A stretch of 64,000 bases of DNA from Planctomycetia bacterium (GTDB lineage Bacteria > Planctomycetota > Brocadiia > Brocadiales > Brocadiaceae). The first letter of the stretch is position 1; each line of letters starts with the position of its first letter. Below the pieces are notes generated by a model that saw only the letters and a program-made list of their open reading frames with translations, had not been told where the DNA came from and ran no database searches. This document shows positions 1-64,000 of this stretch, piece by piece. The translations under genes and the position numbers were made by a program. The stretch covers positions 1,222,259-1,286,258 of the forward strand of contig JABTVC010000002.1 in the NCBI GenBank assembly GCA_015075005.1, in the 5' to 3' direction.

Positions 1-1011
1 ACCTTTCCCAAAGGTATAATCACTGCCTGTTGTATACACAATTCTATCTTCTCCCTCACTTCCGCTATTAAACTCATATCCCAGGTTGAGATGTGGTGTA
101 AAACGATTGATCGTTTTCGAAAATATAAGAAATGGTTTTATACTGGTTTTGCCAGTGCCCAAGAGTTCATCTCCATCTCCCGTTGGGAGTTTTATATCAA
201 GTGCAGATGCAAAATCCATCCATTGGGATGTGATCAGATTATATTTATTTCTCAACAAGATATCACCCAGACCAGTAGAAGCGCCAGAAACTGAATCGCT
301 CAGGGTATCGTGAGAGTCAAAACTATAACCAAGTGTCTGTCCGCTTACCCCTTTTTTCTTAGTCTGGTTTAATATCTTTGCGGTACTATTAACATCTAAT
401 TGAACCTGCAGGACAGGCACCAATAAGGAAATGTCCCAACGGTCAGTTACGCCATACGTACCGTAAAAAGAAAATAAATTGCTCGTTAAATCTATATCTA
501 AGTTCATTTGAAGCAAATTTTTGTCTTTCTGCTTTTCGTCCAATAACACAATAGATTGTATATTGTCCAAATCATCTCCTTCGAAGGTAGAAAACTTGAT
601 ATAGGTGTAAGAAAAACCAAAATTTAATTTTCCCTGCCCCAGAGTAGGAGCCCTTTCTGCAAAAATAGGCCCAAGACTATCCGTCGTCCTGGTAAATACT
701 TCCAAATCTCTATCATACCGAAAGGTAAACCCACCCCCTGTTGAACTGACAGGCAAAGAACCCTTTCCTATATTTAATGCCGTATTAAGAGTTTGAATTT
801 CCTGAAATGAATCCAGCGGTACCTGAATATCTGTGACGACAACGGTGTTACCAGAAGCATCTATCTTTTCAGATGTCTTTGTTACAGGAACGCCTTTCCC
901 GCCATATAATGTGGTTAGTAAGTCGGACAGATTATCACCCCGTCCGTTAGTTGCAGAAATAACAAGTGTTGAAACAGTAACAAATACCATGAGTAAATAT
1001 CTTGTTGCCAT
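1..1011 (-). CDS. Outer-membrane beta-barrel protein (phenol MetA-pathway-like family), partial
   Basis: The minus strand is open from an ATG at 1009-1011 to the left edge, so the C-terminus is missing. It begins with a signal-peptide-like segment (MATRYLLMVFVTVSTLV). Alternating strands rich in aromatic residues and short turns follow, including LPTGDGDELLGTGKTS and later HLNLGYEFNSGSEGED. This pattern is typical of the MetA-pathway/transporter family of outer-membrane barrels (PF13557), whose substrates are mostly unknown. No strong Shine-Dalgarno sequence precedes the start, and an in-frame ATG seven codons later is an alternative. A bidirectional hairpin separates it from the next gene, so it is probably its own transcription unit. 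The fold call is fairly secure; the substrate is unknown. Confidence 0.75.
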   Translation of the reverse strand, partial: MATRYLLMVFVTVSTLVISATNGRGDNLSDLLTTLYGGKGVPVTKTSEKIDASGNTVVVTDIQVPLDSFQEIQTLNTALNIGKGSLPVSSTGGGFTFRYDRDLEVFTRTTDSLGPIFAERAPTLGQGKLNFGFSYTYIKFSTFEGDDLDNIQSIVLLDEKQKDKNLLQMNLDIDLTSNLFSFYGTYGVTDRWDISLLVPVLQVQLDVNSTAKILNQTKKKGVSGQTLGYSFDSHDTLSDSVSGASTGLGDILLRNKYNLITSQWMDFASALDIKLPTGDGDELLGTGKTSIKPFLIFSKTINRFTPHLNLGYEFNSGSEGEDRIVYTTGSDYTFGKG

Positions 1012-1451
1012 GGAAAGTCTCGCAAGTGCAAATTACTATGCATCTAAAACAAATATCTATAAGACAAAATACCTAACCATCTTTCAAATATTTTTTGAAT
1101 TTTGGGGTATCTCCGTGATCTGAGCATATTGCGTAATATTATACCCGGATCAATGTCATTCCGTTAAGAAATTATTTTAGAAAATTGCACAAAATAAGTG
1201 CGGCATGAAGCAAAACAGTGGCCGGTACAAGTGTACAAATGAAGGATTGCTCAATAGCTTCACCTGATGAAAAAATACAAAAGAATTAGACAAGCAGAGG
1301 ACAAGGAAAAACTTACAAAAAAAAGAAGTTTTTAGAGAATAACACTATAACACAAAACACTGTTTATAAAACAAAAAGGCAACTCACTTGAGTTGCCTTT
1401 TTGCGTATAATACCTCACACTTTGCCAAATATTTACACTTGGCTCATGTAT
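1012..1451. other. Non-coding gap upstream of the barrel gene
   Basis: About 440 bases without a convincing gene. It contains the presumed promoter region of the minus-strand barrel gene and the hairpin at 1373-1402. I see no other structured element or recognisable gene remnant. Confidence 0.5.
1373..1402. terminator. Bidirectional intrinsic terminator hairpin
   Basis: A perfect 14-bp inverted repeat (arms 1373-1386 and 1389-1402) has five A at the left end and five T at the right end, so it reads as a terminator on both strands. It lies just downstream of the minus-strand small Cys/His-rich gene (1452-1628), which it most likely terminates. Confidence 0.75.
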
Positions 1452-1628
1452 TTAGTGCTTGTGATGACATTCACACTTGCAATCTTTGCTCTCTTTTGCT
1501 GTATGGCCACATTTGTCACACTTCTTTTCCTCTGCCATAGCCGAGCCTACTAATACGGTGTTTACAACACCAACACCTATCATCAATGCACCCGCTACAA
1601 CCAAACTATACCCAAACTTCTTTAACAT
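1452..1628 (-). CDS. Small exported Cys/His-rich protein, putative metal-binding
   Basis: This 58-residue protein starts at ATG 1626-1628, preceded by a strong Shine-Dalgarno GGAGGAG at good spacing. The N-terminal half is a signal peptide or membrane anchor (KKFGYSLVVAGALMIGVGVV, then GSAMAEE with a plausible signal-peptidase site). The short mature part contains CDKCGH, DCKCECHHKH and ends in HKH, giving five Cys and four His. That composition suggests binding of a transition metal in the periplasm, but no family is recognised. It stands alone with the hairpin at 1373-1402 as terminator. The ribosome-binding site and signal peptide support it as a real gene; the metal role is inference. Confidence 0.7.
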   Translation of the reverse strand: MLKKFGYSLVVAGALMIGVGVVNTVLVGSAMAEEKKCDKCGHTAKESKDCKCECHHKH

Positions 1629-1772
1629 TTCCTTCTCCTCCTAAATTCCCGGGAAATCTTAAGCCGAGCTGCCGAGAACACTCTCAACACAATTAAACCC
1701 GGCTTTTCTCATGTTTATCATATGGCATACTCAATATATTTGCAATAAAATTATCATCCTAAAGCCTAAAAC

Positions 1773-1794
1773 AATGTATGCTTTTGCATACATT
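1773..1794 (-). terminator. Possible terminator of the BatA/DUF58/MoxR operon
   Basis: A perfect 9-bp stem (arms 1773-1781 and 1786-1794) with a four-base loop lies about 130 bases after the last gene of the minus-strand operon. On the minus strand it is followed by a short GTTTT, so the T-tract is weak. It is AT-rich, and chance occurrence is possible. Confidence 0.35.
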
Positions 1795-1921
1795 TCTTAT
1801 GTATCAAAAACAGAGAGAACTTTCAAAGGGAAATAGGAAAATCTATCCAGCAAGAATCAGAACGTGAGGACGAAAAAGGGAAAGGTACTTAAACAAAACG
1901 GCAAGGTTAATTTTGCGTTAA

Positions 1922-4062
1922 TTATTTTCTCGAAACAAGAGATTCAACAAGAAAGATACAAAGGGTGAGAAAGAGAAGGTATCCCCAAAGGGTCTTTTTG
2001 GCTTCTCCCAGGAGCACATCGGGGCCTTCACCAGTATGAGAGGTTGCTATCGTAAGATTTGTGCCCCCCATGAAGGCAGAAATATCTTTTTGGTCTATTT
2101 TGTCTAGGTTGGATTCGGCAGTATCTACATTTACCGGAAAATTTTGAGGCAACTGCGGATGCGATTTCCAGTCTACGGTAACTGCGTAAATCCCCGGAAT
2201 GGTTGTCTCGTTATATTCAAATGATCTTTCATTGTCAATGAATCGTGGTTGTACGATAGTTTGTGTACCTTCCGGATTGGTTATTTCGATGGCGTTTATA
2301 TCATAGGGGCAGGGGAATTGCCAACCAAGATTGACCAGAATTTCCTTCTGTACCTCGTCTGTCATGCTACCAGATACATATCTACACAGCTGTTGCATGA
2401 GCGGGAGGAAAAAGGGTTTTACCGGCAGATCGGTCCAGTCTCTATCGATCGACGATGTAAAGAGCACCGTCTTTCCACGTTCGATCTGCCGTTCAATAAG
2501 GGCTGGTGTATCATCGGAAAAGGAAAGTATCGTTTTGCAATTCCCCAGGGGCGTTGGATCAATATAAAATATCCGATAAAACTTTACCAAAGACAATGTA
2601 TTCATTGTATTCATTTGGGTTTCAGACAGAATGCGTATCGCAGGGTGTATAGGTTCTGAGGTCTTCAGGTGAAGAGGCTGTTCTTCCGATAGCGGGCTAT
2701 CACCGGAAAACGTCCTTGTCGTGTGGAGCCGGTGAGGAAGGAGCGCGCTCAAGGCATTATTGTAATAAACGGCATCCACCTTATTGCCTAATGAAAAAAT
2801 GACCGATCCACCCTCTTTTACGAACTTTTCCAGCTCCTGGATTTTTTCGGATGGCAAGGTTTCAACATTACATAAGAAGACAATATTGAAATCGGCAAAG
2901 GCAATGTTATTAACTTCCCGTATAGAACATATCACTGGTTTGATGGGGGATGCATGTTCACGTCCTGGATTTAATGCCTTCTCAAGATAGAAAGTTTCAC
3001 TCTCATAAATATTTGTTTTGGGATCACCGTCAATCAGCAAGGTATCGAGCTTGTGCGACGTATTCATCGTGAAGTATCGCTTATTGTCTGCGTTTAAATT
3101 GTCTCCGGCAATTTCGACCCAACCAATAGAGTCTTTCCCCTTTTCCACCGTAAAGAAAAATTCCTTTGATTCCGATCTGTGGGCATCGATATTGAAAAAT
3201 CCCTGAGTTACTCTTTTCCCATTAATCAAAACTTGTACCAGGACATCCTTGACCCGTACCGGCGAAAAATTGGATATCGTTACCTTGATTTGACCTTCTG
3301 CATTTCTCTCTAATATATCAAGTCGGGGTTCAATCCTGGTGATGGCTATATTGTTTAGCGTCTTGCCTTCCGATATATCTATGATGTGCACCTTAGATAC
3401 ATGTCTTCGTAGTTTTTCGTGTCCGATTTTGAACCAGCCGGGGTCCCACCCATTTCGTGTCAGGTCGGTGAGCAAAAATATTCTTTTTACCGGCGCCTTG
3501 GCAGTGGTTAAAACTTCGACTGCTGTATCCAATGCAGTCGCAATATGCGTGGTTGTAAAACCAGGTTGCAATTGATCGATGGAGTGCAAAAGATGTTTTT
3601 GTCATAATCGAGTTCTGGCAGGACTTGCGATGTTATGCCAGAACACCCAATTATCGCGGCATCATCGTTTTTTGTGAGGGTATTAACGATCTTCTTTGCA
3701 GCCGTTTTGGCAGATTGAAAAAACGACTCGCGACTGTCTGCGTAATGCATACTGTAAGAATCGTCTATTATTATAACGTTGCTGGTGGGGATGTTTTTTT
3801 CTGCAGTACCACTGCCAAGGTTTTTTATAAGAGGCCTGGCAAGCGCTATAGCAAGAAAGACAAGCAGGGAAGTCCTCAGGATCAAAAGGATCAGTTGGCG
3901 AAGTTTGAATTTTACATAGATGCGTTTGTTCGTTTCGAATATAAAGTCGATGGCTGCAAACTTGTGCGAGACTGCCTTTTTCTTGTTTATAAGATGGATG
4001 ATGATGGGGATGCTTGCACCCAGGATACCCAACAATAAAATAGGGTTAAGAAAGGAGAGCAT
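1922..4062 (-). CDS. BatA-like membrane protein with von Willebrand domain (frameshifted)
   Basis: Two overlapping reading frames together form one BatA/aerotolerance-type protein of about 710 residues. The N-terminal part (from ATG at 4062) has the BatA_N pattern LNPILLLGILGASIPIIIHL, a second membrane segment, then a vWA MIDAS motif (DDSYS). The second frame completes the vWA domain (IFLLTDLTRNGWD), continues with a long extracytoplasmic region and ends in a C-terminal membrane helix. The frames join at an A5 run (3596-3600); one extra A restores a continuous protein. The gene follows DUF58 and MoxR genes, the usual order of this operon, which is thought to act in envelope stress or complex assembly. 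The break may be a sequencing error or a real mutation. Confidence 0.85.
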
Positions 4063-4121
4063 GCTTATTAAAGTTAAAAATTAAAGATAAGAAATTAAAA
4101 ATAGATATCAATTATTTTATA

Positions 4122-5027
4122 TCAACTCTTCTGGATTGAGCGCAGGGAGCTTTCTCTTCTTGCAAGAAACTTGATTAATGCCTGATCTAACGGTGACGAT
4201 GAGTTAATGAGCCAGTAATCTATCTGGTTTTCAAAGCAGGATTGCTTTAATTGTTCAAGAAAGTGGTTGATCTTAGAAAGATATCGGTTCTTTATTGATT
4301 TAGGATCTGCCAGAATACGCCTGGTATCTTCCATAGATTCAAAAAAAGTAATCGTTTCGAAAGGAAAAGTCAGTTCGTAAGGGTCGAGTATCTGGAATAG
4401 GATGATCTCATTTTTCTTGAACTGGAAATATTTTAATTGCCGGATTATTTTTTTTGTATCGTCAAAAAAATCAGATATGATAATGATTAATGACCGGCGG
4501 CTAATCTTTTCGATAAACTCATTGAGTATAACACTGGTATTTGATTTTCCTGAAGTCTTTAATTTCGCCAGTGCATGCAGAATGGCATGGAGATGTGTAA
4601 GGCGGGACCTGGGTGGTATGTATTGAAGTACCCTGTCGCTATAACTGACAAGCCCAACAAGGTCTGATTGCTTTAGTAATAAATAGGATAATGAGGCTGC
4701 AAGGGTAGCAGCATATTCAAACTTACTGACACCTGTTGATTTATATCCCATTGACCCACTGGTATCGAGGAATACGAAGCACTTGAGATTTGTTTCCTCC
4801 TCGAATTGCTTGACGTAATATTTGTCGGTCTTCGCCAGTATCTTCCAGTCGATGTGTTTTGTCTCGTTGCCCGGAGAATATTCCTTATGTTCCAGGAATT
4901 CGATGCTGGAGCCCTTGTAAGGACTTTTGTGAATACCAGACAATGCCCCGTCTACAACGAGTCTTGCACGTAATTCCATGTTGGCGATCTTGGATAGCGT
5001 TACAGGATCAAAAGGGTTCTCTTCCAT
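4122..5027 (-). CDS. DUF58 von Willebrand-type protein of the MoxR operon
   Basis: This 301-residue cytoplasmic protein has the DUF58 signature around residues 40-65 (YSPGNETKHIDWKILAKTDK). A MIDAS-type metal site in LDTSGSMG (DxSxS) and a Rossmann-like vWA core ending in IIIISDFFDD follow. In characterised operons DUF58 proteins are partners of MoxR ATPases and BatA/BatB membrane proteins. The gene sits between moxR (5127-6140) and the BatA-like gene, all on the minus strand and closely spaced. Length and motifs are normal for the family. The molecular client is not known. Confidence 0.9.
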   Translation of the reverse strand: MEENPFDPVTLSKIANMELRARLVVDGALSGIHKSPYKGSSIEFLEHKEYSPGNETKHIDWKILAKTDKYYVKQFEEETNLKCFVFLDTSGSMGYKSTGVSKFEYAATLAASLSYLLLKQSDLVGLVSYSDRVLQYIPPRSRLTHLHAILHALAKLKTSGKSNTSVILNEFIEKISRRSLIIIISDFFDDTKKIIRQLKYFQFKKNEIILFQILDPYELTFPFETITFFESMEDTRRILADPKSIKNRYLSKINHFLEQLKQSCFENQIDYWLINSSSPLDQALIKFLARRESSLRSIQKS

Positions 5028-5126
5028 AGAACTAGGCAGAAAAAAATGATTTTAGATTTGCAATTTATGATTTACGAATTTAATCGTTGAAAACAAATTT
5101 TAAATCGTAAATCTAAAATCGTAAAT

Positions 5127-6140
5127 TTATTTTGTGTGTTCTTTTATGGTATCAAGTAATTGGTCGATAACGTGCAAGGATGTTTTCCCCTCGGCCTCGG
5201 CGTTGAAATTTGTAATAATACGGTGTTGCAAGATCGGTTTGGCAATTGCCCGTACGTCGTTACACGTAGCTGCGTACCGGCCATCAAGTAATGCACGGGC
5301 CTTACCTCCGAGAATAAGAAATTGGGAGGCGCGGGGTCCAGCCCCCCAGCTGATCCATTTTTTTATAAAGTCTGGAGCACTGATATCCGTTGGTCTTGAT
5401 CCGCGGACTAATCTGATGGCATATTCAAGCACATGATCGGCGACCGGTACCCTGGTAACTAAGTCTTGAAGGTTCATTATTTCTTCCGGGCTAAATACCT
5501 TATCTACTCTTGGCTTAAAAGCGGATGTTGTGGTTCGTACAATTTCGATTTCTTCTTCCCTGGAAGGATACTGGACATCAATTTGAAACATGAACCGGTC
5601 CAACTGTGCCTCAGGTAAGGGATATGTCCCCTCCTGTTCGATAGGATTTTGCGTAGCAAAGACAATAAAAGGGAGATCGAGGACATAGGTGGCCCCGCTG
5701 GCAGTCACTTTATACTCCTGCATTGACTGAAGCAACGCTGCTTGTGTTTTCGGTGGTGTACGATTGATTTCATCAGCAAGGAGAATATTGGAAAAGATCG
5801 GGCCCTTAATAAACTTGAAAAACCTTTTTCCCGTAGTATGGTCTTGCTCTAAGATGTCTGTCCCGGTGATATCAGCAGGCATGAGATCGGGAGTGAACTG
5901 GATACGGTTAAACTTCAGATTTAAAACATCTGCAAGGGTACTGACAAGGAGCGTTTTAGCAAGCCCAGGCACCCCTACAAACAGACAATGTCCTTTGCAA
6001 AAGAGTGCGATAAGGAGATGGTCAATAACTTCTTCCTGTCCTATAATAACCTTTGCAATTTCTTTTTTTATCTTGTGCCGTCCGTTTACTATCTTTTCGA
6101 TAGCTTGACGGTCTGTCTTTTCGGTTTCAGTGGGAATCAT
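5127..6140 (-). CDS. moxR: MoxR-family AAA+ ATPase
   Basis: This 337-residue AAA+ ATPase carries Walker A GVPGLAKTLL (about residue 56), Walker B ILLADEINRT, sensor motif FATQNPIEQEGTYPLPEAQ and the MoxR-typical EAQLDRFMF. MoxR proteins act as chaperone-like ATPases that load metals or activate vWA-domain partners. Here the partners are the DUF58 and BatA-like proteins encoded directly downstream. It is the first gene of the minus-strand operon; its promoter should lie in 6141-6500. All catalytic motifs are intact and the length is standard. Confidence 0.93.
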   Translation of the reverse strand: MIPTETEKTDRQAIEKIVNGRHKIKKEIAKVIIGQEEVIDHLLIALFCKGHCLFVGVPGLAKTLLVSTLADVLNLKFNRIQFTPDLMPADITGTDILEQDHTTGKRFFKFIKGPIFSNILLADEINRTPPKTQAALLQSMQEYKVTASGATYVLDLPFIVFATQNPIEQEGTYPLPEAQLDRFMFQIDVQYPSREEEIEIVRTTTSAFKPRVDKVFSPEEIMNLQDLVTRVPVADHVLEYAIRLVRGSRPTDISAPDFIKKWISWGAGPRASQFLILGGKARALLDGRYAATCNDVRAIAKPILQHRIITNFNAEAEGKTSLHVIDQLLDTIKEHTK

Positions 6141-6789
6141 ATTTAAATAATAAATAAAAAGAGCGACGGTGTTGAAGCTGCTCAGATAAGCCCAAAACTG
6201 AGCGATTTATTACCAAGGCTTTTCCCCAACACCGACGCGATATTACTTTTACCAAAAATTACCCTATTTGTGAACCAAAATTTTAAAAATGTGAAACGAT
6301 GGCGCAAGATAAGTATGCAAGAGAAATCATCCATTGCGGCTGAAATAGGCCAATAGACCGAATGTTTCAAGAAAATATTATAAATCCCTTTCCTGAAGTA
6401 TATTATGTTAAAAAAAGAATTAATCCCTGGAGAATACTATGCGAGGCCAATGTTTTAAATTGATTGCATAGACTGTGAAATTTATCCGATTGAAAATACG
6501 TTGTATAGTATTGTATTAATTAAATATAAATACATCTTTGTCGTAGTATATAATAGCTTATTAAAGCTGTTTGTTTGTTGTTGGAATAGTAATTGCGCTT
6601 TTTTGATTAGCTTTGCCATATGCCATTATTATGACATAATATTTTTTCTTTTCAGATAGTATAAAACGAGAACATATCGGAAGTTGGAAGGAGGATGGCA
6701 TAGAGAAAAGATAAAAAAACAATTTATCTAAATACTGTTGTAATTAATTTGTATAGAAGATAATATCTTGTGAGGAGAGGGTTAAATTT
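6141..6789. other. Divergent intergenic region between moxR and amt
   Basis: About 650 AT-rich bases separate the divergent moxR operon and the amt operon. I see a 12-base inverted repeat with one mismatch (6163-6174 and 6228-6239) in the moxR leader and a sigma-54-like site at 6581-6596. No gene or pseudogene is convincing here. Confidence 0.5.
6581..6596 (+). promoter_or_regulatory. Sigma-54-like promoter upstream of amt
   Basis: TTGG-N8-TTGC gives the invariant GG and GC separated by 10 bases, as in -24/-12 promoters recognised by RpoN. Bases between the two elements match the consensus poorly, and I could not identify NtrC-type enhancer sites. It lies about 190 bases before an ammonium transporter gene, a class of gene often under RpoN/NtrC control. 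Confidence 0.35.
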
Positions 6790-8352
6790 ATGAAGTCGAT
6801 TTCTAATAAAATAGTGATGAGCGCGTGGTCATTGTTCATAACACTGGGGATAATTACCTTAGGCTTGGGAATTGCCGAGGCCGGCGATCCGAATGGTTCT
6901 GCTACATATTCAGATAGTATTGGTGGATTGAAATATTCCGTAAATTTTACCTGGACATTAGTCGCTGCTTTTTTAGTATTTAGCATGCAGGCGGGATTTG
7001 CCTTTTTAGGTGGCTTCTTAAAACAAAAAAACATGCTTGGTTATCTGGCTCATTGCCTTATTGATGGTACATTGGGTGCAATTGTTTTTTTCCTTTTTGG
7101 CTTTGCCTTGATGTTTGGTGGTTCTAAACTTTGTCCAGGACTTGATAGTGGCAATGCATTTGTCGGGTGGGATGGGTTCTTCCTTTGCGGCGATTCATAT
7201 GATGTGCAAACGATTATGTTCTGGCTCTTTCAGATGGTGTTTGCAACGAAAGCTGTTTCAATTATTGCAGGTGCTGTTGCGGGCAGGATGAAATTTGTGC
7301 CATATCTTGTTTATAGCATGTTGATGTGTGGTATAATTTATCCTGTCTATGGGCATTGGGTATGGGGTGGTGGCTGGTTAAGCTCGCTTCCTATCGGGTC
7401 AGGAGTTAAAGACTTTGCGGGATGTGCCTGCGTTCACACAATTGGTGGAATTATGGCGTTGATGGGGGCATGGATAGTTGGTCCGAGAAGTGAGAAATAC
7501 AATCCGGATGGAACGCCTAATGCGATTCCCGGTCATAATATGACATATGTTGTAATTGGTACCCTGATACTAGCCTTTGGCTGGTTTGGCTTCAATGCGG
7601 GGAGCACCCTTGCGGCAACTGATTTGCGCATTTCGGTCATTGCAAGCAATACATTTATTGCTGCGGCTGCTGGCGCTTCCATAATGCTCTTTTTGCAATG
7701 GGCACTAACAGGTTATATTGATGTGGCTTTCGTTTGTAATGGTGCGTTGGCCGGATTAGTAGCCGTTACGGCGCCATGTGCGTACGTTGCCCCATGGGCT
7801 GCGGCTGTTATTGGACTTCTTTCTGGTTTGATCATGAGAGGGGCTTTGTGGCTTGTTGAAGTGAAATTTAGGGTTGACGATCCACTTGGTGCTGTGGCTG
7901 TCCATGCAGCAAATGGTATATGGGGTATGCTTGCTGTGGGTATCTTTGCAGATGGCACCTACGGTGGAGTAAGCGGTTTAATAACAGGACAGGGAGGTCA
8001 ATTGCTTGCCCAATTCATTGGCACAATAGTTGCGATTGCATGGGCAATTGCATGGGGGGCTGCAATATTTTTTGGTCTGAAATATACTATAGGAATACGG
8101 GTATCTGAACTTGTCGAGTCCGAGGGAACAGATATACATATTCATGGTTCTCCGTGTTATATTACAGAAGAGAAATTTCTTACCCCTGTGTCTGAGGAAT
8201 TCACCCGCACGGATTTAGAGAAGGAAAAAGAGCAAGTCTCTATCCTTGAGCAAGCAATGAGTAAGGATAAAGAGAGAGAAAAAATTTACTCCGAAAAACT
8301 GGGCCGATGGGTATACGCAGCATTAAAAAAAGAGAAGACGAATAAGAAGTAA
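6790..8352 (+). CDS. amt: Ammonium transporter with C-terminal extension
   Basis: This 520-residue polytopic protein has a signal-like N-terminus (cleavage plausible near AEAGDP) and eleven predicted membrane helices. The twin pore histidines are present in DFAGCACVHTIGG (about residue 216) and VAVHAANGIWG (about 370), as is the pore signature GWFGFNAGST. The first helix reads LVFSMQAGFAFLGG, as in the branch of Amt proteins lacking the TPGLALFYGG motif. It conducts ammonium across the membrane; in an anammox organism this may be a substrate supply or sensing step. The cytoplasmic tail beyond about residue 445 is unusually long and charged (EKEKEQ, KDKERE). A Shine-Dalgarno (GAGGAGAGG) precedes the ATG. 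The P-II gene follows 54 bases downstream. Confidence 0.93.
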   Translation: MKSISNKIVMSAWSLFITLGIITLGLGIAEAGDPNGSATYSDSIGGLKYSVNFTWTLVAAFLVFSMQAGFAFLGGFLKQKNMLGYLAHCLIDGTLGAIVFFLFGFALMFGGSKLCPGLDSGNAFVGWDGFFLCGDSYDVQTIMFWLFQMVFATKAVSIIAGAVAGRMKFVPYLVYSMLMCGIIYPVYGHWVWGGGWLSSLPIGSGVKDFAGCACVHTIGGIMALMGAWIVGPRSEKYNPDGTPNAIPGHNMTYVVIGTLILAFGWFGFNAGSTLAATDLRISVIASNTFIAAAAGASIMLFLQWALTGYIDVAFVCNGALAGLVAVTAPCAYVAPWAAAVIGLLSGLIMRGALWLVEVKFRVDDPLGAVAVHAANGIWGMLAVGIFADGTYGGVSGLITGQGGQLLAQFIGTIVAIAWAIAWGAAIFFGLKYTIGIRVSELVESEGTDIHIHGSPCYITEEKFLTPVSEEFTRTDLEKEKEQVSILEQAMSKDKEREKIYSEKLGRWVYAALKKEKTNKK

Positions 8353-8406
8353 GATTTCTTATCATTAGGAAGTAATTGAAAGTACTTAATTTAATGGAGG
8401 TTTTTC

Positions 8407-8745
8407 ATGAAAAAGATTGAGGCTATAATTAGACCGGAGAAGTTTAATATTGTCAGGGATGCCCTGACTGAGTTGGGTTATCCCGGGATGACCGTTACAG
8501 AAGTAAAGGGACACGGCAGCCAAAAAGGTATCAGCGAGGTATGGCGTGGAAGGAGATATAGAGTGGATCTCCTGTCAAAGATCAAAATCGAGATTACCGT
8601 TAAGGATAGCGAGGTGGATAAGGTTGTTAATACCATTATCAACGAATCCCAGACAGGGAGCATTGGCGATGGAAAGATATTTGTTTACAATGTGGAAAAC
8701 GTATATCGTATTCGTACGAAAGAGTCGGGCGATACGGCGATTTAA
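8407..8745 (+). CDS. glnK: P-II nitrogen regulatory protein (Tyr51 present)
   Basis: This 112-residue P-II protein has the family start [11 protein letters not shown], the T-loop region GHGSQKGISEVWRGRRY with Tyr at position 51, and the signatures [11 protein letters not shown] and RIRTKE. Tyr51 is the uridylylation site in proteobacterial GlnB/GlnK. P-II proteins bind ATP, ADP and 2-oxoglutarate and plug Amt channels through the T-loop. Placement directly after amt supports a GlnK-type role in gating that transporter. A clear GGAGG precedes the start, and a strong hairpin (8775-8820) follows the stop. Confidence 0.93.
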   Translation: MKKIEAIIRPEKFNIVRDALTELGYPGMTVTEVKGHGSQKGISEVWRGRRYRVDLLSKIKIEITVKDSEVDKVVNTIINESQTGSIGDGKIFVYNVENVYRIRTKESGDTAI

Positions 8746-8774
8746 AGTACGCAGAAAAGATAACTTTCATGTGG

Positions 8775-8820
8775 TGCTCATGGTGCCCCGCATCAATCGG
8801 GGTACCATGGGCATTTTCTT
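8775..8820 (+). terminator. Intrinsic terminator or attenuator between glnK and the second amt
   Basis: A 16-bp stem (8775-8790 with 8798-8813, two G-U pairs, seven-base loop) is followed by TTTTCTT. It ends only about 12 bases before the start codon of the next amt gene. That gene must therefore be read by readthrough or by controlled antitermination. Confidence 0.75.
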
Positions 8821-8832
8821 GGAATCATTACA

Positions 8833-10197
8833 TTGAAAAGACATACCTTGATATTCATTCTCCTCAGTGGAATATTAGTTTGCCTGGCAAACGATGTATA
8901 TGCCGGAGACCCGAGCGGGTCACATACTTATTCTGAAAGCATACAGGGATTAAAATTTTCCGTAAACTTTGCATGGACGCTACTCAGCGCCTTTTTAGTA
9001 TTTAATATGCAGGCAGGATTTACCTTCCTTGGCGCAGGTTTTATCCAAAAGAAAAACACACTCAACTATCTGGCGATGAGTTTTGTAGATTTTTGTGTCG
9101 GCGCTTTGGTCTTTTGGCTTGTTGGTTTTGCCCTTATGTTTGGTGGTTCAAAACTCGCCCCGGGTCTGTCCAACGGAAACCTGTTTGTTGGTTATAGTGG
9201 ATTTTTATTACTGGGCAATTCTTACGATGTTTCTACGGCGATGCTCTGGATATTTCAAATCATGTTTGCCGCCACTGCATGTACCATTGTTGCGGGTGCT
9301 GTGGCAGAAAGATTTAAATTTCATGCACATGTACTATATAGTGTCTTTTTGTGTGGTGTGCTTTATCCCATATTTGGACACTGGATGTGGGGTAAGGGGT
9401 GGTTGGAGATGCTGCCATTTGGGGTGGGTGCAAGGGATTTTGCCGGTTCCGGGGTTGTGCATGGAATTGGTGGTTTGATTGCATTTATTGCAGCGTGGAT
9501 GACAGGACCACGGTATGGAAAATATAATCCTGATGGTAGTCCGAACGTAATTCACGGTCATAATCTGCTTTACATCGTAATTGGTACCCTTATTTTAATC
9601 TTTGGATGGTTTGGCTTCAACGCGGGCAGTACGCTTGCCGTTACAGAACTTCGGGTATCTGTCATAGCGGTAAATACCTTTTTATCTGCTGCGTCAGGCG
9701 CCGTTACTCTGCTCTATCTTTCATTTTGTATGACAAAAAAATCTGATGTTATTATGACCTGCAATGGTGCGCTTGCAGGTTGTGTCGCCATCACGGCATC
9801 GGGAGCATATGTACCACATTGGGCTGCGATTATCATAGGAATTATTGCTAGTTTGATTACAAGAATTTCCCTTCATATTATTGAAACCAAATTAAAGGTT
9901 GACGATCCCGTGGGTGTCATTTCAGTTCATGGAGTAAATGGACTCTGGGGTTTGCTTTCGGTTGGAATCTTTTCTGACGGAACTTATGGAGGCGTGAAGG
10001 GGTTAATTACGGGTTCTGGCTGGCAGTTACTCGCACAATTTATTGCATGTATTACCTTGGTGGTATGGTGTTTTTCTGTAGGGACACTGTTCTTCTTTAT
10101 TGTGAAACGCCTGTTCGGTCTTCGTGTGCCTGTTAATGTTGAACGTTCTGGCATAGATGTGTACGAACACGGCACAAGTTGTTATCCGGGGCTTTGA
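8833..10197 (+). CDS. amt: Ammonium transporter, second copy
   Basis: This 454-residue Amt protein closely resembles the gene at 6790-8352 (FNMQAGFTFLGAGFIQKKN, GWFGFNAGST) but lacks the long tail. Both pore histidines are kept (DFAGSGVVHGIGG and ISVHGVNGLWG). The start is a TTG at 8833 giving a signal-like N-terminus (FILLSGILVCLANDVYAGDP); no ATG lies nearby and only a weak GGA precedes it. The unusual start and the hairpin directly upstream suggest low or conditional expression. It is probably a duplication of the upstream amt. Function as an ammonium channel or sensor is expected from the family. Confidence 0.9.
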   Translation: MKRHTLIFILLSGILVCLANDVYAGDPSGSHTYSESIQGLKFSVNFAWTLLSAFLVFNMQAGFTFLGAGFIQKKNTLNYLAMSFVDFCVGALVFWLVGFALMFGGSKLAPGLSNGNLFVGYSGFLLLGNSYDVSTAMLWIFQIMFAATACTIVAGAVAERFKFHAHVLYSVFLCGVLYPIFGHWMWGKGWLEMLPFGVGARDFAGSGVVHGIGGLIAFIAAWMTGPRYGKYNPDGSPNVIHGHNLLYIVIGTLILIFGWFGFNAGSTLAVTELRVSVIAVNTFLSAASGAVTLLYLSFCMTKKSDVIMTCNGALAGCVAITASGAYVPHWAAIIIGIIASLITRISLHIIETKLKVDDPVGVISVHGVNGLWGLLSVGIFSDGTYGGVKGLITGSGWQLLAQFIACITLVVWCFSVGTLFFFIVKRLFGLRVPVNVERSGIDVYEHGTSCYPGL

Positions 10198-10712
10198 TTC
10201 AAAATATTGCATATGGTATCAATTTGACAATATATTTAGTGTGTCTTCTATTCTCTTTAATCCGTAATAAATACGGTTCTCTCCCCAGTTTCTTTCCATA
10301 GATTTCATTCTTTTTTTCGTATTTGAAAAGGCATTGGTCTCGGTTTATATTAAAAAACGCTTTTCAAATAAACGCCCTTTTTTGAAGCGCACCAGTCATC
10401 CCACCGATTTACTTTGCTGTAAAGTATACCTAAATGAAGCTGCACAGATACTCTAATAGTGGCTTTTGGTTTAAATCAGCCCATCGATGATAGTGGCGAA
10501 TTGTGTGCAAAGTATTTTTGTTTATTAATAAGTAAGTCTTAATTCTCTTTTCTAAAATAAGTTATAAATAGATCAACAATTTGTTATTTATATTGGAATA
10601 AAATGTGCTCACTGCAGTTGTTAAAAGTCTAATTCTTTATTATCGGTTCAGGAGGTTTTTCCCCAGGTGTCTCCGTTGTTTTATCGTAGTCCAAGTGTTA
10701 TGGGAGGTTTAT
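10198..10712. other. Intergenic region upstream of the cytochrome gene
   Basis: About 515 bases without a credible gene. A possible sigma-54-type site lies at 10494-10509. An open frame reaches back to 10605, but its first 36 codons lack a ribosome-binding site and do not look like part of the cytochrome. I see no other feature. Confidence 0.45.
10494..10509 (+). promoter_or_regulatory. Sigma-54-like promoter upstream of cytochrome/amt
   Basis: TGGC and TGCA elements place GG and GC exactly 10 bases apart, as in RpoN -24/-12 promoters. It lies about 200 bases before the diheme cytochrome gene, which precedes the third amt. A single match to a short degenerate consensus is weak evidence. Confidence 0.3.
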
Positions 10713-11657
10713 ATGTTCAATAATAAGCCAGGTTTTTGTCTTATGATGATGTTTTTCCTCAATGGACTGTTAGCATTTCCCGTTTTTTCTCAAAATTATG
10801 TAATTAACGGGATTTCAGAAAAAAAATATCCGGAGATAAACATAAAAGATAGTATTATACGCCGGGAAACGTTACTTATTAAAGAAAGGCGTGTTTACAT
10901 ACAAATTGTACTTGACGAAGGCGCCAGAAACATTACCAACCACAAGAGATACAAAGAGATATCGTATGTATTACCTAAGGAAGTAGTTTATGACGAAACA
11001 GCACAACGCATTTTTTATTATAAGGATGCCGGGGAAATTGAAATAGGACGACAAAAAAGTTTTTTTGGTTTCCTGCCATATATTGCGTTGGCCGATGGTG
11101 TAACAATCGTAAGTTCCCCCATTGACGCAAAAATTGTAGTTTCCTTAACTCAGGATAACCAGGGAATTTCACAATCAATACTCCACTCAGAAGACAGAAT
11201 GGAGGTGATCTTAGGCAAAAAATGCGGACAATGTCATATATTAGAGTATATATTTTCCCATAAAAATTGGGTAGAAGAAGATATGTTGCACGCATTTAAC
11301 AGAATGCAGATGGAAAAGGAAGAACGATTTACGCAGGACGAACAGGAGGTAATTGACCTCTTTAAAAAGTATCAAAAAGGTGAAATTGACAAAGGCAAAC
11401 TCGCCGAATTTAAATCACTAAAAGAGATCGGGAAAAACGATGTGACTTCCTTTACCGAGGGAGTATACATGAACAATTGCGTCCCTTGTCATAGCCCGTC
11501 AAAGCTGTCAGATGTTTCGCTATTATACACAAAGCGAAGGTGCAAGAGTATCGTTGACCGAATGAACGAAAAAGAACCTTCACTGTTTCTGCAGAAAGAC
11601 ATGGATAGTTTGGCTGGCTATTTATGGGCAGTAAAGCTGAAACCATATGAGAATTAA
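10713..11657 (+). CDS. Exported diheme c-type cytochrome
   Basis: The start is ATG 10713 with GGGAGG just upstream, giving 314 residues and a signal peptide (GFCLMMMFFLNGLLAFPVFS). Two CxxCH heme-attachment motifs are visible: CGQCH (about residue 170) and CVPCH (about residue 253). The N-terminal 150 residues resemble no domain I recognise, so the heme-binding half is C-terminal. Such cytochromes work in the periplasm or anammoxosome as electron carriers. The gene lies between two amt genes, suggesting a link to ammonium metabolism, but no partner is known. The distal ligand of each heme cannot be assigned from sequence. Confidence 0.8.
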   Translation: MFNNKPGFCLMMMFFLNGLLAFPVFSQNYVINGISEKKYPEINIKDSIIRRETLLIKERRVYIQIVLDEGARNITNHKRYKEISYVLPKEVVYDETAQRIFYYKDAGEIEIGRQKSFFGFLPYIALADGVTIVSSPIDAKIVVSLTQDNQGISQSILHSEDRMEVILGKKCGQCHILEYIFSHKNWVEEDMLHAFNRMQMEKEERFTQDEQEVIDLFKKYQKGEIDKGKLAEFKSLKEIGKNDVTSFTEGVYMNNCVPCHSPSKLSDVSLLYTKRRCKSIVDRMNEKEPSLFLQKDMDSLAGYLWAVKLKPYEN

Positions 11658-11810
11658 AATTTTTAAAACGGGAGGTGATAGGATGAAATAATTCAGATGT
11701 TTGAAGCAGTTTTTTCCATTTGTTGAAAAGCCATCAGTTGAAAGGTATTATTTTGCATACGGATATGTGGCAGGGAGGAAGTTAAGTAATAACTTTAAAA
11801 GGAGAGATTT

Positions 11811-13151
11811 ATGAGAAAAGGGGCCTGTTTAGGTATTTCATCGATTTTTACATTGTCGATGATAATGCTATGTGCATCAAATGCGTTAGCAGGTGATGCG
11901 CCGGAAATCGATAAGGGAAATAATGCATGGATGCTCACATCATCAGCATTGGTTTTGATTATGACACCTGGTCTTGCCCTGTTTTACGGTGGTATGGTAA
12001 GGGCGAAAAATATGGTAAATACAATGTGGCTGAGCTTTATTGTCATGTGCATTGTAAGTGTACAGTGGGTACTCTGGGGTTATAGTCTGGCTTTTGCTCC
12101 GGGTTGTTGGTTTATTGGCGGTCTCCAGTGGTGTGGGTTAGGGGCGGGCGCCGTTGGGCAGGCGCCGAGTGATCTTTATGCAACAACAATACCTCATCTG
12201 ACTTTTATGATTTTTCAATGTATGTTTGCCATCATTACGCCTGCACTGATGACGGGTACTTTTGCAGAACGGTTTAAATTTAATGCCTGGCTATTGTTGG
12301 TCCTTTTATGGACGGGAGCAGTTTATGCACCTGTGGCGCATTGGGTGTGGGCTACTGACGGTTGGCTACTTAAATTAGGCGCATTGGATTTTGCTGGTGG
12401 AACGGTCGTTCACATTTGTTCTGGCGCCTCTGGCGCAGCCTTGATGATGCTTGTAGGAAAACGGAAAGGTTTTCCAAAAGAGATAAAGCCTCCTCATAAT
12501 TTGCCTTTCATGATGTTGGGTACAGGCTTACTATGGTTTGGCTGGTTTGGTTTTAATGCGGGTAGTGCAGTGGCAGCCGACGGACTTGCTGCAAGCGCAT
12601 TTGTAGTTACTAATACTGCAGCGGCCGCGGCTGGATTTACCTGGTCTGTTCTTGAATGGATACATCACAAGAAGCCAACCATACTTGGTGCCTGTTCAGG
12701 TGCCGTAGCAGGCCTGGTTGCCATTACACCGGCTTCAGGTTTTGTAGGTCCCATGGCAGCACTCGCGATTGGTGTTGGCGGAGGTCTGGTATGTTTCTAC
12801 TGCGTAACAAAGATGAAGAAGGCCATTGGTTACGATGATGCCCTTGACGTCATTGGTGTGCATGCTATGGGTGGAACCTGGGGGGCATTTGCTACCGGCA
12901 TTTTTTGTAGCACGACGGTAAATCCAGCCGGGGTCGATGGTCTAATCTATGGTAACGTTGCTATCGTGGGAAAACAATGGATAGGTATCTTGGCCGCATG
13001 GGGATGGTCTTTTGGTATAACAACACTCTTGGGCTGGTTTGTTAATGCAACTGTCGGTTTAAGACCAAGCGAGTCGGAAGAAATTGCAGGGATGGATATT
13101 TCCCAGCATAAAGAAATAGCTTACCATTATTTCGAGACGGAAAGCGCGTAA
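11811..13151 (+). CDS. amtB: Ammonium transporter, AmtB type
   Basis: This 446-residue Amt of the classical AmtB branch has a signal peptide ending near ALAGDAPE, the helix-1 motif IMTPGLALFYGGMVRAKN, the pore motif GWFGFNAGSA, and the two pore histidines in DFAGGTVVHICSG and DVIGVHAMGGTWG. It differs clearly from the two amt genes upstream, so the cluster mixes two Amt lineages. AAGGAGAG precedes the ATG. A P-II gene follows 88 bases downstream, the canonical amtB-glnK order. Role: ammonium uptake gated by P-II. Confidence 0.95.
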   Translation: MRKGACLGISSIFTLSMIMLCASNALAGDAPEIDKGNNAWMLTSSALVLIMTPGLALFYGGMVRAKNMVNTMWLSFIVMCIVSVQWVLWGYSLAFAPGCWFIGGLQWCGLGAGAVGQAPSDLYATTIPHLTFMIFQCMFAIITPALMTGTFAERFKFNAWLLLVLLWTGAVYAPVAHWVWATDGWLLKLGALDFAGGTVVHICSGASGAALMMLVGKRKGFPKEIKPPHNLPFMMLGTGLLWFGWFGFNAGSAVAADGLAASAFVVTNTAAAAAGFTWSVLEWIHHKKPTILGACSGAVAGLVAITPASGFVGPMAALAIGVGGGLVCFYCVTKMKKAIGYDDALDVIGVHAMGGTWGAFATGIFCSTTVNPAGVDGLIYGNVAIVGKQWIGILAAWGWSFGITTLLGWFVNATVGLRPSESEEIAGMDISQHKEIAYHYFETESA

Positions 13152-13176
13152 TGATTTATGGCATTGTTACCCTTAG

Positions 13177-13578
<402 letters not shown>

Positions 13579-13604
13579 GATTATGCTTTCGGCATCACAA
13601 CAGA

Positions 13605-13645
13605 AAGGGTGTTGAGAGTTTGTGTGCTCAACGCCCTTGCCTTTT
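13605..13645 (+). terminator. Terminator of the amtB-glnK unit
   Basis: A 12-bp stem with one G-U pair (13605-13616 and 13627-13638) is followed by a short pyrimidine tract ending CCTTTT. It lies directly after the P-II stop codon and before pgeF. Confidence 0.55.
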
Positions 13646-13669
13646 ACCGTAGTGGTATTTTAAAGGTAC

Positions 13670-14488
13670 ATGATTAAAAAGAATAAGAATGCATTACCGA
13701 TGTGGTTTTTTCAGAATCTGCTGAAGTATAGAGAAATACAACATTTTGTAACAACGAGAATTGGTGGTTTTAGTAACAAGCCGTATGACTCTCTCAATCT
13801 GGGATTTCACGTTGGAGATAATCCGGAAATAGTGAAGAAGAACCGTGAGCGCCTTGCATTAGCACTGGAAATTCCATTAACTAATTTTACCATCGCCGGG
13901 CAAATCCACGGCAGTAACGTAGAAATTGTAACTGAAGACTTACGAGGCAGCGGCGCATTTCATTATGAAACAGCTATAAACGCAACCGATGCTATGGTAA
14001 CAAGCACTCCCCATGTCTGTCTTGTAGTACTCCAGGCGGATTGCGTTCCCATTTTGTTCTTTGACTTAAAGAAAAAGGTAATAGGCGTTGCCCATGCAGG
14101 GTGGAGAGGGACAATTCGTATGGTGGCACAAAACACGGTAAAAGTCATGCAGGATAAATTCAACTGCTTGCCAAAGGATATACTTGCGGGAATTGGACCC
14201 TCTATCGGGCCGTGTTGCTATGAGATTGGTCAGGAAACCATTGCTCAGATCAGGAAAGTTTTCTGCAATGAGAACGGATATATCTGCAATGAAACTCCCC
14301 AGGGTAAAGGCTATTTCAATTTATGGGAAGCAAACAAGACTCAACTGATGCATATGGGTATTCCCGAGAAGAACATAGAAATCGCCCAGATATGTACCAG
14401 GTGTAATCACACACTATTATTTTCATATCGCCAGCAGAATACGGAAACGGGGAGATTTGGGGCGGGAATCATGCTTACAGGGTGCTAG
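13670..14488 (+). CDS. pgeF: Peptidoglycan editing factor / purine nucleoside phosphorylase, YfiH family
   Basis: This 272-residue protein belongs to the multicopper-oxidase-like laccase-domain family (DUF152, YfiH/PgeF). The three zinc-ligand motifs are visible: GQIHGSNV (His), LQADCVPILFFD (Cys) and GVAHAGWRGT (His). IGPSIGPCCYEIG and TRCNHTLLFSYR follow near the end. Members cleave purine nucleosides and, in E. coli, prevent misincorporation of L-Ser in peptidoglycan precursors. Length is standard. It follows the amtB-glnK terminator and is convergent with the helicase gene. No clear Shine-Dalgarno was seen. Confidence 0.9.
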   Translation: MIKKNKNALPMWFFQNLLKYREIQHFVTTRIGGFSNKPYDSLNLGFHVGDNPEIVKKNRERLALALEIPLTNFTIAGQIHGSNVEIVTEDLRGSGAFHYETAINATDAMVTSTPHVCLVVLQADCVPILFFDLKKKVIGVAHAGWRGTIRMVAQNTVKVMQDKFNCLPKDILAGIGPSIGPCCYEIGQETIAQIRKVFCNENGYICNETPQGKGYFNLWEANKTQLMHMGIPEKNIEIAQICTRCNHTLLFSYRQQNTETGRFGAGIMLTGC

Positions 14489-14524
14489 ACACTTTCAGTT
14501 CAACCAGTGCAACTACGGTTCCTT

Positions 14525-15727
14525 TTATTCTGTTTTCTTTCTTCCCTGCGCGGAATGAGGGCGAAAGGATCTTTTTCTCCTTTGAGTTTTCCGTTCATGT
14601 GGTGCGTTGTTTTCGCAAAGAGGATCTTTTCCAATCCAGCTGGGTGTGATCTTTTTACTGCTAAGGAGTTTGCGAAAGAGTGGAAGGTCACGTTTGGATA
14701 CAAAGGTAAAAGCCTTCCCCTTTTTCCCCATACGGCCGGTACGGCCGGTACGATGTGTATACTGCTCTCCGTCTCTCGGGAAATCCCAATTAATCACATG
14801 CGAAACATGCGAAAAATCAAGCCCCCTCGCGGCAACATCGCTCGCAACAAGGTAGCAGAGCTTCTGACTCCTGAACTTCCGAATAATTGAAGAACGTGTA
14901 TCCTGAGTGAGTCCCGCGTGCATATAGTCAATATCGCGAAAATCTTTCCGGAGCGCCCGAAACACCGTATCAACTGTGTGCCGGGCATTGCAAAAGATGA
15001 GCACCTGATTAACATCCTCACCTTCAAGATATTTTATGAGATCCATATGCTTTTGTTTTGGATGGGAATAGGCGAAATAATGCTCAATGCTTTCCGGCGC
15101 TACCCTCTCGGTAATAAGGGAGATATGCTGGGGATCACGTAGACAGTCATGCGCAAGCTTTTTTATGTCATCAGGCATCGTCGCAGAGAAAAGTATCGTC
15201 TGATGTTTATGCAGGATGCACGACATAATAAATTCAATGTCTTCGAGAAACCCTACCTTTAACAGTTCATCCGCCTCATCAAGGATAGCACATTTCACAT
15301 GCGCAAAAGAAAGTACCCCATCGTATAAAAGATCAATAAGACGCCCCGGTGTAGCTACCAAGATATGCACTTCATGTTTCAGTGTGGCAATCTGAATCTT
15401 TTTGTCAAAACCACCATATACCGCATAAGGAGTCACGGCAGTCTGTGCCGCGATCTTCTGTATCTCTGCCACATACTGCATACACAATTCACGCGTCGGG
15501 ACAAGCACGAGCCCCTGAATGGCATTCAAGGCAGGATCAACTTTCTGGATAAGCGGGATCGCACAGGCGGCCGTCTTTCCCGATCCGGTCTCAGCAAGAG
15601 CGCAAAGATCCTGTCCTGCAAAAATTACCGGATACGTCGCCTCCTGTATAGGGGTCATTTCGTCATACCCCATCTTCTTAAGTGCCTTGAGTATGTTTGC
15701 GGGAAGGTCTAGTTCAGTAAATTTCAT
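14525..15727 (-). CDS. DEAD-box ATP-dependent RNA helicase
   Basis: This 400-residue helicase carries the Q motif (GYDEMTPIQEATYPVIFAG), motif I AETGSGKTAA, Ia PTRELCMQY, II DEADELL, III SATMP, IV IFCNAR, V ASDVAARGLDF and VI HRTGRTGRMGKKG. A basic tail (ERKTQRRKRSFRP) ends the protein and probably binds RNA. Such proteins remodel structured RNA in ribosome assembly, mRNA decay or cold adaptation. It is monocistronic and convergent with pgeF. All helicase motifs are intact. Confidence 0.93.
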   Translation of the reverse strand: MKFTELDLPANILKALKKMGYDEMTPIQEATYPVIFAGQDLCALAETGSGKTAACAIPLIQKVDPALNAIQGLVLVPTRELCMQYVAEIQKIAAQTAVTPYAVYGGFDKKIQIATLKHEVHILVATPGRLIDLLYDGVLSFAHVKCAILDEADELLKVGFLEDIEFIMSCILHKHQTILFSATMPDDIKKLAHDCLRDPQHISLITERVAPESIEHYFAYSHPKQKHMDLIKYLEGEDVNQVLIFCNARHTVDTVFRALRKDFRDIDYMHAGLTQDTRSSIIRKFRSQKLCYLVASDVAARGLDFSHVSHVINWDFPRDGEQYTHRTGRTGRMGKKGKAFTFVSKRDLPLFRKLLSSKKITPSWIGKDPLCENNAPHERKTQRRKRSFRPHSAQGRKKTE

Positions 15728-15870
15728 GTATTCTTATTTTTTTCTCCGGAGATAAAAGGTGTAAAATCGTAAAATAGATATTGAGTATAATAGCATAAAA
15801 TTTCATGGAATGTTAATAATTTTGGATTTTAAGGATTCAGAGTAGTCTGATTAAAATTACCGGTATTGAA

Positions 15871-16083
15871 TTAGCGCAGTGGATTCAACAGGTATTCCAG
15901 TCCGTTCAGCTTGATTTCATAGACACACTCAAGCATATTACCTAATTCACCTTTCGGGAATCCCTGTTGGGCAAACCACACAATATACGCCTCAGGTAAA
16001 TCAATCAGCAACCGCCCTTTATATTTGCCAAACGGCATGTGCATTTGTACAAGTTTTACAAGATACTCTTTATCGGAAAACAT
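15871..16083 (-). CDS. DUF3820 family small protein
   Basis: This 70-residue protein matches the DUF3820 pattern: MPFGKYKGRLLIDLPEAYI, then WFAQQGFPKGELGNML and a C-terminal VYEIKLNGLEYLL. The family is widespread and its function is unclear. The gene is divergent from the HNH gene at 16181, with about 97 bases between the two starts for both promoters. GGAAAGGA precedes the ATG. Assignment to the family is confident; role unknown. Confidence 0.8.
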   Translation of the reverse strand: MFSDKEYLVKLVQMHMPFGKYKGRLLIDLPEAYIVWFAQQGFPKGELGNMLECVYEIKLNGLEYLLNPLR

Positions 16084-16180
16084 ATCGTCCTTTCCTTTTG
16101 CGGTAAAATAATCTACAATAATTCAACAATCATTAGCCATAGTTCGGGAGTGAAGATGTCTTTAAAAGAGGAACATCGTC

Positions 16181-16498
16181 GTGTCTGAATGGATTCATAT
16201 AGAAAAAGACCAGAAACATATTGCCAGGGAAAAGCTGAAGGCTCAGGAGACGAGGAAATCTCAGTGGTGGAAGAACAAAATTCTCCAGGGGATATGCTAT
16301 TATTGTCACGCGAAGTTCCTCCCTGATGAACTTACCATGGACCATGTGGTACCTCTATCGAGGGGAGGCAGAAGTACAAAGGGGAATATCGTCCCGTGTT
16401 GTAAGGCGTGTAATAATAAGAAAAAATATTTAACCCCGGCAGAGATTGTATTAAACAAATTGAAGCAACAGGATACAGCAGAACATTTTGGGAAATGA
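16181..16498 (+). CDS. HNH endonuclease
   Basis: This 105-residue protein has a zinc-ribbon HNH fold: CYYC at about residues 45-48, DHVVPLSRGGRSTKGN with the catalytic His, then CCKACNNKKK. The start is a GTG at 16181; no in-frame ATG lies at a sensible distance upstream, and the ribosome-binding site is weak. Small stand-alone HNH proteins of this kind (5-methylcytosine-type, McrA-like) are common in genomes and phages and cleave or nick DNA. No restriction or methylase partner is adjacent. Confidence 0.82.
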   Translation: MSEWIHIEKDQKHIAREKLKAQETRKSQWWKNKILQGICYYCHAKFLPDELTMDHVVPLSRGGRSTKGNIVPCCKACNNKKKYLTPAEIVLNKLKQQDTAEHFGK

Positions 16499-16674
16499 TA
16501 CACCGGGCCGCTAAACAGGCAATATAAAATTATCTGCTTCTGCCAGGAAATCACATCCTGAAATGCTCTTGCAGGCTATCTTCTATGCTAACCCCGTCTC
16601 CCGGACACCGGATGCTGCTTTTCTGCCAGATGCCTCCCGTCAGTAAAAATAAGGTGTATCCACCTCTACCCGTT

Positions 16675-17055
16675 TTACGATTTTTGCTTTATTTCAATCA
16701 GGTTGCCGGAATAATCCTTGAGAAAGTATACGGTCTTATCCTTATGTTTCCCAACGACAAGGCCGACATGAGACCTCTGAACCTTTTCTGTGACCTCTGC
16801 AAAATTATCCAGCATAATACCGAAATGGGTGAAATTGGGGTTTGCATGTTGAAAATCAGATATGAATACCTCAATCTTTATCCCGGGCTTTTCAAAAACC
16901 AACACTTTGATCTCTTGAGAAAGAGAAAACAATTGCTCTGAAAGTTCCGGAGGTAATAGAATTTCTCTTGTCTTTTCAAGACCTAAAAAATCCTGATAAA
17001 ACTGTAGCGCCTGTTTTTCATTCTTATTTGTGATACCAATGTGATTTAATTCCAC
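16675..17055 (-). CDS. Vicinal oxygen chelate (glyoxalase/bleomycin resistance) protein
   Basis: This 126-residue VOC protein has two beta-alpha-beta-beta-beta units. The four likely metal ligands are His in ELNHIGI (residue 4), Glu in IKIEVFI, His in NFTHFGI and Glu in GNLIEIK near the end. This HEHE arrangement resembles methylmalonyl-CoA epimerase or lactoylglutathione-lyase relatives. The substrate cannot be set from sequence. It is convergent with the HNH gene and borders the start of the degraded region. Confidence 0.82.
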   Translation of the reverse strand: MELNHIGITNKNEKQALQFYQDFLGLEKTREILLPPELSEQLFSLSQEIKVLVFEKPGIKIEVFISDFQHANPNFTHFGIMLDNFAEVTEKVQRSHVGLVVGKHKDKTVYFLKDYSGNLIEIKQKS

Positions 17056-17200
17056 TTAGTCATTATAACGATTAATCACCTGATAAGCAAGCATAAGGTG
17101 TCATCGCTTTAACTGCGTTTATTCCTGTACAGAAGACGGAATGAAATAATTTACAAATCAAAATTAAGATCAATTTAACGTTATAGAGCCATGTGTTTAA

Positions 17201-17473
17201 TTTGATAGTTTTCATCACCAATGTCTGAATCATGGCGAAACGAGTCGGGAAGCACTTATCATAGCTAAAAACACCTGGAAGAACAGCGATGGAGCGCCGA
17301 GGGTTGATTATACCAGTCAGAAAAGGGGAGCAAGAAAAGGTACCCATACGGAACACATTAATATGAGGTTATTTAGTCAGTTCCTTGCAGAAACAGACGG
17401 GCTGAATTTTGATATTATGCTTGAGATAACGGACAAGGAAAAAAGCGCATTGAAGGTTATTACTATTTTATAA
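17201..17473 (+). pseudogene. uvsE: Remnant of UV damage endonuclease (uvsE) 3' end
   Basis: One frame from 17201 to the stop at 17471-17473 reads FDSFHHQCLNH, then NTWKNSDGAPRVDYTSQKRG, GTHTEHI and FDIMLEITDKEKSALK. These match in order the conserved C-terminal blocks of UvsE/UVDE endonucleases (the hHh-C metal motif, TW...P..HyS, and DIMLEIKDKE). A stop codon directly precedes the frame and no N-terminal half is present, so this is a truncated, non-functional fragment. It marks the left edge of the gene-remnant region. Confidence 0.65.
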
Positions 17474-17606
17474 AATAATTTTTACATTAATGCAGTTAAA
17501 ATCGGTACGGTATCAGTTATACATGTGCACGCCAAATTTTGAAGCAGTATGAGCAAAAGACTCATGCGTGAACAGAAAATGAAGACCTCCAACGATCCGA
17601 TAGTAA

Positions 17607-17811
17607 ATGCGCTTTACATACGAAATGATTATTTATTGGGATAAACAGACAATGTTTATGTTGTTGACGTGCCAGAGTTGTCAGGGTGTATGGTAAGTCA
17701 AAAAAAGAAGCGCTTGAAAATGCAGAAAAATCGGTAGCGTTTTGGTTAAAAACGGCAAAAGGAAGATGGTATTCAAATGCCGAGCCCAAGGGCAGATTAA
17801 TGTATGCATAA
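17607..17811 (+). pseudogene. hicB: HicB-type antitoxin remnant (two frameshifts)
   Basis: Three successive frames give a HicB fold. MRFTYEMIIYWDKQ starts at 17607, NVYVVDVPELSGCMV continues in the next frame, and KSKKEALENAEKSVAFWLKT to EPKGRLMYA ends at 17809-17811. Order and spacing match HicB antitoxins of about 70 residues. Both joins correspond to one missing base. No HicA toxin is recognisable upstream. It may be a decayed toxin-antitoxin unit or be affected by consensus errors. Confidence 0.7.
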
Positions 17812-17861
17812 CATATTGGCCTAACCCGCCACTTAAATTTGGCCTTCGGCAATTTTCCCAT

Positions 17862-17888
17862 GTAGAGCGAAGAGTCTCTTCGCTCTAC
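17862..17888. repeat. Perfect inverted repeat, intergenic
   Basis: 13-base arms (17862-17874 and 17876-17888) form a perfect palindrome around a single T. No T-tract follows, so a terminator is unlikely. It resembles REP-like palindromes, but no second copy was found in this window. Confidence 0.5.
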
Positions 17889-18051
17889 AACCACAACTTT
17901 GAAATTCCTCCACACAAATTTATATCTGTAGTGACTGTTAAAATAATCGATTGCCGAGGGGTTAAACTGCTCAAATCGGAAGCTTGGAAAGCTCTAAGGA
18001 AGCTATTCAAAATAACATGAACATCTTAATAGTTTGTGATATGCTTTGTGC

Positions 18052-19291
18052 ATGAAGAGCACAGATAACTTGTCGAAGAAATATGATAAATTCTCATCAC
18101 TTTTGGACGAGCGATCTTTTCGGTTATGTATGGCAGCTGATGCGGAATCGCTTGGATATGGGGGTGTTAGTCAAGTAGCCAAATCAAGCGGTGCCTCTAG
18201 AACAACAATACATACAGGCATCAAAGAGCTGAGACAATGCGATTTAAAGCGGAAGGCAAAAGTTCGGGACAGTACAGACAGAGTACGAAGGCCTGGGGCA
18301 GGCAGAAAATGCCAGAAAGAAACAGATGAAACATTACTTGTAGATATGGATACACTTCTCAATCCTGTTACGCGAGGCGACCCGATGTCAGCACTTCGCT
18401 GGACTTGCAAGAGCACAACAAACCTTGCTGCTGAGTTACGGTCTATGGGGCATACGGTTTCACAAGCAACCGTGTGGCGTCTATTGGAGGAACTTGGCTA
18501 CAGCATGCAATCTAACAGAAAGACGCGAGAGGGAATTGAACACGAGGACAGGAATGCTCAATTTCAGCACATTAACTCAACCGTGAATGATTTTCTGCGG
18601 CGTAATCTGCCTGTTATCTCTGTAGATACAAAGAAGAAGGAATTGATAGGTAACTTCAAGAATGGCGGGCGGAATGGCAGAAAAAGGGCGAACCGATTGA
18701 AGTGAATATGCATGACTTTGCCGACAAGGAGCTTGGCAAAGCAATTCCGTATGGTGTATATGATATAGGAAGGAATGAAGGGTGGGTAAGTGTTGGTGGT
18801 GTAACGCACGACACTGTGGAGTTTGCTGTTGAGACAATACGCTGTTGGTGGAAGCAGATGGGCAGGCGTGTGTATCCGAAGGGTAAGGAGCTTTTGATAA
18901 CGGCTGATGGTGGCGGCAGCAATGGTGCGAGGGTTCGCTTGTGGAAGCTGGAACTGCAGAGGCTTGCGGATGAATTGGAAATGATTTTCATGTTAGGCAT
19001 TTCCCTCCCGGTACCAGTAAATGGAATAAAATTGAGCATCGCATGTTCTGCCATATTACAGAGAATTGGCGCAGTCGTCCACTGGAAAGCCTGATGACAG
19101 TTGTGAATTTGGTCAGCAATACAAAAACTACAAAAGGGTTGACGATATCTGCCGAGCTCGATGAAAGATTATATGAGATAGGGACAAAGATTACCGAAGA
19201 GCAGATGAAAACGATAGCGATAACAAATTGTATTCGTAATGGTCTTGCCATTTCAGCATCATATCAGAGACACATCATTTGTCAATTATAA
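18052..19291 (+). mobile_element. ISAzo13-type DDE transposase gene, frameshifted and 3'-truncated
   Basis: Three frames together give an ISAzo13-family transposase: a helix-turn-helix N-terminus, ISVDTKKKELIGNFKNGG with the first catalytic Asp, then PYGVYDIGRNEGWVSVGG. LLITADGGGSNGARVRLWK with the second Asp and TSKWNKIEHRMFCHITENW with the catalytic Glu region follow. Frames join at a GGG run (18667-18669) and near 18990. The usual C-terminal fHG-WNYtI motif is missing; instead the frame runs into an interspersed repeat at 19229. The element is therefore inactive, and no terminal inverted repeats were found. Confidence 0.82.
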
Positions 19292-19309
19292 AGATTTGAC
19301 CCCTCACCC
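19229..19309. repeat. Interspersed repeat copy A
   Basis: Contains CTTGCCATTTCAGCATCAT, CAGAGA, TTGTCAATTATAAAG and ATTTGACCCCTCACC in order. The same blocks recur at 25938-26005 and in part at 19986, 22270, 23383 and 25073. It forms the junction where the transposase gene loses its 3' end. The blocks look like the end of a transposable element or a miniature derivative. Confidence 0.75.
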
Positions 19310-19380
19310 ACCTCACAATCTGGTTTTCCTAACGATGTATGGAGGAGAAGGTGAAAAGAGCAACAGCTGGGAGAGAATGG

Positions 19381-19594
19381 TTATTGGGCAGATATTTTTT
19401 CTTTACCTTTAAACTCATAGAGTATTCCTTCCGGTTCGGATATCTGTTCTGATGCGTCAAGAATCTCCATGGAAACTATTTTCCCGTCTTTATTGTAATC
19501 AATAATTATCCCTTCTCTGATTTCATCGCTTTCAATTATCTTCTCTAAATATAAGACTCATCGTATCAGTCTCCGGATCAAATATTACTTTCAT
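19381..19594 (-). pseudogene. DUF2283 protein, frameshifted
   Basis: The ATG at 19592-19594 has GGGAGG upstream and opens MKVIFDPETDTM; a one-base loss near 19541-19546 shifts the frame. The rest reads KIIESDEIREGIIIDYNKDGK and MEILDAS, the DUF2283 signature, ending at 19381. DUF2283 genes are usually paired with DUF4258 genes, as here (start two bases after the DUF4258 stop), and this pair is thought to behave like a toxin-antitoxin module. The break may be real or a consensus error. Confidence 0.72.
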
Positions 19595-19595
19595 G

Positions 19596-19861
19596 TTATC
19601 CTCCCTTTATCCAATATTTGCTGATCTTAGACGTCTTATAAACAGTTATAACGGTAAATATTCCCAATGTCTCGACGCTATAACTCGTAAGAGCATTTCT
19701 TGTTTTTCAGATTGATCATAATATTTATTTTGTAATACAACACGCTCCTTTTTAGAGTGCAACTTTTGCTGAGGATTATTAACTACCCAACTTATAAGCT
19801 CTTCAGAAATGCCTCTCCGCTTTGCTTCAAACAGCGCATGTCCTGTGATTGCAATTTCCAA
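19596..19861 (-). pseudogene. DUF4258 protein, frameshifted
   Basis: From ATG 19861 the frame reads ITGHALFEAKRRGISEELIS, then NNPQQKLHSKKERVVLQNKY, a DUF4258 pattern (RelE-like fold predicted for the family). Near 19677 the frame shifts by one missing base. The conserved end VITVYKTSKISKYW follows in the new frame and stops at 19596-19598, directly before the DUF2283 start. The two form a toxin-antitoxin-like pair, both interrupted by single-base shifts. Confidence 0.72.
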
Positions 19862-19963
19862 AAGATATCCTTCCAGATGAATAATTTCAGAAGCATCCCA
19901 TCAGATATTCTCTGTTTAATTATCTTACTGTGTTTTTCGTTTATAACAATGTCGATTCAGAAT

Positions 19964-20245
19964 TTAATATCTGCCACCTCTATAATCATTTGTCAACAAT
20001 AAAGATTTGACCCCTCTCTTCTGCCTCTCTTCCCGTTCTGTCACCCGCCCCATATCAGAGTGAAGATTATAGTGAGACCATGCAAAGACGCCCGAAGGCC
20101 AGAATCCCTTGCTTTTGGTAGCCACGTCATTATGTGCAGACCAATCTCCTTTTTTAGAAGGGTACTGTTTTGCGCAATAGTTAGGTGCTTTTCCCTCATA
20201 AATTTCGATTTGTTTCACTTTTTGATTAAACAACAACCAAGACAT
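19964..20245 (-). pseudogene. Truncated protein, possible peptidoglycan-directed T6SS effector remnant
   Basis: From ATG 20245 about 66 residues look genuine: NQKVKQIEIYEGKAPNYCAK, then DWSAHNDVATKSKGFWPSG and VFAWSHYNLHSDMG. The rest of the frame is translated from interspersed repeat copy B, so the original C-terminus is lost. A segment of the form KG-x-WPSG-x-F-x-WSHYN is reminiscent of L,D-transpeptidase-like proteins that keep a catalytic HG...C region further on, but that region is absent. It lies next to a T6SS-associated TIGR02270-like gene. Function is a guess. Confidence 0.4.
19986..20017. repeat. Interspersed repeat copy B (partial)
   Basis: TCATTTGTCAACAATAAAG followed by ATTTGACCCCTC matches the right half of repeat copy A. 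It disrupts the 3' end of the gene at 19964-20245. Confidence 0.7.
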
Positions 20246-20275
20246 GTTATCATCCTTTCAATTTAATTCGTATTG

Positions 20276-21517
20276 TCAAATACCCAGCATCTTTTTTTGT
20301 TTGAAGCCAGGAGCACGGACTTCAAAGACAGGTTGACCAGGTTTTATTATTGCCAGTTTAAGTCCCGCTGCTGCACGCTGACGTTGACGTCCGTTTTTCA
20401 ATACTTGCAGAAGATTTTCAGGTGTTATCGGCTGTCCCAGTAGATAGCGGGTACCATTTTTAAATTTGTTAGAATTCTTCTTCCACCAATTCTGAATTAA
20501 CTCCGGCTTAGGCCAGGGGAGGTCTTCATCATTGTCCATTTCCACATCTTCATCTGCAGTGTTTTCCGTAGGACCAGCCTCAAAACCTTCTGGCCATTCC
20601 CCTTCAAGATCCTCATATGCAATATCAACACCGGTTATAATCGTAAATGATTCCCCTGCAACACAGGCCAGTTCGGGTATTCCCATCATCTGTATAATCC
20701 ATGGGACGGACACAGGATCGCCAATTACGCCTGCTCCAATTATGGCAATCCTCTTAGTTTCGTTTCGATTTGCAAGTTCACTTTGAAACTGGTGGGTTTC
20801 AGAAAGATTCATTCGACGTAAGGCTATGGAGCATGCTTTTTCGGCGAAAGCACTATCTCCTTTAACCATGTCACAGAGAACAGGGATAGAAGCTTCGTCA
20901 CCAAGCAGGGCAGCAGACCATGCAGCATAAAAACGGCATTTCTCATCCTCTGAGTGTAAGGATTTCCTTACCAATGAAATAAGGTCATTCCTGCCAAGTT
21001 CTCCAACCGCTTTCAGCGCCCTCGCTTTAAGCAGTGTATCTGAATCGGAGAGGGCATCAAACAATGCCTGTCCCGGGTACTGTCGGTGTACTGCAGATGC
21101 TGCAATACCAATCCGGCGTAAAACCGGAGATTGTTCACTGAGGAGTTTTTTGATAAAACACGCGGACTTTTGGTAGGAGAGCCAACCAAGTGCAGAAATA
21201 ATTCCCCGGGAAAGTTCCGGCGAAACACTTCCTGCCGCAATTACATCATGAATACGAGCCTCATCACCGCTTTCAAATGCAAGAACCGCTGCCGTAAACA
21301 CCTCACCCGCTTCTTCCATAGCAAGGACTTCCTTACCTATTTTCCATCCTTCTTCGCCTGCAATGCGCAAACCGTCAATATGTGCTTCTACACGGTTGTC
21401 AAGCTTGGCAATATCTTTTAATGAATAGTGAGGCGCATGCACAGCACTATCACGAAGTAGCCAATTAAAGGCTTTGTCTTCAGCGTGTTGTTCTATAATG
21501 ATGGAGATTATCGTCAT
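20276..21517 (-). CDS. HEAT-repeat TIGR02270-like protein, T6SS-associated
   Basis: This 413-residue protein has an N-terminal motif LDNRVEAHIDGLRIAGEEGW followed by HEAT-like helical repeats (for example DTLLKARALKAVGELGRND and KCRFYAAWSAALLGDEAS). A C-terminal region has an acidic stretch (about 310-330) and WPKPELIQNWWKKNSNKF. This layout matches the TIGR02270 family, commonly found in T6SS loci with an unknown accessory role. The same C-terminal architecture is fused to a ketosynthase-like domain at 26018-28504, so the two are probably paralogues. The start has no strong ribosome-binding site. Gene intact; function unknown. Confidence 0.75.
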   Translation of the reverse strand: MTIISIIIEQHAEDKAFNWLLRDSAVHAPHYSLKDIAKLDNRVEAHIDGLRIAGEEGWKIGKEVLAMEEAGEVFTAAVLAFESGDEARIHDVIAAGSVSPELSRGIISALGWLSYQKSACFIKKLLSEQSPVLRRIGIAASAVHRQYPGQALFDALSDSDTLLKARALKAVGELGRNDLISLVRKSLHSEDEKCRFYAAWSAALLGDEASIPVLCDMVKGDSAFAEKACSIALRRMNLSETHQFQSELANRNETKRIAIIGAGVIGDPVSVPWIIQMMGIPELACVAGESFTIITGVDIAYEDLEGEWPEGFEAGPTENTADEDVEMDNDEDLPWPKPELIQNWWKKNSNKFKNGTRYLLGQPITPENLLQVLKNGRQRQRAAAGLKLAIIKPGQPVFEVRAPGFKQKKMLGI

Positions 21518-21591
21518 AAGAAAGATGGGGTTAAACCAACATGATATATTTAAGTTTATTCAATTCAGTTCAGATATCTGTTCTTTTGAGA

Positions 21592-21888
21592 CTAAAAAAG
21601 GTATCGGTCGATCTCAAGTGCACTATGGAATATACCCAAAATATCTATATTGTCATCTGGCTTTATAAGATATGCAATTCGATAATGACCATAGAGCAGA
21701 ATGCGAATGTTCTGGTCGGGTTTTTCATCGTACTTGTGTCCTAATTCAGGAAATCGATGCAAAGTTTGAGCCTTTTCATAAATACCTTCAACAACTCGAA
21801 TTGCTGCGTCTGGATTGTCTTCTGCTATGTAATCATAAATATCTCTAAGCCATCGCTCTGCTTCAGATGTCCAGTTTATTTTTGCCAT
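21592..21888 (-). CDS. parE: ParE/RelE-type toxin
   Basis: This 98-residue plasmid-stabilisation family protein reads INWTSEAERWLRDIYDYIAE at the start, then FPELGHKYDEKPDQNIRIL and YGHYRIAYLI. ParE-type toxins poison gyrase and RelE-type relatives cleave mRNA; the subtype cannot be proved here. Its start overlaps the end of the upstream antitoxin gene by 13 bases, typical of translationally coupled toxin-antitoxin pairs. Length is standard and no break is seen. Confidence 0.88.
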   Translation of the reverse strand: MAKINWTSEAERWLRDIYDYIAEDNPDAAIRVVEGIYEKAQTLHRFPELGHKYDEKPDQNIRILLYGHYRIAYLIKPDDNIDILGIFHSALEIDRYLF

Positions 21889-22061
21889 GTTTTTATTCTA
21901 TGCTTCATGTCTTCATTGCCGATTACACGACCTGCCTGAGAATCATTTAATCCTCGCTCAACCATTCTAAAAAATGCTAATTCTCTAAGTATCTCATCGT
22001 ATGAACTATCGTCCGGCTGTTCTTGAACAATTTTTTTTATAAGTTCTTTTGCTTGATGCAT
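21876..22061 (-). CDS. Antitoxin of the ParE-type pair
   Basis: The 61-residue protein starts at ATG 22061, chosen because AAGGAAAGGTG lies just upstream; a longer form from 22082 lacks a ribosome-binding site. The sequence HQAKELIKKIVQEQPDDSSY, then LRELAFFRMVERGLNDSQAG and RVIGNEDMKHRI resembles antitoxins paired with ParE toxins in many environmental bacteria. It should autorepress the pair and neutralise the toxin. It overlaps the toxin gene by 13 bases. Confidence 0.8.
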   Translation of the reverse strand: MHQAKELIKKIVQEQPDDSSYDEILRELAFFRMVERGLNDSQAGRVIGNEDMKHRIKTWQK

Positions 22062-22200
22062 TCTACACCTTTCCTTTCTCATAATGCATGAGTTTTGTAT
22101 TGAATAATACGAAATTTATCATTTCTACATTCAATTTTAATCTAATATTATTAACACCGCCATACAATTTATGGCGCTGGTATAAACCACTTTCATTATT

Positions 22201-22266
22201 TATTTTTTCTTCTTTCTTGACCCACTCATGGGTCTTTGTATAGAGCAAATCTTCTGGAAAGTTCAT
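22201..22266 (-). pseudogene. gcvH: gcvH 5' fragment
   Basis: The first 22 codons from ATG 22266 read MNFPEDLLYTKTHEWVKKEE, matching the N-terminus of glycine cleavage system H protein (consensus PEDLKYTKTHEWV). Similarity then stops, and the lipoyl-lysine region is absent. Interspersed repeat copy C lies four bases before the start. This is a truncated relic, probably created when surrounding DNA recombined. Confidence 0.65.
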
Positions 22267-22269
22267 TTA

Positions 22270-22294
22270 ATTATTTGTCAATTGTATGACCCCC
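22270..22294. repeat. Interspersed repeat copy C (partial)
   Basis: TTATTTGTCAATTGTATGACCC followed by CCC resembles the right end of the repeat family (TTGTCAATTATA...TGACCCC). It abuts the gcvH fragment. Confidence 0.5.
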
Positions 22295-22350
22295 TTTTTC
22301 TTCCTTTTCATATCTTATTCCACTTGACAAAATGATTTAAAATAAATAAA

Positions 22351-22821
22351 GTGGCACATGTGATAAAGGGTATTTCAGAAAAAAAACTTTATATGGATGT
22401 TTGTACTTTATGTCGTCCATTTGACGACCAGAATGTTCTGCGTATACGGATCGAGACGGATGCTTTGTATTTGATTCTGTTTAATATACAAAAATTGAAT
22501 TATGAAATGATAGTATCGCCAGTTCATTTTAAAGAAATTGAGGCTATTGAAAATGTTCAAGAAAAACTATGGTTATATAGTCTGGTAGATAAATATGGAA
22601 TAGAACCAGTATGCGATTTAAGCAAGGTTAGAAAAAGAGCAGAACAATTGCACGCGCTCAAATTTGGTGTAGCCGATGCAGCGCATATAGCATTTGCTGA
22701 GGCAACTTCTCATTGTTTTATTACCTGTGACGATAAATTGCTGAAAAAATGCCAAAGGTCAGGTCTTGAAATAGTAGCATTAGCTCCAATAGGCTTTTGT
22801 TTGAAAGAGGATTTGCGATGA
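22351..22821 (+). CDS. PIN-domain ribonuclease toxin (VapC-like)
   Basis: The PIN-domain protein reads KKLYMDVCTLCRPFDDQ at its start, FGVADAAHIAFAEA near residue 110 and FITCDDKLLKKC. Acidic residues are placed for a Mg-dependent RNase site. The start is uncertain: GTG at 22351 gives 156 residues, but a TTGACA-17-TAAAGT promoter-like pair at 22324-22352 would favour a later start (GTG 22360 or ATG 22393). The stop overlaps the next gene (ATGA), so the pair is translationally coupled, with toxin before antitoxin. Confidence 0.82.
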   Translation: MAHVIKGISEKKLYMDVCTLCRPFDDQNVLRIRIETDALYLILFNIQKLNYEMIVSPVHFKEIEAIENVQEKLWLYSLVDKYGIEPVCDLSKVRKRAEQLHALKFGVADAAHIAFAEATSHCFITCDDKLLKKCQRSGLEIVALAPIGFCLKEDLR

Positions 22822-23018
22822 AACAAAAAAAAATCATGGTAGAAGACAAACTACTCCAACAAATTATCAAAATACTCATGGAAAAATTAGGTCCGGTGGA
22901 AACGAGTCGATTCCTTACTTTATCATCAAAAAAAAGGATAGAATCTGTCAAACGCCATCAGCAGTGGCAAGCGAAACTTAATAAAGATACATTTTTCCAT
23001 GATGTCTTTCGCTTATAA
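22818..23018 (+). CDS. Putative antitoxin partner of the PIN toxin
   Basis: This 66-residue protein starts at ATG 22818, overlapping the toxin stop by four bases. It contains ILMEKLGPVETSRFLTLSSK, a pattern (LGPV-x-x-x-RF) seen in small proteins encoded beside PIN toxins. The middle is helical and the C-terminus basic then aromatic. No DNA-binding motif is clear. The antitoxin role is inferred from coupling and neighbour. Confidence 0.65.
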   Translation: MKQKKIMVEDKLLQQIIKILMEKLGPVETSRFLTLSSKKRIESVKRHQQWQAKLNKDTFFHDVFRL

Positions 23019-23219
23019 GGTAAAGCTTTCGTTCAATATCTGAAGGTATCTTGCCCTGGACCTTATGGAGTATCAGGTAAGGAGCTTGGCGAGTTTTTCG
23101 ATGGTATATCAGGTACGGCAATTACCATGAACTATAACCAAATGGATGCTGAACTGATGCGAAACAAAAAACTGAATGATAAGATAGCAACTTTGAAGAA
23201 GCAATTACTTAATATTTAA
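23019..23219 (+). pseudogene. C-terminal fragment of a REP-associated (Y1) transposase
   Basis: Directly after the preceding stop, one frame reads GPYGVSGKELGEFFDGISGT, then AITMNYNQMDAELMRNKKLN and KIATLKKQLLNI to TAA at 23217-23219. This resembles the C-terminal DnaA-like/helix-turn-helix part of REP-associated tyrosine transposases. The catalytic HUH and Tyr part is absent. Possible 5' pieces of the same kind of gene (RYPGMLHDIM) occur in repeat copies D and E. It is a remnant, not functional. Confidence 0.55.
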
Positions 23220-23382
23220 GATGCGACCTCAGTTTATTTCTTGAGCAACTCCTCTTGACATAATATGATACATTGCATTGCTATATTGGATTCTCCAGGG
23301 TCGTGCCATAATAACAGGCTAAAACAATTTATTATTATTATAATCTTGTCAAGTATATTCTATATTTCCGCCCCATGTCTTT

Positions 23383-23493
23383 CGTTACCCCGGCATGTTA
23401 CATGATATAATGCGCCTTCATATTGTATTCGCAATGGTCTTGCCATTTCAGCATCATAGCAGAGATACATCCACAATTATATGACCCCTCACC
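23383..23493. repeat. Interspersed repeat copy D
   Basis: The stretch CGTTACCCCGGCATGTTACA continues with TGATATAATGCGCCTTCATA and TGTATTCGCAATGGTC, then CTTGCCATTTCAGCATCAT, and ends near TATGACCCCTCACC. The first 75 bases recur nearly unchanged at 25073-25150. One frame encodes RYPGMLHDIM, like the start of a Y1 transposase. The gap 23220-23382 shows nothing recognisable. Confidence 0.75.
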
Positions 23494-23541
23494 TTGAAGA
23501 TCCGCCACCCTCTTGTCTTTCTGCCCACTTCGCCTTTTGAC

Positions 23542-24177
23542 TTATAACGCAATAGTTAAAGAGAGACGAGTATCTGTCTGCCTTGCATGGCGAAAAATCT
23601 CGTTCCATTTTTGCTGTCCTAGTAAGGTTTGCCCGTGTCCTGTCTCTATATCATAAAGTCCATCAACATTTGTACCATTCTCCCGATGAGTTTGCAGTCG
23701 AGCCAGCAATGCCTGAGCTTCCTGGCCGTATTTGTCAACCTCTGTTCTTATATAATTGTGTGCAGCTCGAAGAAGATCATTTGGTGTTGGATTACGCGGG
23801 AGGTCCTTGCTGATTGCTAAGATTTCCCTGTCAATTTCTATCGATAACAAATCACGGCACAGATCGCGTGCTATCAACCCTGTAATATCGAAGTGGCCCT
23901 GTTCATGCTGTAGTAAACTGCCAGTTTGTACTGCCTGTTGATTGACTACCCAAGTATCCCGTGCATTTAATCTAACTTCTACAATATACCTTGTTGTAAA
24001 AAAAGGTCGATAGGTTCCATCAATTAGACGAGTTGTATACTTAACACTCGAGTAACTCGATGAGGTTGAGGCCTGAAGTGGTGGTTGTAAAGATTGCATG
24101 ACTTTTCGAAAACTGACCCAAGTAAGATTTCTTGGATAACCGTTCAACCGAGACAGTACTTGTTCCGTTGTAACCAT
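23542..24177 (-). CDS. DUF922-like zinc metalloprotease
   Basis: This 211-residue protein has the zinc-protease motif HEQGHFDI at about residues 91-98 (HExxH), preceded by a beta-rich domain with YIVEVRLNARDTWV. DUF922 proteins are predicted secreted or self-contained zinc peptidases. No signal peptide is visible. That, together with T6SS-linked genes on both sides (20276 and 26018), suggests it could be a T6SS cargo, but no adaptor is adjacent and this is inference. The start ATG at 24177 lacks a strong ribosome-binding site. Confidence 0.65.
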   Translation of the reverse strand: MVTTEQVLSRLNGYPRNLTWVSFRKVMQSLQPPLQASTSSSYSSVKYTTRLIDGTYRPFFTTRYIVEVRLNARDTWVVNQQAVQTGSLLQHEQGHFDITGLIARDLCRDLLSIEIDREILAISKDLPRNPTPNDLLRAAHNYIRTEVDKYGQEAQALLARLQTHRENGTNVDGLYDIETGHGQTLLGQQKWNEIFRHARQTDTRLSLTIAL

Positions 24178-24216
24178 GATGATATCCTAATCCTTTAGTC
24201 TTCCCTCGCCTTTACC

Positions 24217-24627
24217 TTAAAGATTGCCTTCTGCAAACAATTCAATATGCAGAAACTTCTTTATGCTTTTGAAATGCTCGTCCAGTGAAAATATGCTGCA
24301 TCCGTTTTCACTGGCTATCACGGCGATATAGCGGTCAATGATGTGCACCGTGACGCCTTTTCGTTTCATGGAATAAGAAAGCCGCCCTGCTTTCAGCCAG
24401 GTATCTTCCTTCTGGTCAATGATATGAAAAGCCTGAATAAAATCTTCTATTACTGCTATTTCTTTCTCGGTCTTTGCGCCCTGGAAAAGCTCGGCAAGCA
24501 CCACATTCGGTATATAAATATGGCAATGGGTCAGCGCCTTATCCACCTTGTTGTGAAAATGAGCTTCGTTCCCCTTGAAATAATCTATCCAGACAGAGGT
24601 ATCTATTAATATATTTCTATCTTTCAC
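24217..24627 (-). CDS. vapC: VapC toxin (PIN domain ribonuclease)
   Basis: This 136-residue PIN-domain protein has acidic site residues in LIDTSVWIDYFKG, VLAELFQGAK, HIIDRYIAVIA and FSLDEHF. These fit a VapC endoribonuclease. The gene overlaps the upstream vapB-like gene by 11 bases, the usual coupled arrangement. Length and motifs are intact. Confidence 0.9.
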   Translation of the reverse strand: MKDRNILIDTSVWIDYFKGNEAHFHNKVDKALTHCHIYIPNVVLAELFQGAKTEKEIAVIEDFIQAFHIIDQKEDTWLKAGRLSYSMKRKGVTVHIIDRYIAVIASENGCSIFSLDEHFKSIKKFLHIELFAEGNL

Positions 24628-24814
24628 GATGTCTAATTTCGTCGGCAGTCATGCTGAATTCCAGTTTGCCCTTCATCGATTTAATCTTTTCAATCTTCTT
24701 CCGCATCAGGTACTCATCAATCGCAATCTTCACAGCCGATGCCTTGCTTTTTGATTTTGTCTCTTTCATGAGCAAATCCAATTTGTCGTTGTCTATTGTC
24801 AATGTTGCACGCAT
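24617..24814 (-). CDS. vapB: VapB-type antitoxin
   Basis: This 65-residue protein starts MRATLTIDNDKLDLLMKETK, a ribbon-helix-helix pattern, with ASAVKIAIDEYLMRKKIEKI and a short C-terminal toxin-binding tail. It is the DUF2191/VapB type found with VapC of this class. A Shine-Dalgarno AAAGGAG precedes the start. It overlaps vapC and should repress its own operon. Confidence 0.87.
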   Translation of the reverse strand: MRATLTIDNDKLDLLMKETKSKSKASAVKIAIDEYLMRKKIEKIKSMKGKLEFSMTADEIRHRER

Positions 24815-25072
24815 TTTGTCTCCTTTGTTGTGATCAGTTTATGCACAACTATATCATGTTTTGTTGTGCAATAGCAATTAAAATTTATCCGCCGCCGTCA
24901 AATCAAAACAATTCAGGCAGAAGCAGTAACGGTTCTGCATGGAAAAGCAGATGGAAGTGGTTATCCATGAGCACATAGCAAAAGAGGGTGATATGGTATG
25001 TTTTTAAACCGTCACTCAATAACTCAAGAAATATCTTCTTATCAAGGTTATCTTAAAAGATTGCCTTTCGCT
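24815..25072. other. Non-coding stretch upstream of vapBC
   Basis: About 260 bases holding the presumed vapBC promoter and otherwise nothing I can identify, before repeat copy E begins. Confidence 0.4.
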
Positions 25073-25150
25073 CGTTACCCCGGCATGTTACATGATATAA
25101 TGCGCCTTCATACTGTATTCGTAATGGTCTTGCCATTTCAACATCATATC
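25073..25150. repeat. Interspersed repeat copy E
   Basis: Nearly identical over 75 bases to the first part of copy D (23383), including the RYPGMLHDIM-encoding stretch and CTTGCCATTTC(A/G)(A/G)CATCATATC. It ends exactly where the attC-like sequence begins, suggesting insertion or recombination at that site. Confidence 0.75.
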
Positions 25151-25204
25151 GACAAAACTCAGCGGCGGGCAATAGCCCGTCCGATGGAGTGCTTTGTTAG
25201 GCGC
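25151..25204 (-). repeat. attC-like recombination half-site
   Basis: On the minus strand, GCGCCTAAC is followed by an imperfect hairpin with paired blocks ACAAA/TTTGT, CTC/GAG, CGG/CCG and CGGGC/GCCCG around a TATT loop. This matches the layout of integron attC sites, including the GTTAGGC core read on the plus strand (25196-25202). The opposite core expected near 25150 is replaced by repeat copy E. It lies at the 3' end of a BrnTA-type cassette. No integron integrase is in the window. Confidence 0.6.
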
Positions 25205-25416
25205 TGAGTAGTTCGTGTTAAATCAAGTAATGACCTCAACGCATCATTTACTGCAGCTGAATCAGTAAATGCTTTGGCCACGTCCGGCTCAAGCATGACA
25301 ACGTTAGCACCTTCGTCTAGAATACGTTTGTAATACTTGCCACGAACAGCTTTTGAATAGTCAAATTTGTATTCGGGGCGTAATTCATCACTAATTTTTT
25401 TTGCTTTAGCTTTCAT
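25159..25416 (-). CDS. brnA: BrnA-type antitoxin
   Basis: The start is ATG 25416, with AGGAAAGG upstream. The protein reads MKAKAKKISDELRPEYKFDY, KAVRGKYYKRILDEGANVV and DSAAVNDALRSLL, typical of antitoxins paired with BrnT. The last 15 or so residues (TKHSIGRAIARR) are encoded by the attC-like sequence, so the native stop may have been lost or the tail is tolerated. It overlaps the brnT stop by 11 bases. It should bind the toxin and its own promoter. Confidence 0.8.
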   Translation of the reverse strand: MKAKAKKISDELRPEYKFDYSKAVRGKYYKRILDEGANVVMLEPDVAKAFTDSAAVNDALRSLLDLTRTTQRLTKHSIGRAIARR

Positions 25417-25675
25417 GTCGTTTCCTTTCCTGAGTAGTTGCAAGACGTGCATTGATAATTCTTATGGCCTTGCCCCTCTCCGTATGTGAGACCACGAGCA
25501 AACGCCTACGAGAAGAGTATCCCACGGTTATTAATCTTTGCTCGTCAACTGAGTGGTTTGGGTCATCAAAAGTTGCCGATAACGGATCATAAAATACAGC
25601 CATGGCTTCATCAAATGACACCTTGTGCTTTCTGTAATTCTTCTTTGCTTTTTCCCTGTCCCATTCAAATTGCAT
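25406..25675 (-). CDS. brnT: BrnT-type ribonuclease toxin
   Basis: The 89-residue protein from ATG 25675 begins MQFEWDREKAKKNYRKHKVS and contains FDEAMAVFYDPLSATFDDP and RLITVGYSSRRRLLVVSHTE, the BrnT (PF04365) signature. Ten codons upstream another ATG (25705) exists, but the family start fits 25675. BrnT is a RelE-fold RNase neutralised by BrnA, encoded directly downstream with overlap. Confidence 0.88.
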   Translation of the reverse strand: MQFEWDREKAKKNYRKHKVSFDEAMAVFYDPLSATFDDPNHSVDEQRLITVGYSSRRRLLVVSHTERGKAIRIINARLATTQERKRHES

Positions 25676-25937
25676 ATATCCAATTTTATCATAATGTTGT
25701 GCCAAATATTTATTTTTATTCTATGCTTACCAACATGTTATTTCGTGACATAGCAGATGTCAAGGGGAATTAGCAGGGTTATGCTGAGAGTCGAAAGATA
25801 TTTTTCAGTATAAGTGAGAGAAGAGGGGGACGAATCTTTCAAATTGATAATTTCCTTTCAGTTCTTTCGATGGGTGTAAAAGGATTTATTTCTGTTTCCA
25901 GTTTTCTCGTAAATGTTTTCTCCTTTGCATTCATAGA

Positions 25938-26005
25938 GTCTTGCCATTTCAGCATCATATCAGAGATATGTCTTTGTCAATTATAAAGATTTGACCCCTC
26001 ACCTT
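25938..26005. repeat. Interspersed repeat copy F
   Basis: GTCTTGCCATTTCAGCATCAT, then ATCAGAGATATG, TTTGTCAATTATAAAG and ATTTGACCCCTCACC, almost identical to copy A (19229-19309). It lies 13 bases beyond the 3' end of the ketosynthase-HEAT gene. The rest of 25706-26017 shows nothing identifiable. Confidence 0.78.
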
Positions 26006-26017
26006 CTCCATTATTTA

Positions 26018-28504
26018 TTATGAAGGCATTATTTGTCCGGCGAAATACCATTTGCCCGGCTGAAAACGTGCCTCGTTGGCTTTGATCCATTCAGCGTATT
26101 TTGCTATTGCTTTCTTTTGCTCAACAACTAACATGTCAGTCTCAAAGGGGAAATCGATATCATAGCGGATTACCAGTTCCTCGTAAGCAAGCTGCCGAAT
26201 CTTGTTTGGGCTTTTTTCTGATTCCAGGTTTTCTAATAAACATGCTGGAGAATAGGGTTTTCCATTACGATAACGTATATCGGTGATGAATCGCTTTTTG
26301 TTCTCCGTCCACCATTTCCGCCAGTCTTCAGGTTTTTGCGAAAGGCGGGTAATAGTAGTGCCAAAGGGTTTACCATCGGGTCGAGTTGGTACTTTACCCT
26401 TTTTAAATGCTTCCAGCTCCTCTTCAAAGAGTTCATCTTTATCGATCTCTTCTGGAATGAAGGCTTCCTCATAAAGCTCAGCACCGGTGATGAGATTAAG
26501 GGTAATCGCTGCAGATTCAGCAAGTTTATCATTCGTGAGATGGACGAGGAGCATATCGATTGATGTAATATCGCCAAGCAAGCCTAAAGAAATCAGGCAA
26601 TCAGCGCTTACCTTATCAGTAGATGCTCTGTTCATTAAAACTGGAACTGATGAATGGCTACTGCAAAGACCAAGCAGAAGAAGTGGCCAATTATGGGATT
26701 GAACATTCTGAATACAGTCATCAAGGACTAATTGTTCATCCATCCTGAGTAAGGCTAGTGCTGATGCAGCACAGATTGATTCCTCTTCATGTTGAAGATA
26801 GTTTCTTAAAAGTAGTGCGCTGATATCTTTCTCCCGAATGCGGCCAAGCGCCCAAACTATAACGGGTAATGAGTCCAAATCATTTTTCTGCAATGCCTGG
26901 AACAACTCTTTTCCCACTGCCAAACGCTGGTAACCTGCTACCGTGGCTATAATAGGGATGCGCTTCTGATCTCCAGTTGATAACACCTGTATAAATTCAT
27001 TTTGCCAGCTAGCTGGTAATTCATATTTAAGTGCATCGCTAACGGCGGAGATTTTTTCAGCATCCTCCGGATCAAGTCCTTCTAAAACTTCCAGGACTAA
27101 ATCCTTTCGATTTTGCCTGCAAAAAACACGTACGGCTGCGTGAAGTTCACCAAAATCACCTTCTATTGCTTGCTGTTTGCAAACTTCTAAGGCAAGTTCT
27201 TCTCCAACCACCAGTCCATCAATATGGGGTTCAAAGCGATCTTCAAAATCTTCGATATCCAACCAGGTAATTTCTGGATCATCGAATAGAGTAAGGCGTT
27301 GCTCGTAAAGGAAGGAGGCTTCGGAGAGGTGTTCTTGATAAAGCTCGATGGAAAAATCGCGACTTTTTTCGCACTCTTTCCGTCTATACGGATTGTGGTT
27401 TACTTGATTTTTATCACCTTTTTTCGATTCCTTCACGTGGGTTAGAATAGCAGCCGCTCTGCTTCCGTTGTCAGCACCGGAAAAAACCAATGCATTGCAA
27501 CTGGCAAATGGGTCCTCAGCAATATTAAACGCCGCATACGCCAGCAATAAACTTCCGTTGGCAGCGCCAACATCTCCGATACAATCTGCGGGATGAATTA
27601 GCCTTATATTTTCGGAGAAACCAACCCTCATCTCCGTTATTGCCCATTCATTAGCCCGGTAACTTTCACCATTTAAATCACAAAAAACAAATTGAATTTC
27701 CCCAGACTTAACGGTAGATTCAGCAAATGCGCTCCGTAATGCCTGGGTAAGCCCTTGTGCACGGCAAGGTTGATCGGAAAGGATGGTTGCAGATTCGTGA
27801 GATATCCCAACCCCGTTTATCCAGGCAAGGGCATGCCCATTACGGCGCTCAATATTTGTTTGTGGTTCAACCACGATAAATGCAGCGGCTTCGCCGGGAA
27901 TCAAACCGTCTGTATAGATTTCCGTTTTCAAACGATCGATTGGCTCCAGCCAGCGTAATACCCGCAATTGCAACAAACTGTCCGTCCCTCCAATCAAACA
28001 GAAGTTTACTTTTCCCAAAGCAATGAGTTTGGCAGCTTCTTGAAGCGCCACGATTCCGGAAGCATGGCCCGAAGCTATTTCATGCCATATTATTTCTTTC
28101 CCATTCATTCCCAATTGTTCTAAGAATTGTTGCTTGAATTCAGGGGTAGTGCGGGTAGTAAATCCAGGTCTCTCTATCTCCGACATGGTCCATAAGATAC
28201 CACATTTTTGAGAATTAAGGGGAAGGCCTGCCTGATTGGAATACTGAATCGCTTCGATAGCGGCTTGACCTGCCAAATCCCACAGTCTACTTTCATAAAG
28301 CAAAGTATCTGAACATCCTACAATGGGCGCACCCACTAATGGCAAGCCGCCTTTGGCGGGCAATTTCACTTCTTGCATCCGGGTTATATCGCTTTTTAAG
28401 GAAGATATAGTCGATGCGGCGTCATGTCCTACCGAGGTGATTAATCCGACCCCGGTAATTCCGAGCACCGGCTGAGTTAAGGCATTGGTGAAGATTTGAT
28501 TCAT
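26018..28504 (-). CDS. Ketosynthase-like pseudoenzyme fused to HEAT-repeat TIGR02270-like domain
   Basis: Residues 1-360 have the thiolase/ketosynthase fold pattern: ITGVGLITSVGHDAAST, SGHASGIVALQEAAKLIALG, CLIGGTDSLL, GEAAAFIVVE and HPADCIGDVGAANGS. The position of the catalytic Cys (usually A-C-A-T-G) appears to be His, and the GHT-type His motif reads IGD, so condensation activity is unlikely. Residues 400-828 match the TIGR02270 layout (FEDRFEPHIDGLVVGEELAL, HEAT repeats, RKWWTENKKRF). The gene directly follows the DUF2169 adaptor (9 bases between), in the VgrG payload operon. It is probably a structural or adaptor protein of the T6SS. The fusion is intact. Confidence 0.8.
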   Translation of the reverse strand: MNQIFTNALTQPVLGITGVGLITSVGHDAASTISSLKSDITRMQEVKLPAKGGLPLVGAPIVGCSDTLLYESRLWDLAGQAAIEAIQYSNQAGLPLNSQKCGILWTMSEIERPGFTTRTTPEFKQQFLEQLGMNGKEIIWHEIASGHASGIVALQEAAKLIALGKVNFCLIGGTDSLLQLRVLRWLEPIDRLKTEIYTDGLIPGEAAAFIVVEPQTNIERRNGHALAWINGVGISHESATILSDQPCRAQGLTQALRSAFAESTVKSGEIQFVFCDLNGESYRANEWAITEMRVGFSENIRLIHPADCIGDVGAANGSLLLAYAAFNIAEDPFASCNALVFSGADNGSRAAAILTHVKESKKGDKNQVNHNPYRRKECEKSRDFSIELYQEHLSEASFLYEQRLTLFDDPEITWLDIEDFEDRFEPHIDGLVVGEELALEVCKQQAIEGDFGELHAAVRVFCRQNRKDLVLEVLEGLDPEDAEKISAVSDALKYELPASWQNEFIQVLSTGDQKRIPIIATVAGYQRLAVGKELFQALQKNDLDSLPVIVWALGRIREKDISALLLRNYLQHEEESICAASALALLRMDEQLVLDDCIQNVQSHNWPLLLLGLCSSHSSVPVLMNRASTDKVSADCLISLGLLGDITSIDMLLVHLTNDKLAESAAITLNLITGAELYEEAFIPEEIDKDELFEEELEAFKKGKVPTRPDGKPFGTTITRLSQKPEDWRKWWTENKKRFITDIRYRNGKPYSPACLLENLESEKSPNKIRQLAYEELVIRYDIDFPFETDMLVVEQKKAIAKYAEWIKANEARFQPGKWYFAGQIMPS

Positions 28505-28513
28505 ACGAAGAAT

Positions 28514-29551
28514 TTAGTTTACGTACTTAAGCGCAGTTTCCCGCCGCAAAGAAAAAGCAACTACCCGCTCAATGTCGAAGATCTTTCGCGGGCATTCGAT
28601 CGTGGTTCGCCAGACTAAATTTAGTTTCCGTTCATCCGGTCGAATAATGACGGTATCCAGGTTTGCTATTCTTCTTTGCGGGCTACCATGATTGGGATGT
28701 ACGGCAATTCCAATCGCTATATCAGGTAAATTAAATGTCAGCACCCCTTCCGGCACAGCACCCGAGATCTTTACCGGCTCATTGCCCTGAAGATAGGGAG
28801 TACAAATCAACTCCGGGTGTGCAGCTTGAAACGCCCGGTCATCAAAATCTTCCGGTAAAAGCGGAAATTGTTCATTTTTCCATTTTTCATCGTAAGTGCC
28901 GGCATACTGAGCTCTTTGTTCCCAATTTCGATCGATAAACCCGAATCCGGCCGGCACGGGGCGGTCGGACCAATTTTTGATTAAATTGTGTGGGTCTTCT
29001 ATGTTCGGTAAGGGCAGCCCGTTTTCCGGCTTTTGCGCATAAAATCCAGTGCCTACCGGGTTTCGCCGTTCCCAGTCATGTTTGGCCGGATTTTTGTGGC
29101 GGGTATCTACGCCGCCAAAAGCATATTCGTATTTTAAGGGCATTTTTAAAAACGGTTCGGGTTTGCTGATATACAGGCTTCCTAACATTCGATTCCAAAT
29201 ACGGTTGCCAAAAATCATCACGCTTTTAGTTACCGAGCCCACCTGTAATGTTACCAGCATTTTCGTGACAGGCTGTTGGTTAGGCGCATAAACCATTCCT
29301 ATCATTATCACATCCGTGCCGGGCTTTCGCATCGCTACATCCGATCCCATCCGAATACTCGATTTTCCTTCTTCGCCAAAGTATTCATCGGCATAACAAA
29401 TCGGTTCTTGTTTACTAGATTTAGCAATTTCTTCCGCACTCTCGATATCGAAGGTCCCTTTGATTAGCGCAATGAGTAAAATTCGACCATCCGAGCCTTG
29501 AGCCGGGATGAGATCACCCTGAAAATCGGATTTATTCTTAAGAGTAGCCAT
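28514..29551 (-). CDS. DUF2169 protein, predicted T6SS effector adaptor
   Basis: This 345-residue protein reads LIALIKGTFDIES, then SDVAMRKPGTDVIMIGMVYA, KYEYAFGGVDTRH, NPVGTGFY and VPAGFGFIDRNW. These are DUF2169 hallmarks. Members act as chaperone/adaptors that load effectors onto VgrG or PAAR proteins. It sits between the immunity/effector genes and the ketosynthase-HEAT gene in a minus-strand operon headed by vgrG. Length is typical, and no membrane segment is present. Confidence 0.85.
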   Translation of the reverse strand: MATLKNKSDFQGDLIPAQGSDGRILLIALIKGTFDIESAEEIAKSSKQEPICYADEYFGEEGKSSIRMGSDVAMRKPGTDVIMIGMVYAPNQQPVTKMLVTLQVGSVTKSVMIFGNRIWNRMLGSLYISKPEPFLKMPLKYEYAFGGVDTRHKNPAKHDWERRNPVGTGFYAQKPENGLPLPNIEDPHNLIKNWSDRPVPAGFGFIDRNWEQRAQYAGTYDEKWKNEQFPLLPEDFDDRAFQAAHPELICTPYLQGNEPVKISGAVPEGVLTFNLPDIAIGIAVHPNHGSPQRRIANLDTVIIRPDERKLNLVWRTTIECPRKIFDIERVVAFSLRRETALKYVN

Positions 29552-29603
29552 ACAATAAAAAAAGAGATTAAAAGTATGTGGACCTCAACACTGGAATAGC
29601 CTT

Positions 29604-30137
29604 TCATTTTTCCTTGGATTCTTTTTCGTCTTCAATTAATCCTTTTAAGTCTTCGGCTGTTTGTTGTAGTAAATCTATAAAATCTGAATAACGAGCAACT
29701 TCACTGTATTCCAAGTTTATGATTTCCATCTCGCCTTTATCGTCTACCTTAGAAGTATCCAATATATAACCTCCGACAGAATCGAGTTGAACACCGATGA
29801 AAATTCCATCTATTGCGGCAGAGTTACCTTCCTCCCACGCCTCTTTTTTTAGTTTTTCAATCCACTCGGCATATTTCCCACGTTGATGTTGCTCGATGGA
29901 AATCAAATGGGTATCTCCCTCCCAATGTTGCCATCCATTATGCAAGGAAAGGAATATTCGATAAGAAGGGGGTAGCTGTTGACCAAGCCATTTTTCAAAA
30001 GCGGCGATCTCGCTCTCTTTTGCAGGAGGATTTAATCGCTGCTTTATACCTGCCCGGATTAAATCATAATATTCTTGATTCAACTTGAATACTTCTTGCA
30101 TCCAATGTTCTACCGTAAAACGATCAATCTTGTACAT
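29604..30137 (-). CDS. SMI1/KNR4-family immunity protein
   Basis: This 177-residue protein has the SMI1/KNR4 core: AAFEKWLGQQLPPSYRIFLS, HNGWQHWEG, then a beta-rich middle and YSDFIDLLQQTAEDL near the end. The family provides immunity to many polymorphic and T6SS toxins, often nucleases. It follows the putative nuclease gene by 18 bases, the expected order for an effector-immunity pair. The tail is charged (DEKESKEK). The family call is secure; the pairing is inferred. Confidence 0.83.
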   Translation of the reverse strand: MYKIDRFTVEHWMQEVFKLNQEYYDLIRAGIKQRLNPPAKESEIAAFEKWLGQQLPPSYRIFLSLHNGWQHWEGDTHLISIEQHQRGKYAEWIEKLKKEAWEEGNSAAIDGIFIGVQLDSVGGYILDTSKVDDKGEMEIINLEYSEVARYSDFIDLLQQTAEDLKGLIEDEKESKEK

Positions 30138-30155
30138 GGTATTTAGTCCTTAAAA

Positions 30156-30599
30156 TCATGGGCAACAATCTGCAGTAAAACCAGTGGCGTGAGTTATTTC
30201 AGAATTGTTCATCTGCGAACCTATGGAGGTATTAACCGATGCATCTAACCATTGGAAAGGGCCCTTCGCATTTCCTCCCCATTGAGAATCTACGATGTGA
30301 TCTGCCTGCAGAGGTTTGCCATTTGTCTTAGCACACGTATGGGCATACTCGGCATCCCCGCCCTTGGGCTTGTTAAATGGATACCACCCCTCGGCATTTG
30401 GATTATTCCAGTCACGAGAGTATTTGGCTTGCCAGGATTTTTTTGCTCTCTTGATGCGTTTATTTAACGGGCGCTTTGTCAAAGGAGCCGATTTATTTAA
30501 CGATGCGACTTTTGAACACATCTGTTTTTTTTGACAATCATTCCAGTCACCCTTGCATTTTAAGGGGACTACACCACTAACTATTACGGTATTTTGCAT
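30156..30599 (-). CDS. Putative nuclease effector of the T6SS
   Basis: This 147-residue basic protein has a Lys/Arg-rich first half (KRIKRAKKSWQAKYSRDW). Its C-terminal block QADHIVDSQWGGNAKGPFQW followed by LDASVNTSIGSQMN resembles HNH-like toxin domains (ADHI-x-x-x-Q-GG...LD-x-x-VN-x-S-G). His in ADHI is the likely catalytic or metal ligand. Several Cys (CKGDWNDC, CTDCC-like end) may bind zinc or form bridges. No signal peptide is present. It lies between a PAAR-like protein and an SMI1 immunity gene, strong context for an effector. Activity is unproven. Confidence 0.68.
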   Translation of the reverse strand: MQNTVIVSGVVPLKCKGDWNDCQKKQMCSKVASLNKSAPLTKRPLNKRIKRAKKSWQAKYSRDWNNPNAEGWYPFNKPKGGDAEYAHTCAKTNGKPLQADHIVDSQWGGNAKGPFQWLDASVNTSIGSQMNNSEITHATGFTADCCP

Positions 30600-30629
30600 T
30601 TTATTCTCGCGACGTGCAATCGTTAAACT

Positions 30630-31034
30630 TTAAAGTAGAGCAGGCCCGAAGGCATTATAAGTGCCCCTGCCATTTTGCTTCATAGGATCCATTTTCCTCG
30701 GCACATTCTTGCCTTCCACTTTTACATCAAAAGAATAATTGACAAACATTGCTTTTCCCCGATTGCAATTGGAGACCACTCCACCCACTGTGCCGGCCTC
30801 GTCACCATTACTCTTGCTGAAATTAGAATTCTTGAGCATAATCCCCTGCCCGTTGACTTTTACTTTTTTACTAGTATCAGCAGAATCGGAGGACCTGGCA
30901 ATATTCGGATAGGGTATAGGAATTGGGCCTCCGGGCGTGGGGGTTTTACAAACATCCGGAAAAGCGATGATCATTCCATCGCTATTTTTATGGACAAAGG
31001 TCCAGGGCTGGTTTACGGCAACATCCACTGCCAT
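30630..31034 (-). CDS. PAAR-like DUF4150 spike protein
   Basis: This 134-residue protein reads GMIIAFPDVCKTPTPGGPIP, then IPYPNIA, KVKVNGQGIMLKNSNF, SNGDEAGTVGGVVS and GKAMFVNYSFDVKVEGKNVP, the DUF4150 (PAAR-like) pattern. Such proteins cap the VgrG spike and recruit effectors. It follows the DUF6484-like gene by 21 bases and precedes the nuclease gene, so it is probably the carrier of that toxin. Complete and intact. Confidence 0.88.
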   Translation of the reverse strand: MAVDVAVNQPWTFVHKNSDGMIIAFPDVCKTPTPGGPIPIPYPNIARSSDSADTSKKVKVNGQGIMLKNSNFSKSNGDEAGTVGGVVSNCNRGKAMFVNYSFDVKVEGKNVPRKMDPMKQNGRGTYNAFGPALL

Positions 31035-31055
31035 GATATTCTTCCTACTTGTTTT

Positions 31056-31523
31056 TTAGTTAATCCGGACTGCGCCGCCTTTTATCTTGTTGATCCCGCT
31101 GGCGCGGCTGGTGAGATTTGCGCCTTTGATAACCACTTTTCCATCTTTATCCATTATTATCGAACTTTTGCCGCAGCATAATTCTATTTTTTCTTCAGCT
31201 TCAATTTTGATTTCTTGTAAGGACTTTGATTTTCCATCTAACAGGAATTTAGCCGTCGGATTTCCGGTTTCAGGGAGATATTTTTCAATTAATCCCAGAA
31301 TATAACCGCGCATTCCGGTTTCGTCTCTGGCATATAATACCGCATCGCCAGAGGTTAATTGTGGCGGAGGAGCCGCGCTGGTCCGGAGGAAATCACAAGA
31401 CAATTCAAATCCTTCTGTTTCATCTTGTACAATTATTTTACCCTCCCGGGTGATGGCTAAAATATGCCCACGTGTTATTTTGAGGTTTGTTAAAATGAAT
31501 TCCTCGATGAACATCTGGTCCAC
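31056..31523 (-). CDS. DUF6484-like T6SS accessory protein
   Basis: This 155-residue protein has a small beta domain: GHILAITREGKIIVQD, then LRTSAAPPPQLTSGDAVLYA and MRGYILGLIEKYLP, similar to DUF6484. A C-terminal KIELCCGKSSIIMDKDGKVV block follows, resembling VgrG tail repeats. The domain is found beside VgrG and DUF2169 genes, and its role is probably in spike or effector loading. It lies ten bases after the VgrG-tail frame. Confidence 0.65.
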   Translation of the reverse strand: MDQMFIEEFILTNLKITRGHILAITREGKIIVQDETEGFELSCDFLRTSAAPPPQLTSGDAVLYARDETGMRGYILGLIEKYLPETGNPTAKFLLDGKSKSLQEIKIEAEEKIELCCGKSSIIMDKDGKVVIKGANLTSRASGINKIKGGAVRIN

Positions 31524-31532
31524 TCCTGAGGT

Positions 31533-31847
31533 TTAATTCTCGGTAATTTTTGCGCCTTTTAGTTTTATTTCACTAGAACCTTTAATGGTGATCTTTTTAC
31601 CATCAATGACAATATCACCATTTTTTTTCAAACTGATTGATGCATCGCCACATTTAATAAGCAGTTCATCTTTAATGTTAATTACCCCTTTTTTTCCACC
31701 ATTAATCGAAAAATCCGCCCCGGCATTTAAAGCCATGTTAGTTCCGGACTTGAGGGAAATGTTTTTTCCTGCACTTTCAGCGATATCCTTTCCCGCATCC
31801 ACCGATTTATTTAATGCTACATTTTCACTACTGAAGCGCACTAACAT
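31533..31847 (-). CDS. VgrG tail (beta-helix repeats), possibly split from vgrG
   Basis: This 104-residue frame starts immediately after the vgrG stop (TAA then ATG) and consists of short repeats: KDIAESAGKNISLKSGTNM, ALNAGADFSING and KKNGDIVIDGKKITIKG. These continue the beta-helix repeats that end VgrG. Bases around the junction also read AKTVNVSA in another frame, suggesting that one-base errors split a longer vgrG. There is no ribosome-binding site of its own beyond the vgrG coding end. It may be a separate tail protein, but a split gene is more likely. Confidence 0.6.
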   Translation of the reverse strand: MLVRFSSENVALNKSVDAGKDIAESAGKNISLKSGTNMALNAGADFSINGGKKGVINIKDELLIKCGDASISLKKNGDIVIDGKKITIKGSSEIKLKGAKITEN

Positions 31848-33698
31848 TTACTGTTTTGCAGCGCCAATCTCCTCGGCCTTCAGACCTCCGATGGTCTCAT
31901 TCATTGCAGCGCCCACGCTTACCTGGTAACCGGCGCCTATTGTTAAAGCCTTGGCAAGGATGATCGTTTCTGTCTTTGCCGCACCAACTTTTTGAGACAT
32001 GTTGGCATCAATTGTCTCTGTATGATTAGCGCCCACCTTAATGGTCTTATTGGCGCCAATGGTTTCACTCTGGTCAACACCTACTTTCTTCGTGCGGTTA
32101 TTCCCAACAGCCAGCGTTTCATCATGTCCAACGGTCTGGTTTTTATCATTTTCAATAGCAATGGTCCAGTCCTTTTGACCGTGAAGGAAAATTTCTTCGC
32201 CGCCCTTTTTGTCCTCGAAACGGAGTTCGTTAGAACCACCGCCACCTTTGGACGAGTCCGACTTAATGGTGCTCTTTGTTTTTTCTCCAGGGAGACCATA
32301 CGGAGGTTTGTTGGTACCATGGTAGACACGGCCAATGATGATGGGACAGTCCGGATCACCTTCGAGGAAATCGACTATCACTTCCTGGCCAATACGAGGG
32401 ATATACATGGCTCCCCAACCCATGCCCGCCCAGAGCTGGCTCACGCGAATCCAGCAGGAGCTTTTATCGTCTTTCTTTCCTTCCCTATCCCAGTGGAATT
32501 GCACCTTTACACGGCCATGTTCGTCGGTATAAATCTCTTCACCTTCAGGGCCTACCACAATGGCCGTCTGGACACCTTCGACAACAGGTTTTGGCGTTCT
32601 CCGCGGTGGTCGATAGGGCACGTCAAAGGGGATGCACGTAAAATTATTGACATAAGCAAACTCAGATACCGCATCTTCGGTGGTGTATCCCTGTCTTGCC
32701 GAATGACTCAGGGATGTTAAGACATATGCCTTGTCATTCATATCCTTCCGGTAATAGTCCTTAAGATCGAACTTGTATCCGCTCGTAAAGGCCCTGCAAT
32801 TGCTCGAACCGGTTATGGTTGTGATTCCTGCCTCTTCTTCCTGCATGCGTATATTGGCTAACTTGTCGCCCCTGGCCCTTTTGCCATACCCACCCGGGTA
32901 GTCGTAAATCTCCCGTTCTCCAGGTCCCAGGGCTTTTTGACTGGGCGCCTCCACCTTCAGATCGGTGTTGGGCGTTTCAAAATTGAAATCTTTCAGGGTA
33001 TATTTACCCGGCTTGATCTCCTGCATTACCTCGATGCTTGATATCGTGTCTTCTTCCAGCCAACCACCGGCGCTTGTCTGATACCGGGCAGTCTCTTGGT
33101 TAGGGTATGGTTTGTGTTCTTCCGGTGTATCGGACAGGATCAGGGTATGCTTATTGTTTTCATGTTCAAAAAAATAATAAATGCCTTCTTCCTCAAGCAG
33201 CCTGCAAATAAAGTTAAAGTCAGTTTCCCGGTATTGTACGCAGTAATCCCACTTATCGTAACTGCCATGGAGCTTATTTTTATAGTCTAAAAATCCTTTT
33301 TCCTTAAAGATCTTTTCTACGATGTCTGGTATAGAAAGATTCTGAAATATCCTGGAATCCGCAGTCCTCGTAAGTAACCAGAACCAAGGGACCATCGTGG
33401 CTGTATAGCAAGTAAGTCTAAGGTCTCGTCCTTCATCACTACTGCCTCGTCCCTGTGAAAAGCGTGATATTAAGCCGTGAAAATACCGTTTTCTCCCTTT
33501 GCCAATACGACGGAGACAGAAACGTTTTTCCCGATAATATCCTTGAATGGTATGCTGTGGTTTCCGAGAGCAGTTCGAGTTCGAAGTTAAATGGCGTGGA
33601 GAGCCCTTCCAAGCCATGGAAACCTGAAAGTAACAGGGCGTCCTTGCCAGGGGTGTATCAATAGCGATAAGTCTGTTATCCTGCGTGTAGGTGGGCAT
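31848..33698 (-). CDS. vgrG: VgrG spike protein (N-terminal part scrambled by compensating frameshifts)
   Basis: The spike trimer protein has the gp27-like part (FNFICRLLEEEGIYYFFEHE), the gp5 OB-fold region (TDEHGRVKVQFHWDREG, SCWIRVSQLWAGMGWGAMYI, PRIGQEVIVDFLEGDPDCPI) and C-terminal beta-helix repeats (VGANHTETIDANMSQKV). Between 33492 and 33648 the open frame is wrong. Three one-base losses (CC at 33647-33648, TTT at 33561-33563, TTTT at 33489-33492) shift through all frames and back. Restoring them yields PGKDALLLSGFHGLEGLS, FNFELELLSE and SIPFKDIIGKNVSVSVVLAK. It heads the payload operon. Confidence 0.9.
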   Translation of the reverse strand: MPTYTQDNRLIAIDTPLARTPCYFQVSMAWKGSPRHLTSNSNCSRKPQHTIQGYYREKRFCLRRIGKGRKRYFHGLISRFSQGRGSSDEGRDLRLTCYTATMVPWFWLLTRTADSRIFQNLSIPDIVEKIFKEKGFLDYKNKLHGSYDKWDYCVQYRETDFNFICRLLEEEGIYYFFEHENNKHTLILSDTPEEHKPYPNQETARYQTSAGGWLEEDTISSIEVMQEIKPGKYTLKDFNFETPNTDLKVEAPSQKALGPGEREIYDYPGGYGKRARGDKLANIRMQEEEAGITTITGSSNCRAFTSGYKFDLKDYYRKDMNDKAYVLTSLSHSARQGYTTEDAVSEFAYVNNFTCIPFDVPYRPPRRTPKPVVEGVQTAIVVGPEGEEIYTDEHGRVKVQFHWDREGKKDDKSSCWIRVSQLWAGMGWGAMYIPRIGQEVIVDFLEGDPDCPIIIGRVYHGTNKPPYGLPGEKTKSTIKSDSSKGGGGSNELRFEDKKGGEEIFLHGQKDWTIAIENDKNQTVGHDETLAVGNNRTKKVGVDQSETIGANKTIKVGANHTETIDANMSQKVGAAKTETIILAKALTIGAGYQVSVGAAMNETIGGLKAEEIGAAKQ

Positions 33699-33870
33699 GT
33701 TTATTTACCACGAGACGTACACAGACTTCTGACTGATACGGCTATTTGTCTGTGAAGGTCTGTGGCTAATAAGTTAATAGGAAATAAAATTATGAGCACT
33801 ATATATAAAATCGTAGGACAAATTCAAGGAAAAAATAAAAGTTGATGGAGTTCATGCAAATAGGTAAAAT

Positions 33871-33965
33871 ATGGGCCACGGACTTGCACATACTGAAAGA
33901 CTTTTAGCCACGGATTTACGCAGATGAGCACGGATAGATTTAAATACAAAGACTGATATTGGTTT
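33871..33965. repeat. Dispersed repeat R1 (partial)
   Basis: GCCACGGACTTGCACATACTG, GAAAGACTTTTAGCCACGG and GATGAGCACGGATAGATT resemble 36072-36160 and 36948-37000. It is one of several copies of a repeat built on phrases like ccacagatctacgc-gatgagc-cggatagatt. Confidence 0.65.
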
Positions 33966-34544
33966 ATTGTTAAATTTTGATATGAAACTAGAATTCAAAA
34001 GGTTTGTATATAACAATGAGAGAAAAAATATCAGCGAAAATCCGGTACGCCAAGAAGCGTATATATTCAGTTGGTGCAAATCCAACCCGCCAATTGACCG
34101 TTCGGGCGGTAGTGAAAGAGGCAGAAAACCTCACGGGAGGACGTAAACAGCGATGAATGCGTTCGAGTTTCCTGCTAGCGAGCAGTCAGACCGTAGCGCA
34201 AGCGAACACGCAGGCTTCGTTACGCTAAAATACGATAGATGAGCCTCCGGATTGGGCGAAATCTGTAATCGCATAAGTAGAAAGAGACAAACGGTAGAAC
34301 TATGCGGTGTCGTCGGGTTGAGAGTGACGGTATGATTGTAAAAGGTATATATATGAACTTGGGAGGTCTCATTGTTCAGGTTGATGACCGAAACGCATAC
34401 TATAAAGGAAGCCGAAGGGTATAGCGGGATAATGAGAAGTCGGAGATGCCCATAGTAGTGAAGATGGTGAAGACAGGCATAACTTCACCGTAGCGAAGGG
34501 GCATTACTTCAGTTAGCGTTTACAAAAGAAAGGAGGAAATTGTA

Positions 34545-35878
34545 TTGGGAGACCTACAAGCAATACCGAAATCGCAAAAGAGCGATGAGGAAAGAGTCCG
34601 AGACTTTCAGCGTAAACTATATCGAAAAGCCAAACAGGAAGAAGGATTTCGCTTTTATGTATTGTATGACAAGGTGAGAATGTTGCATTTTTGAGAGAGG
34701 CGTACAAAGCGTTGCAAAGCCAATGGAGGAAGCGCCAGGGCAGAACGGGATTACATTTGAAGATGTGGAGTCATACGGGGTGAGAAGTTTCTTGGAGAAT
34801 AGAGAACTTGAAAACAAAACCTACGAACCACAGCCGGTACTGAGAGTACATACCTAAAACCAACGGTAAGAGACGACCATTGGGAATCCCTGTGATAAAA
34901 GACAGGGTAGTGCAGATGAGTGTAAAGCTTGTAATAGAGCCGATATTCGAAGCAGACTTTGAAGATAGCTCCTACGGATTCCGACCAAGGCGTTCAGCGG
35001 GCGATGCTGTGAAGAAAATCAAAGAAAAACTGCGAGAAGGAAAACAGAGGTATTTGATGCAGACCTTAGTTCTTATTTGACACGATACCGCACAAGGAAT
35101 TATTACTGTTAATAGGGATGAGGATAAGCGACAAGAACGTACTGCACTTGATAAAATGTGGTTAAAAGCACCGGTAGTAGAGGAAAGCAAACCAGGTGGC
35201 GGGAGGAAAAATAAGATAGGAACACCGCAGGAAGCGTAATATCACCATTATTAGCAAACATATATCTGCACATGCTCGACAAAGCAGTCAATAGAGAGAA
35301 TGGGGTTTTCTATAAGTATGGGATAACAATCATACGTTATGCGGATGATTGGTATTGATAACAAAGCGAAACACCTCGTGAAGCATTAGACTATCTCGAC
35401 AGGTTGTTAAAGAAGTTAAAGCTGAGTCTTAACGAGGATAAAGAGTAAAATAGTAAAAGCTGAAGAAGAGCTTTGACTTTCTCGGACATACCATATCCTT
35501 CTCAGAAGATTTGTTTGGCAGGAAACACAAGAAATACTGGAACATAGAACCAAGCAAGAAATCACAAAAGAAGGTTAGGAAAAGATAGAAACTACCTCAA
35601 GAGCAATGGGCATAAAGCGGCGGAAAAGTAGCTAATGAATTGAATGCAATAACAATAGGATGGATAAATTACTTCACAACAGAGGAGTAACGTATCCAAA
35701 CAAGGCGAAAAGAGACCTACGATATTATCTTTTCAAGAGATTGACGAGATATTATAAGAGGAAAAGTCAGCGCAGGAGCAAGCTCTATAATCGAGGAGCG
35801 TTTAAGGAATTAGTCAATAGATATGGGCTAATAGACCCAACAAAATATGTTCCTGTCAGACAACCTGTGAAAGCTTAA
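34545..35878 (+). pseudogene. ltrA: Group II intron reverse transcriptase/maturase, multiply frameshifted
   Basis: From TTG 34545 (AGGAGG upstream) several frames give RT motifs in order: [77 protein letters not shown] (catalytic YADD) and FLGHTISF. The maturase end WINYFTTEEVTYPNKAKRDL to YVPVRQPVKA stops at 35878. At least five frame changes or stops interrupt it. Some may be consensus errors, but the number suggests true decay. Confidence 0.85.
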
Positions 35879-35894
35879 GAAGAAGACTGTCGGA

Positions 35895-35928
35895 AAGCCG
35901 TGTGCGGGAAAATCGCATGCACGGTTTG
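35895..35928 (+). ncRNA. Group II intron domain V
   Basis: AAGCCGTGTGCGG-GAAA-ATCGCATGCACGGTTTG matches the conserved 34-base domain V hairpin (consensus GAGCCGTATGCGGTGAAAGTCGCACGTACGGTTC in form). It provides the catalytic core, including the AGC-like triad at its base. It lies directly after the maturase stop. Confidence 0.85.
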
Positions 35929-36071
35929 ACGAGGGGGCAGATGATAAGTATATGGCGGAGATATGGTGGCACTGGCGGGAAACCAGCCAGCAAACAGAGA
36001 AAACAAACTTCTGCCTAAGTTCTCGTCGTCTGTTTCTACTCTACCGTAAATCTGCGGCTAAATAATTATTC

Positions 36072-36286
36072 TGCCACGGATTTTGCGCAGGCTGAAAGAC
36101 TTTTGGTCACAGATCTACGCTGATGAGCACGGATAGATTGAAATACAAAGATATTAATTACAGATATTATCATTGAAATAAAGGCTATGAGTCAGGGAAT
36201 TGTCAGTGACAGTCTGTGTCAAGAAGTTTTTAGTCTGTGTAAGTCAGTGGCTGAAAGTCTTTAAGTCCGTGTCTATCTGTGGCTGA
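36072..36286. repeat. Dispersed repeat R2, left flank of the toxin-antitoxin pair
   Basis: About 180 bases (36105-36286) align almost throughout with R3 (36948-37130): CACAGATCTACGC-GATGAGC, GGATAGATTGAAATACAAAG, CAGATATTATCATTGAAATA and the closing AGTCTGTGTAAGTC phrases. The 36072-36104 part also matches R1. The two copies are direct repeats bracketing the genes at 36398-36935. Confidence 0.8.
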
Positions 36287-36397
36287 AACAGCATAACTTA
36301 TGATTCGCTTGACAAATGATTAGCCTGGGCATATTATAAATTAAAAGATTACAAGAATTATAATTTATAAATTTAAAAAACCATGAGGAGGACTAAG

Positions 36398-36681
36398 ATG
36401 CCGCTCGTTAAGATCAAACAAAATTATCAAATTACCATACCGCAAGAGCTTCGCAAGAAGTTTAACGTTTCAATCGGTGATTACTTAGAAATAGAAAGCC
36501 AGAAAGAGGGTTTGGTGATAAAACCTGTGAAGGTTATTCACCCTGACCAGTCGTATTTTATACCCCGGAATGGCAGAAGAAAGAGGCGGAAGCGGACGAG
36601 GCTATTGCCAAGGGCGAGGTATGGGAGGCCTTTGATAATGCGAAAGATGCAATCAAGGCTCTTAAAAAGGCCAAGATATGA
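36398..36681 (+). CDS. AbrB/MazE-type antitoxin (frameshifted)
   Basis: ATG 36398 follows GAGGAGG at ideal distance. The N-terminus [20 protein letters not shown] then [10 protein letters not shown] is a swapped-hairpin AbrB DNA-binding fold. After HPDQSYF the frame is lost at a T4 run (36556-36559). One added T restores [20 protein letters not shown] and ALKKAKI, ending at a TGA that overlaps the toxin ATG. It should repress its own promoter and bind the toxin. The break may be a consensus error. Confidence 0.82.
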
Positions 36682-36935
36682 AACTCTTCTTTTCGAAGCC
36701 GTTCGTCAGGGATTACAGAAAACTGCCCAAACAAATTCAAACGGCGGTAGATAAACAAATAGAATTTTTTTTGTCTAACCCAAGCCACCCTTCTTTAAAT
36801 ATAAAAAAGATGAACGATCCACGAGATATATGGGAAGGGCGCATAACGAAATCTTACCGATTTACGTATCGTATCGAAGGGGACACCTGTATTTTACGCC
36901 GGGTGGGTACTCACGATGTTTTAAAAAATCCTTAA
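36678..36935 (+). CDS. RelE-superfamily toxin
   Basis: This 85-residue protein reads [20 protein letters not shown], then [20 protein letters not shown] and [20 protein letters not shown], a YafQ/RelE-like mRNA interferase pattern. The terminal [11 protein letters not shown] holds a candidate catalytic His. It overlaps the antitoxin stop by four bases and is intact. The pair lies exactly between direct repeats R2 and R3. Confidence 0.85.
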
Positions 36936-36947
36936 TGAAAACGATTT

Positions 36948-37130
36948 GGCCACAGATCTACGCCGATGAGCGCGGATAGATTGAAATACAAAGATAGTAC
37001 AGATATTATCATTGAAATAAAGGCTATGAGTCTGTGAATTGTCAGTGAAAGTCTGTGACCAGAAGTTTTAGTCTGTGTAAGTCCGTGTAAGTCTGTGGCT
37101 AAAAGCTTTTAAATCAGTGTCCATTTGTGG
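36948..37130. repeat. Dispersed repeat R3, right flank of the toxin-antitoxin pair
   Basis: A near-identical partner of R2 (36105-36286) in the same orientation. It ends at the very start of the methyltransferase gene, so that gene's leader is repeat-derived. Short related phrases also appear at 38640 and 57485. Confidence 0.8.
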
Positions 37131-37141
37131 CGAAATACCTT

Positions 37142-38632
37142 ATGTTTTTTTCTTCCTTCCAAAATCCGGATGATTTCAAACGTCTTCGGGACGTGTTTGA
37201 AGCAGCACGTTATACCGATGCAGCGATCCTCGAAGCATTGGGAGTTAAGGATTTCCCTTCGATTCGGGGAGCGGATGTACCCCTTTTGCTGCGTCGAACC
37301 AATCGTGGTACACCACTTGACACCTTCATACGTCTGTTCCTCATTGAAGTGCCGTGTGATCTTGCTGCGGCCGAGCAGGCTTTTCGACCAATGCGGCTTG
37401 AAAAATTAATAGAATCCGGCCTTATTCATGTTGACGGTATGCTGGTGAAAGCGGCTGTCAAATTACTGCCATTCAAGGGGCTCCTCTTGGCATTCGACTC
37501 GCCCCGAATGCTTCAATCGGACCTGCGCCAAAATTATGTTATGGGCATTGGCCGCAGCACGCTGACCCTGGCCAATCTTACGGTGCGAAAGCAAGCCGGG
37601 ATGGCCCTTGACCTGGGTACAGGCTGCGGTATTCAGGCCTTTCTTGCTGCCAGGCACAGTAGCCATGTCCTCGCCGTGGACAAAAACCCTCGTGCGGTAC
37701 ACATGACAACGTTTAATGCAAGGCTGAATGGATTGTCAAACATTGAGTGTCTCGAAGGAGACCTTTTCGGACCTGTCTGGGGACGCATGCTTGATCTGGT
37801 AATTACGAACCCGCCGTTTGTTATATCGCCGGAAATGAAGTACATTTACCGCGACAGCGGGATGGCGGCAGACCAGGTCTGCCAGAAGATCGTCCGCCAG
37901 GTTCCACAGTTTCTGAACGAAGGCGGCTATTGTCACATCCTGTGTAACTGGACGGAACATGCCGGGCATGATTGGAGAGAACGGCTTCAAACCTGGTTTA
38001 AAGGAACGGGTTGTGATGTATGGGTAATACGCTCGGAGACACGAGATGCGGCGGCATATGCCTTCACCTGGATTCAACACACAGAAAAGGCAGAACCCGA
38101 ACAATTCGCCCAGCGCTTTGAAAAATGGATGGCATACTACGATCAACAGGGTATTACCGCCATGGGCGCAGGTTTGATTACGATGCGCCGGTTGGCTAAA
38201 GATAAAAACTGGTACCGGGCTGATGATGCCCCTGAAAAGATGCTTGGGGCATGTGGTGATTACCTTGTGCAAGGATTTGAGTTGCGGGATTTCCTGGAGA
38301 CTATTCAGGACGATTCACTGTTGCTTGATACAAGATTTCAGATTTCGCCTGATGTCCTTCTGGAGCGCAGGGCAAAACCAACCCCTGAGGGATGGGTGGA
38401 TGAAACAGTCCAATTGCGTCTGGAGCGAGGCCTTGCCTACTCCGGAAACATTGACCCTTTCATGGCAAATATGATAATCAAATGTGATGGTCAGCGACAG
38501 CTTAAAGACCTGTTATTCGAAATGGCTAATGCCCTTGGTGTCGAACTTGCGAAAATTACCCCCACTTTTTGCCACGTGGCTCGTGGTCTCATTGAGCGTG
38601 GATTTCTGCTGCCGCGCGATTTTACATGCTGA
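37142..38632 (+). CDS. SAM-dependent methyltransferase, HemK/small-domain type
   Basis: This protein of about 496 residues has a helical N-terminal domain, a SAM-binding motif MALDLGTGCGIQAFLAARHS (about residue 155) and LVITNPPFVISPE, the NPPF motif of N-methyltransferases such as HemK/PrmC and RsmC. The C-terminal 200 residues look like a winged-helix-containing region without a known function. ATG 37142 is preferred; a GTG at 37127 lies inside repeat R3, and neither has a ribosome-binding site. Substrate unknown; it may methylate protein glutamine or rRNA. No operon partner. Confidence 0.78.
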   Translation: MFFSSFQNPDDFKRLRDVFEAARYTDAAILEALGVKDFPSIRGADVPLLLRRTNRGTPLDTFIRLFLIEVPCDLAAAEQAFRPMRLEKLIESGLIHVDGMLVKAAVKLLPFKGLLLAFDSPRMLQSDLRQNYVMGIGRSTLTLANLTVRKQAGMALDLGTGCGIQAFLAARHSSHVLAVDKNPRAVHMTTFNARLNGLSNIECLEGDLFGPVWGRMLDLVITNPPFVISPEMKYIYRDSGMAADQVCQKIVRQVPQFLNEGGYCHILCNWTEHAGHDWRERLQTWFKGTGCDVWVIRSETRDAAAYAFTWIQHTEKAEPEQFAQRFEKWMAYYDQQGITAMGAGLITMRRLAKDKNWYRADDAPEKMLGACGDYLVQGFELRDFLETIQDDSLLLDTRFQISPDVLLERRAKPTPEGWVDETVQLRLERGLAYSGNIDPFMANMIIKCDGQRQLKDLLFEMANALGVELAKITPTFCHVARGLIERGFLLPRDFTC

Positions 38633-38769
38633 TTTTATTTAGCCGCAGATTTATACAGACTAAAAAATATTTGCAATTTCTTAATTACTATTATATAAGT
38701 GGAAAAACATTCTTTCATTGATCAATACCACCTATCTTTTTACACTTGCAGACTTGTGTGTCACGACAT

Positions 38770-38827
38770 AAAAGTGTGACATGGCACACAAGTGTGACGT
38801 CACATAAGTGTGCCATGTCACACTTTT
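38770..38827. promoter_or_regulatory. 58-bp near-perfect palindrome upstream of the T6SS operon
   Basis: The outer 19-base arms (38770-38788, 38809-38827) are perfectly complementary, and the centre is the palindrome TGTGACGTCACA. Over all 58 bases only three positions per arm mismatch. The unit GTGTGAC/GTCACAC or GTGTGCC/GGCACAC recurs five times. It could be a multi-site operator or a cruciform. As RNA it would form a long hairpin ending in T5, so a terminator for upstream transcription is also possible. Confidence 0.6.
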
Positions 38828-38958
38828 TATATGGTACTGCTGAATCGCTTCGCTAATTTGCATTTTCTATTATTTCACAAGCATCTGAAAATTAAAGCTT
38901 TGAGAAATAGTTTTTGAAATTTCCAGTTCCATCACACTAGGTATCTGAATTGCGTATC

Positions 38959-39060
38959 TTAAATATTACGATAAAGGCAAACCATGAGTGATCATGGGGC
39001 GCAAAGTGTAGGATCTTTAGATAAACATAAGTAAAGATAGCCTTACTGCCGAATGTTTAA
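38959..39060 (+). ncRNA. GEMM-I cyclic-di-GMP-type riboswitch aptamer
   Basis: P1 pairs TTAAATATT (38959-38967) with AATGTTTAA (39052-39060). GGCAAACC (38976-38983) and CGCAAAG (39000-39006), the most conserved GEMM-I blocks, flank a CCATGA/TCATGG stem capped by GUGA, a GNRA loop. A second stem ATCTTTA/TAAAGAT (39013-39019, 39032-39038) follows, then GATAGCC-TTACTGCCGAA, as in the GEMM-I 3' block. The 3' part overlaps the terminator arm at 39039-39049. The aptamer senses c-di-GMP or possibly cGAMP; I cannot fix the specificity base by eye. It precedes the T6SS operon. Confidence 0.85.
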
Positions 39061-39088
39061 AAAAATATTTTGCAGTAGGGCTTTTTTT
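39039..39088 (+). terminator. Riboswitch-controlled intrinsic terminator
   Basis: AGCCTTACTGC (39039-39049) pairs with GCAGTAGGGCT (39072-39082, one G-U), followed by seven T (39082-39088). The left arm belongs to the riboswitch aptamer, so folding of the aptamer and the terminator exclude each other. Ligand binding should therefore favour readthrough into the T6SS operon, an ON switch. This logic is inferred from the overlap. Confidence 0.8.
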
Positions 39089-39150
39089 GTTTTTAGGATA
39101 TGTGAAAAAAATATGTAATGAAACATGTTCAATTGGGTTAGAGTATCACG

Positions 39151-39161
39151 TGTCACGACAT
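39151..39161. promoter_or_regulatory. Repeated motif TGTCACGACAT before the first T6SS gene
   Basis: The same 11 bases occur at 38759-38769, next to the 58-bp palindrome. The core TGTC-AC-GACA is an inverted repeat. The two copies bracket the riboswitch. A regulator-binding site is possible but unproven. Confidence 0.35.
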
Positions 39162-39218
39162 GTAAAAACTTAATCTAGTTTAAAAGGTATGATTCAATAG
39201 ACCGTTTAGGGATTTACA

Positions 39219-41471
39219 ATGAACGACTATAGAAAGAAATATTCTTTACTTCTTTATTTGAATCGTTGCCAGAGTGGTACATATTTACGACCATCTCTTC
39301 AATGCCAGAATACCTCAATTCTCGAAAAAACACCTTTTCCTTTTTTAGTCACGGCAGAATCTGATCCCCTTGCTCGCCTCGTCGAGGCCAAGTTTGTAAC
39401 TGATGCTGACAGTGAGATACAGAAGGTGTTCCTCTTGGTTCAGAGAGATCAATACCTCATAACAAGGAACGAATTATGGCCCATTAACAATAGAGATGTT
39501 GAAGATGCCTGGCAAAAGGCATTTTCTTTTTATACAAGAGGAAATCAAAATACACCCCTTATAATTCTTTCAAATCAAATTAATGAAAAAGGGCAATTGG
39601 CGCAGATGTCTTCCCTTTTATTTTGTAAAACCAAACAAGTTTTTTTTCACCCACCCTGTCCAAAATGTGGACTTCTCTTGCAGCAATGTGAAGACGATGC
39701 CCTTCTTACCAGTTCAGGATTGCAGTCATACTCACAATCGCTGAAACGTTATTTGTTCTGCCCTGCCTGTTGTCCGGCAAGCGAACGCGATTTTTATGTG
39801 TGTGAATCAGACCGTTTTGACCCTCCGTCGGTTAAGGACCGCTGTGCTTTAATAAAGGAATTTGCACAATTACCCAAAAGGGGATGTGCGGATACTCAAT
39901 TCCCCTGTGGAGAATGTCCAAATCATCAGGAGTGTTTTGGCGCAGACTATAAGGTTTTAACAAGGATTGCACCTTTTTCCTTCTATCCCTTTTATATGTT
40001 TGTATTTCATGCCATGTCCTTAAATGCACAGGATTTTTTGTCTCTTGTCTCTGGCGCACCATTTGACGATATTGAAGCACCGCTGAAGACAAAACAGGAG
40101 TTTGGCAGGATACATTGTGTGAAGGCAATCAGGCAAAATTGTTTTGAAAAGGTACCTTTTCTCTATGATCGTGATGAAAGGCATTTCCTGGAAATATTGT
40201 ATTTAAAGCTTTCTTTCCTGGCAGGACTCCTTCAGAATTTCAGTTCAGGAAATAGCCTTTTTCTCCCCAAAGATTTGAGATTGTCCCTTGATCGAATTTG
40301 GGTTAAACTTGCCGAACAAGGCGGATTTCTTCCCTTTTTTTGGAACTTTAAGGTTAATTATATAGACATTAACAGGTATCTGACAGAAACACAATCACTC
40401 CCAAAACCACCTGCATCTGATGGTCTCTTCTCCTTTGGACTCGTTTGGTTTTATGCCCTTTTGGTCAATAAGCAACAGAATAGTGAAAAGGTCTATGGTT
40501 TTTTAGGAGAAATAATGGACCAAATGGATTTTCAGGATGAAGCTTCATTTGAAAAATTATGCAAGGAAGGTTTTCGTACTCCACTCCTTCCTGAGAATAT
40601 TTTCTGGAACCCTGAAGGAAAGGCGGTGAACAAGGATTGGCATATGCTCTGGGAGAGGGGGCTTCATTTAGGATGGTCTTTGTTAACGACGGCCTTCCGA
40701 GATCATAAAGAATGGTCTAAGACATTTTTTCAAAAAATAGAAGATTTAAGGGAAGAGGTCAAGTGTAACCTGTTGAGCAGAGAAAAAGAACGTCCTTTGG
40801 AAAGAGTAGGAGAGCCCCAGGAAATCCTTTCCAGATCGGAAGGGCCAAAGAAAGCCGATGTTCGTCCGCCTCCCAAGGTTTTGCACAAGGAAGAAACCGT
40901 AAATACCGCCCGTTCCGTCATGCTGGAAAACAGGGCAATTAATGAAATTCTCATGAAAATTAGTAAGAAATGGCAGACGGGAATTGGAAAAGAAAAGACC
41001 GATGCAAATGAAACCGTTACCCTTATCCTAAAGGATCTAAACAAAGAGTTTCACTTGAAAAAGGATAAAGCGACCAGGGAGGTCATTCCTGAGACAGTTA
41101 TCATTACGCCAGGAAAGGGAAAAAAAATCCTGAAGACAGATCCAATTCAGGAAGAATTGGATCAAACCGTTATTCTTTCTCGCGAGGGTTTACAAAAAGA
41201 ACGTTCCTCTGAAAAGGCAAAAGAGCCACAGGAAACCATTCCTGAAACGGTTATCATTGCACATCAGGAAGTAGACGCAGAGGCTTTAAGCACGTTCCCA
41301 AGGGTACAACCAAAAGATTCTTATATGAATGAAAAAGTGTTTTCTTCGAAAGAGAAAGATATATTGGAACAGGCAAATAAAAATAGTGAAAGAACTGATG
41401 AACCAGAGTTTATAGCCGAAACGGTTATCCTTAAACCAGAAAGGATAAAGAATAAAAATGGTAACAAGTGA
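39219..41471 (+). CDS. Cys-rich protein with C-terminal TVI repeats, first gene of T6SS operon
   Basis: This 750-residue protein is of no family I recognise. Residues 145-245 hold zinc-ribbon-like pairs: PPCPKCGLLL, FCPACCPAS, PCGECPNHQECFG. The middle 250-500 is helical and aromatic-rich. The last 150 residues are low-complexity and charged, with five similar motifs: NETVTLIL, PETVIITP, DQTVILSR, PETVIIAH and AETVILKP. These could be docking or phospho-Thr sites (FHA domains read T-x-x-I/L), but no kinase or FHA domain is encoded nearby. It is the first gene after the riboswitch and overlaps the next by 14 bases, so it belongs to the operon. Confidence 0.65.
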   Translation: MNDYRKKYSLLLYLNRCQSGTYLRPSLQCQNTSILEKTPFPFLVTAESDPLARLVEAKFVTDADSEIQKVFLLVQRDQYLITRNELWPINNRDVEDAWQKAFSFYTRGNQNTPLIILSNQINEKGQLAQMSSLLFCKTKQVFFHPPCPKCGLLLQQCEDDALLTSSGLQSYSQSLKRYLFCPACCPASERDFYVCESDRFDPPSVKDRCALIKEFAQLPKRGCADTQFPCGECPNHQECFGADYKVLTRIAPFSFYPFYMFVFHAMSLNAQDFLSLVSGAPFDDIEAPLKTKQEFGRIHCVKAIRQNCFEKVPFLYDRDERHFLEILYLKLSFLAGLLQNFSSGNSLFLPKDLRLSLDRIWVKLAEQGGFLPFFWNFKVNYIDINRYLTETQSLPKPPASDGLFSFGLVWFYALLVNKQQNSEKVYGFLGEIMDQMDFQDEASFEKLCKEGFRTPLLPENIFWNPEGKAVNKDWHMLWERGLHLGWSLLTTAFRDHKEWSKTFFQKIEDLREEVKCNLLSREKERPLERVGEPQEILSRSEGPKKADVRPPPKVLHKEETVNTARSVMLENRAINEILMKISKKWQTGIGKEKTDANETVTLILKDLNKEFHLKKDKATREVIPETVIITPGKGKKILKTDPIQEELDQTVILSREGLQKERSSEKAKEPQETIPETVIIAHQEVDAEALSTFPRVQPKDSYMNEKVFSSKEKDILEQANKNSERTDEPEFIAETVILKPERIKNKNGNK

Positions 41472-42225
41472 TAGTTCAGATCTTCTTAAGACAATGACTG
41501 AAGAAATCAGGATATTATATAATTCTGATCGTTCACAAGTACAAGCAGAAAAATTAATCGAAGACTATTTAGCATTGAAGTTGTATGAGACTCAGCCGGA
41601 TAAAAAAATGGATCTCTTGATGAAACTTACTCAGCAATTTAAAACTCAAAGCACGGAGAAAGAAACAACCTTCCCGCTTGAAGCAAAAGAATTTTCGCAT
41701 CTTTTTTCTCTGTTGTTGGGAAAAGAAATCTTTAAGGCCGACCTTTCCGCCGGCGACGGTATGGAAAAATTAGCAAAGTCCTTGCAAACGCTTTTTGATA
41801 CCCTAAACAAGATCATAAGCGTAATTCAGACCTCCTTATTCGGGGAAACGCTTAAATTTGAAACAATTCGACAGGTGATAGGGAATGACCTTGACAAAAA
41901 AGAGGAAGGAACAGAGTCTCTTCAAAACTATCTCGATCAAATCAAGAAGGCTTTTTTAGTTTCCCACAAGGCCTTTCAGCAAGCTGCGAATGCCAAGGTA
42001 AAACAAATTCTGGACGAATTAGACCCGGATCGTATCTCTGCATCGGTGAAGGGGGGGTTAAGATTTGGCGCCCTGCGCAGGGCGGAGCTTTTTGATATTT
42101 ATAAAGACAAATTTCTGGCCTGTAAAGGTTGGGTTGATTCGGGGCGTTTCAGGGATGAGATGTTAAGGGAATTTGAAAAGGTATGTCTGAAATTGTATAA
42201 AACGGAAATGAGAGGCACCAAATGA
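41458..42225 (+). CDS. TagH C-terminal-domain-like T6SS protein lacking FHA
   Basis: This 255-residue protein has a C-terminal half LDELDPDRISASVKGGLRFG, then ALRRAELFDIYKDKF and FRDEMLREFEKVCLKLYK. This resembles the C-terminal domain of T6SS FHA proteins (TagH/ImpI), where a P-x-x-I, K-x-x-LW-x-x-Y and F-x-x-x-F-x-x-AY pattern is found. No FHA domain is present at the N-terminus. It overlaps both neighbours by a few bases, showing translational coupling. A role in baseplate or sheath regulation is inferred. Confidence 0.62.
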   Translation: MVTSDSSDLLKTMTEEIRILYNSDRSQVQAEKLIEDYLALKLYETQPDKKMDLLMKLTQQFKTQSTEKETTFPLEAKEFSHLFSLLLGKEIFKADLSAGDGMEKLAKSLQTLFDTLNKIISVIQTSLFGETLKFETIRQVIGNDLDKKEEGTESLQNYLDQIKKAFLVSHKAFQQAANAKVKQILDELDPDRISASVKGGLRFGALRRAELFDIYKDKFLACKGWVDSGRFRDEMLREFEKVCLKLYKTEMRGTK

Positions 42226-42731
42226 AAAATACGATCAAGATGCTGCTCGTTGTTGCGCTTTTCTCTTGGCTTTGTTCATGTGCGAGTAGTGGTAGAAAGC
42301 CAGATTATGATATCTATGGTGAGGGGGCTGTCCGATTCCATATTAAAAGCGATCAGGATTTAAATTATTATAACGGAGAGCCGCATACGTTGATGCTCTG
42401 TGTTTATCAACTTCGTAGTTTGAATGCGTTTAACCAGTTGAAAGATGAAAAAGAAGGGTTGTCTAAATTACTAGAGTGCAGTAGTTTTGATTCAAGCGTG
42501 ACATCTTCCAAGTCGTTTGTAATTTATCCCGGAGAGGATGTATCTAAAACTTTAGACCGGGCCGAGGGCACTCAATATATTGGTATTGTAACCGGCTATT
42601 ATATGGCACAAAAAGATGAAGCGGTTCGTACCCATCAAATACCTGTTAGCTTTTTTGGGAAAAAGCCAAAGAAAGTAGATGCGGAACTTTCTTTGGGACG
42701 GGAAAAAATTAAAGGGTTCATGGGGAAATAA
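42222..42731 (+). CDS. tssJ: TssJ outer-membrane lipoprotein
   Basis: This 169-residue protein has a lipoprotein signal (MLLVVALFSWLCSC, lipobox with Cys about residue 20). The TssJ core follows: VRFHIKSDQDLNYYNGEPHT, LMLCVYQLRSLNAFNQL and KSFVIYPGEDVSKTLDRAEG. It anchors the TssLM trans-envelope complex at the outer membrane by binding the TssM C-terminus. It overlaps the previous gene by 4 bases and tssK by one base (TAATG). Intact. Confidence 0.92.
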   Translation: MKNTIKMLLVVALFSWLCSCASSGRKPDYDIYGEGAVRFHIKSDQDLNYYNGEPHTLMLCVYQLRSLNAFNQLKDEKEGLSKLLECSSFDSSVTSSKSFVIYPGEDVSKTLDRAEGTQYIGIVTGYYMAQKDEAVRTHQIPVSFFGKKPKKVDAELSLGREKIKGFMGK

Positions 42732-44119
42732 TGGATATTCAAAGACCGATTTTTTGGAAACAGGGTCTCTTTTTACAGCCGCAGCATTTTCAGTTGCTTG
42801 ATTTGTCCTTCAGGTCGCTTTTGTCGCCTTTTCTTAATTTTCTTGAGCCATACTTTTGGGGCATCGGTGAAATAAAGATCCAGGAGACGGCATTGGGGAT
42901 AAAAACGTTTAGCATTGTTACGGGTAATCTTTTGTTTCAGGACGGGACTCATGCCGTTGTACCGGGTAATGCAATTATCGAGGGCCGTCCCTTTGATAAG
43001 GCCTGGGTAGAAGGTGGTAAACCTTTGTCTGTCTATATTGGTATCAAAAAATGGAATGATGCAGGCGAAAATGTTACCATCCTTGATAAATTGGAGTCTT
43101 TCTCAGGAGTAACCACACGTTGTGTTGCAACAAAGGACCCTGAAGAAGTTGCGGATTTACATAGTTGCGGCCCTAAGGGCGAAGTTCAGCGGCTTTATTA
43201 TGTGCTCAAAGTATTCTGGGAGACAGAACGGGATCAATTGAGAGATTATGTCCTTATGCCCGTTGCTAAAGTGGAAAGGATGGGTGAAGAGATACTATTA
43301 TCCCGGCACTTTGTCCCGCCATGTCTAACCATTACTTGTTCTGAACCCCTTCTGAAACTTATCAAGGAAATCAGAGATCAGATTACCGCACGCTGTCACC
43401 AGCTTGAAGAGTATAAAACGCAGAGAGGAGTTCAGACGGCAGAATTTGGATCAAGGGATATGGTTTATTTGTTGGCCTTAAGGTCTCTTAATCGATATGT
43501 TCCTCTCCTTCATCATGTTACTGAATCGCAGCAAGTACATCCCTGGGATGTTTACGGAACGTTAAGACAACTTATTGGAGAGCTGTCATCTTTTGATGAG
43601 AGGGTGAACGTGTTGGGTGAAGCAGACGGTGGCAAGAGTATCCTCCCTGTTTATGATCATGAGAACCTTTGGGAATGTTTTTCTGCTGCTCAGGCGTTAG
43701 TTGTTCAACTTTTAGATAAAATAACGGCTGGGCCTGAATATGTGATTCGTATGGCTTATGACGGGACTTACTATGCAGCTGATTTGAAACCGGAAATGTT
43801 TGAAGGTCGTAACCAGTTTTATCTGGTATGTAATACCGAAGAGGATCCCAAATCATTGATCCAGCATGTGAAGACCATTGCTAAGTTAGGCTCCCGGGAA
43901 CATGTGCCAATTCTTATTGCACGTGCACTTCCAGGCATAAAATTGGAACACCTTCCGGTTGCCCCTCCGCAATTACCCAGGAGGGCACATTCGATGTATT
44001 TTGCTATTGACCACCATTGTGACCAATGGGTCTTGGTGAGAAAGGGTAACAATATCGCCCTTTACTGGGATACTGCACCGGAGGATTTAGAGGTTGAACT
44101 TATGGTTGTAGGAAAATAA
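42731..44119 (+). CDS. tssK: TssK baseplate protein
   Basis: This 462-residue protein starts with the TssK hallmark IFWKQGLFLQPQHFQLLDL and contains KVERMGEEILLSRHFVPPCL, RQLIGELSSFDERVN and LARALPGIKLEHL near the end. TssK is the trimeric connector between the T6SS baseplate and the membrane complex (TssL/TssM). It follows tssJ with one base overlap. Length and motifs are standard. Confidence 0.95.
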   Translation: MDIQRPIFWKQGLFLQPQHFQLLDLSFRSLLSPFLNFLEPYFWGIGEIKIQETALGIKTFSIVTGNLLFQDGTHAVVPGNAIIEGRPFDKAWVEGGKPLSVYIGIKKWNDAGENVTILDKLESFSGVTTRCVATKDPEEVADLHSCGPKGEVQRLYYVLKVFWETERDQLRDYVLMPVAKVERMGEEILLSRHFVPPCLTITCSEPLLKLIKEIRDQITARCHQLEEYKTQRGVQTAEFGSRDMVYLLALRSLNRYVPLLHHVTESQQVHPWDVYGTLRQLIGELSSFDERVNVLGEADGGKSILPVYDHENLWECFSAAQALVVQLLDKITAGPEYVIRMAYDGTYYAADLKPEMFEGRNQFYLVCNTEEDPKSLIQHVKTIAKLGSREHVPILIARALPGIKLEHLPVAPPQLPRRAHSMYFAIDHHCDQWVLVRKGNNIALYWDTAPEDLEVELMVVGK

Positions 44120-44212
44120 TAAGGATGCATTGTTGCAGTAAATGGGAATATTACGTTGTGAAGCGTAAAAAGGGATTTTAGAATCTTAAAGGCACTATGC
44201 CAGGAATTCTCT

Positions 44213-44878
44213 ATGCATTTAACTGATTATTTTATAGAACTGATAGCCTATGTGGTTTATTTCCAAAAAACTTTGGCTACAAAACAACCGAAATACGAAC
44301 AGGTAAAGGCTGATATCTTACGCCTTCTCACACAAAGTGAAAATTGTCTCAAAAATGATTTTTTCTCACGGGAAGATTACGACCATGCCCGTTTTGTGAT
44401 ATGCGCTTGGGTAGATGAAGTAATTCTCAATTCTGCATGGGTTCAAAAAAACCAGTGGCAGAAAGAACAACTTCAGCGTATTTACTACCATACTGCCGAT
44501 GCCGGAGAAGAGGTTTTTGAAAGATTGAATACCCTGGGACTCCATCAGAGAGAGGTCAGAGAAGTGTATTATCTTTGCCTGGCCCTGGGTTTTAAGGGGC
44601 GCTATTGCCATAAAAGTGACGAATATCTCCTGGAGCAATTAAGAACGTCAAATCTTAAACTTCTCATGGGAAGTTCCGTAGGACTTCCTTCGCTTGAACG
44701 GGCAGAACTTTTTCCTGAGGCCTACCCAGTTGAAACCGTTGATGTTGTTCCCCAAAGGCAGAGATTTCGGCTCTCAATTCTTACCGTTGCCAGTCTTGCG
44801 GGTTCGGTCCTCTTTTTTGGATTGTTATTGTTGATTTACCGGTTTGTTCTGAGTGGAGTTGGAAATATCGTTCTCTAA
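44213..44878 (+). CDS. tssL: TssL inner-membrane protein (DotU family)
   Basis: This 221-residue protein has a cytoplasmic DotU domain: FSREDYDHARFVICAWVDEV, ILNSAW and QRIYYHTADAGEEVFERLNT. One C-terminal membrane helix (SLAGSVLFFGLLLLIYRFVL) tail-anchors it. It lacks the C-terminal OmpA-like peptidoglycan-binding domain of extended TssL proteins. It forms the membrane complex with TssM, encoded 12 bases downstream. A gap of 93 bases follows tssK; no other feature is visible in it. Confidence 0.93.
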   Translation: MHLTDYFIELIAYVVYFQKTLATKQPKYEQVKADILRLLTQSENCLKNDFFSREDYDHARFVICAWVDEVILNSAWVQKNQWQKEQLQRIYYHTADAGEEVFERLNTLGLHQREVREVYYLCLALGFKGRYCHKSDEYLLEQLRTSNLKLLMGSSVGLPSLERAELFPEAYPVETVDVVPQRQRFRLSILTVASLAGSVLFFGLLLLIYRFVLSGVGNIVL

Positions 44879-44890
44879 GAAAGAACTTAT

Positions 44891-47800
44891 ATGAAAGATT
44901 TGTTTTTAAAGTTCCTTAAGATTTTTCTCATTATCGCAATAGTCATCCTAATTGCCCTTTTTGCTTTTGGGCTTGTACTGAGCCTGGATTGGCCATGGTG
45001 GGCAGGTTTCTTCATTTTGCTGGGCATCATAGGGATTTGTATCGGCGGTTTTTTCCTTCGGAAAATATGGTACAGATATCGGGAAAAGAAGTTTGTTCAA
45101 CAGGTTATAGATCAGGATGAACATCGTCTTTCAACCCTTAAAGGAAAAGAAAGAGAAGAGCTCAGAGAACTTCAGAATAAATGGAAAGAGGGCGTTGAGG
45201 CGTTGAAACGCTCACACCTGAGGAAGTTTGGGAATCCACTTTATGTCCTGCCATGGTATGTAATACTCGGTGAAAGTGGTACAGGAAAAACAACTGCTAT
45301 TAGCAGCGCGAAACTTCCTTCGTCTTTTGCAGAAATCAGCAAGGTCTCTGGTATTTCTGGCACCAGAAATTGCGATTGGTGGTTTTTTGAGCAGGCCATC
45401 ATTCTTGATACGGCCGGAAGATGGTCCATACATATCGATGAAGGCCGTGATAAAGAGGAGTGGCAAAAGTTTTTAACTCTATTAACAAAATACAGAAAAA
45501 GAGAGCCTATTAACGGTATCATTGTTTCTGTAGCTGCAAACAAACTCCTTGAAGCCTCACCTGAAGCTTTGGCAGAAGACGGTCGAAATATCCGTTGCCG
45601 TATTGATGAGTTAATGGGTGTTTTGGGGTTCAAATTTCCGGTATATGTGCTTGTTACCAAGTGTGACCTGATTCAGGGAATGACCAGGTTTTGTGATCGT
45701 CTGCCGGAAAAAGGACTTGACCAGCCAATGGGCGTTATTAACCAGGCTCTATCAACTGATACGGTTACTTTTCAGGAACAAGCTATTAATACCATAGGTG
45801 AGCGCTTGAGGAGTCTTCGACTTCTTTTTCTGCAGCAACCTGAATCTGAAGAGGCAGATCCGGGTATTTTGCTTTTCCCTGAAGAGTTTAAAAACCTGAA
45901 GCGCGGGCTTGGAGTTTTTATGAAGGAGGCTTTTTTAGGAAACCCCTATCAGGAGACATCAATTCTGAGGGGTCTATTCTTCAGCAGCGGGCGTCAGGAA
46001 GGGCGGCCATTTTCCCATTTTTTAAACGCATTAGGCCTTATTGGAGAAAAGGAGGTATTGCCAGGAACCAGTAAAGGCTTGTTCCTCCATGATTTTTTTT
46101 CCAGAATTCTCCCTATAGACAGACGACTTTTTGCCCCAACAAGGCGGACAATAGAATGGGGTAAACTTACAAGAAATCTTGGTTTGACGTCATGGTTTGT
46201 CGTTTGTGTTGCTATGTGCGGTATGCTGAGTTTTTCTTTTGTTAAAAACCTGAAAATTATAAGGGAGGTTCCCAATGAATTTTCTAAAGCCACCGTATTG
46301 AATGGGGAAATTGTCGATGATGTTGTAACTATGGATAGATTTAGGGAGATTATCTTAAACACAGAAGCACAAAACCGCGCGTGGTGGATTCCACGATTTG
46401 GAATGAATGAAAGTAATAATGTAGAGATGCAGCTCAAGGATAAATACGGTAAAAAATTTAGAGACCGGTTCTTAGTCCTTTTTGACAAGAGCATGGTATC
46501 CAAAATGACAAATTTTTCCGGTGATACTACGCAAGAGGTCTTTGGTCAGTATATCAATCACCTTGTAAAACGTATTAATCTGCTGCAGGCTCGTTTTGCG
46601 GGTGAAAATCTTCAGAGGCTTCGTGCAAGACCTCAGCCATTTCGCGATACCTCAATTTTTATAGAGGATAAAGAACCAGTATCGAAAATCCGGGAACGGT
46701 TTGCAGATTTATACCTTTATCATTTAGTCTGGTGGCATGATACGAATGTCCTCAACATGGAGATGAATGATCTGCAGAAGTGGCTAAAGCATATTTTGTC
46801 TACAAGAAAAATTAACTTTGACTGGCTGATTGCCTGGGTTAACACTGATCCGTCTTTGTCCCTCCATGAAGTTTCTTTGGCAAATTTTTGGGGTGGCAAC
46901 CAATCGGCATCATCCGAAACGGTCATACCCCCGGCTTTTACTCTTGAAGGGAAGGTGCAGATCGATGCGTTTCTTGCTGAGATTGAATCCGCACTCCCAG
47001 ACCCCCTTATTATTGCCAGCCAAAAATCTGAATTTCAAGAATTGTATCGCCAGGCTTATATGGAGAAGTGGTATGATTTTGGGAATAATTTTTCAAAGGG
47101 TATCGAAAGGCTAACGGGCAAGGAAAAATGGCAGGAGGTATTGGCTGGAATCGTGAAAAATCAGGGTCCATATTTTTTGTTATTGGACAGAATGGTTAAA
47201 GAACTGCAACCTTTTACGAGTGACGCAGATTTACCTGAATGGATTAAACATGTTTATGCGTTGAATAATGCAAGGTTTCAGGAAAAAAAACTAGAAATGG
47301 ATTCCGGAAAAGAAGTCTTATTGACGGCTGCAAAAAAAGGGAAAGAATTGCTCGGGAAAATCGGGCAAAAGACAGGCCTCGCCGTTGGTGGGAAAAATTT
47401 AGAGACTCAGTTGAAAACAGAAAATGCGTTTCGTGATTATCTTAACGCCTTAACAGCAATAGCGCCGGTATCTTCTTCACGAACGGTTGCATTCCAGATG
47501 GCAGCACAAGCCTTTTCTGAGGATCCGGCTACCGGTAAGTCGACGTTTTGGATAGCCCAAAATGCGGTAAACAGTCTCAAGGCTGTGATGGGAGGCACCA
47601 GTTCCGATCTGCAAATGTTTTGGCAATTAGTCACCGGACCACTCGAATTTTTAAAAATGTATACGATCAGGGAAACTTCCTGCTATCTGCAGAAATTGTG
47701 GGAAAAAGAGGTGATTATGGAACTTGGAGAAATATCTAATAAAAAGGACATAACTATGTTTCTTTTAAGTCCCGATGGTTTTGTTATGAATTTCATTAAT

Positions 47801-48394
47801 GAGCCTAAGGGACCCGCAGCTCCTTTTTTAGACCGTGATCCGAATAAAGGATATTATGCAAAAAGAGTATTGGGAGAAAAGGTACCTTTCGAAGAGCCTT
47901 TTCTTACTTTTATAACTGGAGGATACAAAACTGCCAGATCAATTAAAAAAAATTATGAGGTTATTATTGATGCACTTCCTACGGATACTAATTCTGATGC
48001 AAGCAAAAAGCCTCATTGTACAAAATTAGAACTTAAGTGTAGTGGTAGTATTCAGAACTTGGTAAATCGCAACTATCCTGTAAAACAGACATTCTCGTGG
48101 GCACCTGATACCTGCGGTGATGTTCTTTTACAGATAGAAATAGCCGATAAAATTCTCACAAAACAATATGAAGGACCTCAAGCCTTTCCCATTTTTTTAC
48201 GGGATTTCTCTGGTGGTCAGCACACTTTTTCACCAAAGGATTTCTCCGGAGAGCAGCAATCCTTTCTGGGGCGGTTAGGGGTCAAGTATATCAAGGTAAA
48301 CTATGAATTTCATGGACATCAAGTGCTTCTTGATCATTTCGATTCTCTTCCCAAAACGGTACCTGAGAACATTGTGACATGTTGGGATCGGTAA
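44891..48394 (+). CDS. tssM: TssM inner-membrane ATPase-like protein (IcmF)
   Basis: This 1167-residue protein has two N-terminal membrane helices (IFLIIAIVILIALFAFGLVL and the next), then a cytoplasmic NTPase domain with Walker A GESGTGKTTA (about residue 127). A third helix (WFVVCVAMCGMLSFSF) lies near residue 435, followed by a large periplasmic part ending in the TssJ-binding region. IcmF features such as LDTAGRW are present. Together with TssL and TssJ it spans the envelope. It overlaps tagF by 16 bases. Full length, no break. Confidence 0.95.
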   Translation: MKDLFLKFLKIFLIIAIVILIALFAFGLVLSLDWPWWAGFFILLGIIGICIGGFFLRKIWYRYREKKFVQQVIDQDEHRLSTLKGKEREELRELQNKWKEGVEALKRSHLRKFGNPLYVLPWYVILGESGTGKTTAISSAKLPSSFAEISKVSGISGTRNCDWWFFEQAIILDTAGRWSIHIDEGRDKEEWQKFLTLLTKYRKREPINGIIVSVAANKLLEASPEALAEDGRNIRCRIDELMGVLGFKFPVYVLVTKCDLIQGMTRFCDRLPEKGLDQPMGVINQALSTDTVTFQEQAINTIGERLRSLRLLFLQQPESEEADPGILLFPEEFKNLKRGLGVFMKEAFLGNPYQETSILRGLFFSSGRQEGRPFSHFLNALGLIGEKEVLPGTSKGLFLHDFFSRILPIDRRLFAPTRRTIEWGKLTRNLGLTSWFVVCVAMCGMLSFSFVKNLKIIREVPNEFSKATVLNGEIVDDVVTMDRFREIILNTEAQNRAWWIPRFGMNESNNVEMQLKDKYGKKFRDRFLVLFDKSMVSKMTNFSGDTTQEVFGQYINHLVKRINLLQARFAGENLQRLRARPQPFRDTSIFIEDKEPVSKIRERFADLYLYHLVWWHDTNVLNMEMNDLQKWLKHILSTRKINFDWLIAWVNTDPSLSLHEVSLANFWGGNQSASSETVIPPAFTLEGKVQIDAFLAEIESALPDPLIIASQKSEFQELYRQAYMEKWYDFGNNFSKGIERLTGKEKWQEVLAGIVKNQGPYFLLLDRMVKELQPFTSDADLPEWIKHVYALNNARFQEKKLEMDSGKEVLLTAAKKGKELLGKIGQKTGLAVGGKNLETQLKTENAFRDYLNALTAIAPVSSSRTVAFQMAAQAFSEDPATGKSTFWIAQNAVNSLKAVMGGTSSDLQMFWQLVTGPLEFLKMYTIRETSCYLQKLWEKEVIMELGEISNKKDITMFLLSPDGFVMNFINEPKGPAAPFLDRDPNKGYYAKRVLGEKVPFEEPFLTFITGGYKTARSIKKNYEVIIDALPTDTNSDASKKPHCTKLELKCSGSIQNLVNRNYPVKQTFSWAPDTCGDVLLQIEIADKILTKQYEGPQAFPIFLRDFSGGQHTFSPKDFSGEQQSFLGRLGVKYIKVNYEFHGHQVLLDHFDSLPKTVPENIVTCWDR

Positions 48395-49182
48395 AATCTG
48401 AACAACGTTGGCAGTGGGGTGCTTACGGCAAGCATCCGGTGTCCCGGGACTTTTTTAGAATTGGCCGTGATTTCCCATTAATGAAGAATTTTTCAGAGTG
48501 GGTTGAAAAAGGATATACCATGCTGGCTTCAAAGAGTAAGGGCATTGGAAAAAGTTGTTCCTGGCGCTTTTGGGCAAAAGGGCTCCGTAAAGAATTCCTT
48601 GTTTGTGGTTTAGTAAGGGATAGCAGTGATAGACTCGGCCGGCCTTATCCACTTTTGGTCATGGGAACAGGTATCCTTAAGCGTTGGGAAGATCAATGGG
48701 ATCTTTTGCCATTTGCCTGTGAAAAGACCTGGGACCAGGTTGAGTATCTTTCTGCACAAAGGTATAACGACTTTACAAAATTGGAAGTGGATGTGAGCAA
48801 CATTCGATCTCCTTATTCTGAGTGGCAGGAGTTTAAAACAAAAAGAGAAAGTTCCCTGGAATTTGTCGAAAAGTTAGAGGATACCTCGTTTCAGGATCTC
48901 AGGGATCTTGAAGACCTGGCATCAAAAATGTCAAAAAAGACTGAGTGTTTTGTTTGTCTGGATAATAAACTATTTCAGAACCAAACGGTGCTGATTAACT
49001 ATTGGCACGTTCTTTTTAAGACCCACCCGCACGCCGTTCCAAGCGCTATTTTTATGGGCGGGACAATAGAAAGGGCATATCTGGTTCTTTTTAGGCGACC
49101 TTTAACGCCGGTTGATTTTGCTCATTTATGGTCTGTTACGTTTCCGGAGTCAATGGGAAGTGACTCACTTTTTAGCAGGTGA
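48379..49182 (+). CDS. tagF: TagF (ImpM) T6SS regulator
   Basis: This 267-residue protein has the ImpM/TagF motifs WGAYGKHPVSRDFFRIG, then FSEWVEKGYTML and SDRLGRPYPLLVMGTG, ending with RRPLTPVDFAHLW. TagF is a post-translational repressor of T6SS assembly in Pseudomonas, often acting with Fha. It overlaps tssM by 16 bases and is followed directly by tagJ. Intact. Confidence 0.9.
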   Translation: MLGSVKSEQRWQWGAYGKHPVSRDFFRIGRDFPLMKNFSEWVEKGYTMLASKSKGIGKSCSWRFWAKGLRKEFLVCGLVRDSSDRLGRPYPLLVMGTGILKRWEDQWDLLPFACEKTWDQVEYLSAQRYNDFTKLEVDVSNIRSPYSEWQEFKTKRESSLEFVEKLEDTSFQDLRDLEDLASKMSKKTECFVCLDNKLFQNQTVLINYWHVLFKTHPHAVPSAIFMGGTIERAYLVLFRRPLTPVDFAHLWSVTFPESMGSDSLFSR

Positions 49183-49190
49183 TTTCTAAA

Positions 49191-49995
49191 ATGGATTCAA
49201 AAGATCTTATCAAAGCGGGTAGACTTTCAGAGGCTCGTGAGCAGGTAATCGAAGAGGTTAAATCTTCACCTGCTGATTTGAGCAAGCGGACGCTTTTATT
49301 TCAGGTACTTTCTTTTTGCGGTGAATGGGATAAGGCAGAACGCCATCTCGATGTGATTGCAGCCCAGGATTCGAACCGGGAGACAGGGGTGCAAGTGTAT
49401 AAGAATTTGATTCAGGCAGAGAGAGTGCGCGGTGAAGTTTTTAAGCGGAATAATCGGCCTTCGTTCTTGTCCAAAACACCACCCTATCTCGAAATGTACT
49501 TTTCAGTCCAGGATAAGCTGCTTGAAAAGAACATAGAAGATGCAAATGATCTTTTCAGACAAATTGATTCACAACGCCCTGGTATCGCTGGAACCATACA
49601 TGGTAAGAGTTTTCGTGGTTTTAAGGATACGGACACGTTTGTATCCTTTTTTCTCGAAGCGATGGTTCACGAGAAATATATATGGATGCCTTTTGAATCA
49701 ATGAAGGAAGTTTTTATTTCACCGCCGAAAACACTTTTTGATTGTCTTTGGATTGCAGCACGTATGACCACATGGGATGGACTTAGTTTAAACTGTTATC
49801 TGCCTGTGCTCTATATTAATTCGTATCATCACCATGATGATCGGATAAAGCTTGGAAGAATGACTGACTGGACTTTTCTTGGTGGGCCATTTTAAAAGGA
49901 TCAGGACAGCATATTTTCAGATTGGCGAAGAAGAAGTTCCGATTTTGGAAATCCGTGAGGTCGTATTTAAAATCCCTGATACGATAAATACATGA
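49191..49995 (+). CDS. tagJ: TagJ (ImpE) sheath accessory protein (frameshifted at the 3' end)
   Basis: ATG 49191 is chosen because AGGTGA precedes it; a GTG at 49179 is the alternative. The TagJ/ImpE pattern is clear: AGRLSEAREQVIEEVKSSPA, FLSKTPPYLEMYFSVQDKLL, FESMKEVFISPP and IKLGRMTDWTFLGG. The first frame stops at 49893. Two one-base losses (T run 49890-49893; near 49918) restore GQHIFQIGEEEVPILEIREV to TGA 49993-49995. TagJ binds the TssB N-terminus and influences sheath recycling by ClpV. The stop overlaps the tssA ATG (ATGA). Confidence 0.82.
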
Positions 49996-51301
49996 TGAAG
50001 AGAAAGATTGATTTAGATGGTATATTAAACCCCTTTCTGGCGAAAATCCAGCGGGTGAGGATATTTGTTACGATATTGTTTATGATGAGGTAAAGGAAGC
50101 CAGAAGGGAAAGTTATACAAGTGAAGATATATTAGGCAAAAGCGAAAACAGGAAGGATGAGGATAAAAAGGCCGATTGGGATAAGGTAATTGAATTGTCA
50201 ATTGCCGCACTTACTAAGAAGACCAAAGATTTGCAAATAGCTGTCTGGCTTACTGAAGCATTAGTTAAGACTGAAGGCTTTGAAGGTCTCACCACGGGTC
50301 TTAAAATACTCACCGGCCTTTTAAAGAATTATTGGGATCATGTTTATCCAAAGACTGATGGGGGAGATTTTGAATCCAGGGCTAACCGGCTTGAGCTTAT
50401 TAATGAGAAACTCTCATTTTCTGTAAAGCAAATACCTATTACAGATAGTAAATCGACACCTGGTTATTCCTGGATACAATGGAAGGAATCGCAGGGAGAA
50501 ATGGTAGCTGAAAAAGCTACCGGCAATGAAAAAAAGGTAACACATGATGATTTTAATCTTGCAGTCTATACATCGGCAGGGGCGTACTATGAGGCTCTCG
50601 AAAATAATTTGAAGCAATGTCGTGAGGCTTTTGATGATTTCGGAAAAATAGCCGATGAAAAATTTGGCACTAAGCAAGCACCAAGTTTTGCTAAAATTAA
50701 GAAATCGCTTGATGATTTGGGACAGTTTATGTCAAGTGAAAAGGTTGCGGAATTGATACGGGAAGAAAAAAACAAGCATGCTCCGTCACCCGAACAGCAG
50801 ACAGAAGAGGATGTTACTATACAGAAAGATAAAAAAGGACATGAAGAAGCAATGTATCCATCATCCATGAGTATGCCTTTTGAATCACATAAGACAAGCC
50901 AATTTTCAGAAGCAGAAACCCTTGAAAAGAATGTATGGGAAGATGCACTGAAGAAATTGGAGAAAGGGGGAATCAAAACAGCACTGGGACTGATTTATGG
51001 GGCTTCATGCAGTACGCCTTCTGTGAGAGAAAGATATCGTTTTCGACTCCTTATGGCCAAACTTTGTTTAAAGGCACAAAGGCCGGATTTGGCAAGACCC
51101 ATTGTGGAGGAATTATATGCTTTGATAAATGAGTTACATTTAGAACGATGGGAATCCCCCATGTGGATCGCGGAGATACATGATGCCCTCTATCAATGCC
51201 TGACATCCGGGAAACAGCCTTCACCGGAGGATCAGGAAAAGGCAAAGGAGCTATTCAAGAAAATTTGCACAATGGATATTACCAGGGCAATTACTTACTA
51301 G
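49992..51301 (+). CDS. tssA: TssA (ImpA) cap/initiator protein (frameshifted at the 5' end)
   Basis: The start ATG 49992 overlaps the tagJ stop. The first frame gives KRKIDLDGILNP. After a one-base loss at 50030-50036 the expected SGENPAGEDICYDIVYDEVK and DWDKVIELSIAALTKKTKD appear. This ImpA_N domain continues through LLKNYWDHVYPKTDGGDFES to a C-terminal helical region ending at 51301. TssA proteins start and coordinate sheath and tube polymerisation. The total is about 436 residues, in range. The shift is likely a consensus error because both sides are conserved. Confidence 0.87.
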
Positions 51302-51509
51302 GATAGGGTTTCTTTAAATATATACAGACGTATTGCCATTGCGAACGATAGTGGAGCAATCTTGTATAACTATAAAAGAACTTACTTCGTCGTTTCGTTT
51401 CGCGCAATGACTTGTTATAAGGTATATTTATTTTCCCGAAAACGATGTACCAATCGGAAAATTGGTTTTTTTAATATTTTGTAAAATATAACTAAAGGAG
51501 GTGATATTT

Positions 51510-52034
51510 ATGGCAGAAAGTTTACAACATAAACTTGACAGGGTTAGGTCACCAAGGGTACATATTACCTACGACGTGGAGATTGGTGGCGCTATCCAAA
51601 TGAAGGAAATACCTTTTGTTGTTGGAGTTTTGGGAGATTTTTCCGGCAAACCTGCTGAACCTCTCCCAAAACCGAAGGATAGAAAATTTATAGAAATAGA
51701 CCGGGATAATTTCAGCAATGTGCTCGGGGGGATGAAGCCAAGACTAGCTTTTCGGATAGACAACAAGCTAACGGAAGACAATACAAAAATGGCAGTGGAG
51801 CTCAACTTTAAGTCGCTGGACGATTTCCATCCAGAGAGTGTTGCAAAACAGATAGATCCTTTGAGCAAACTCGTGGATGCCCGACGCAAGCTATCTGATC
51901 TGCTCAGCAAATTGGATGGTAATGACAAACTAGATGAACTCCTTCAGAATGTTATTGCAAGTACCGACTCTTTGCAGAAACTCAAAGAGGAAGCCGGAAT
52001 AAAAAAATCAGAAGAAGGAAAAAAGGAAGGATAA
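51510..52034 (+). CDS. tssB: TssB sheath small subunit (VipA)
   Basis: This 174-residue protein from ATG 51510, with AAAGGAGGTGAT upstream, reads LQHKLDRVRSPRVHITYDVE and GGAIQMKEIPFVVGVLGDFS, then DRKFIEIDRDNFSNVLGG and DDFHPESVA. All are hallmarks of TssB/VipA. It pairs with TssC to build the contractile sheath. A 200-base gap after tssA may hold an internal promoter; I could not define one. tssC follows after 12 bases. Confidence 0.95.
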   Translation: MAESLQHKLDRVRSPRVHITYDVEIGGAIQMKEIPFVVGVLGDFSGKPAEPLPKPKDRKFIEIDRDNFSNVLGGMKPRLAFRIDNKLTEDNTKMAVELNFKSLDDFHPESVAKQIDPLSKLVDARRKLSDLLSKLDGNDKLDELLQNVIASTDSLQKLKEEAGIKKSEEGKKEG

Positions 52035-52046
52035 AGGAGGTGTATT

Positions 52047-53543
52047 ATGGCTGATGATAAGGAGCAATCCAAAACGGAGGCTGCTCAAGCTGAAGTGGTT
52101 CAGGCAGAAAAGAGTATCTTAGATCAGATTCTCGAAGAAGGGCGTATGGTTCGTGATGACAGTCAAAACGCATGGGCAAAGGATATCATTGGCGAGTTTG
52201 TCAGTCAGATCATGGAAAAAACCATCGTGGTTTCAAAGGATACAGAGTCCATGATCAATAAGAGGATCAGCGATATCGACGCATTAATTTCGAAACAACT
52301 GAATGAAGTTATGCATTGCCCTGAGTTTCAAAAGCTGGAGGCTTCCTGGAGAGGATTGAATTATCTCGTACAGCAAAGTGAAACAGGAGAAAAGCTGAAG
52401 ATCAAGGTACTTAACATTTCCAAACAAGACCTCCTCAAAGACATGGAAAAGGCCAGCGAATTTGACCAATCAGCGCTCTTCAAGATGGTGTACGAACATG
52501 AGTTTGGTACGTTTGGTGGAGATGCCTATGGTGCCTTGATAGGAGATTATGAATTTAGCAATCATCCGCAAGATATGTCTCTTCTTGAAAAGATATCTCA
52601 GGTGGCTGCAGCTGCCCATGCACCGTTTATTTCTGCTGCGTCATCAAAGCTTTTCAATTGGGACAGCTTTACCGAACTCGGCGGCCCCCGCGACCTTGCT
52701 AAAATATTCCAGAGTGTGGACTATGCCAAATGGAAGTCCTTCCGTAATTCGGAAGACTCTCGATACGTAGCACTGACCATTCCCCATATCCTTATGCGGC
52801 TGCCTTACGGCAAGGAAAATGTCCCTGTCGAATCCTTTGACTACGAGGAAGATGTTGAAGGCACAGATCACAGTAAATACCTCTGGAGCAATGCAGCATA
52901 TGCCCTCGGAGTACGTATTACCGATGCATTTGCTAAATACCATTGGACAGCAGCTATCAGGGGGGTGGAGGGGGGTGGCCTTGTAGAAGGCCTGCCGGTA
53001 CACACATTTAAGACAGACGAGGGGGAGGTTGCACTCAAGTGCCCTACAGAAATTGCTATTACGGACCGTCGGGAAAAAGAATTTGCTGATCTTGGTTTTG
53101 TCCCGCTTGTTCACTGCAAGAAAACAGACTATGCGGCTTTTTTTAGCATGCAAACAGTAAATAAACCAAAGGTGTATGATACGGATTTTGCAAATGCTAA
53201 TGCAAGACTATCTTCCCAATTACAGTATATCCTTGCTGTCTCGAGGTTTGCCCATTATCTAAAGTCTATTATGAGAGACAAGATTGGTAGTTTCATGACA
53301 CGCAAGAATGCAGAAGATTTTCTCAACCGTTGGATTAGCAATTATGTCCTCCTGGACGATGATGCTGGCCAGGAAATGAAGGCTAAATTTCCCTTACGGG
53401 AAGCAAGGGTTGATGTTAGTGAAGTGGAAGGTAAGCCAGGTGTTTATAAAGCGGTGGCATTTCTCAGGCCTCATTACCAGCTCGATGAACTGGCAATATC
53501 CTTAAGACTGGTTGCAGAACTACCCCCACCTGCAAAGGGATAG
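52047..53543 (+). CDS. tssC: TssC sheath large subunit (VipB)
   Basis: This 498-residue protein contains FQKLEASWRGLNYLVQQSET, YGALIGDYEFSNHPQDMSLL, APFISAASSKLFNWDSF, MRLPYGKENVPVESFDYEED and AIRGVEGGGLVEGLPVHTF, all conserved in TssC. The C-terminal part (FLNRWISNYVLLDDDAGQEM) matches the handshake and ClpV-exposed domain region. It polymerises with TssB into the sheath. GGAGG precedes the ATG. Intact. Confidence 0.96.
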   Translation: MADDKEQSKTEAAQAEVVQAEKSILDQILEEGRMVRDDSQNAWAKDIIGEFVSQIMEKTIVVSKDTESMINKRISDIDALISKQLNEVMHCPEFQKLEASWRGLNYLVQQSETGEKLKIKVLNISKQDLLKDMEKASEFDQSALFKMVYEHEFGTFGGDAYGALIGDYEFSNHPQDMSLLEKISQVAAAAHAPFISAASSKLFNWDSFTELGGPRDLAKIFQSVDYAKWKSFRNSEDSRYVALTIPHILMRLPYGKENVPVESFDYEEDVEGTDHSKYLWSNAAYALGVRITDAFAKYHWTAAIRGVEGGGLVEGLPVHTFKTDEGEVALKCPTEIAITDRREKEFADLGFVPLVHCKKTDYAAFFSMQTVNKPKVYDTDFANANARLSSQLQYILAVSRFAHYLKSIMRDKIGSFMTRKNAEDFLNRWISNYVLLDDDAGQEMKAKFPLREARVDVSEVEGKPGVYKAVAFLRPHYQLDELAISLRLVAELPPPAKG

Positions 53544-53616
53544 AAAGACATATTTAATAATTAAATTTGGCAGTTTTACTTTGTTAACTTTACAAGAATG
53601 AAGGAGGGAATATCGT

Positions 53617-54114
53617 ATGGCATTTGATGCATTTTTAAAGATCGATGGTGTAGATGGAGAAAGTACTGACGATAAACATGCAAACTGGATAGAGGTACTT
53701 TCTTATAGTACAGGGTTATCACAAACAGCATCTGGCTCAGCAAGTACCGCCGGAGGAGCTACGTCCCAACGGGCAGATTTTCAGGATTTTTCAATTGTCA
53801 AAGCACTGGATAAAGCCTCACCAAAGATTGCGTTGGCTTGCGCTGATGGAACTCATATTAAATCAGTTATCCTTGAACTTTGCCGGGCAGGCGGAGACAA
53901 GGTGAAATACATGGAGTACAAATTGAGCAATTGTATTATCAGTTCTGTTCGTCCAGGCGGATCTTCTGCAGGAAGTGAAACACTACCTCTTGAAGAAGTA
54001 GCATTTAATTATGGTAAGATTGAGTGGGTTTACACCCAGCAAAAACGTGGAGACGGTAGCGGTGGAGGCCAAGTGGCTGCCGGTTGGGATTTGGAGAAAA
54101 ATAAAAAGGTATAG
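53617..54114 (+). CDS. hcp: Hcp tube protein (TssD)
   Basis: This 165-residue protein starts AFDAFLKIDGVDGESTDDKH and reads WIEVLSYSTGLSQTASGSAS, FSIVKALDKASPKIALACAD and LEEVAFNYGKIEWVYTQQK, the Hcp1 fold. It forms hexameric rings stacked inside the sheath and can carry small effectors. GGAGGG precedes the start. It lies between tssC and tssE in the main operon. Confidence 0.95.
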   Translation: MAFDAFLKIDGVDGESTDDKHANWIEVLSYSTGLSQTASGSASTAGGATSQRADFQDFSIVKALDKASPKIALACADGTHIKSVILELCRAGGDKVKYMEYKLSNCIISSVRPGGSSAGSETLPLEEVAFNYGKIEWVYTQQKRGDGSGGGQVAAGWDLEKNKKV

Positions 54115-54125
54115 CTTTTTTGGAA

Positions 54126-54602
54126 ATGAAACAGGAACAACAAAGTTTACAGACTTCTATTCTGGACAGACTCATAGACCGGGAACCGGGAGACTCGTCT
54201 GAGTCTGTCCAGAACCGGTTTCATAGTGCCGGCAAGGTTAAAGCATCCGTAATCAGGGATTTGGAAAACCTCTTAAATACCAGACGCCTTATATTCGAAC
54301 CACCTGCTTCGTATACAGAGCTTAGTGATTCTCTTTATAGCTACGGTTTGCGTGATTTTACATCCAAAAACCCAAAAAGTCCATCTGTGAAACAGCAATT
54401 GCGGCTTGAGATAGAAAAAACGATTTCACAGTTTGAATCCAGATTAAAAAATGTGTTAGTTCACTTTGAAGAACATATCCAAAACAAGCAGAGTCTAAAG
54501 TTCAGGATTTCTGCGTTGATGGTTGTGGAACCAATAAAAGAGCCCGTTACCTTCGATACCTATTGTGACGTTAACAGTCAAAAGTATACTATTGCGGAAT
54601 GA
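54126..54602 (+). CDS. tssE: TssE baseplate protein (gp25-like)
   Basis: The protein of about 158 residues from ATG 54126 (a TTG at 54120 is also possible) reads TSILDRLIDREPGDSSESVQ, VIRDLENLLNTRRLIF, YGLRDFTSKNPKS and LRLEIEKTISQFESRLKNV. These are typical of the gp25/TssE lysozyme-like fold. TssE staples sheath to baseplate wedges with TssFGK. It starts 12 bases after hcp and precedes tssF by 7 bases. Confidence 0.92.
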   Translation: MKQEQQSLQTSILDRLIDREPGDSSESVQNRFHSAGKVKASVIRDLENLLNTRRLIFEPPASYTELSDSLYSYGLRDFTSKNPKSPSVKQQLRLEIEKTISQFESRLKNVLVHFEEHIQNKQSLKFRISALMVVEPIKEPVTFDTYCDVNSQKYTIAE

Positions 54603-54609
54603 AGAACTT

Positions 54610-56414
54610 ATGGATGACAAACTTCTCTACTATTATGAACAGGAACTTACCTTTATCCGTCAGATGGGGGTAGAATTTGCAAAGAAGTACCCAAAGATTG
54701 CCGGCAGACTGCTCCTCGAACCTGATAAATGCGATGACCCCCATACTGAACGGTTAATAGAGGCCTTTGCCTTTATTAGTGGGCGTATACGGAAAAAGAT
54801 CGATGACGACTTCCCGGAAATAACGGAATCATTACTGAATATTATCTATCCTCATTATATAAATCCCATTCCATCCATGTCAGTTGTTAAATTCGAACCT
54901 ATACAGCAAAACATTTCTGACAGCGGATACCCGATAGACAAAAACACTATGCTCTATTCAAGGCCTGTTAATGGCACACCTTGCCAGTTTACCACATGTT
55001 ACCCTGTTATGCTTTGGCCTATAGAAGTGGTATCAGCAGAACTTCAGGACCCAAAGACCCTTGTGAAAGGTGCGACACAGGCTATTGCCATTAAATTTAA
55101 GACCTTTAATAATTTAAGTTTTTCCCAACTTGGCTGGGAAAAGCTGCGTTTTTTTCTTAACGGAACTTACCAGCACATCTTTCATCTGTATGAGCTTCTG
55201 TTCAATAACGTTTGCCATGTGGAATGTGAGTCAACAAACCAGCAAGGGAACAAGGTGAGTATAACGTTAACCCAGAATGATATAAGTTCGGTTGGCTTTA
55301 GTTCCGATGAAGGCATGCTTCCCTATTCCTCAAGGTCCTTTCCTGGCTATCTTCTCCTTTTCGAATACTTCTGTTTTCCCGAAAAGTTCCTCTTTTTTGA
55401 CCTCAATGGCTTAGGGAAAATAAAAGATAAGGAATTTACTGATACCATTGATATTTGCTTTTATCTCAACAGGCATGCCAAAGCTAATCTTGTGATTGAC
55501 AAAGATACTTTTTGTCTTAACGCTACCCCTGTTGTCAATATGTTTCATCGTATTGCTGAACCAATAAGGGTTGAACATCTGAAGACAGAATATCACGTAA
55601 TACCGAATATCAGGAGGCAGGATGCAACTGAAGTTTATAGCATAGATAAGATTACTGCAACTTCGGCTTCTTCTCCTGGCAAGGAGGTCGAATTCAAACC
55701 TTTCTATTCCCTACGGCATCACCTTGATGAGGAAGATGGTCAGGGTCTGAGGGCTTATTGGCATATTCAACGCAGACCTTCGGGAAAGAAAGGTGATGAG
55801 GGAACAGAGGTCTTCCTTTCTTTTGCTGACTTGAATTTTAACATGGTTGATCCGGAAGCTGAGATATTAACTATTCATACCACTTGTACGAATCGGGATT
55901 TACCCTCTCGTCTTCCATTCGGAGATCCTGAAGGGGACTTTTCTATGGAGATTGCAGCGCCAGTTAAATACATAAACTGCATTATAAAACCTTCAATGGT
56001 ACGCAGGCCAACCCTGGGGGGTGCTTTACAATGGCGTCTTATTTCTCACCTTTCTCTCAATTATCTGTCACTTCTGGAAGGTGCTGGAGATGCCCTTAAA
56101 GAAATTCTCAAGCTTTATGACTTCGATAATTCACCTTCTACGCGGCAACAGATAAACGGTATAGTATCTCTTCATTCACAACATGTTACCAGGAGAATTG
56201 GTCAATCCTTTGTCGGGGAGTGCGGGTGACGATAGAGTTTGATGAGGGGAAGTTTGTTGGTTCAGGTTACTATCTGTTTGCATGTATATTGGAAAGGTTT
56301 TTAGGTCAATACGTATCAGTCAATTCCTTTTCACAATTGGTTGCAAAAACGATACAAAAAAAAGAGGTGTTAAACGAATGGGCTCCCAGAAGCGGCAATC
56401 AGGTACTTCTTTAA
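54610..56414 (+). CDS. tssF: TssF baseplate protein (frameshifted near the 3' end)
   Basis: ATG 54610 opens MDDKLLYYYEQELTFIRQMG, the classic TssF start. KYPKIAGRLLLEPDKCDDPH and FPEITESLLNIIYPHYINPI follow. The first frame ends at 56229 after QHVTRRIGQSFV. A one-base loss at about 56214 restores RGVRVTIEFDEGKFVGSGYY and the typical end NSFSQLVAKTI to PRSGNQVLL at 56414. The restored protein has about 601 residues, normal for TssF. It overlaps tssG by 37 bases. With TssG, TssE and TssK it forms baseplate wedges. Confidence 0.92.
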
Positions 56415-57475
56415 AAGATCGTCTTTTAAAGGAATTTTATCGGTTCTCCTTTTTTAAGGCGGTTGATTTACTGGAAAATCTTTTCCCTGACAAAAAACCA
56501 TTGGGCAAAACACTTGAGCCGGGTAAAGAGGTGGTTCGGTTTTCATCAAAACCAGGGTTCGCCTTTCCACCGAGTGATATTTCTAAGATAGAACATGAAT
56601 GTGCTGATAGACCGGTTGATATGGAAGTTGCTTTTATGGGGCTTATTGGTCCATCGGGTGTGCTTCCAGATTGGTACAATGAACTTGCCATGGAGATGGA
56701 TGAGATCCAACGGAAGGCGAATGATAAAGAGAAAAAGAGAGAAAAATATTCAAGTGTTACTGCTTTCTTTGATATATTTCATCACCGCCTTATTTCCCTT
56801 TTCTACCTAGCCTGGAAAAAACATCAATTATCAGTAAATTATCAACTGGGAGAAGAAGATAGGAATTCATCATATTATTTAAGTTTGGCGGGGTTGGGAA
56901 CTCCTGGTCTGGCTAAAATGATTGGATTACCTGAGAAATCGCTGGTTTGTTATTACAGCGGGTATTTGTCGAGGCAGGTTCCTTCATCTGTTGCTATTGA
57001 GTCAACAGTGAATTACTTCACGGGGACTTCCGTCCATGTTCAACAATTTGTCAATAGAATAGTTCCCATAAGCCCGGAAGATCAAACACGCATTGGCCAG
57101 GTAAATATGCAGCTTGGAATTGATGCTGTGTGTGGTAGTTGTGTTTGGGAAAATCAAACTAAATTTCGGGTGCACCTGGGGCCAATGGGCTATAATGATT
57201 TTTCTCGTTTTTTACCCACGGGCAACATGCTTCATCCTTGTTTTTCCCTTATTAAATACATGGTTGGGATAGAGTACGAATTCGAGGTTTTGCTTATTCT
57301 TAAACGTGAGGAAGTTCCACCCTGTAGATTAGGTATGGATACCCCTGCCTCTCCGCTCCTGGGTTGGTCAACGTGGATAAAAAGTCCGGGTGTAATCCAT
57401 GATGATCATCCTTCTGTGGTATTTCAGGAATTGGATTTGACTTATAAACCAGAGACTTCTCCACGAGGACATTGA
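56378..57475 (+). CDS. tssG: TssG baseplate protein
   Basis: The 365-residue protein from ATG 56378 was chosen because AAAAGAGGTG precedes it and the TssG start follows: LLKEFYRFSFFKAVDLLENL, then VRFSSKPGFAFPPSDISKIE and VAFMGLIGPSGVLPDWYNEL. DIFHHRLISLFYLAWKKHQ and LGPMGYNDFSRFLPTG are also conserved. A longer in-frame extension to 56282 overlaps tssF and lacks a ribosome-binding site. TssG binds TssF and TssE in the baseplate wedge. Intact. Confidence 0.92.
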   Translation: MGSQKRQSGTSLKDRLLKEFYRFSFFKAVDLLENLFPDKKPLGKTLEPGKEVVRFSSKPGFAFPPSDISKIEHECADRPVDMEVAFMGLIGPSGVLPDWYNELAMEMDEIQRKANDKEKKREKYSSVTAFFDIFHHRLISLFYLAWKKHQLSVNYQLGEEDRNSSYYLSLAGLGTPGLAKMIGLPEKSLVCYYSGYLSRQVPSSVAIESTVNYFTGTSVHVQQFVNRIVPISPEDQTRIGQVNMQLGIDAVCGSCVWENQTKFRVHLGPMGYNDFSRFLPTGNMLHPCFSLIKYMVGIEYEFEVLLILKREEVPPCRLGMDTPASPLLGWSTWIKSPGVIHDDHPSVVFQELDLTYKPETSPRGH

Positions 57476-57536
57476 AATAAATTAAGTTATGTCTGTGTAA
57501 ATCTGTAACCAAAAACTTAAGAAAAGGAGATACGTC

Positions 57537-60176
57537 TTGTTGAAATCAAACCTCAAATCTTTGATAGGAAAACTGAATGATACGTGCCGTAAAGCTCTGG
57601 AATCTGCCGCTGGCCTCTGTCTGTCACAAACCCACTATGAAGTTGATATTGAGCACTTCTTCATGAAACTTCTTGAAATTCCAAATACGGACTTCCAGAA
57701 AATACTCAGATATTTTGAAATCAATGAAAGCCTCCTGGTGTCTGATTTCACACATGCCATGGAGCAATTTAAAACCGGGAATGCCCGCACGCCTGCCCTT
57801 TCTCCTCACATACCGCGTATGATCGAAGATGCGTGGCTGGTTGCTTCCATTGATTTTTTAGTAACTAGTATCCGCTCAGGACACATCCTTCTTTCTTTAT
57901 TGAGCAATGATGAAATGGCACGGATGCTGATATCAAGTTCTAAGGAATTCAAAAAGATATCTGCGGAGACCTTGAGCAAGAACCTGTCGGATATTACGGC
58001 AGGTTCTCTTGAAGACACAGAAACTGCTGCAACTGAGAAAGCCACTGATAAAACAGCAACAGGTATCGCATCCAAAGGTGCGCGGTCTCTGGATCAGTAC
58101 ACAATCAACCTGACGGAAAAAGCCCGTAAAGGTGAGATAGATCCCGTCCTTGGCCGTGATTTTGAAATCAGGCAGATGATTGATATCCTCATACGCCGCA
58201 GGCAAAACAATCCCATACTGACGGGAGAGGCTGGTGTGGGTAAGACTGCAGTGGTGGAAGGGTTTGCACTTAGGATAGCGGAAGGAGATGTACCCCCGCC
58301 TTTGAAAAAGGTAGCCATTCACACCCTTGATCTGGGGCTTCTTCAGGCAGGGGCTGGCATAAAGGGGGAATTCGAGAACCGGCTTAAATCTGTTATCAAT
58401 GAAGTAAAGGCGTCCGCCATACCCATTGTTCTTTTCATCGATGAAGCACATACACTTATAGGCGCAGGTGGGGCTGCAGGCTCGAGTGACGCTGCCAATC
58501 TGCTCAAGCCGGCCTTGGCGCGGGGCGAATTGCGAACCATTGCTGCAACAACATGGTCTGAATACAAGAAGTACTTTGAAAAGGACGCAGCCCTGGCACG
58601 GAGATTCCAGGTAATCAAAGTAGAGGAGCCGGATGAGAAAAAGGCCGTGATGATGATGAGAGCGATTGCTCCTTTTCTTGAAAAACACCATAAAGTCATG
58701 ATTACAGATGGTGCATTAATTGATGCTGTCCGCTTATCCCATCGTTACCTTACGGCCAGACAACTTCCCGACAAGTCCGTCAGCGTGCTTGATACGGCGT
58801 GCGCCAGGGTGGCCATTGGTCAGACCACAATACCGCCTGCCGTTGAGGAAGCCACAAGAATGATAGGCCAGATAGATAGGGAGATGAAAATACTAAAAAG
58901 GGAATCCCTTATAGGCCATGACCACTCAGAACGTATTCAGGCTCTTGAAAAAGAGAAAGAGGCAACGCAATCCCGTCTTGACTGTCTGAACAATAAGTGG
59001 AAAAAAGAAGTGGATATTGCCACCAAAATAAGGGATATACGACAGGAGATACAGGAAATACACGAGAAAGACCCTGCCTGCACTGAATTAATCAAGAAGC
59101 AGGAACAATTAAAAGGGTTAGAAAAGGAATTTGCCAGTGCGCAGGAGGATTCGCCTCTGGTTCAGATTGCAGTGGATTCTGATATCATTTCCGAGGTTAT
59201 TTCAGGGTGGACTGGTATACCCACAGGTCGTATGCTGACTGATGAAATAGATACGGTCCTCAGGATGGAGAATTTACTGGCAGAAAGGATTATTGGCCAG
59301 GACCATGCACTTATGGCAATTGCGCAGATGATACAGACCGCTCATGCTGGCATAGAAGACCCTTCCAAGCCAACAGCCGTTTTATTATTTGTAGGACCAA
59401 GCGGGGTTGGCAAGACAGAAACCGCGCTGGTACTCTCCGAGCTCTTGTATGGTGGCGAACAGAACGTTATTACCATCAACATGTCAGAGTATCAGGAGGC
59501 ACATACGGTTTCAGGCCTGAAAGGTTCTCCGCCTGGCTATGTGGGATATGGCGAGGGTGGAGTGCTGACCGAGGCGGTAAGGAAAAAACCTTACAGCATT
59601 GTCCTTTTAGATGAGGTCGAAAAGGCCCATCCGGACGTGATGGAGCTCTTTTATCAGGTATTTGATAAAGGTACGCTGGAAGATGGTGAAGGCAGGCGAA
59701 TTGATTTTAAAAATACCTTGATTATCCTTACATCAAATCTGGGTACTGATACCATAATGAAGGTTTGTGCAGATAAAGAGACTATGCCGGACTGGAAAGG
59801 CCTCACAGAAATGATAAGGCCAGAGCTCCTGAAACGTTTCAAACCTGCCTTTCTTGGCAGACTGAAAGTTGTACCCTATTTCCCAATTATGGATAAGAAC
59901 ATGCGACTTATCGTCAAGCTCAAACTGGATCGCATCGCCAAGCGCATGAATGAAAACAGGAATGTTTTATTCCAATACAATGAGGAATTGATCGAGTCCA
60001 TTGCGAGTCGTTGTACCGAGGTTGAGAGCGGGGCCAGAAACATCGATCATATTTTAACGAACACCCTGCTGCCGGAGATGTCGAAAGAGCTTTTATCCAG
60101 AATGGCTAGCGGGGAGCAGATAAGGGAGGTGAAAGTATCTTTGGGTGGAGAGGGGTTTGTGTTTGATATATATTAA
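57537..60176 (+). CDS. clpV: ClpV (TssH) AAA+ sheath disassembly ATPase
   Basis: This 879-residue Clp/Hsp100 protein has an N-domain (residues 1-150) for binding the sheath. AAA-1 carries Walker [10 protein letters not shown] (about 228) and [13 protein letters not shown]; a coiled-coil middle domain follows; AAA-2 carries Walker [10 protein letters not shown] (about 620), [11 protein letters not shown] and LTSNLGTD. It unfolds contracted TssBC sheath for recycling. The start is TTG at 57537 or 57540; AAAGGAGA precedes both. It is the last core gene of the operon; a 150-base gap follows, with only a doubtful 23-codon Lys-rich frame at 60226-60297. Confidence 0.95.
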
Positions 60177-60328
60177 ATAAAACCCGAAATCCAAACAATA
60201 AGAAATAACAAATCAGCAGATAAAAATGCCAACCAAAGCGAAAACGAAAAAAAGTATTTCTAAAGTATCTAAATCCCGTAACAAGGCTTCACCTTAATAC
60301 GTGATTTATGTAAAAAAGGAGTAAACGT

Positions 60329-60829
60329 ATGCTGAATTTAGAACCACTCAATAGCTATGTAGGGAAAAACATCAATGAGATTTGTCTTAATGGATATACG
60401 AACAATAATAACAATCATTGCGCACACTTTGTAAGTCATGTCCTAAATTTGCATTTCGGATGTACATGTGATTCTTTGGTTCCAAATAGCGCCAGACAAG
60501 GTTATGGCGCAAATACACGAGTTCATGAAGTCTTCGCACAATGTCCTGCTGTTTATGAATTTGATAATTGCCCAACAGAAATATCGGGTTTAATTTTTGT
60601 TAGTGCAAGAACAAATTTTCGCGGGAATCCGGTAATTTTACAAAACGTACCCAGAAAGCATATTGGCATACTTTTGAATGGTCATATTTGGCATTATAGT
60701 AACACCAGATACAGAGTGGAAGTACAAACCATGTCAGGTTTCATTCATCATTATCCGAAACAACAAAATTCCCTGTGGTTTGGTTCAGTGCCACGGATGG
60801 CGCGTCCTATTTATTGGGGGCAATGTTGA
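60329..60829 (+). CDS. Putative peptidoglycan amidase effector (NlpC/P60-like)
   Basis: This 166-residue protein has NNHCAHFVSHVLNLHFG (Cys about residue 31, with an adjacent His) and a distal VPRKHIGILLNGHIWHYSN holding candidate catalytic His. Between them lie GYGANTRVHEVFAQCPAVYE and ISGLIFVSART. A Cys-His pair in this order fits the NlpC/P60 or CHAP-like papain fold used by T6SS peptidoglycan hydrolases. No signal peptide is present, consistent with T6SS export. AAGGAG precedes the ATG. It directly follows clpV. No cognate immunity protein with a signal peptide is seen downstream. Confidence 0.7.
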   Translation: MLNLEPLNSYVGKNINEICLNGYTNNNNNHCAHFVSHVLNLHFGCTCDSLVPNSARQGYGANTRVHEVFAQCPAVYEFDNCPTEISGLIFVSARTNFRGNPVILQNVPRKHIGILLNGHIWHYSNTRYRVEVQTMSGFIHHYPKQQNSLWFGSVPRMARPIYWGQC

Positions 60830-60860
60830 ACTCTAAGATAATTTAATGTAGGAGGTAAAA

Positions 60861-61221
60861 ATGCCTGATTATAATATTACGGTTAAACTTGATAAAAGCG
60901 AAGGAACACTACACTACAAAGGGTTCTATTGATTTATCGACTAAATGTTGGTGGGACTTAGTAAAAAAAATACCCGCAGGAACGTATAGCGGATGTTCAG
61001 CAACTACTATGAAAAAAAAGAAAAATTCGGCGGGGAATCCACGTGAAGCCATTTATATTCCAAACGTATCGGGATTTTCCGGTATTTTTATCCACATGGG
61101 GAAAAACTCCGGATGGTCAGATGGTTGTGTTGTAATCGAGGAGAGTGGGATAAAGAAAATCCATGCTGATATTAAGCCCAAGGATGGCAGGAATGTTACG
61201 GTCGAAGTAACTGATGTTTAA
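60861..61221 (+). CDS. DUF5675-like protein, possible L,D-transpeptidase-type effector (frameshifted)
   Basis: ATG 60861 with GGAGGT upstream opens MPDYNITVKLDKSEGTLHYK. The frame is lost near 60922-60927 (apparently one extra base) and resumes with SIDLSTKCWWDLVKKIPAG, TYSG, EAIYIPNVSGFSGIFIHMGK and GWSDGCVVIEESG. The H-x-G...S-x-GC pattern (HMGKNSGWSDGC) resembles DUF5675/L,D-transpeptidase active sites. The gene follows the NlpC-like effector by 31 bases. It could be a second wall-targeting effector or, less likely, its immunity partner. Confidence 0.6.
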
Positions 61222-61266
61222 AACCCTATTTCATTTGGAAAGATTGATGTCAATATAGTTTCGTCT

Positions 61267-62769
61267 ATGGAAAAGAATCATGGTGCGCCTGACCCAGAGA
61301 TGCCATTTAGAATCGCCATTTTGGGTGATTTCAGTGGGCGTGAAAACCGCTCCATCTTTGAGCATAAGTTAGCAAGCCGAAAACCTCTTCTTGTTGACCG
61401 GGATAATTTCGCTCAGGTGTTAAAAAAACTTGACGTTGAAATCAGGCTTCCTATCCTTGGAAAAGAATCTCCACCTGTTCGTATCAAGTTTTCCGGGCTT
61501 GACGATTTTCATCCGGATCGTCTCTTCGAAAATCTTGAGGTCTTTCAGGCATTAAGGGAGACTCGTCAGAGTCTAAAAGACCCTTCGACTTTTGCTGTAT
61601 TAACACAAGATCTGCAATGCAAAGACAAAACCCACGAATCTTCTGTTCCTCCTATAGATACAAAAAAGTCTTTAAACAATAAAACCGAACAAATACCAGG
61701 TAACCTGCTTGAGCAAGTTCTCGAAGAAACTCAAGGAAAAAAGCCAGAGAAAGAATCATACCGTGGACCTTCGGAGTGGGATAATTGTTTGCACCAGATT
61801 GTCAAACCTCATTTAGTACCAAAAACCCATCCACAACAAGCAGAGATGCTATCCGCAGTGGATGCTGCTACAGGCGAATTGATGCGCATGATCTTGCACC
61901 ACCCTGATTTTCAGGCCCTAGAAGCAGCATGGCGGGCAGTATATTTTCTTGTGTCAAGGCTGGAGACAGATTCCAATCTCAAGGTGTATTTACTCGATAT
62001 AACGAAAGCAGAATTAGCTGCTGACCTGAGCGCTTCAGAAGACCTGCGATCAACGGAAACTTATAAACTTCTTGTAGAGCAAGCAGTCGAAACCTTTGGC
62101 GGTGAACCATGGGCGGTTTTGACAGCAAACTATACCTTTGACCAAGGCACTGAATATATCGGGTTGCTCGGTCGAATGGCAAAGATTGCTAAGGCAGCCG
62201 GGGCTCCTTTTATTTCAGCTGCAAGTGATAAAGTTCTAGGTTGTGAGTGCCTGGCTGAGACATCAGATCCTGATAATTGGATAAAACCTGACGGCACAGA
62301 AGGCAACAAAACATGGGAAATTCTCAGAAAACTTCCAGAGTCTTCATATCTCGGGCTTATCCTGCCTGGATTCTTACTCCGTCTTCCTTACGGTGCGGAG
62401 ACAAATCCAACAGAAGGTTTTGCATTCGAAGAACTCCCTGATGCACCGAATCATAATTATTATTTATGGGGTAACCCTTCCATTGTCTGTGTTTGTCTGC
62501 TGGGACAAACGTTTGCTCAATATGGCTGGAATTTTCAATCCGGCATTATTCAGGATATCGAAGGCCTGCCCTTGCATGTTTATAAGCAAGATGGTGAATC
62601 CCTTACTAAGCCCTGTGCAGAGGTCGTCTTTACCGAACGGGCCGTTGAAACCATCCTGGATAAAGGTATCATGCCCCTTTTATCTTACAAAAATCAGGAT
62701 ATTATTCGGCTAGCACGCCTTCAGTCGCTGGCTGTTCCCCCGACCCAGTTAGCAGGACGATGGATTTAG
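61267..62769 (+). CDS. TssB-TssC fusion protein
   Basis: Residues 1-110 match TssB (FRIAILGDFSGRENRSIFE, LLVDRDNFAQVLKKLDVEIR, FSGLDDFHPDRLFENLEVFQ). After a linker of about 80 residues, residues 195-500 match TssC (HHPDFQALEAAWRAVYFLVS, FGGEPWAVLTANYTFD, GAPFISAASDKVLG, LRLPYGAETNPTEGFAFEEL). The protein stops before the C-terminal TssC region that forms the inter-subunit handshake. It is separate from tssBC (51510-53543). A sheath cap, assembly regulator or effector-related role is possible. No ribosome-binding site is obvious before ATG 61267. Confidence 0.8.
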   Translation: MEKNHGAPDPEMPFRIAILGDFSGRENRSIFEHKLASRKPLLVDRDNFAQVLKKLDVEIRLPILGKESPPVRIKFSGLDDFHPDRLFENLEVFQALRETRQSLKDPSTFAVLTQDLQCKDKTHESSVPPIDTKKSLNNKTEQIPGNLLEQVLEETQGKKPEKESYRGPSEWDNCLHQIVKPHLVPKTHPQQAEMLSAVDAATGELMRMILHHPDFQALEAAWRAVYFLVSRLETDSNLKVYLLDITKAELAADLSASEDLRSTETYKLLVEQAVETFGGEPWAVLTANYTFDQGTEYIGLLGRMAKIAKAAGAPFISAASDKVLGCECLAETSDPDNWIKPDGTEGNKTWEILRKLPESSYLGLILPGFLLRLPYGAETNPTEGFAFEELPDAPNHNYYLWGNPSIVCVCLLGQTFAQYGWNFQSGIIQDIEGLPLHVYKQDGESLTKPCAEVVFTERAVETILDKGIMPLLSYKNQDIIRLARLQSLAVPPTQLAGRWI

Positions 62770-62912
62770 TCGTTGATATAAGAAAATGTCGCGAGGTGTG
62801 TGTAATGGTAAATAAAAAGAGATGTGCTTATCTATGATATTTCTGTTTATTACAGATTTGATAAGATTGGAGACGGAGAAAATAAATAATATCTTAAAGA
62901 AGGAGGTTTATT

Positions 62913-64000
62913 ATGTTTACTCGACAGTCGCGTTTTGTATCATATATGATTATGGTATGTATTGTTCTCTGTGGCCATTTTGCAACAGCCCAAGAATCAA
63001 AAATAGTTGATTACACCTACTACTACAAAGGATCACTTATCTCGCTCACTCCGAGCAAACGCCTCATTGCCTTAGAAGAGAGAGTTCCCAATTTCTCATC
63101 CATTGTGAAAGACAATCAACTGGTGAAAGATCCTCTCAGCGAAAAGGAGGCATTAAAGAACAAATCTCTTGCCCTCTACCGTGCTCCCGCCCTCAAAAGA
63201 AAACATACAGAGGGGATTGATATGGGATCAGTAATGGCCTCTTTATCCAGGACTATAATGGGGCAGGTTCAACCTGTCTTTGAGCAGGGATGGTCACTGC
63301 TCATTCCCTCGGATGAGGTAATTGTAGGATTCAACGAAGAGACTTCTCTTTCCATTGCTCAAGAGTATCTCGGCCCCTATCTTAAAGGACTGGGAGTTTT
63401 AGAAACGAGAGAGCATAGGAAAGACACATTTATCCTGAAGATTGAGAATCCTTCCAACGGCAGGGCCTTCGAGGTTTCAAAGCATCTCACCACTCTCGGC
63501 AGAATCTCTTTTGCCGAGCCGAACATGATTGTGGTGATGCCTGGCGATCAGGGCTCATGGAACAATCGAACAGAGAAAAAACCTTCAGATGAAAAGCTCA
63601 TTGTGGCATACACAGGAAAAGGTCTGAATGAGATTCCCTTGGATACAACCGCTCAGTTTGCACCACAATGGACCACCATTGCAAGCCTTAATTTTGAATC
63701 GGATGATCTTCCGCAGGGATGGCAAATCGGCAATTTAGAAGGAGCTGCTAGTGCTTATTGGGGTGCGACTACCTATAGAAAGCATGGCGGATCTCGCTCC
63801 CTCTATTGTGCAGCCCTAGGAGACCAGTCCGTGAACGCCCCGGGACCTGTTCCAATTAAAATGGAAGCGGTCATGCGAAGTGCCACCGTAGACCTCTCTT
63901 CTTATGAGGAGGTCTACGTCGAACTCTGGTTCTATGCCAAGAACGACTTTGCCAATGATCAGAATGGAAATCCAGATATATATGACTACCCAAGCGTTCT
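62913..64000 (+). CDS. Secreted protein with subtilase-propeptide-like region, partial
   Basis: ATG 62913 with AGGAGG upstream opens a frame that runs past the right edge (362 codons). A signal peptide is clear (YMIMVCIVLCGHFATAQ). Residues 115-205 (SDEVIVGFNEETSLSIAQEY, FILKIENPSNGRAFEVSKHL, ISFAEPNMIVVM) resemble the inhibitor-like propeptide of secreted subtilisin/fervidolysin proteases. A beta-sandwich-like segment starting NFESDDLPQGWQIGN follows. A catalytic domain may lie beyond the window. It is separated from the TssBC fusion by 143 bases. Confidence 0.65.
   Translation, partial: MFTRQSRFVSYMIMVCIVLCGHFATAQESKIVDYTYYYKGSLISLTPSKRLIALEERVPNFSSIVKDNQLVKDPLSEKEALKNKSLALYRAPALKRKHTEGIDMGSVMASLSRTIMGQVQPVFEQGWSLLIPSDEVIVGFNEETSLSIAQEYLGPYLKGLGVLETREHRKDTFILKIENPSNGRAFEVSKHLTTLGRISFAEPNMIVVMPGDQGSWNNRTEKKPSDEKLIVAYTGKGLNEIPLDTTAQFAPQWTTIASLNFESDDLPQGWQIGNLEGAASAYWGATTYRKHGGSRSLYCAALGDQSVNAPGPVPIKMEAVMRSATVDLSSYEEVYVELWFYAKNDFANDQNGNPDIYDYPSV

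Follow-up and report, generated by a model that had tools for sequence, protein, structure and literature searches.

The analysed stretch of 64,000 nucleotides, hereafter the window, comes from a Candidatus Brocadia genome (anammox Planctomycetota) and contains a complete T6SS operon (39219-60176) downstream of a riboswitch. The core genes tssA-C, tssE-H, tssJ-M and hcp are present, together with vgrG, which is accompanied by PAAR-like, DUF2169 and SUKH genes at 28514-31034 on the opposite strand. Of the 62 genomes of the order, only two, both Brocadia, have the first gene of the operon. Its product carries four C-terminal (E/Q)TVI(I/L) repeats that are conserved in Ca. Brocadia pituitae (AP021856.1), our same-genus comparison genome. 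The repeats resemble phospho-Thr FHA-binding motifs, and a protein with two FHA domains is encoded nearby (locus L044, 2856-4523). The FHA-C-like protein of the operon is 47% identical to its counterpart in locus L084. Two further features of the region were recorded. A 500-aa protein (61267-62769) combines a VipA-like N-terminus with a VipB-like C-terminus and is thus an apparent fusion of both sheath proteins, encoded beside normal tssB and tssC genes. Moreover, the interval that separates the vgrG cluster from the T6SS operon contains, at 35893-36044, a group II catalytic intron match in Rfam (RF00029; 46.6 bits with a cut-off of 40).

Table 1. Coordinates of the riboswitch, its predicted control elements and the T6SS genes in the window.
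Feature	Position	Strand	Evidence or details
VgrG of associated effector cluster	31848-33698	-	
Composite palindrome, two GTGTGnCATGnCACAC sites (candidate UAS)	38773-38824	.	Sites at 38774-38789 and 38808-38823
Sigma-54-like promoter AGGTATCTGAATTGCG (GG-N10-GC)	38939-38954	+	Predicted start about 38965
P1 5' strand	38965-38970	+	Pairs with 39050-39054, A38968 bulged
c-di-GMP-I (GEMM-I) aptamer	38967-39054	+	Rfam matches, covariation
Conserved block GGCAAACC	38976-38983	+	
P2 hairpin, GUGA tetraloop	38982-38997	+	
Conserved block CGCAAAG	39000-39006	+	
P3	39005-39047	+	39005-39015 with 39036-39047
Intrinsic terminator	39040-39088	+	Left arm 39040-39049, right arm 39072-39081, U-tract 39082-39088
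Operon gene 1, 750 aa	39219-41471	+	No Pfam or NCBIfam match
T6SS FHA-C-like protein	41458-42225	+	Weak Pfam match
TssJ, TssK, TssL, TssM, TagF, ImpE-like, TssA, TssB, TssC, Hcp, TssE, TssF, TssG, ClpV/TssH	42222-60176	+	

The GEMM-I riboswitch of the original prediction was recovered by the Rfam search it had proposed, since two related covariance models match the aptamer above their gathering scores: c-di-GMP-I (RF01051; 65.8 bits, cut-off 35) and c-di-GMP-I-GGC (RF03167; 62.1 bits, cut-off 59, E 3e-12). Ranked by E-value, the variant model RF03167 comes first. When the window is aligned to the Rfam models, the ligand residues G20, A47 and C92 (Vc2 numbering) fall at 38976, 39003 and 39049, and all 23 aligned copies have G, A and C at these positions. 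The consensus of RF03167 is CGCGAAG, with a G at position 47, whereas the window has CGCAAAG. The A at this position agrees with the RF01051 consensus, and we therefore filed the element as a canonical c-di-GMP-I riboswitch and not as a member of the RF03167 subclass, even though the score of the GGC model, too, exceeds its cut-off. The named building blocks, GGCAAACC, the GUGA-capped P2, CGCAAAG and P3, are all in place. In the alignment of the 23 homologues the share of paired cells is 97.8%, and eight pairs are changed on both sides, a level of covariation reached by none of 500 shuffles. These double-sided changes fall in P2, where five of the six pairs show compensatory changes, and in P3. 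None was found in P1, the core pairs of which are kept in 23/23 homologues. The leader folds with a z-score of -5.7, and equal stability was seen in 0/200 shuffles. P1 itself had been described as a 9-bp helix. It is present, and it would comprise 9-11 pairs if transcription started at or before 38959, which its 5' strand reaches only with a start upstream. From the likely sigma-54 start at 38965, however, only about five pairs can form, so that, if this start is right, P1 is probably shorter than 9 bp.

The original prediction had left the ligand as c-di-GMP or cGAMP. An A at position 20 marks cGAMP (GEMM-Ib) riboswitches, and the G at 38976, together with the GGDEF residues described below, disfavours this class. 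The genome encodes at least 11 GGDEF proteins. The canonical Asp is found in 10 of the readable domains, one damaged copy has Asn at this position and one domain was unread. One of the GGDEF proteins is encoded on the same strand as riboswitch #28 of this genome, about 4.3 kb behind it. Hypr enzymes have a Ser at the GGDEF position that is otherwise Asp (PMC6456294), and none of the readable domains of the genome shows it. The residues G20, A47 and C92 and the GGDEF proteins with canonical Asp thus point to c-di-GMP, which, judged from these sequences, is the more likely ligand. That an otherwise unchanged switch naturally responds to cGAMP or another cyclic dinucleotide is unlikely. Such a reading could draw on the cGAMP-binding GEMM-I aptamers that exist in Geobacter, on position 20 being a selectivity factor and not a hard filter (PMC9262584), and on the variant RF03167 giving the best E-value; it is opposed by the G at position 20 in the copies read, by the A at position 47 and by GGDEF domains that carry Asp, or Asn in the damaged copy, instead of the Hypr Ser.

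The 3' arm of the aptamer, GCCUUACUGC (39040-39049), is at the same time the left arm of an intrinsic terminator. It pairs at 10/10 positions (one of them G-U) with GCAGUAGGGC (39072-39081), which is followed by seven T residues (39082-39088), and the predicted hairpin (39040-39081) has a computed stability of -21.7 kcal/mol. The proposed sharing of a strand between aptamer and T7-tailed terminator thus proved exact, and it includes C39049, the ligand-pairing C92 equivalent, whose predicted partner in the terminator is G39072. Since the arm is shared, ligand binding and termination are expected to be mutually exclusive, which predicts a transcriptional ON switch. Transcription would start at the sigma-54 promoter, at about 38965. 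When c-di-GMP is absent, 39072-39081 would capture the aptamer 3' arm including C39049, and RNA polymerase would stop in the U-tract near 39088; when c-di-GMP is present, the aptamer would keep its 3' arm, the terminator could not form and the operon would be transcribed from 39219. By computation, the terminator state is far more stable than the aptamer (-30.9 versus -11.3 kcal/mol for the named structures, the aptamer figure leaving out ligand and tertiary contacts), so that switching must be kinetic.

The same design is known from the pilM riboswitch of Geobacter metallireducens, for which an ON mechanism with a terminator that captures the ligand-pairing C has been shown by experiment (PMC9262584). 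The two aptamers are homologous, and in both the terminator takes up the aptamer 3' strand. They differ in that the pilM riboswitch responds to cGAMP and precedes a pilus gene, whereas the element described here has a G at position 20, a T6SS operon as its target and a sigma-54-like promoter with paired palindromes. OFF-acting GEMM-I riboswitches are also known (Cd1, PMC9262584; Vc2, PMC10482370), yet it is very unlikely that c-di-GMP binding promotes termination or blocks translation here: no separate antiterminator strand was seen; as in pilM, the 3' arm of the aptamer itself, ligand-contact C included, is part of the terminator; and the terminator lies 130 nt before the start codon. The predicted ON switch remains the best reading, as the exact overlap including the ligand-pairing C is conserved in the T6SS leader of Ca. 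B. pituitae.

TssK was found in three of the 62 genomes of the order, two of which are Brocadia (2/11 Brocadia genomes). The T6SS locus of B. pituitae is syntenic with the window, with the flanking methyltransferase 79%, gene 1 59% and TssK 76% identical, and it has the aptamer and the terminator at the same place. The aptamer arms are identical at 61/69 positions (88%) and the terminator at 39/51, compared to only 11/56 for the P3 loop and 27/128 (21%) for the downstream leader. Conservation of the arms, while loop and leader have diverged, indicates selection on the switch. Moreover, such riboswitches are abundant in these bacteria. We counted 22-57 GEMM-I copies per Brocadia genome and about 44 in the genome under study, where 32 of the 44 have an overlapping terminator (at least 9/10 pairs and a T-tail) compared to 0.25 expected. 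Among the first genes behind the riboswitches of this genome are those for adhesin-like and Big_5 surface proteins, a subtilase, a c552-type cytochrome, polysaccharide synthesis, a caspase-like peptidase, a sigma-54 activator and a Tc-toxin B-like (SpvB/TcdB-middle) protein. A tandem GEMM-I pair at C1:1366672-1366852 is of a different sequence type (short P3, P2 AATC/GGTT) and lacks the overlapping terminator. A second, near-identical leader with palindromes, sigma-54 element and riboswitch is found 31.5 kb downstream (L044, 6283-6700), in front of genes for an autotransporter-domain protein and a large Ig-like/PKD surface protein.

This abundance bears on whether a duplicated cassette simply landed in front of the operon by chance and has little effect there, the T6SS being run from internal promoters. 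Some of the approximately 44 copies are clearly duplicated, the near-copy is only 31.5 kb away, and there are promoter-like sites within the operon, which, like the terminator-like sites there, occur at chance level. We nevertheless regard a chance insertion as improbable: at the syntenic locus of B. pituitae it is precisely the functional arms that are conserved, while loop and leader have diverged, the right arm of the terminator is fully complementary in the window (10/10), and B. pituitae has a matching terminator. The main T6SS operon of this Candidatus Brocadia is thus probably switched ON, at the level of transcription, by a c-di-GMP-I riboswitch with an overlapping terminator, and the whole T6SS is probably made only when c-di-GMP is high.

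The T6SS riboswitch is not a general planctomycete trait, since a scan of 40 T6SS loci from other Planctomycetota with our own model detected none. Outside Brocadia, TssK has its nearest relatives in Desulfobacterota and Nitrospirota genomes (up to 72% identity), which suggests from protein similarity that the T6SS was acquired by transfer. Among the nearest-relative loci, 27 of 38 (B. pituitae copy included) had at least 4 kb upstream of tssK, and seven were also checked with Rfam. In this sample, which is not a census and in which many loci are cut by contig ends, no riboswitch was seen at the operon heads of the relatives. Only L084 has a clear GEMM (4748-4899), which is on the opposite strand and is directed away from the T6SS and at another gene. 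On the basis of this sample we dismissed the idea that the riboswitch arrived together with the T6SS from these relatives; it is of the host's own abundant type.

Upstream of the aptamer we found two elements that the original prediction had not noticed, a sigma-54-like promoter and a pair of palindromes. Taken alone the sigma-54 match is weak (score 7, chance about 4% per 130 nt); its GG-N10-GC element is conserved in B. pituitae, as is the palindrome pair. The two GTGTGnCATGnCACAC sites lie 131 and 165 bp upstream of the sigma-54-like element, and at riboswitches #24 and #38 the corresponding distances are 135 and 169-170 bp. They are the only such sites in the window (0.11 expected), and allowing up to one mismatch the genome contains 12 sites compared to one for the reversed pattern. 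The palindrome pattern is present in 11/11 Brocadia genomes, the exact reversed pattern in 0/11. When loci of other genomes were picked by the palindrome alone, 9/17 had a GEMM within about 500 bp (L193, L195, L196, L200, L201 and L203-L206), where the chance of a nearby GEMM is roughly 1% per locus at 44 copies per 3.9 Mb. In addition, 12/24 loci have a sigma-54 match with a score of at least 8 located 100-220 bp from a palindrome site, with a background of 0.17 per locus.

The association of palindrome, sigma-54 promoter and riboswitch in a cassette is therefore real across Brocadia. The palindromes are located about 140-190 bp ahead of the predicted start and probably bind a sigma-54 activator. 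Alternatively, they may represent a bidirectional terminator or a repeat element; matches of miRNA families to the palindrome were far below their cut-offs. If the palindromes are indeed activator sites, expression would need the activator signal and c-di-GMP at the same time, and the co-occurrence of the elements across Brocadia suggests such a two-key control. One palindrome pair (sites at C1:1454273) lies beside a gene for an NtrC-family sigma-54 activator (L146, 650-2361) next to a histidine kinase. The activator gene is read in two frames, due to a frameshift in the gene or in the assembly, and its product is a candidate activator of the cassette. We lean slightly towards the view that the recurrent Brocadia cassette, in which two palindromic activator sites spaced by 34 bp and a sigma-54 promoter at a fixed distance precede a c-di-GMP ON riboswitch with overlapping terminator, forms an AND gate over a complete T6SS. 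This would be the first case of direct riboswitch action on a T6SS main operon, and it would come from an anammox bacterium.

Control of T6SS by c-di-GMP is known only via proteins or via a riboswitch on an activator (PMC10482370). In Pseudomonas, T6SS output is likewise tied to the c-di-GMP level, through FleQ-mediated repression and Gac/Rsm control, but the effectors are proteins and the operon has no riboswitch (PMC10482370). The sole riboswitch effect in a 2023 review of T6SS regulation is that of Vc2 on tfoY of Vibrio cholerae, which is indirect and opposite in sign (PMC10482370). Vc2 is also a GEMM-I c-di-GMP riboswitch connected with a T6SS; unlike the element described here, for which direct, transcriptional ON control is predicted, it acts via the activator TfoY, at the level of translation, and is OFF with c-di-GMP. 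Searches of the open-access literature gave nothing relevant on c-di-GMP riboswitches of anammox bacteria or Planctomycetes or on a Brocadia T6SS. Thus, the aptamer class and the switch mechanism are already known; the novelty lies in a T6SS as direct target and in the coupling to a promoter cassette, and direct riboswitch control of a T6SS appears to be undescribed. Brocadia, moreover, has an unusually rich c-di-GMP riboswitch system that is undescribed in the searchable literature. Anammox bacteria grow slowly and live in dense granules, and riboswitch control of the structural operon, if true, would link the attached or aggregated state of these bacteria directly to weapon production.
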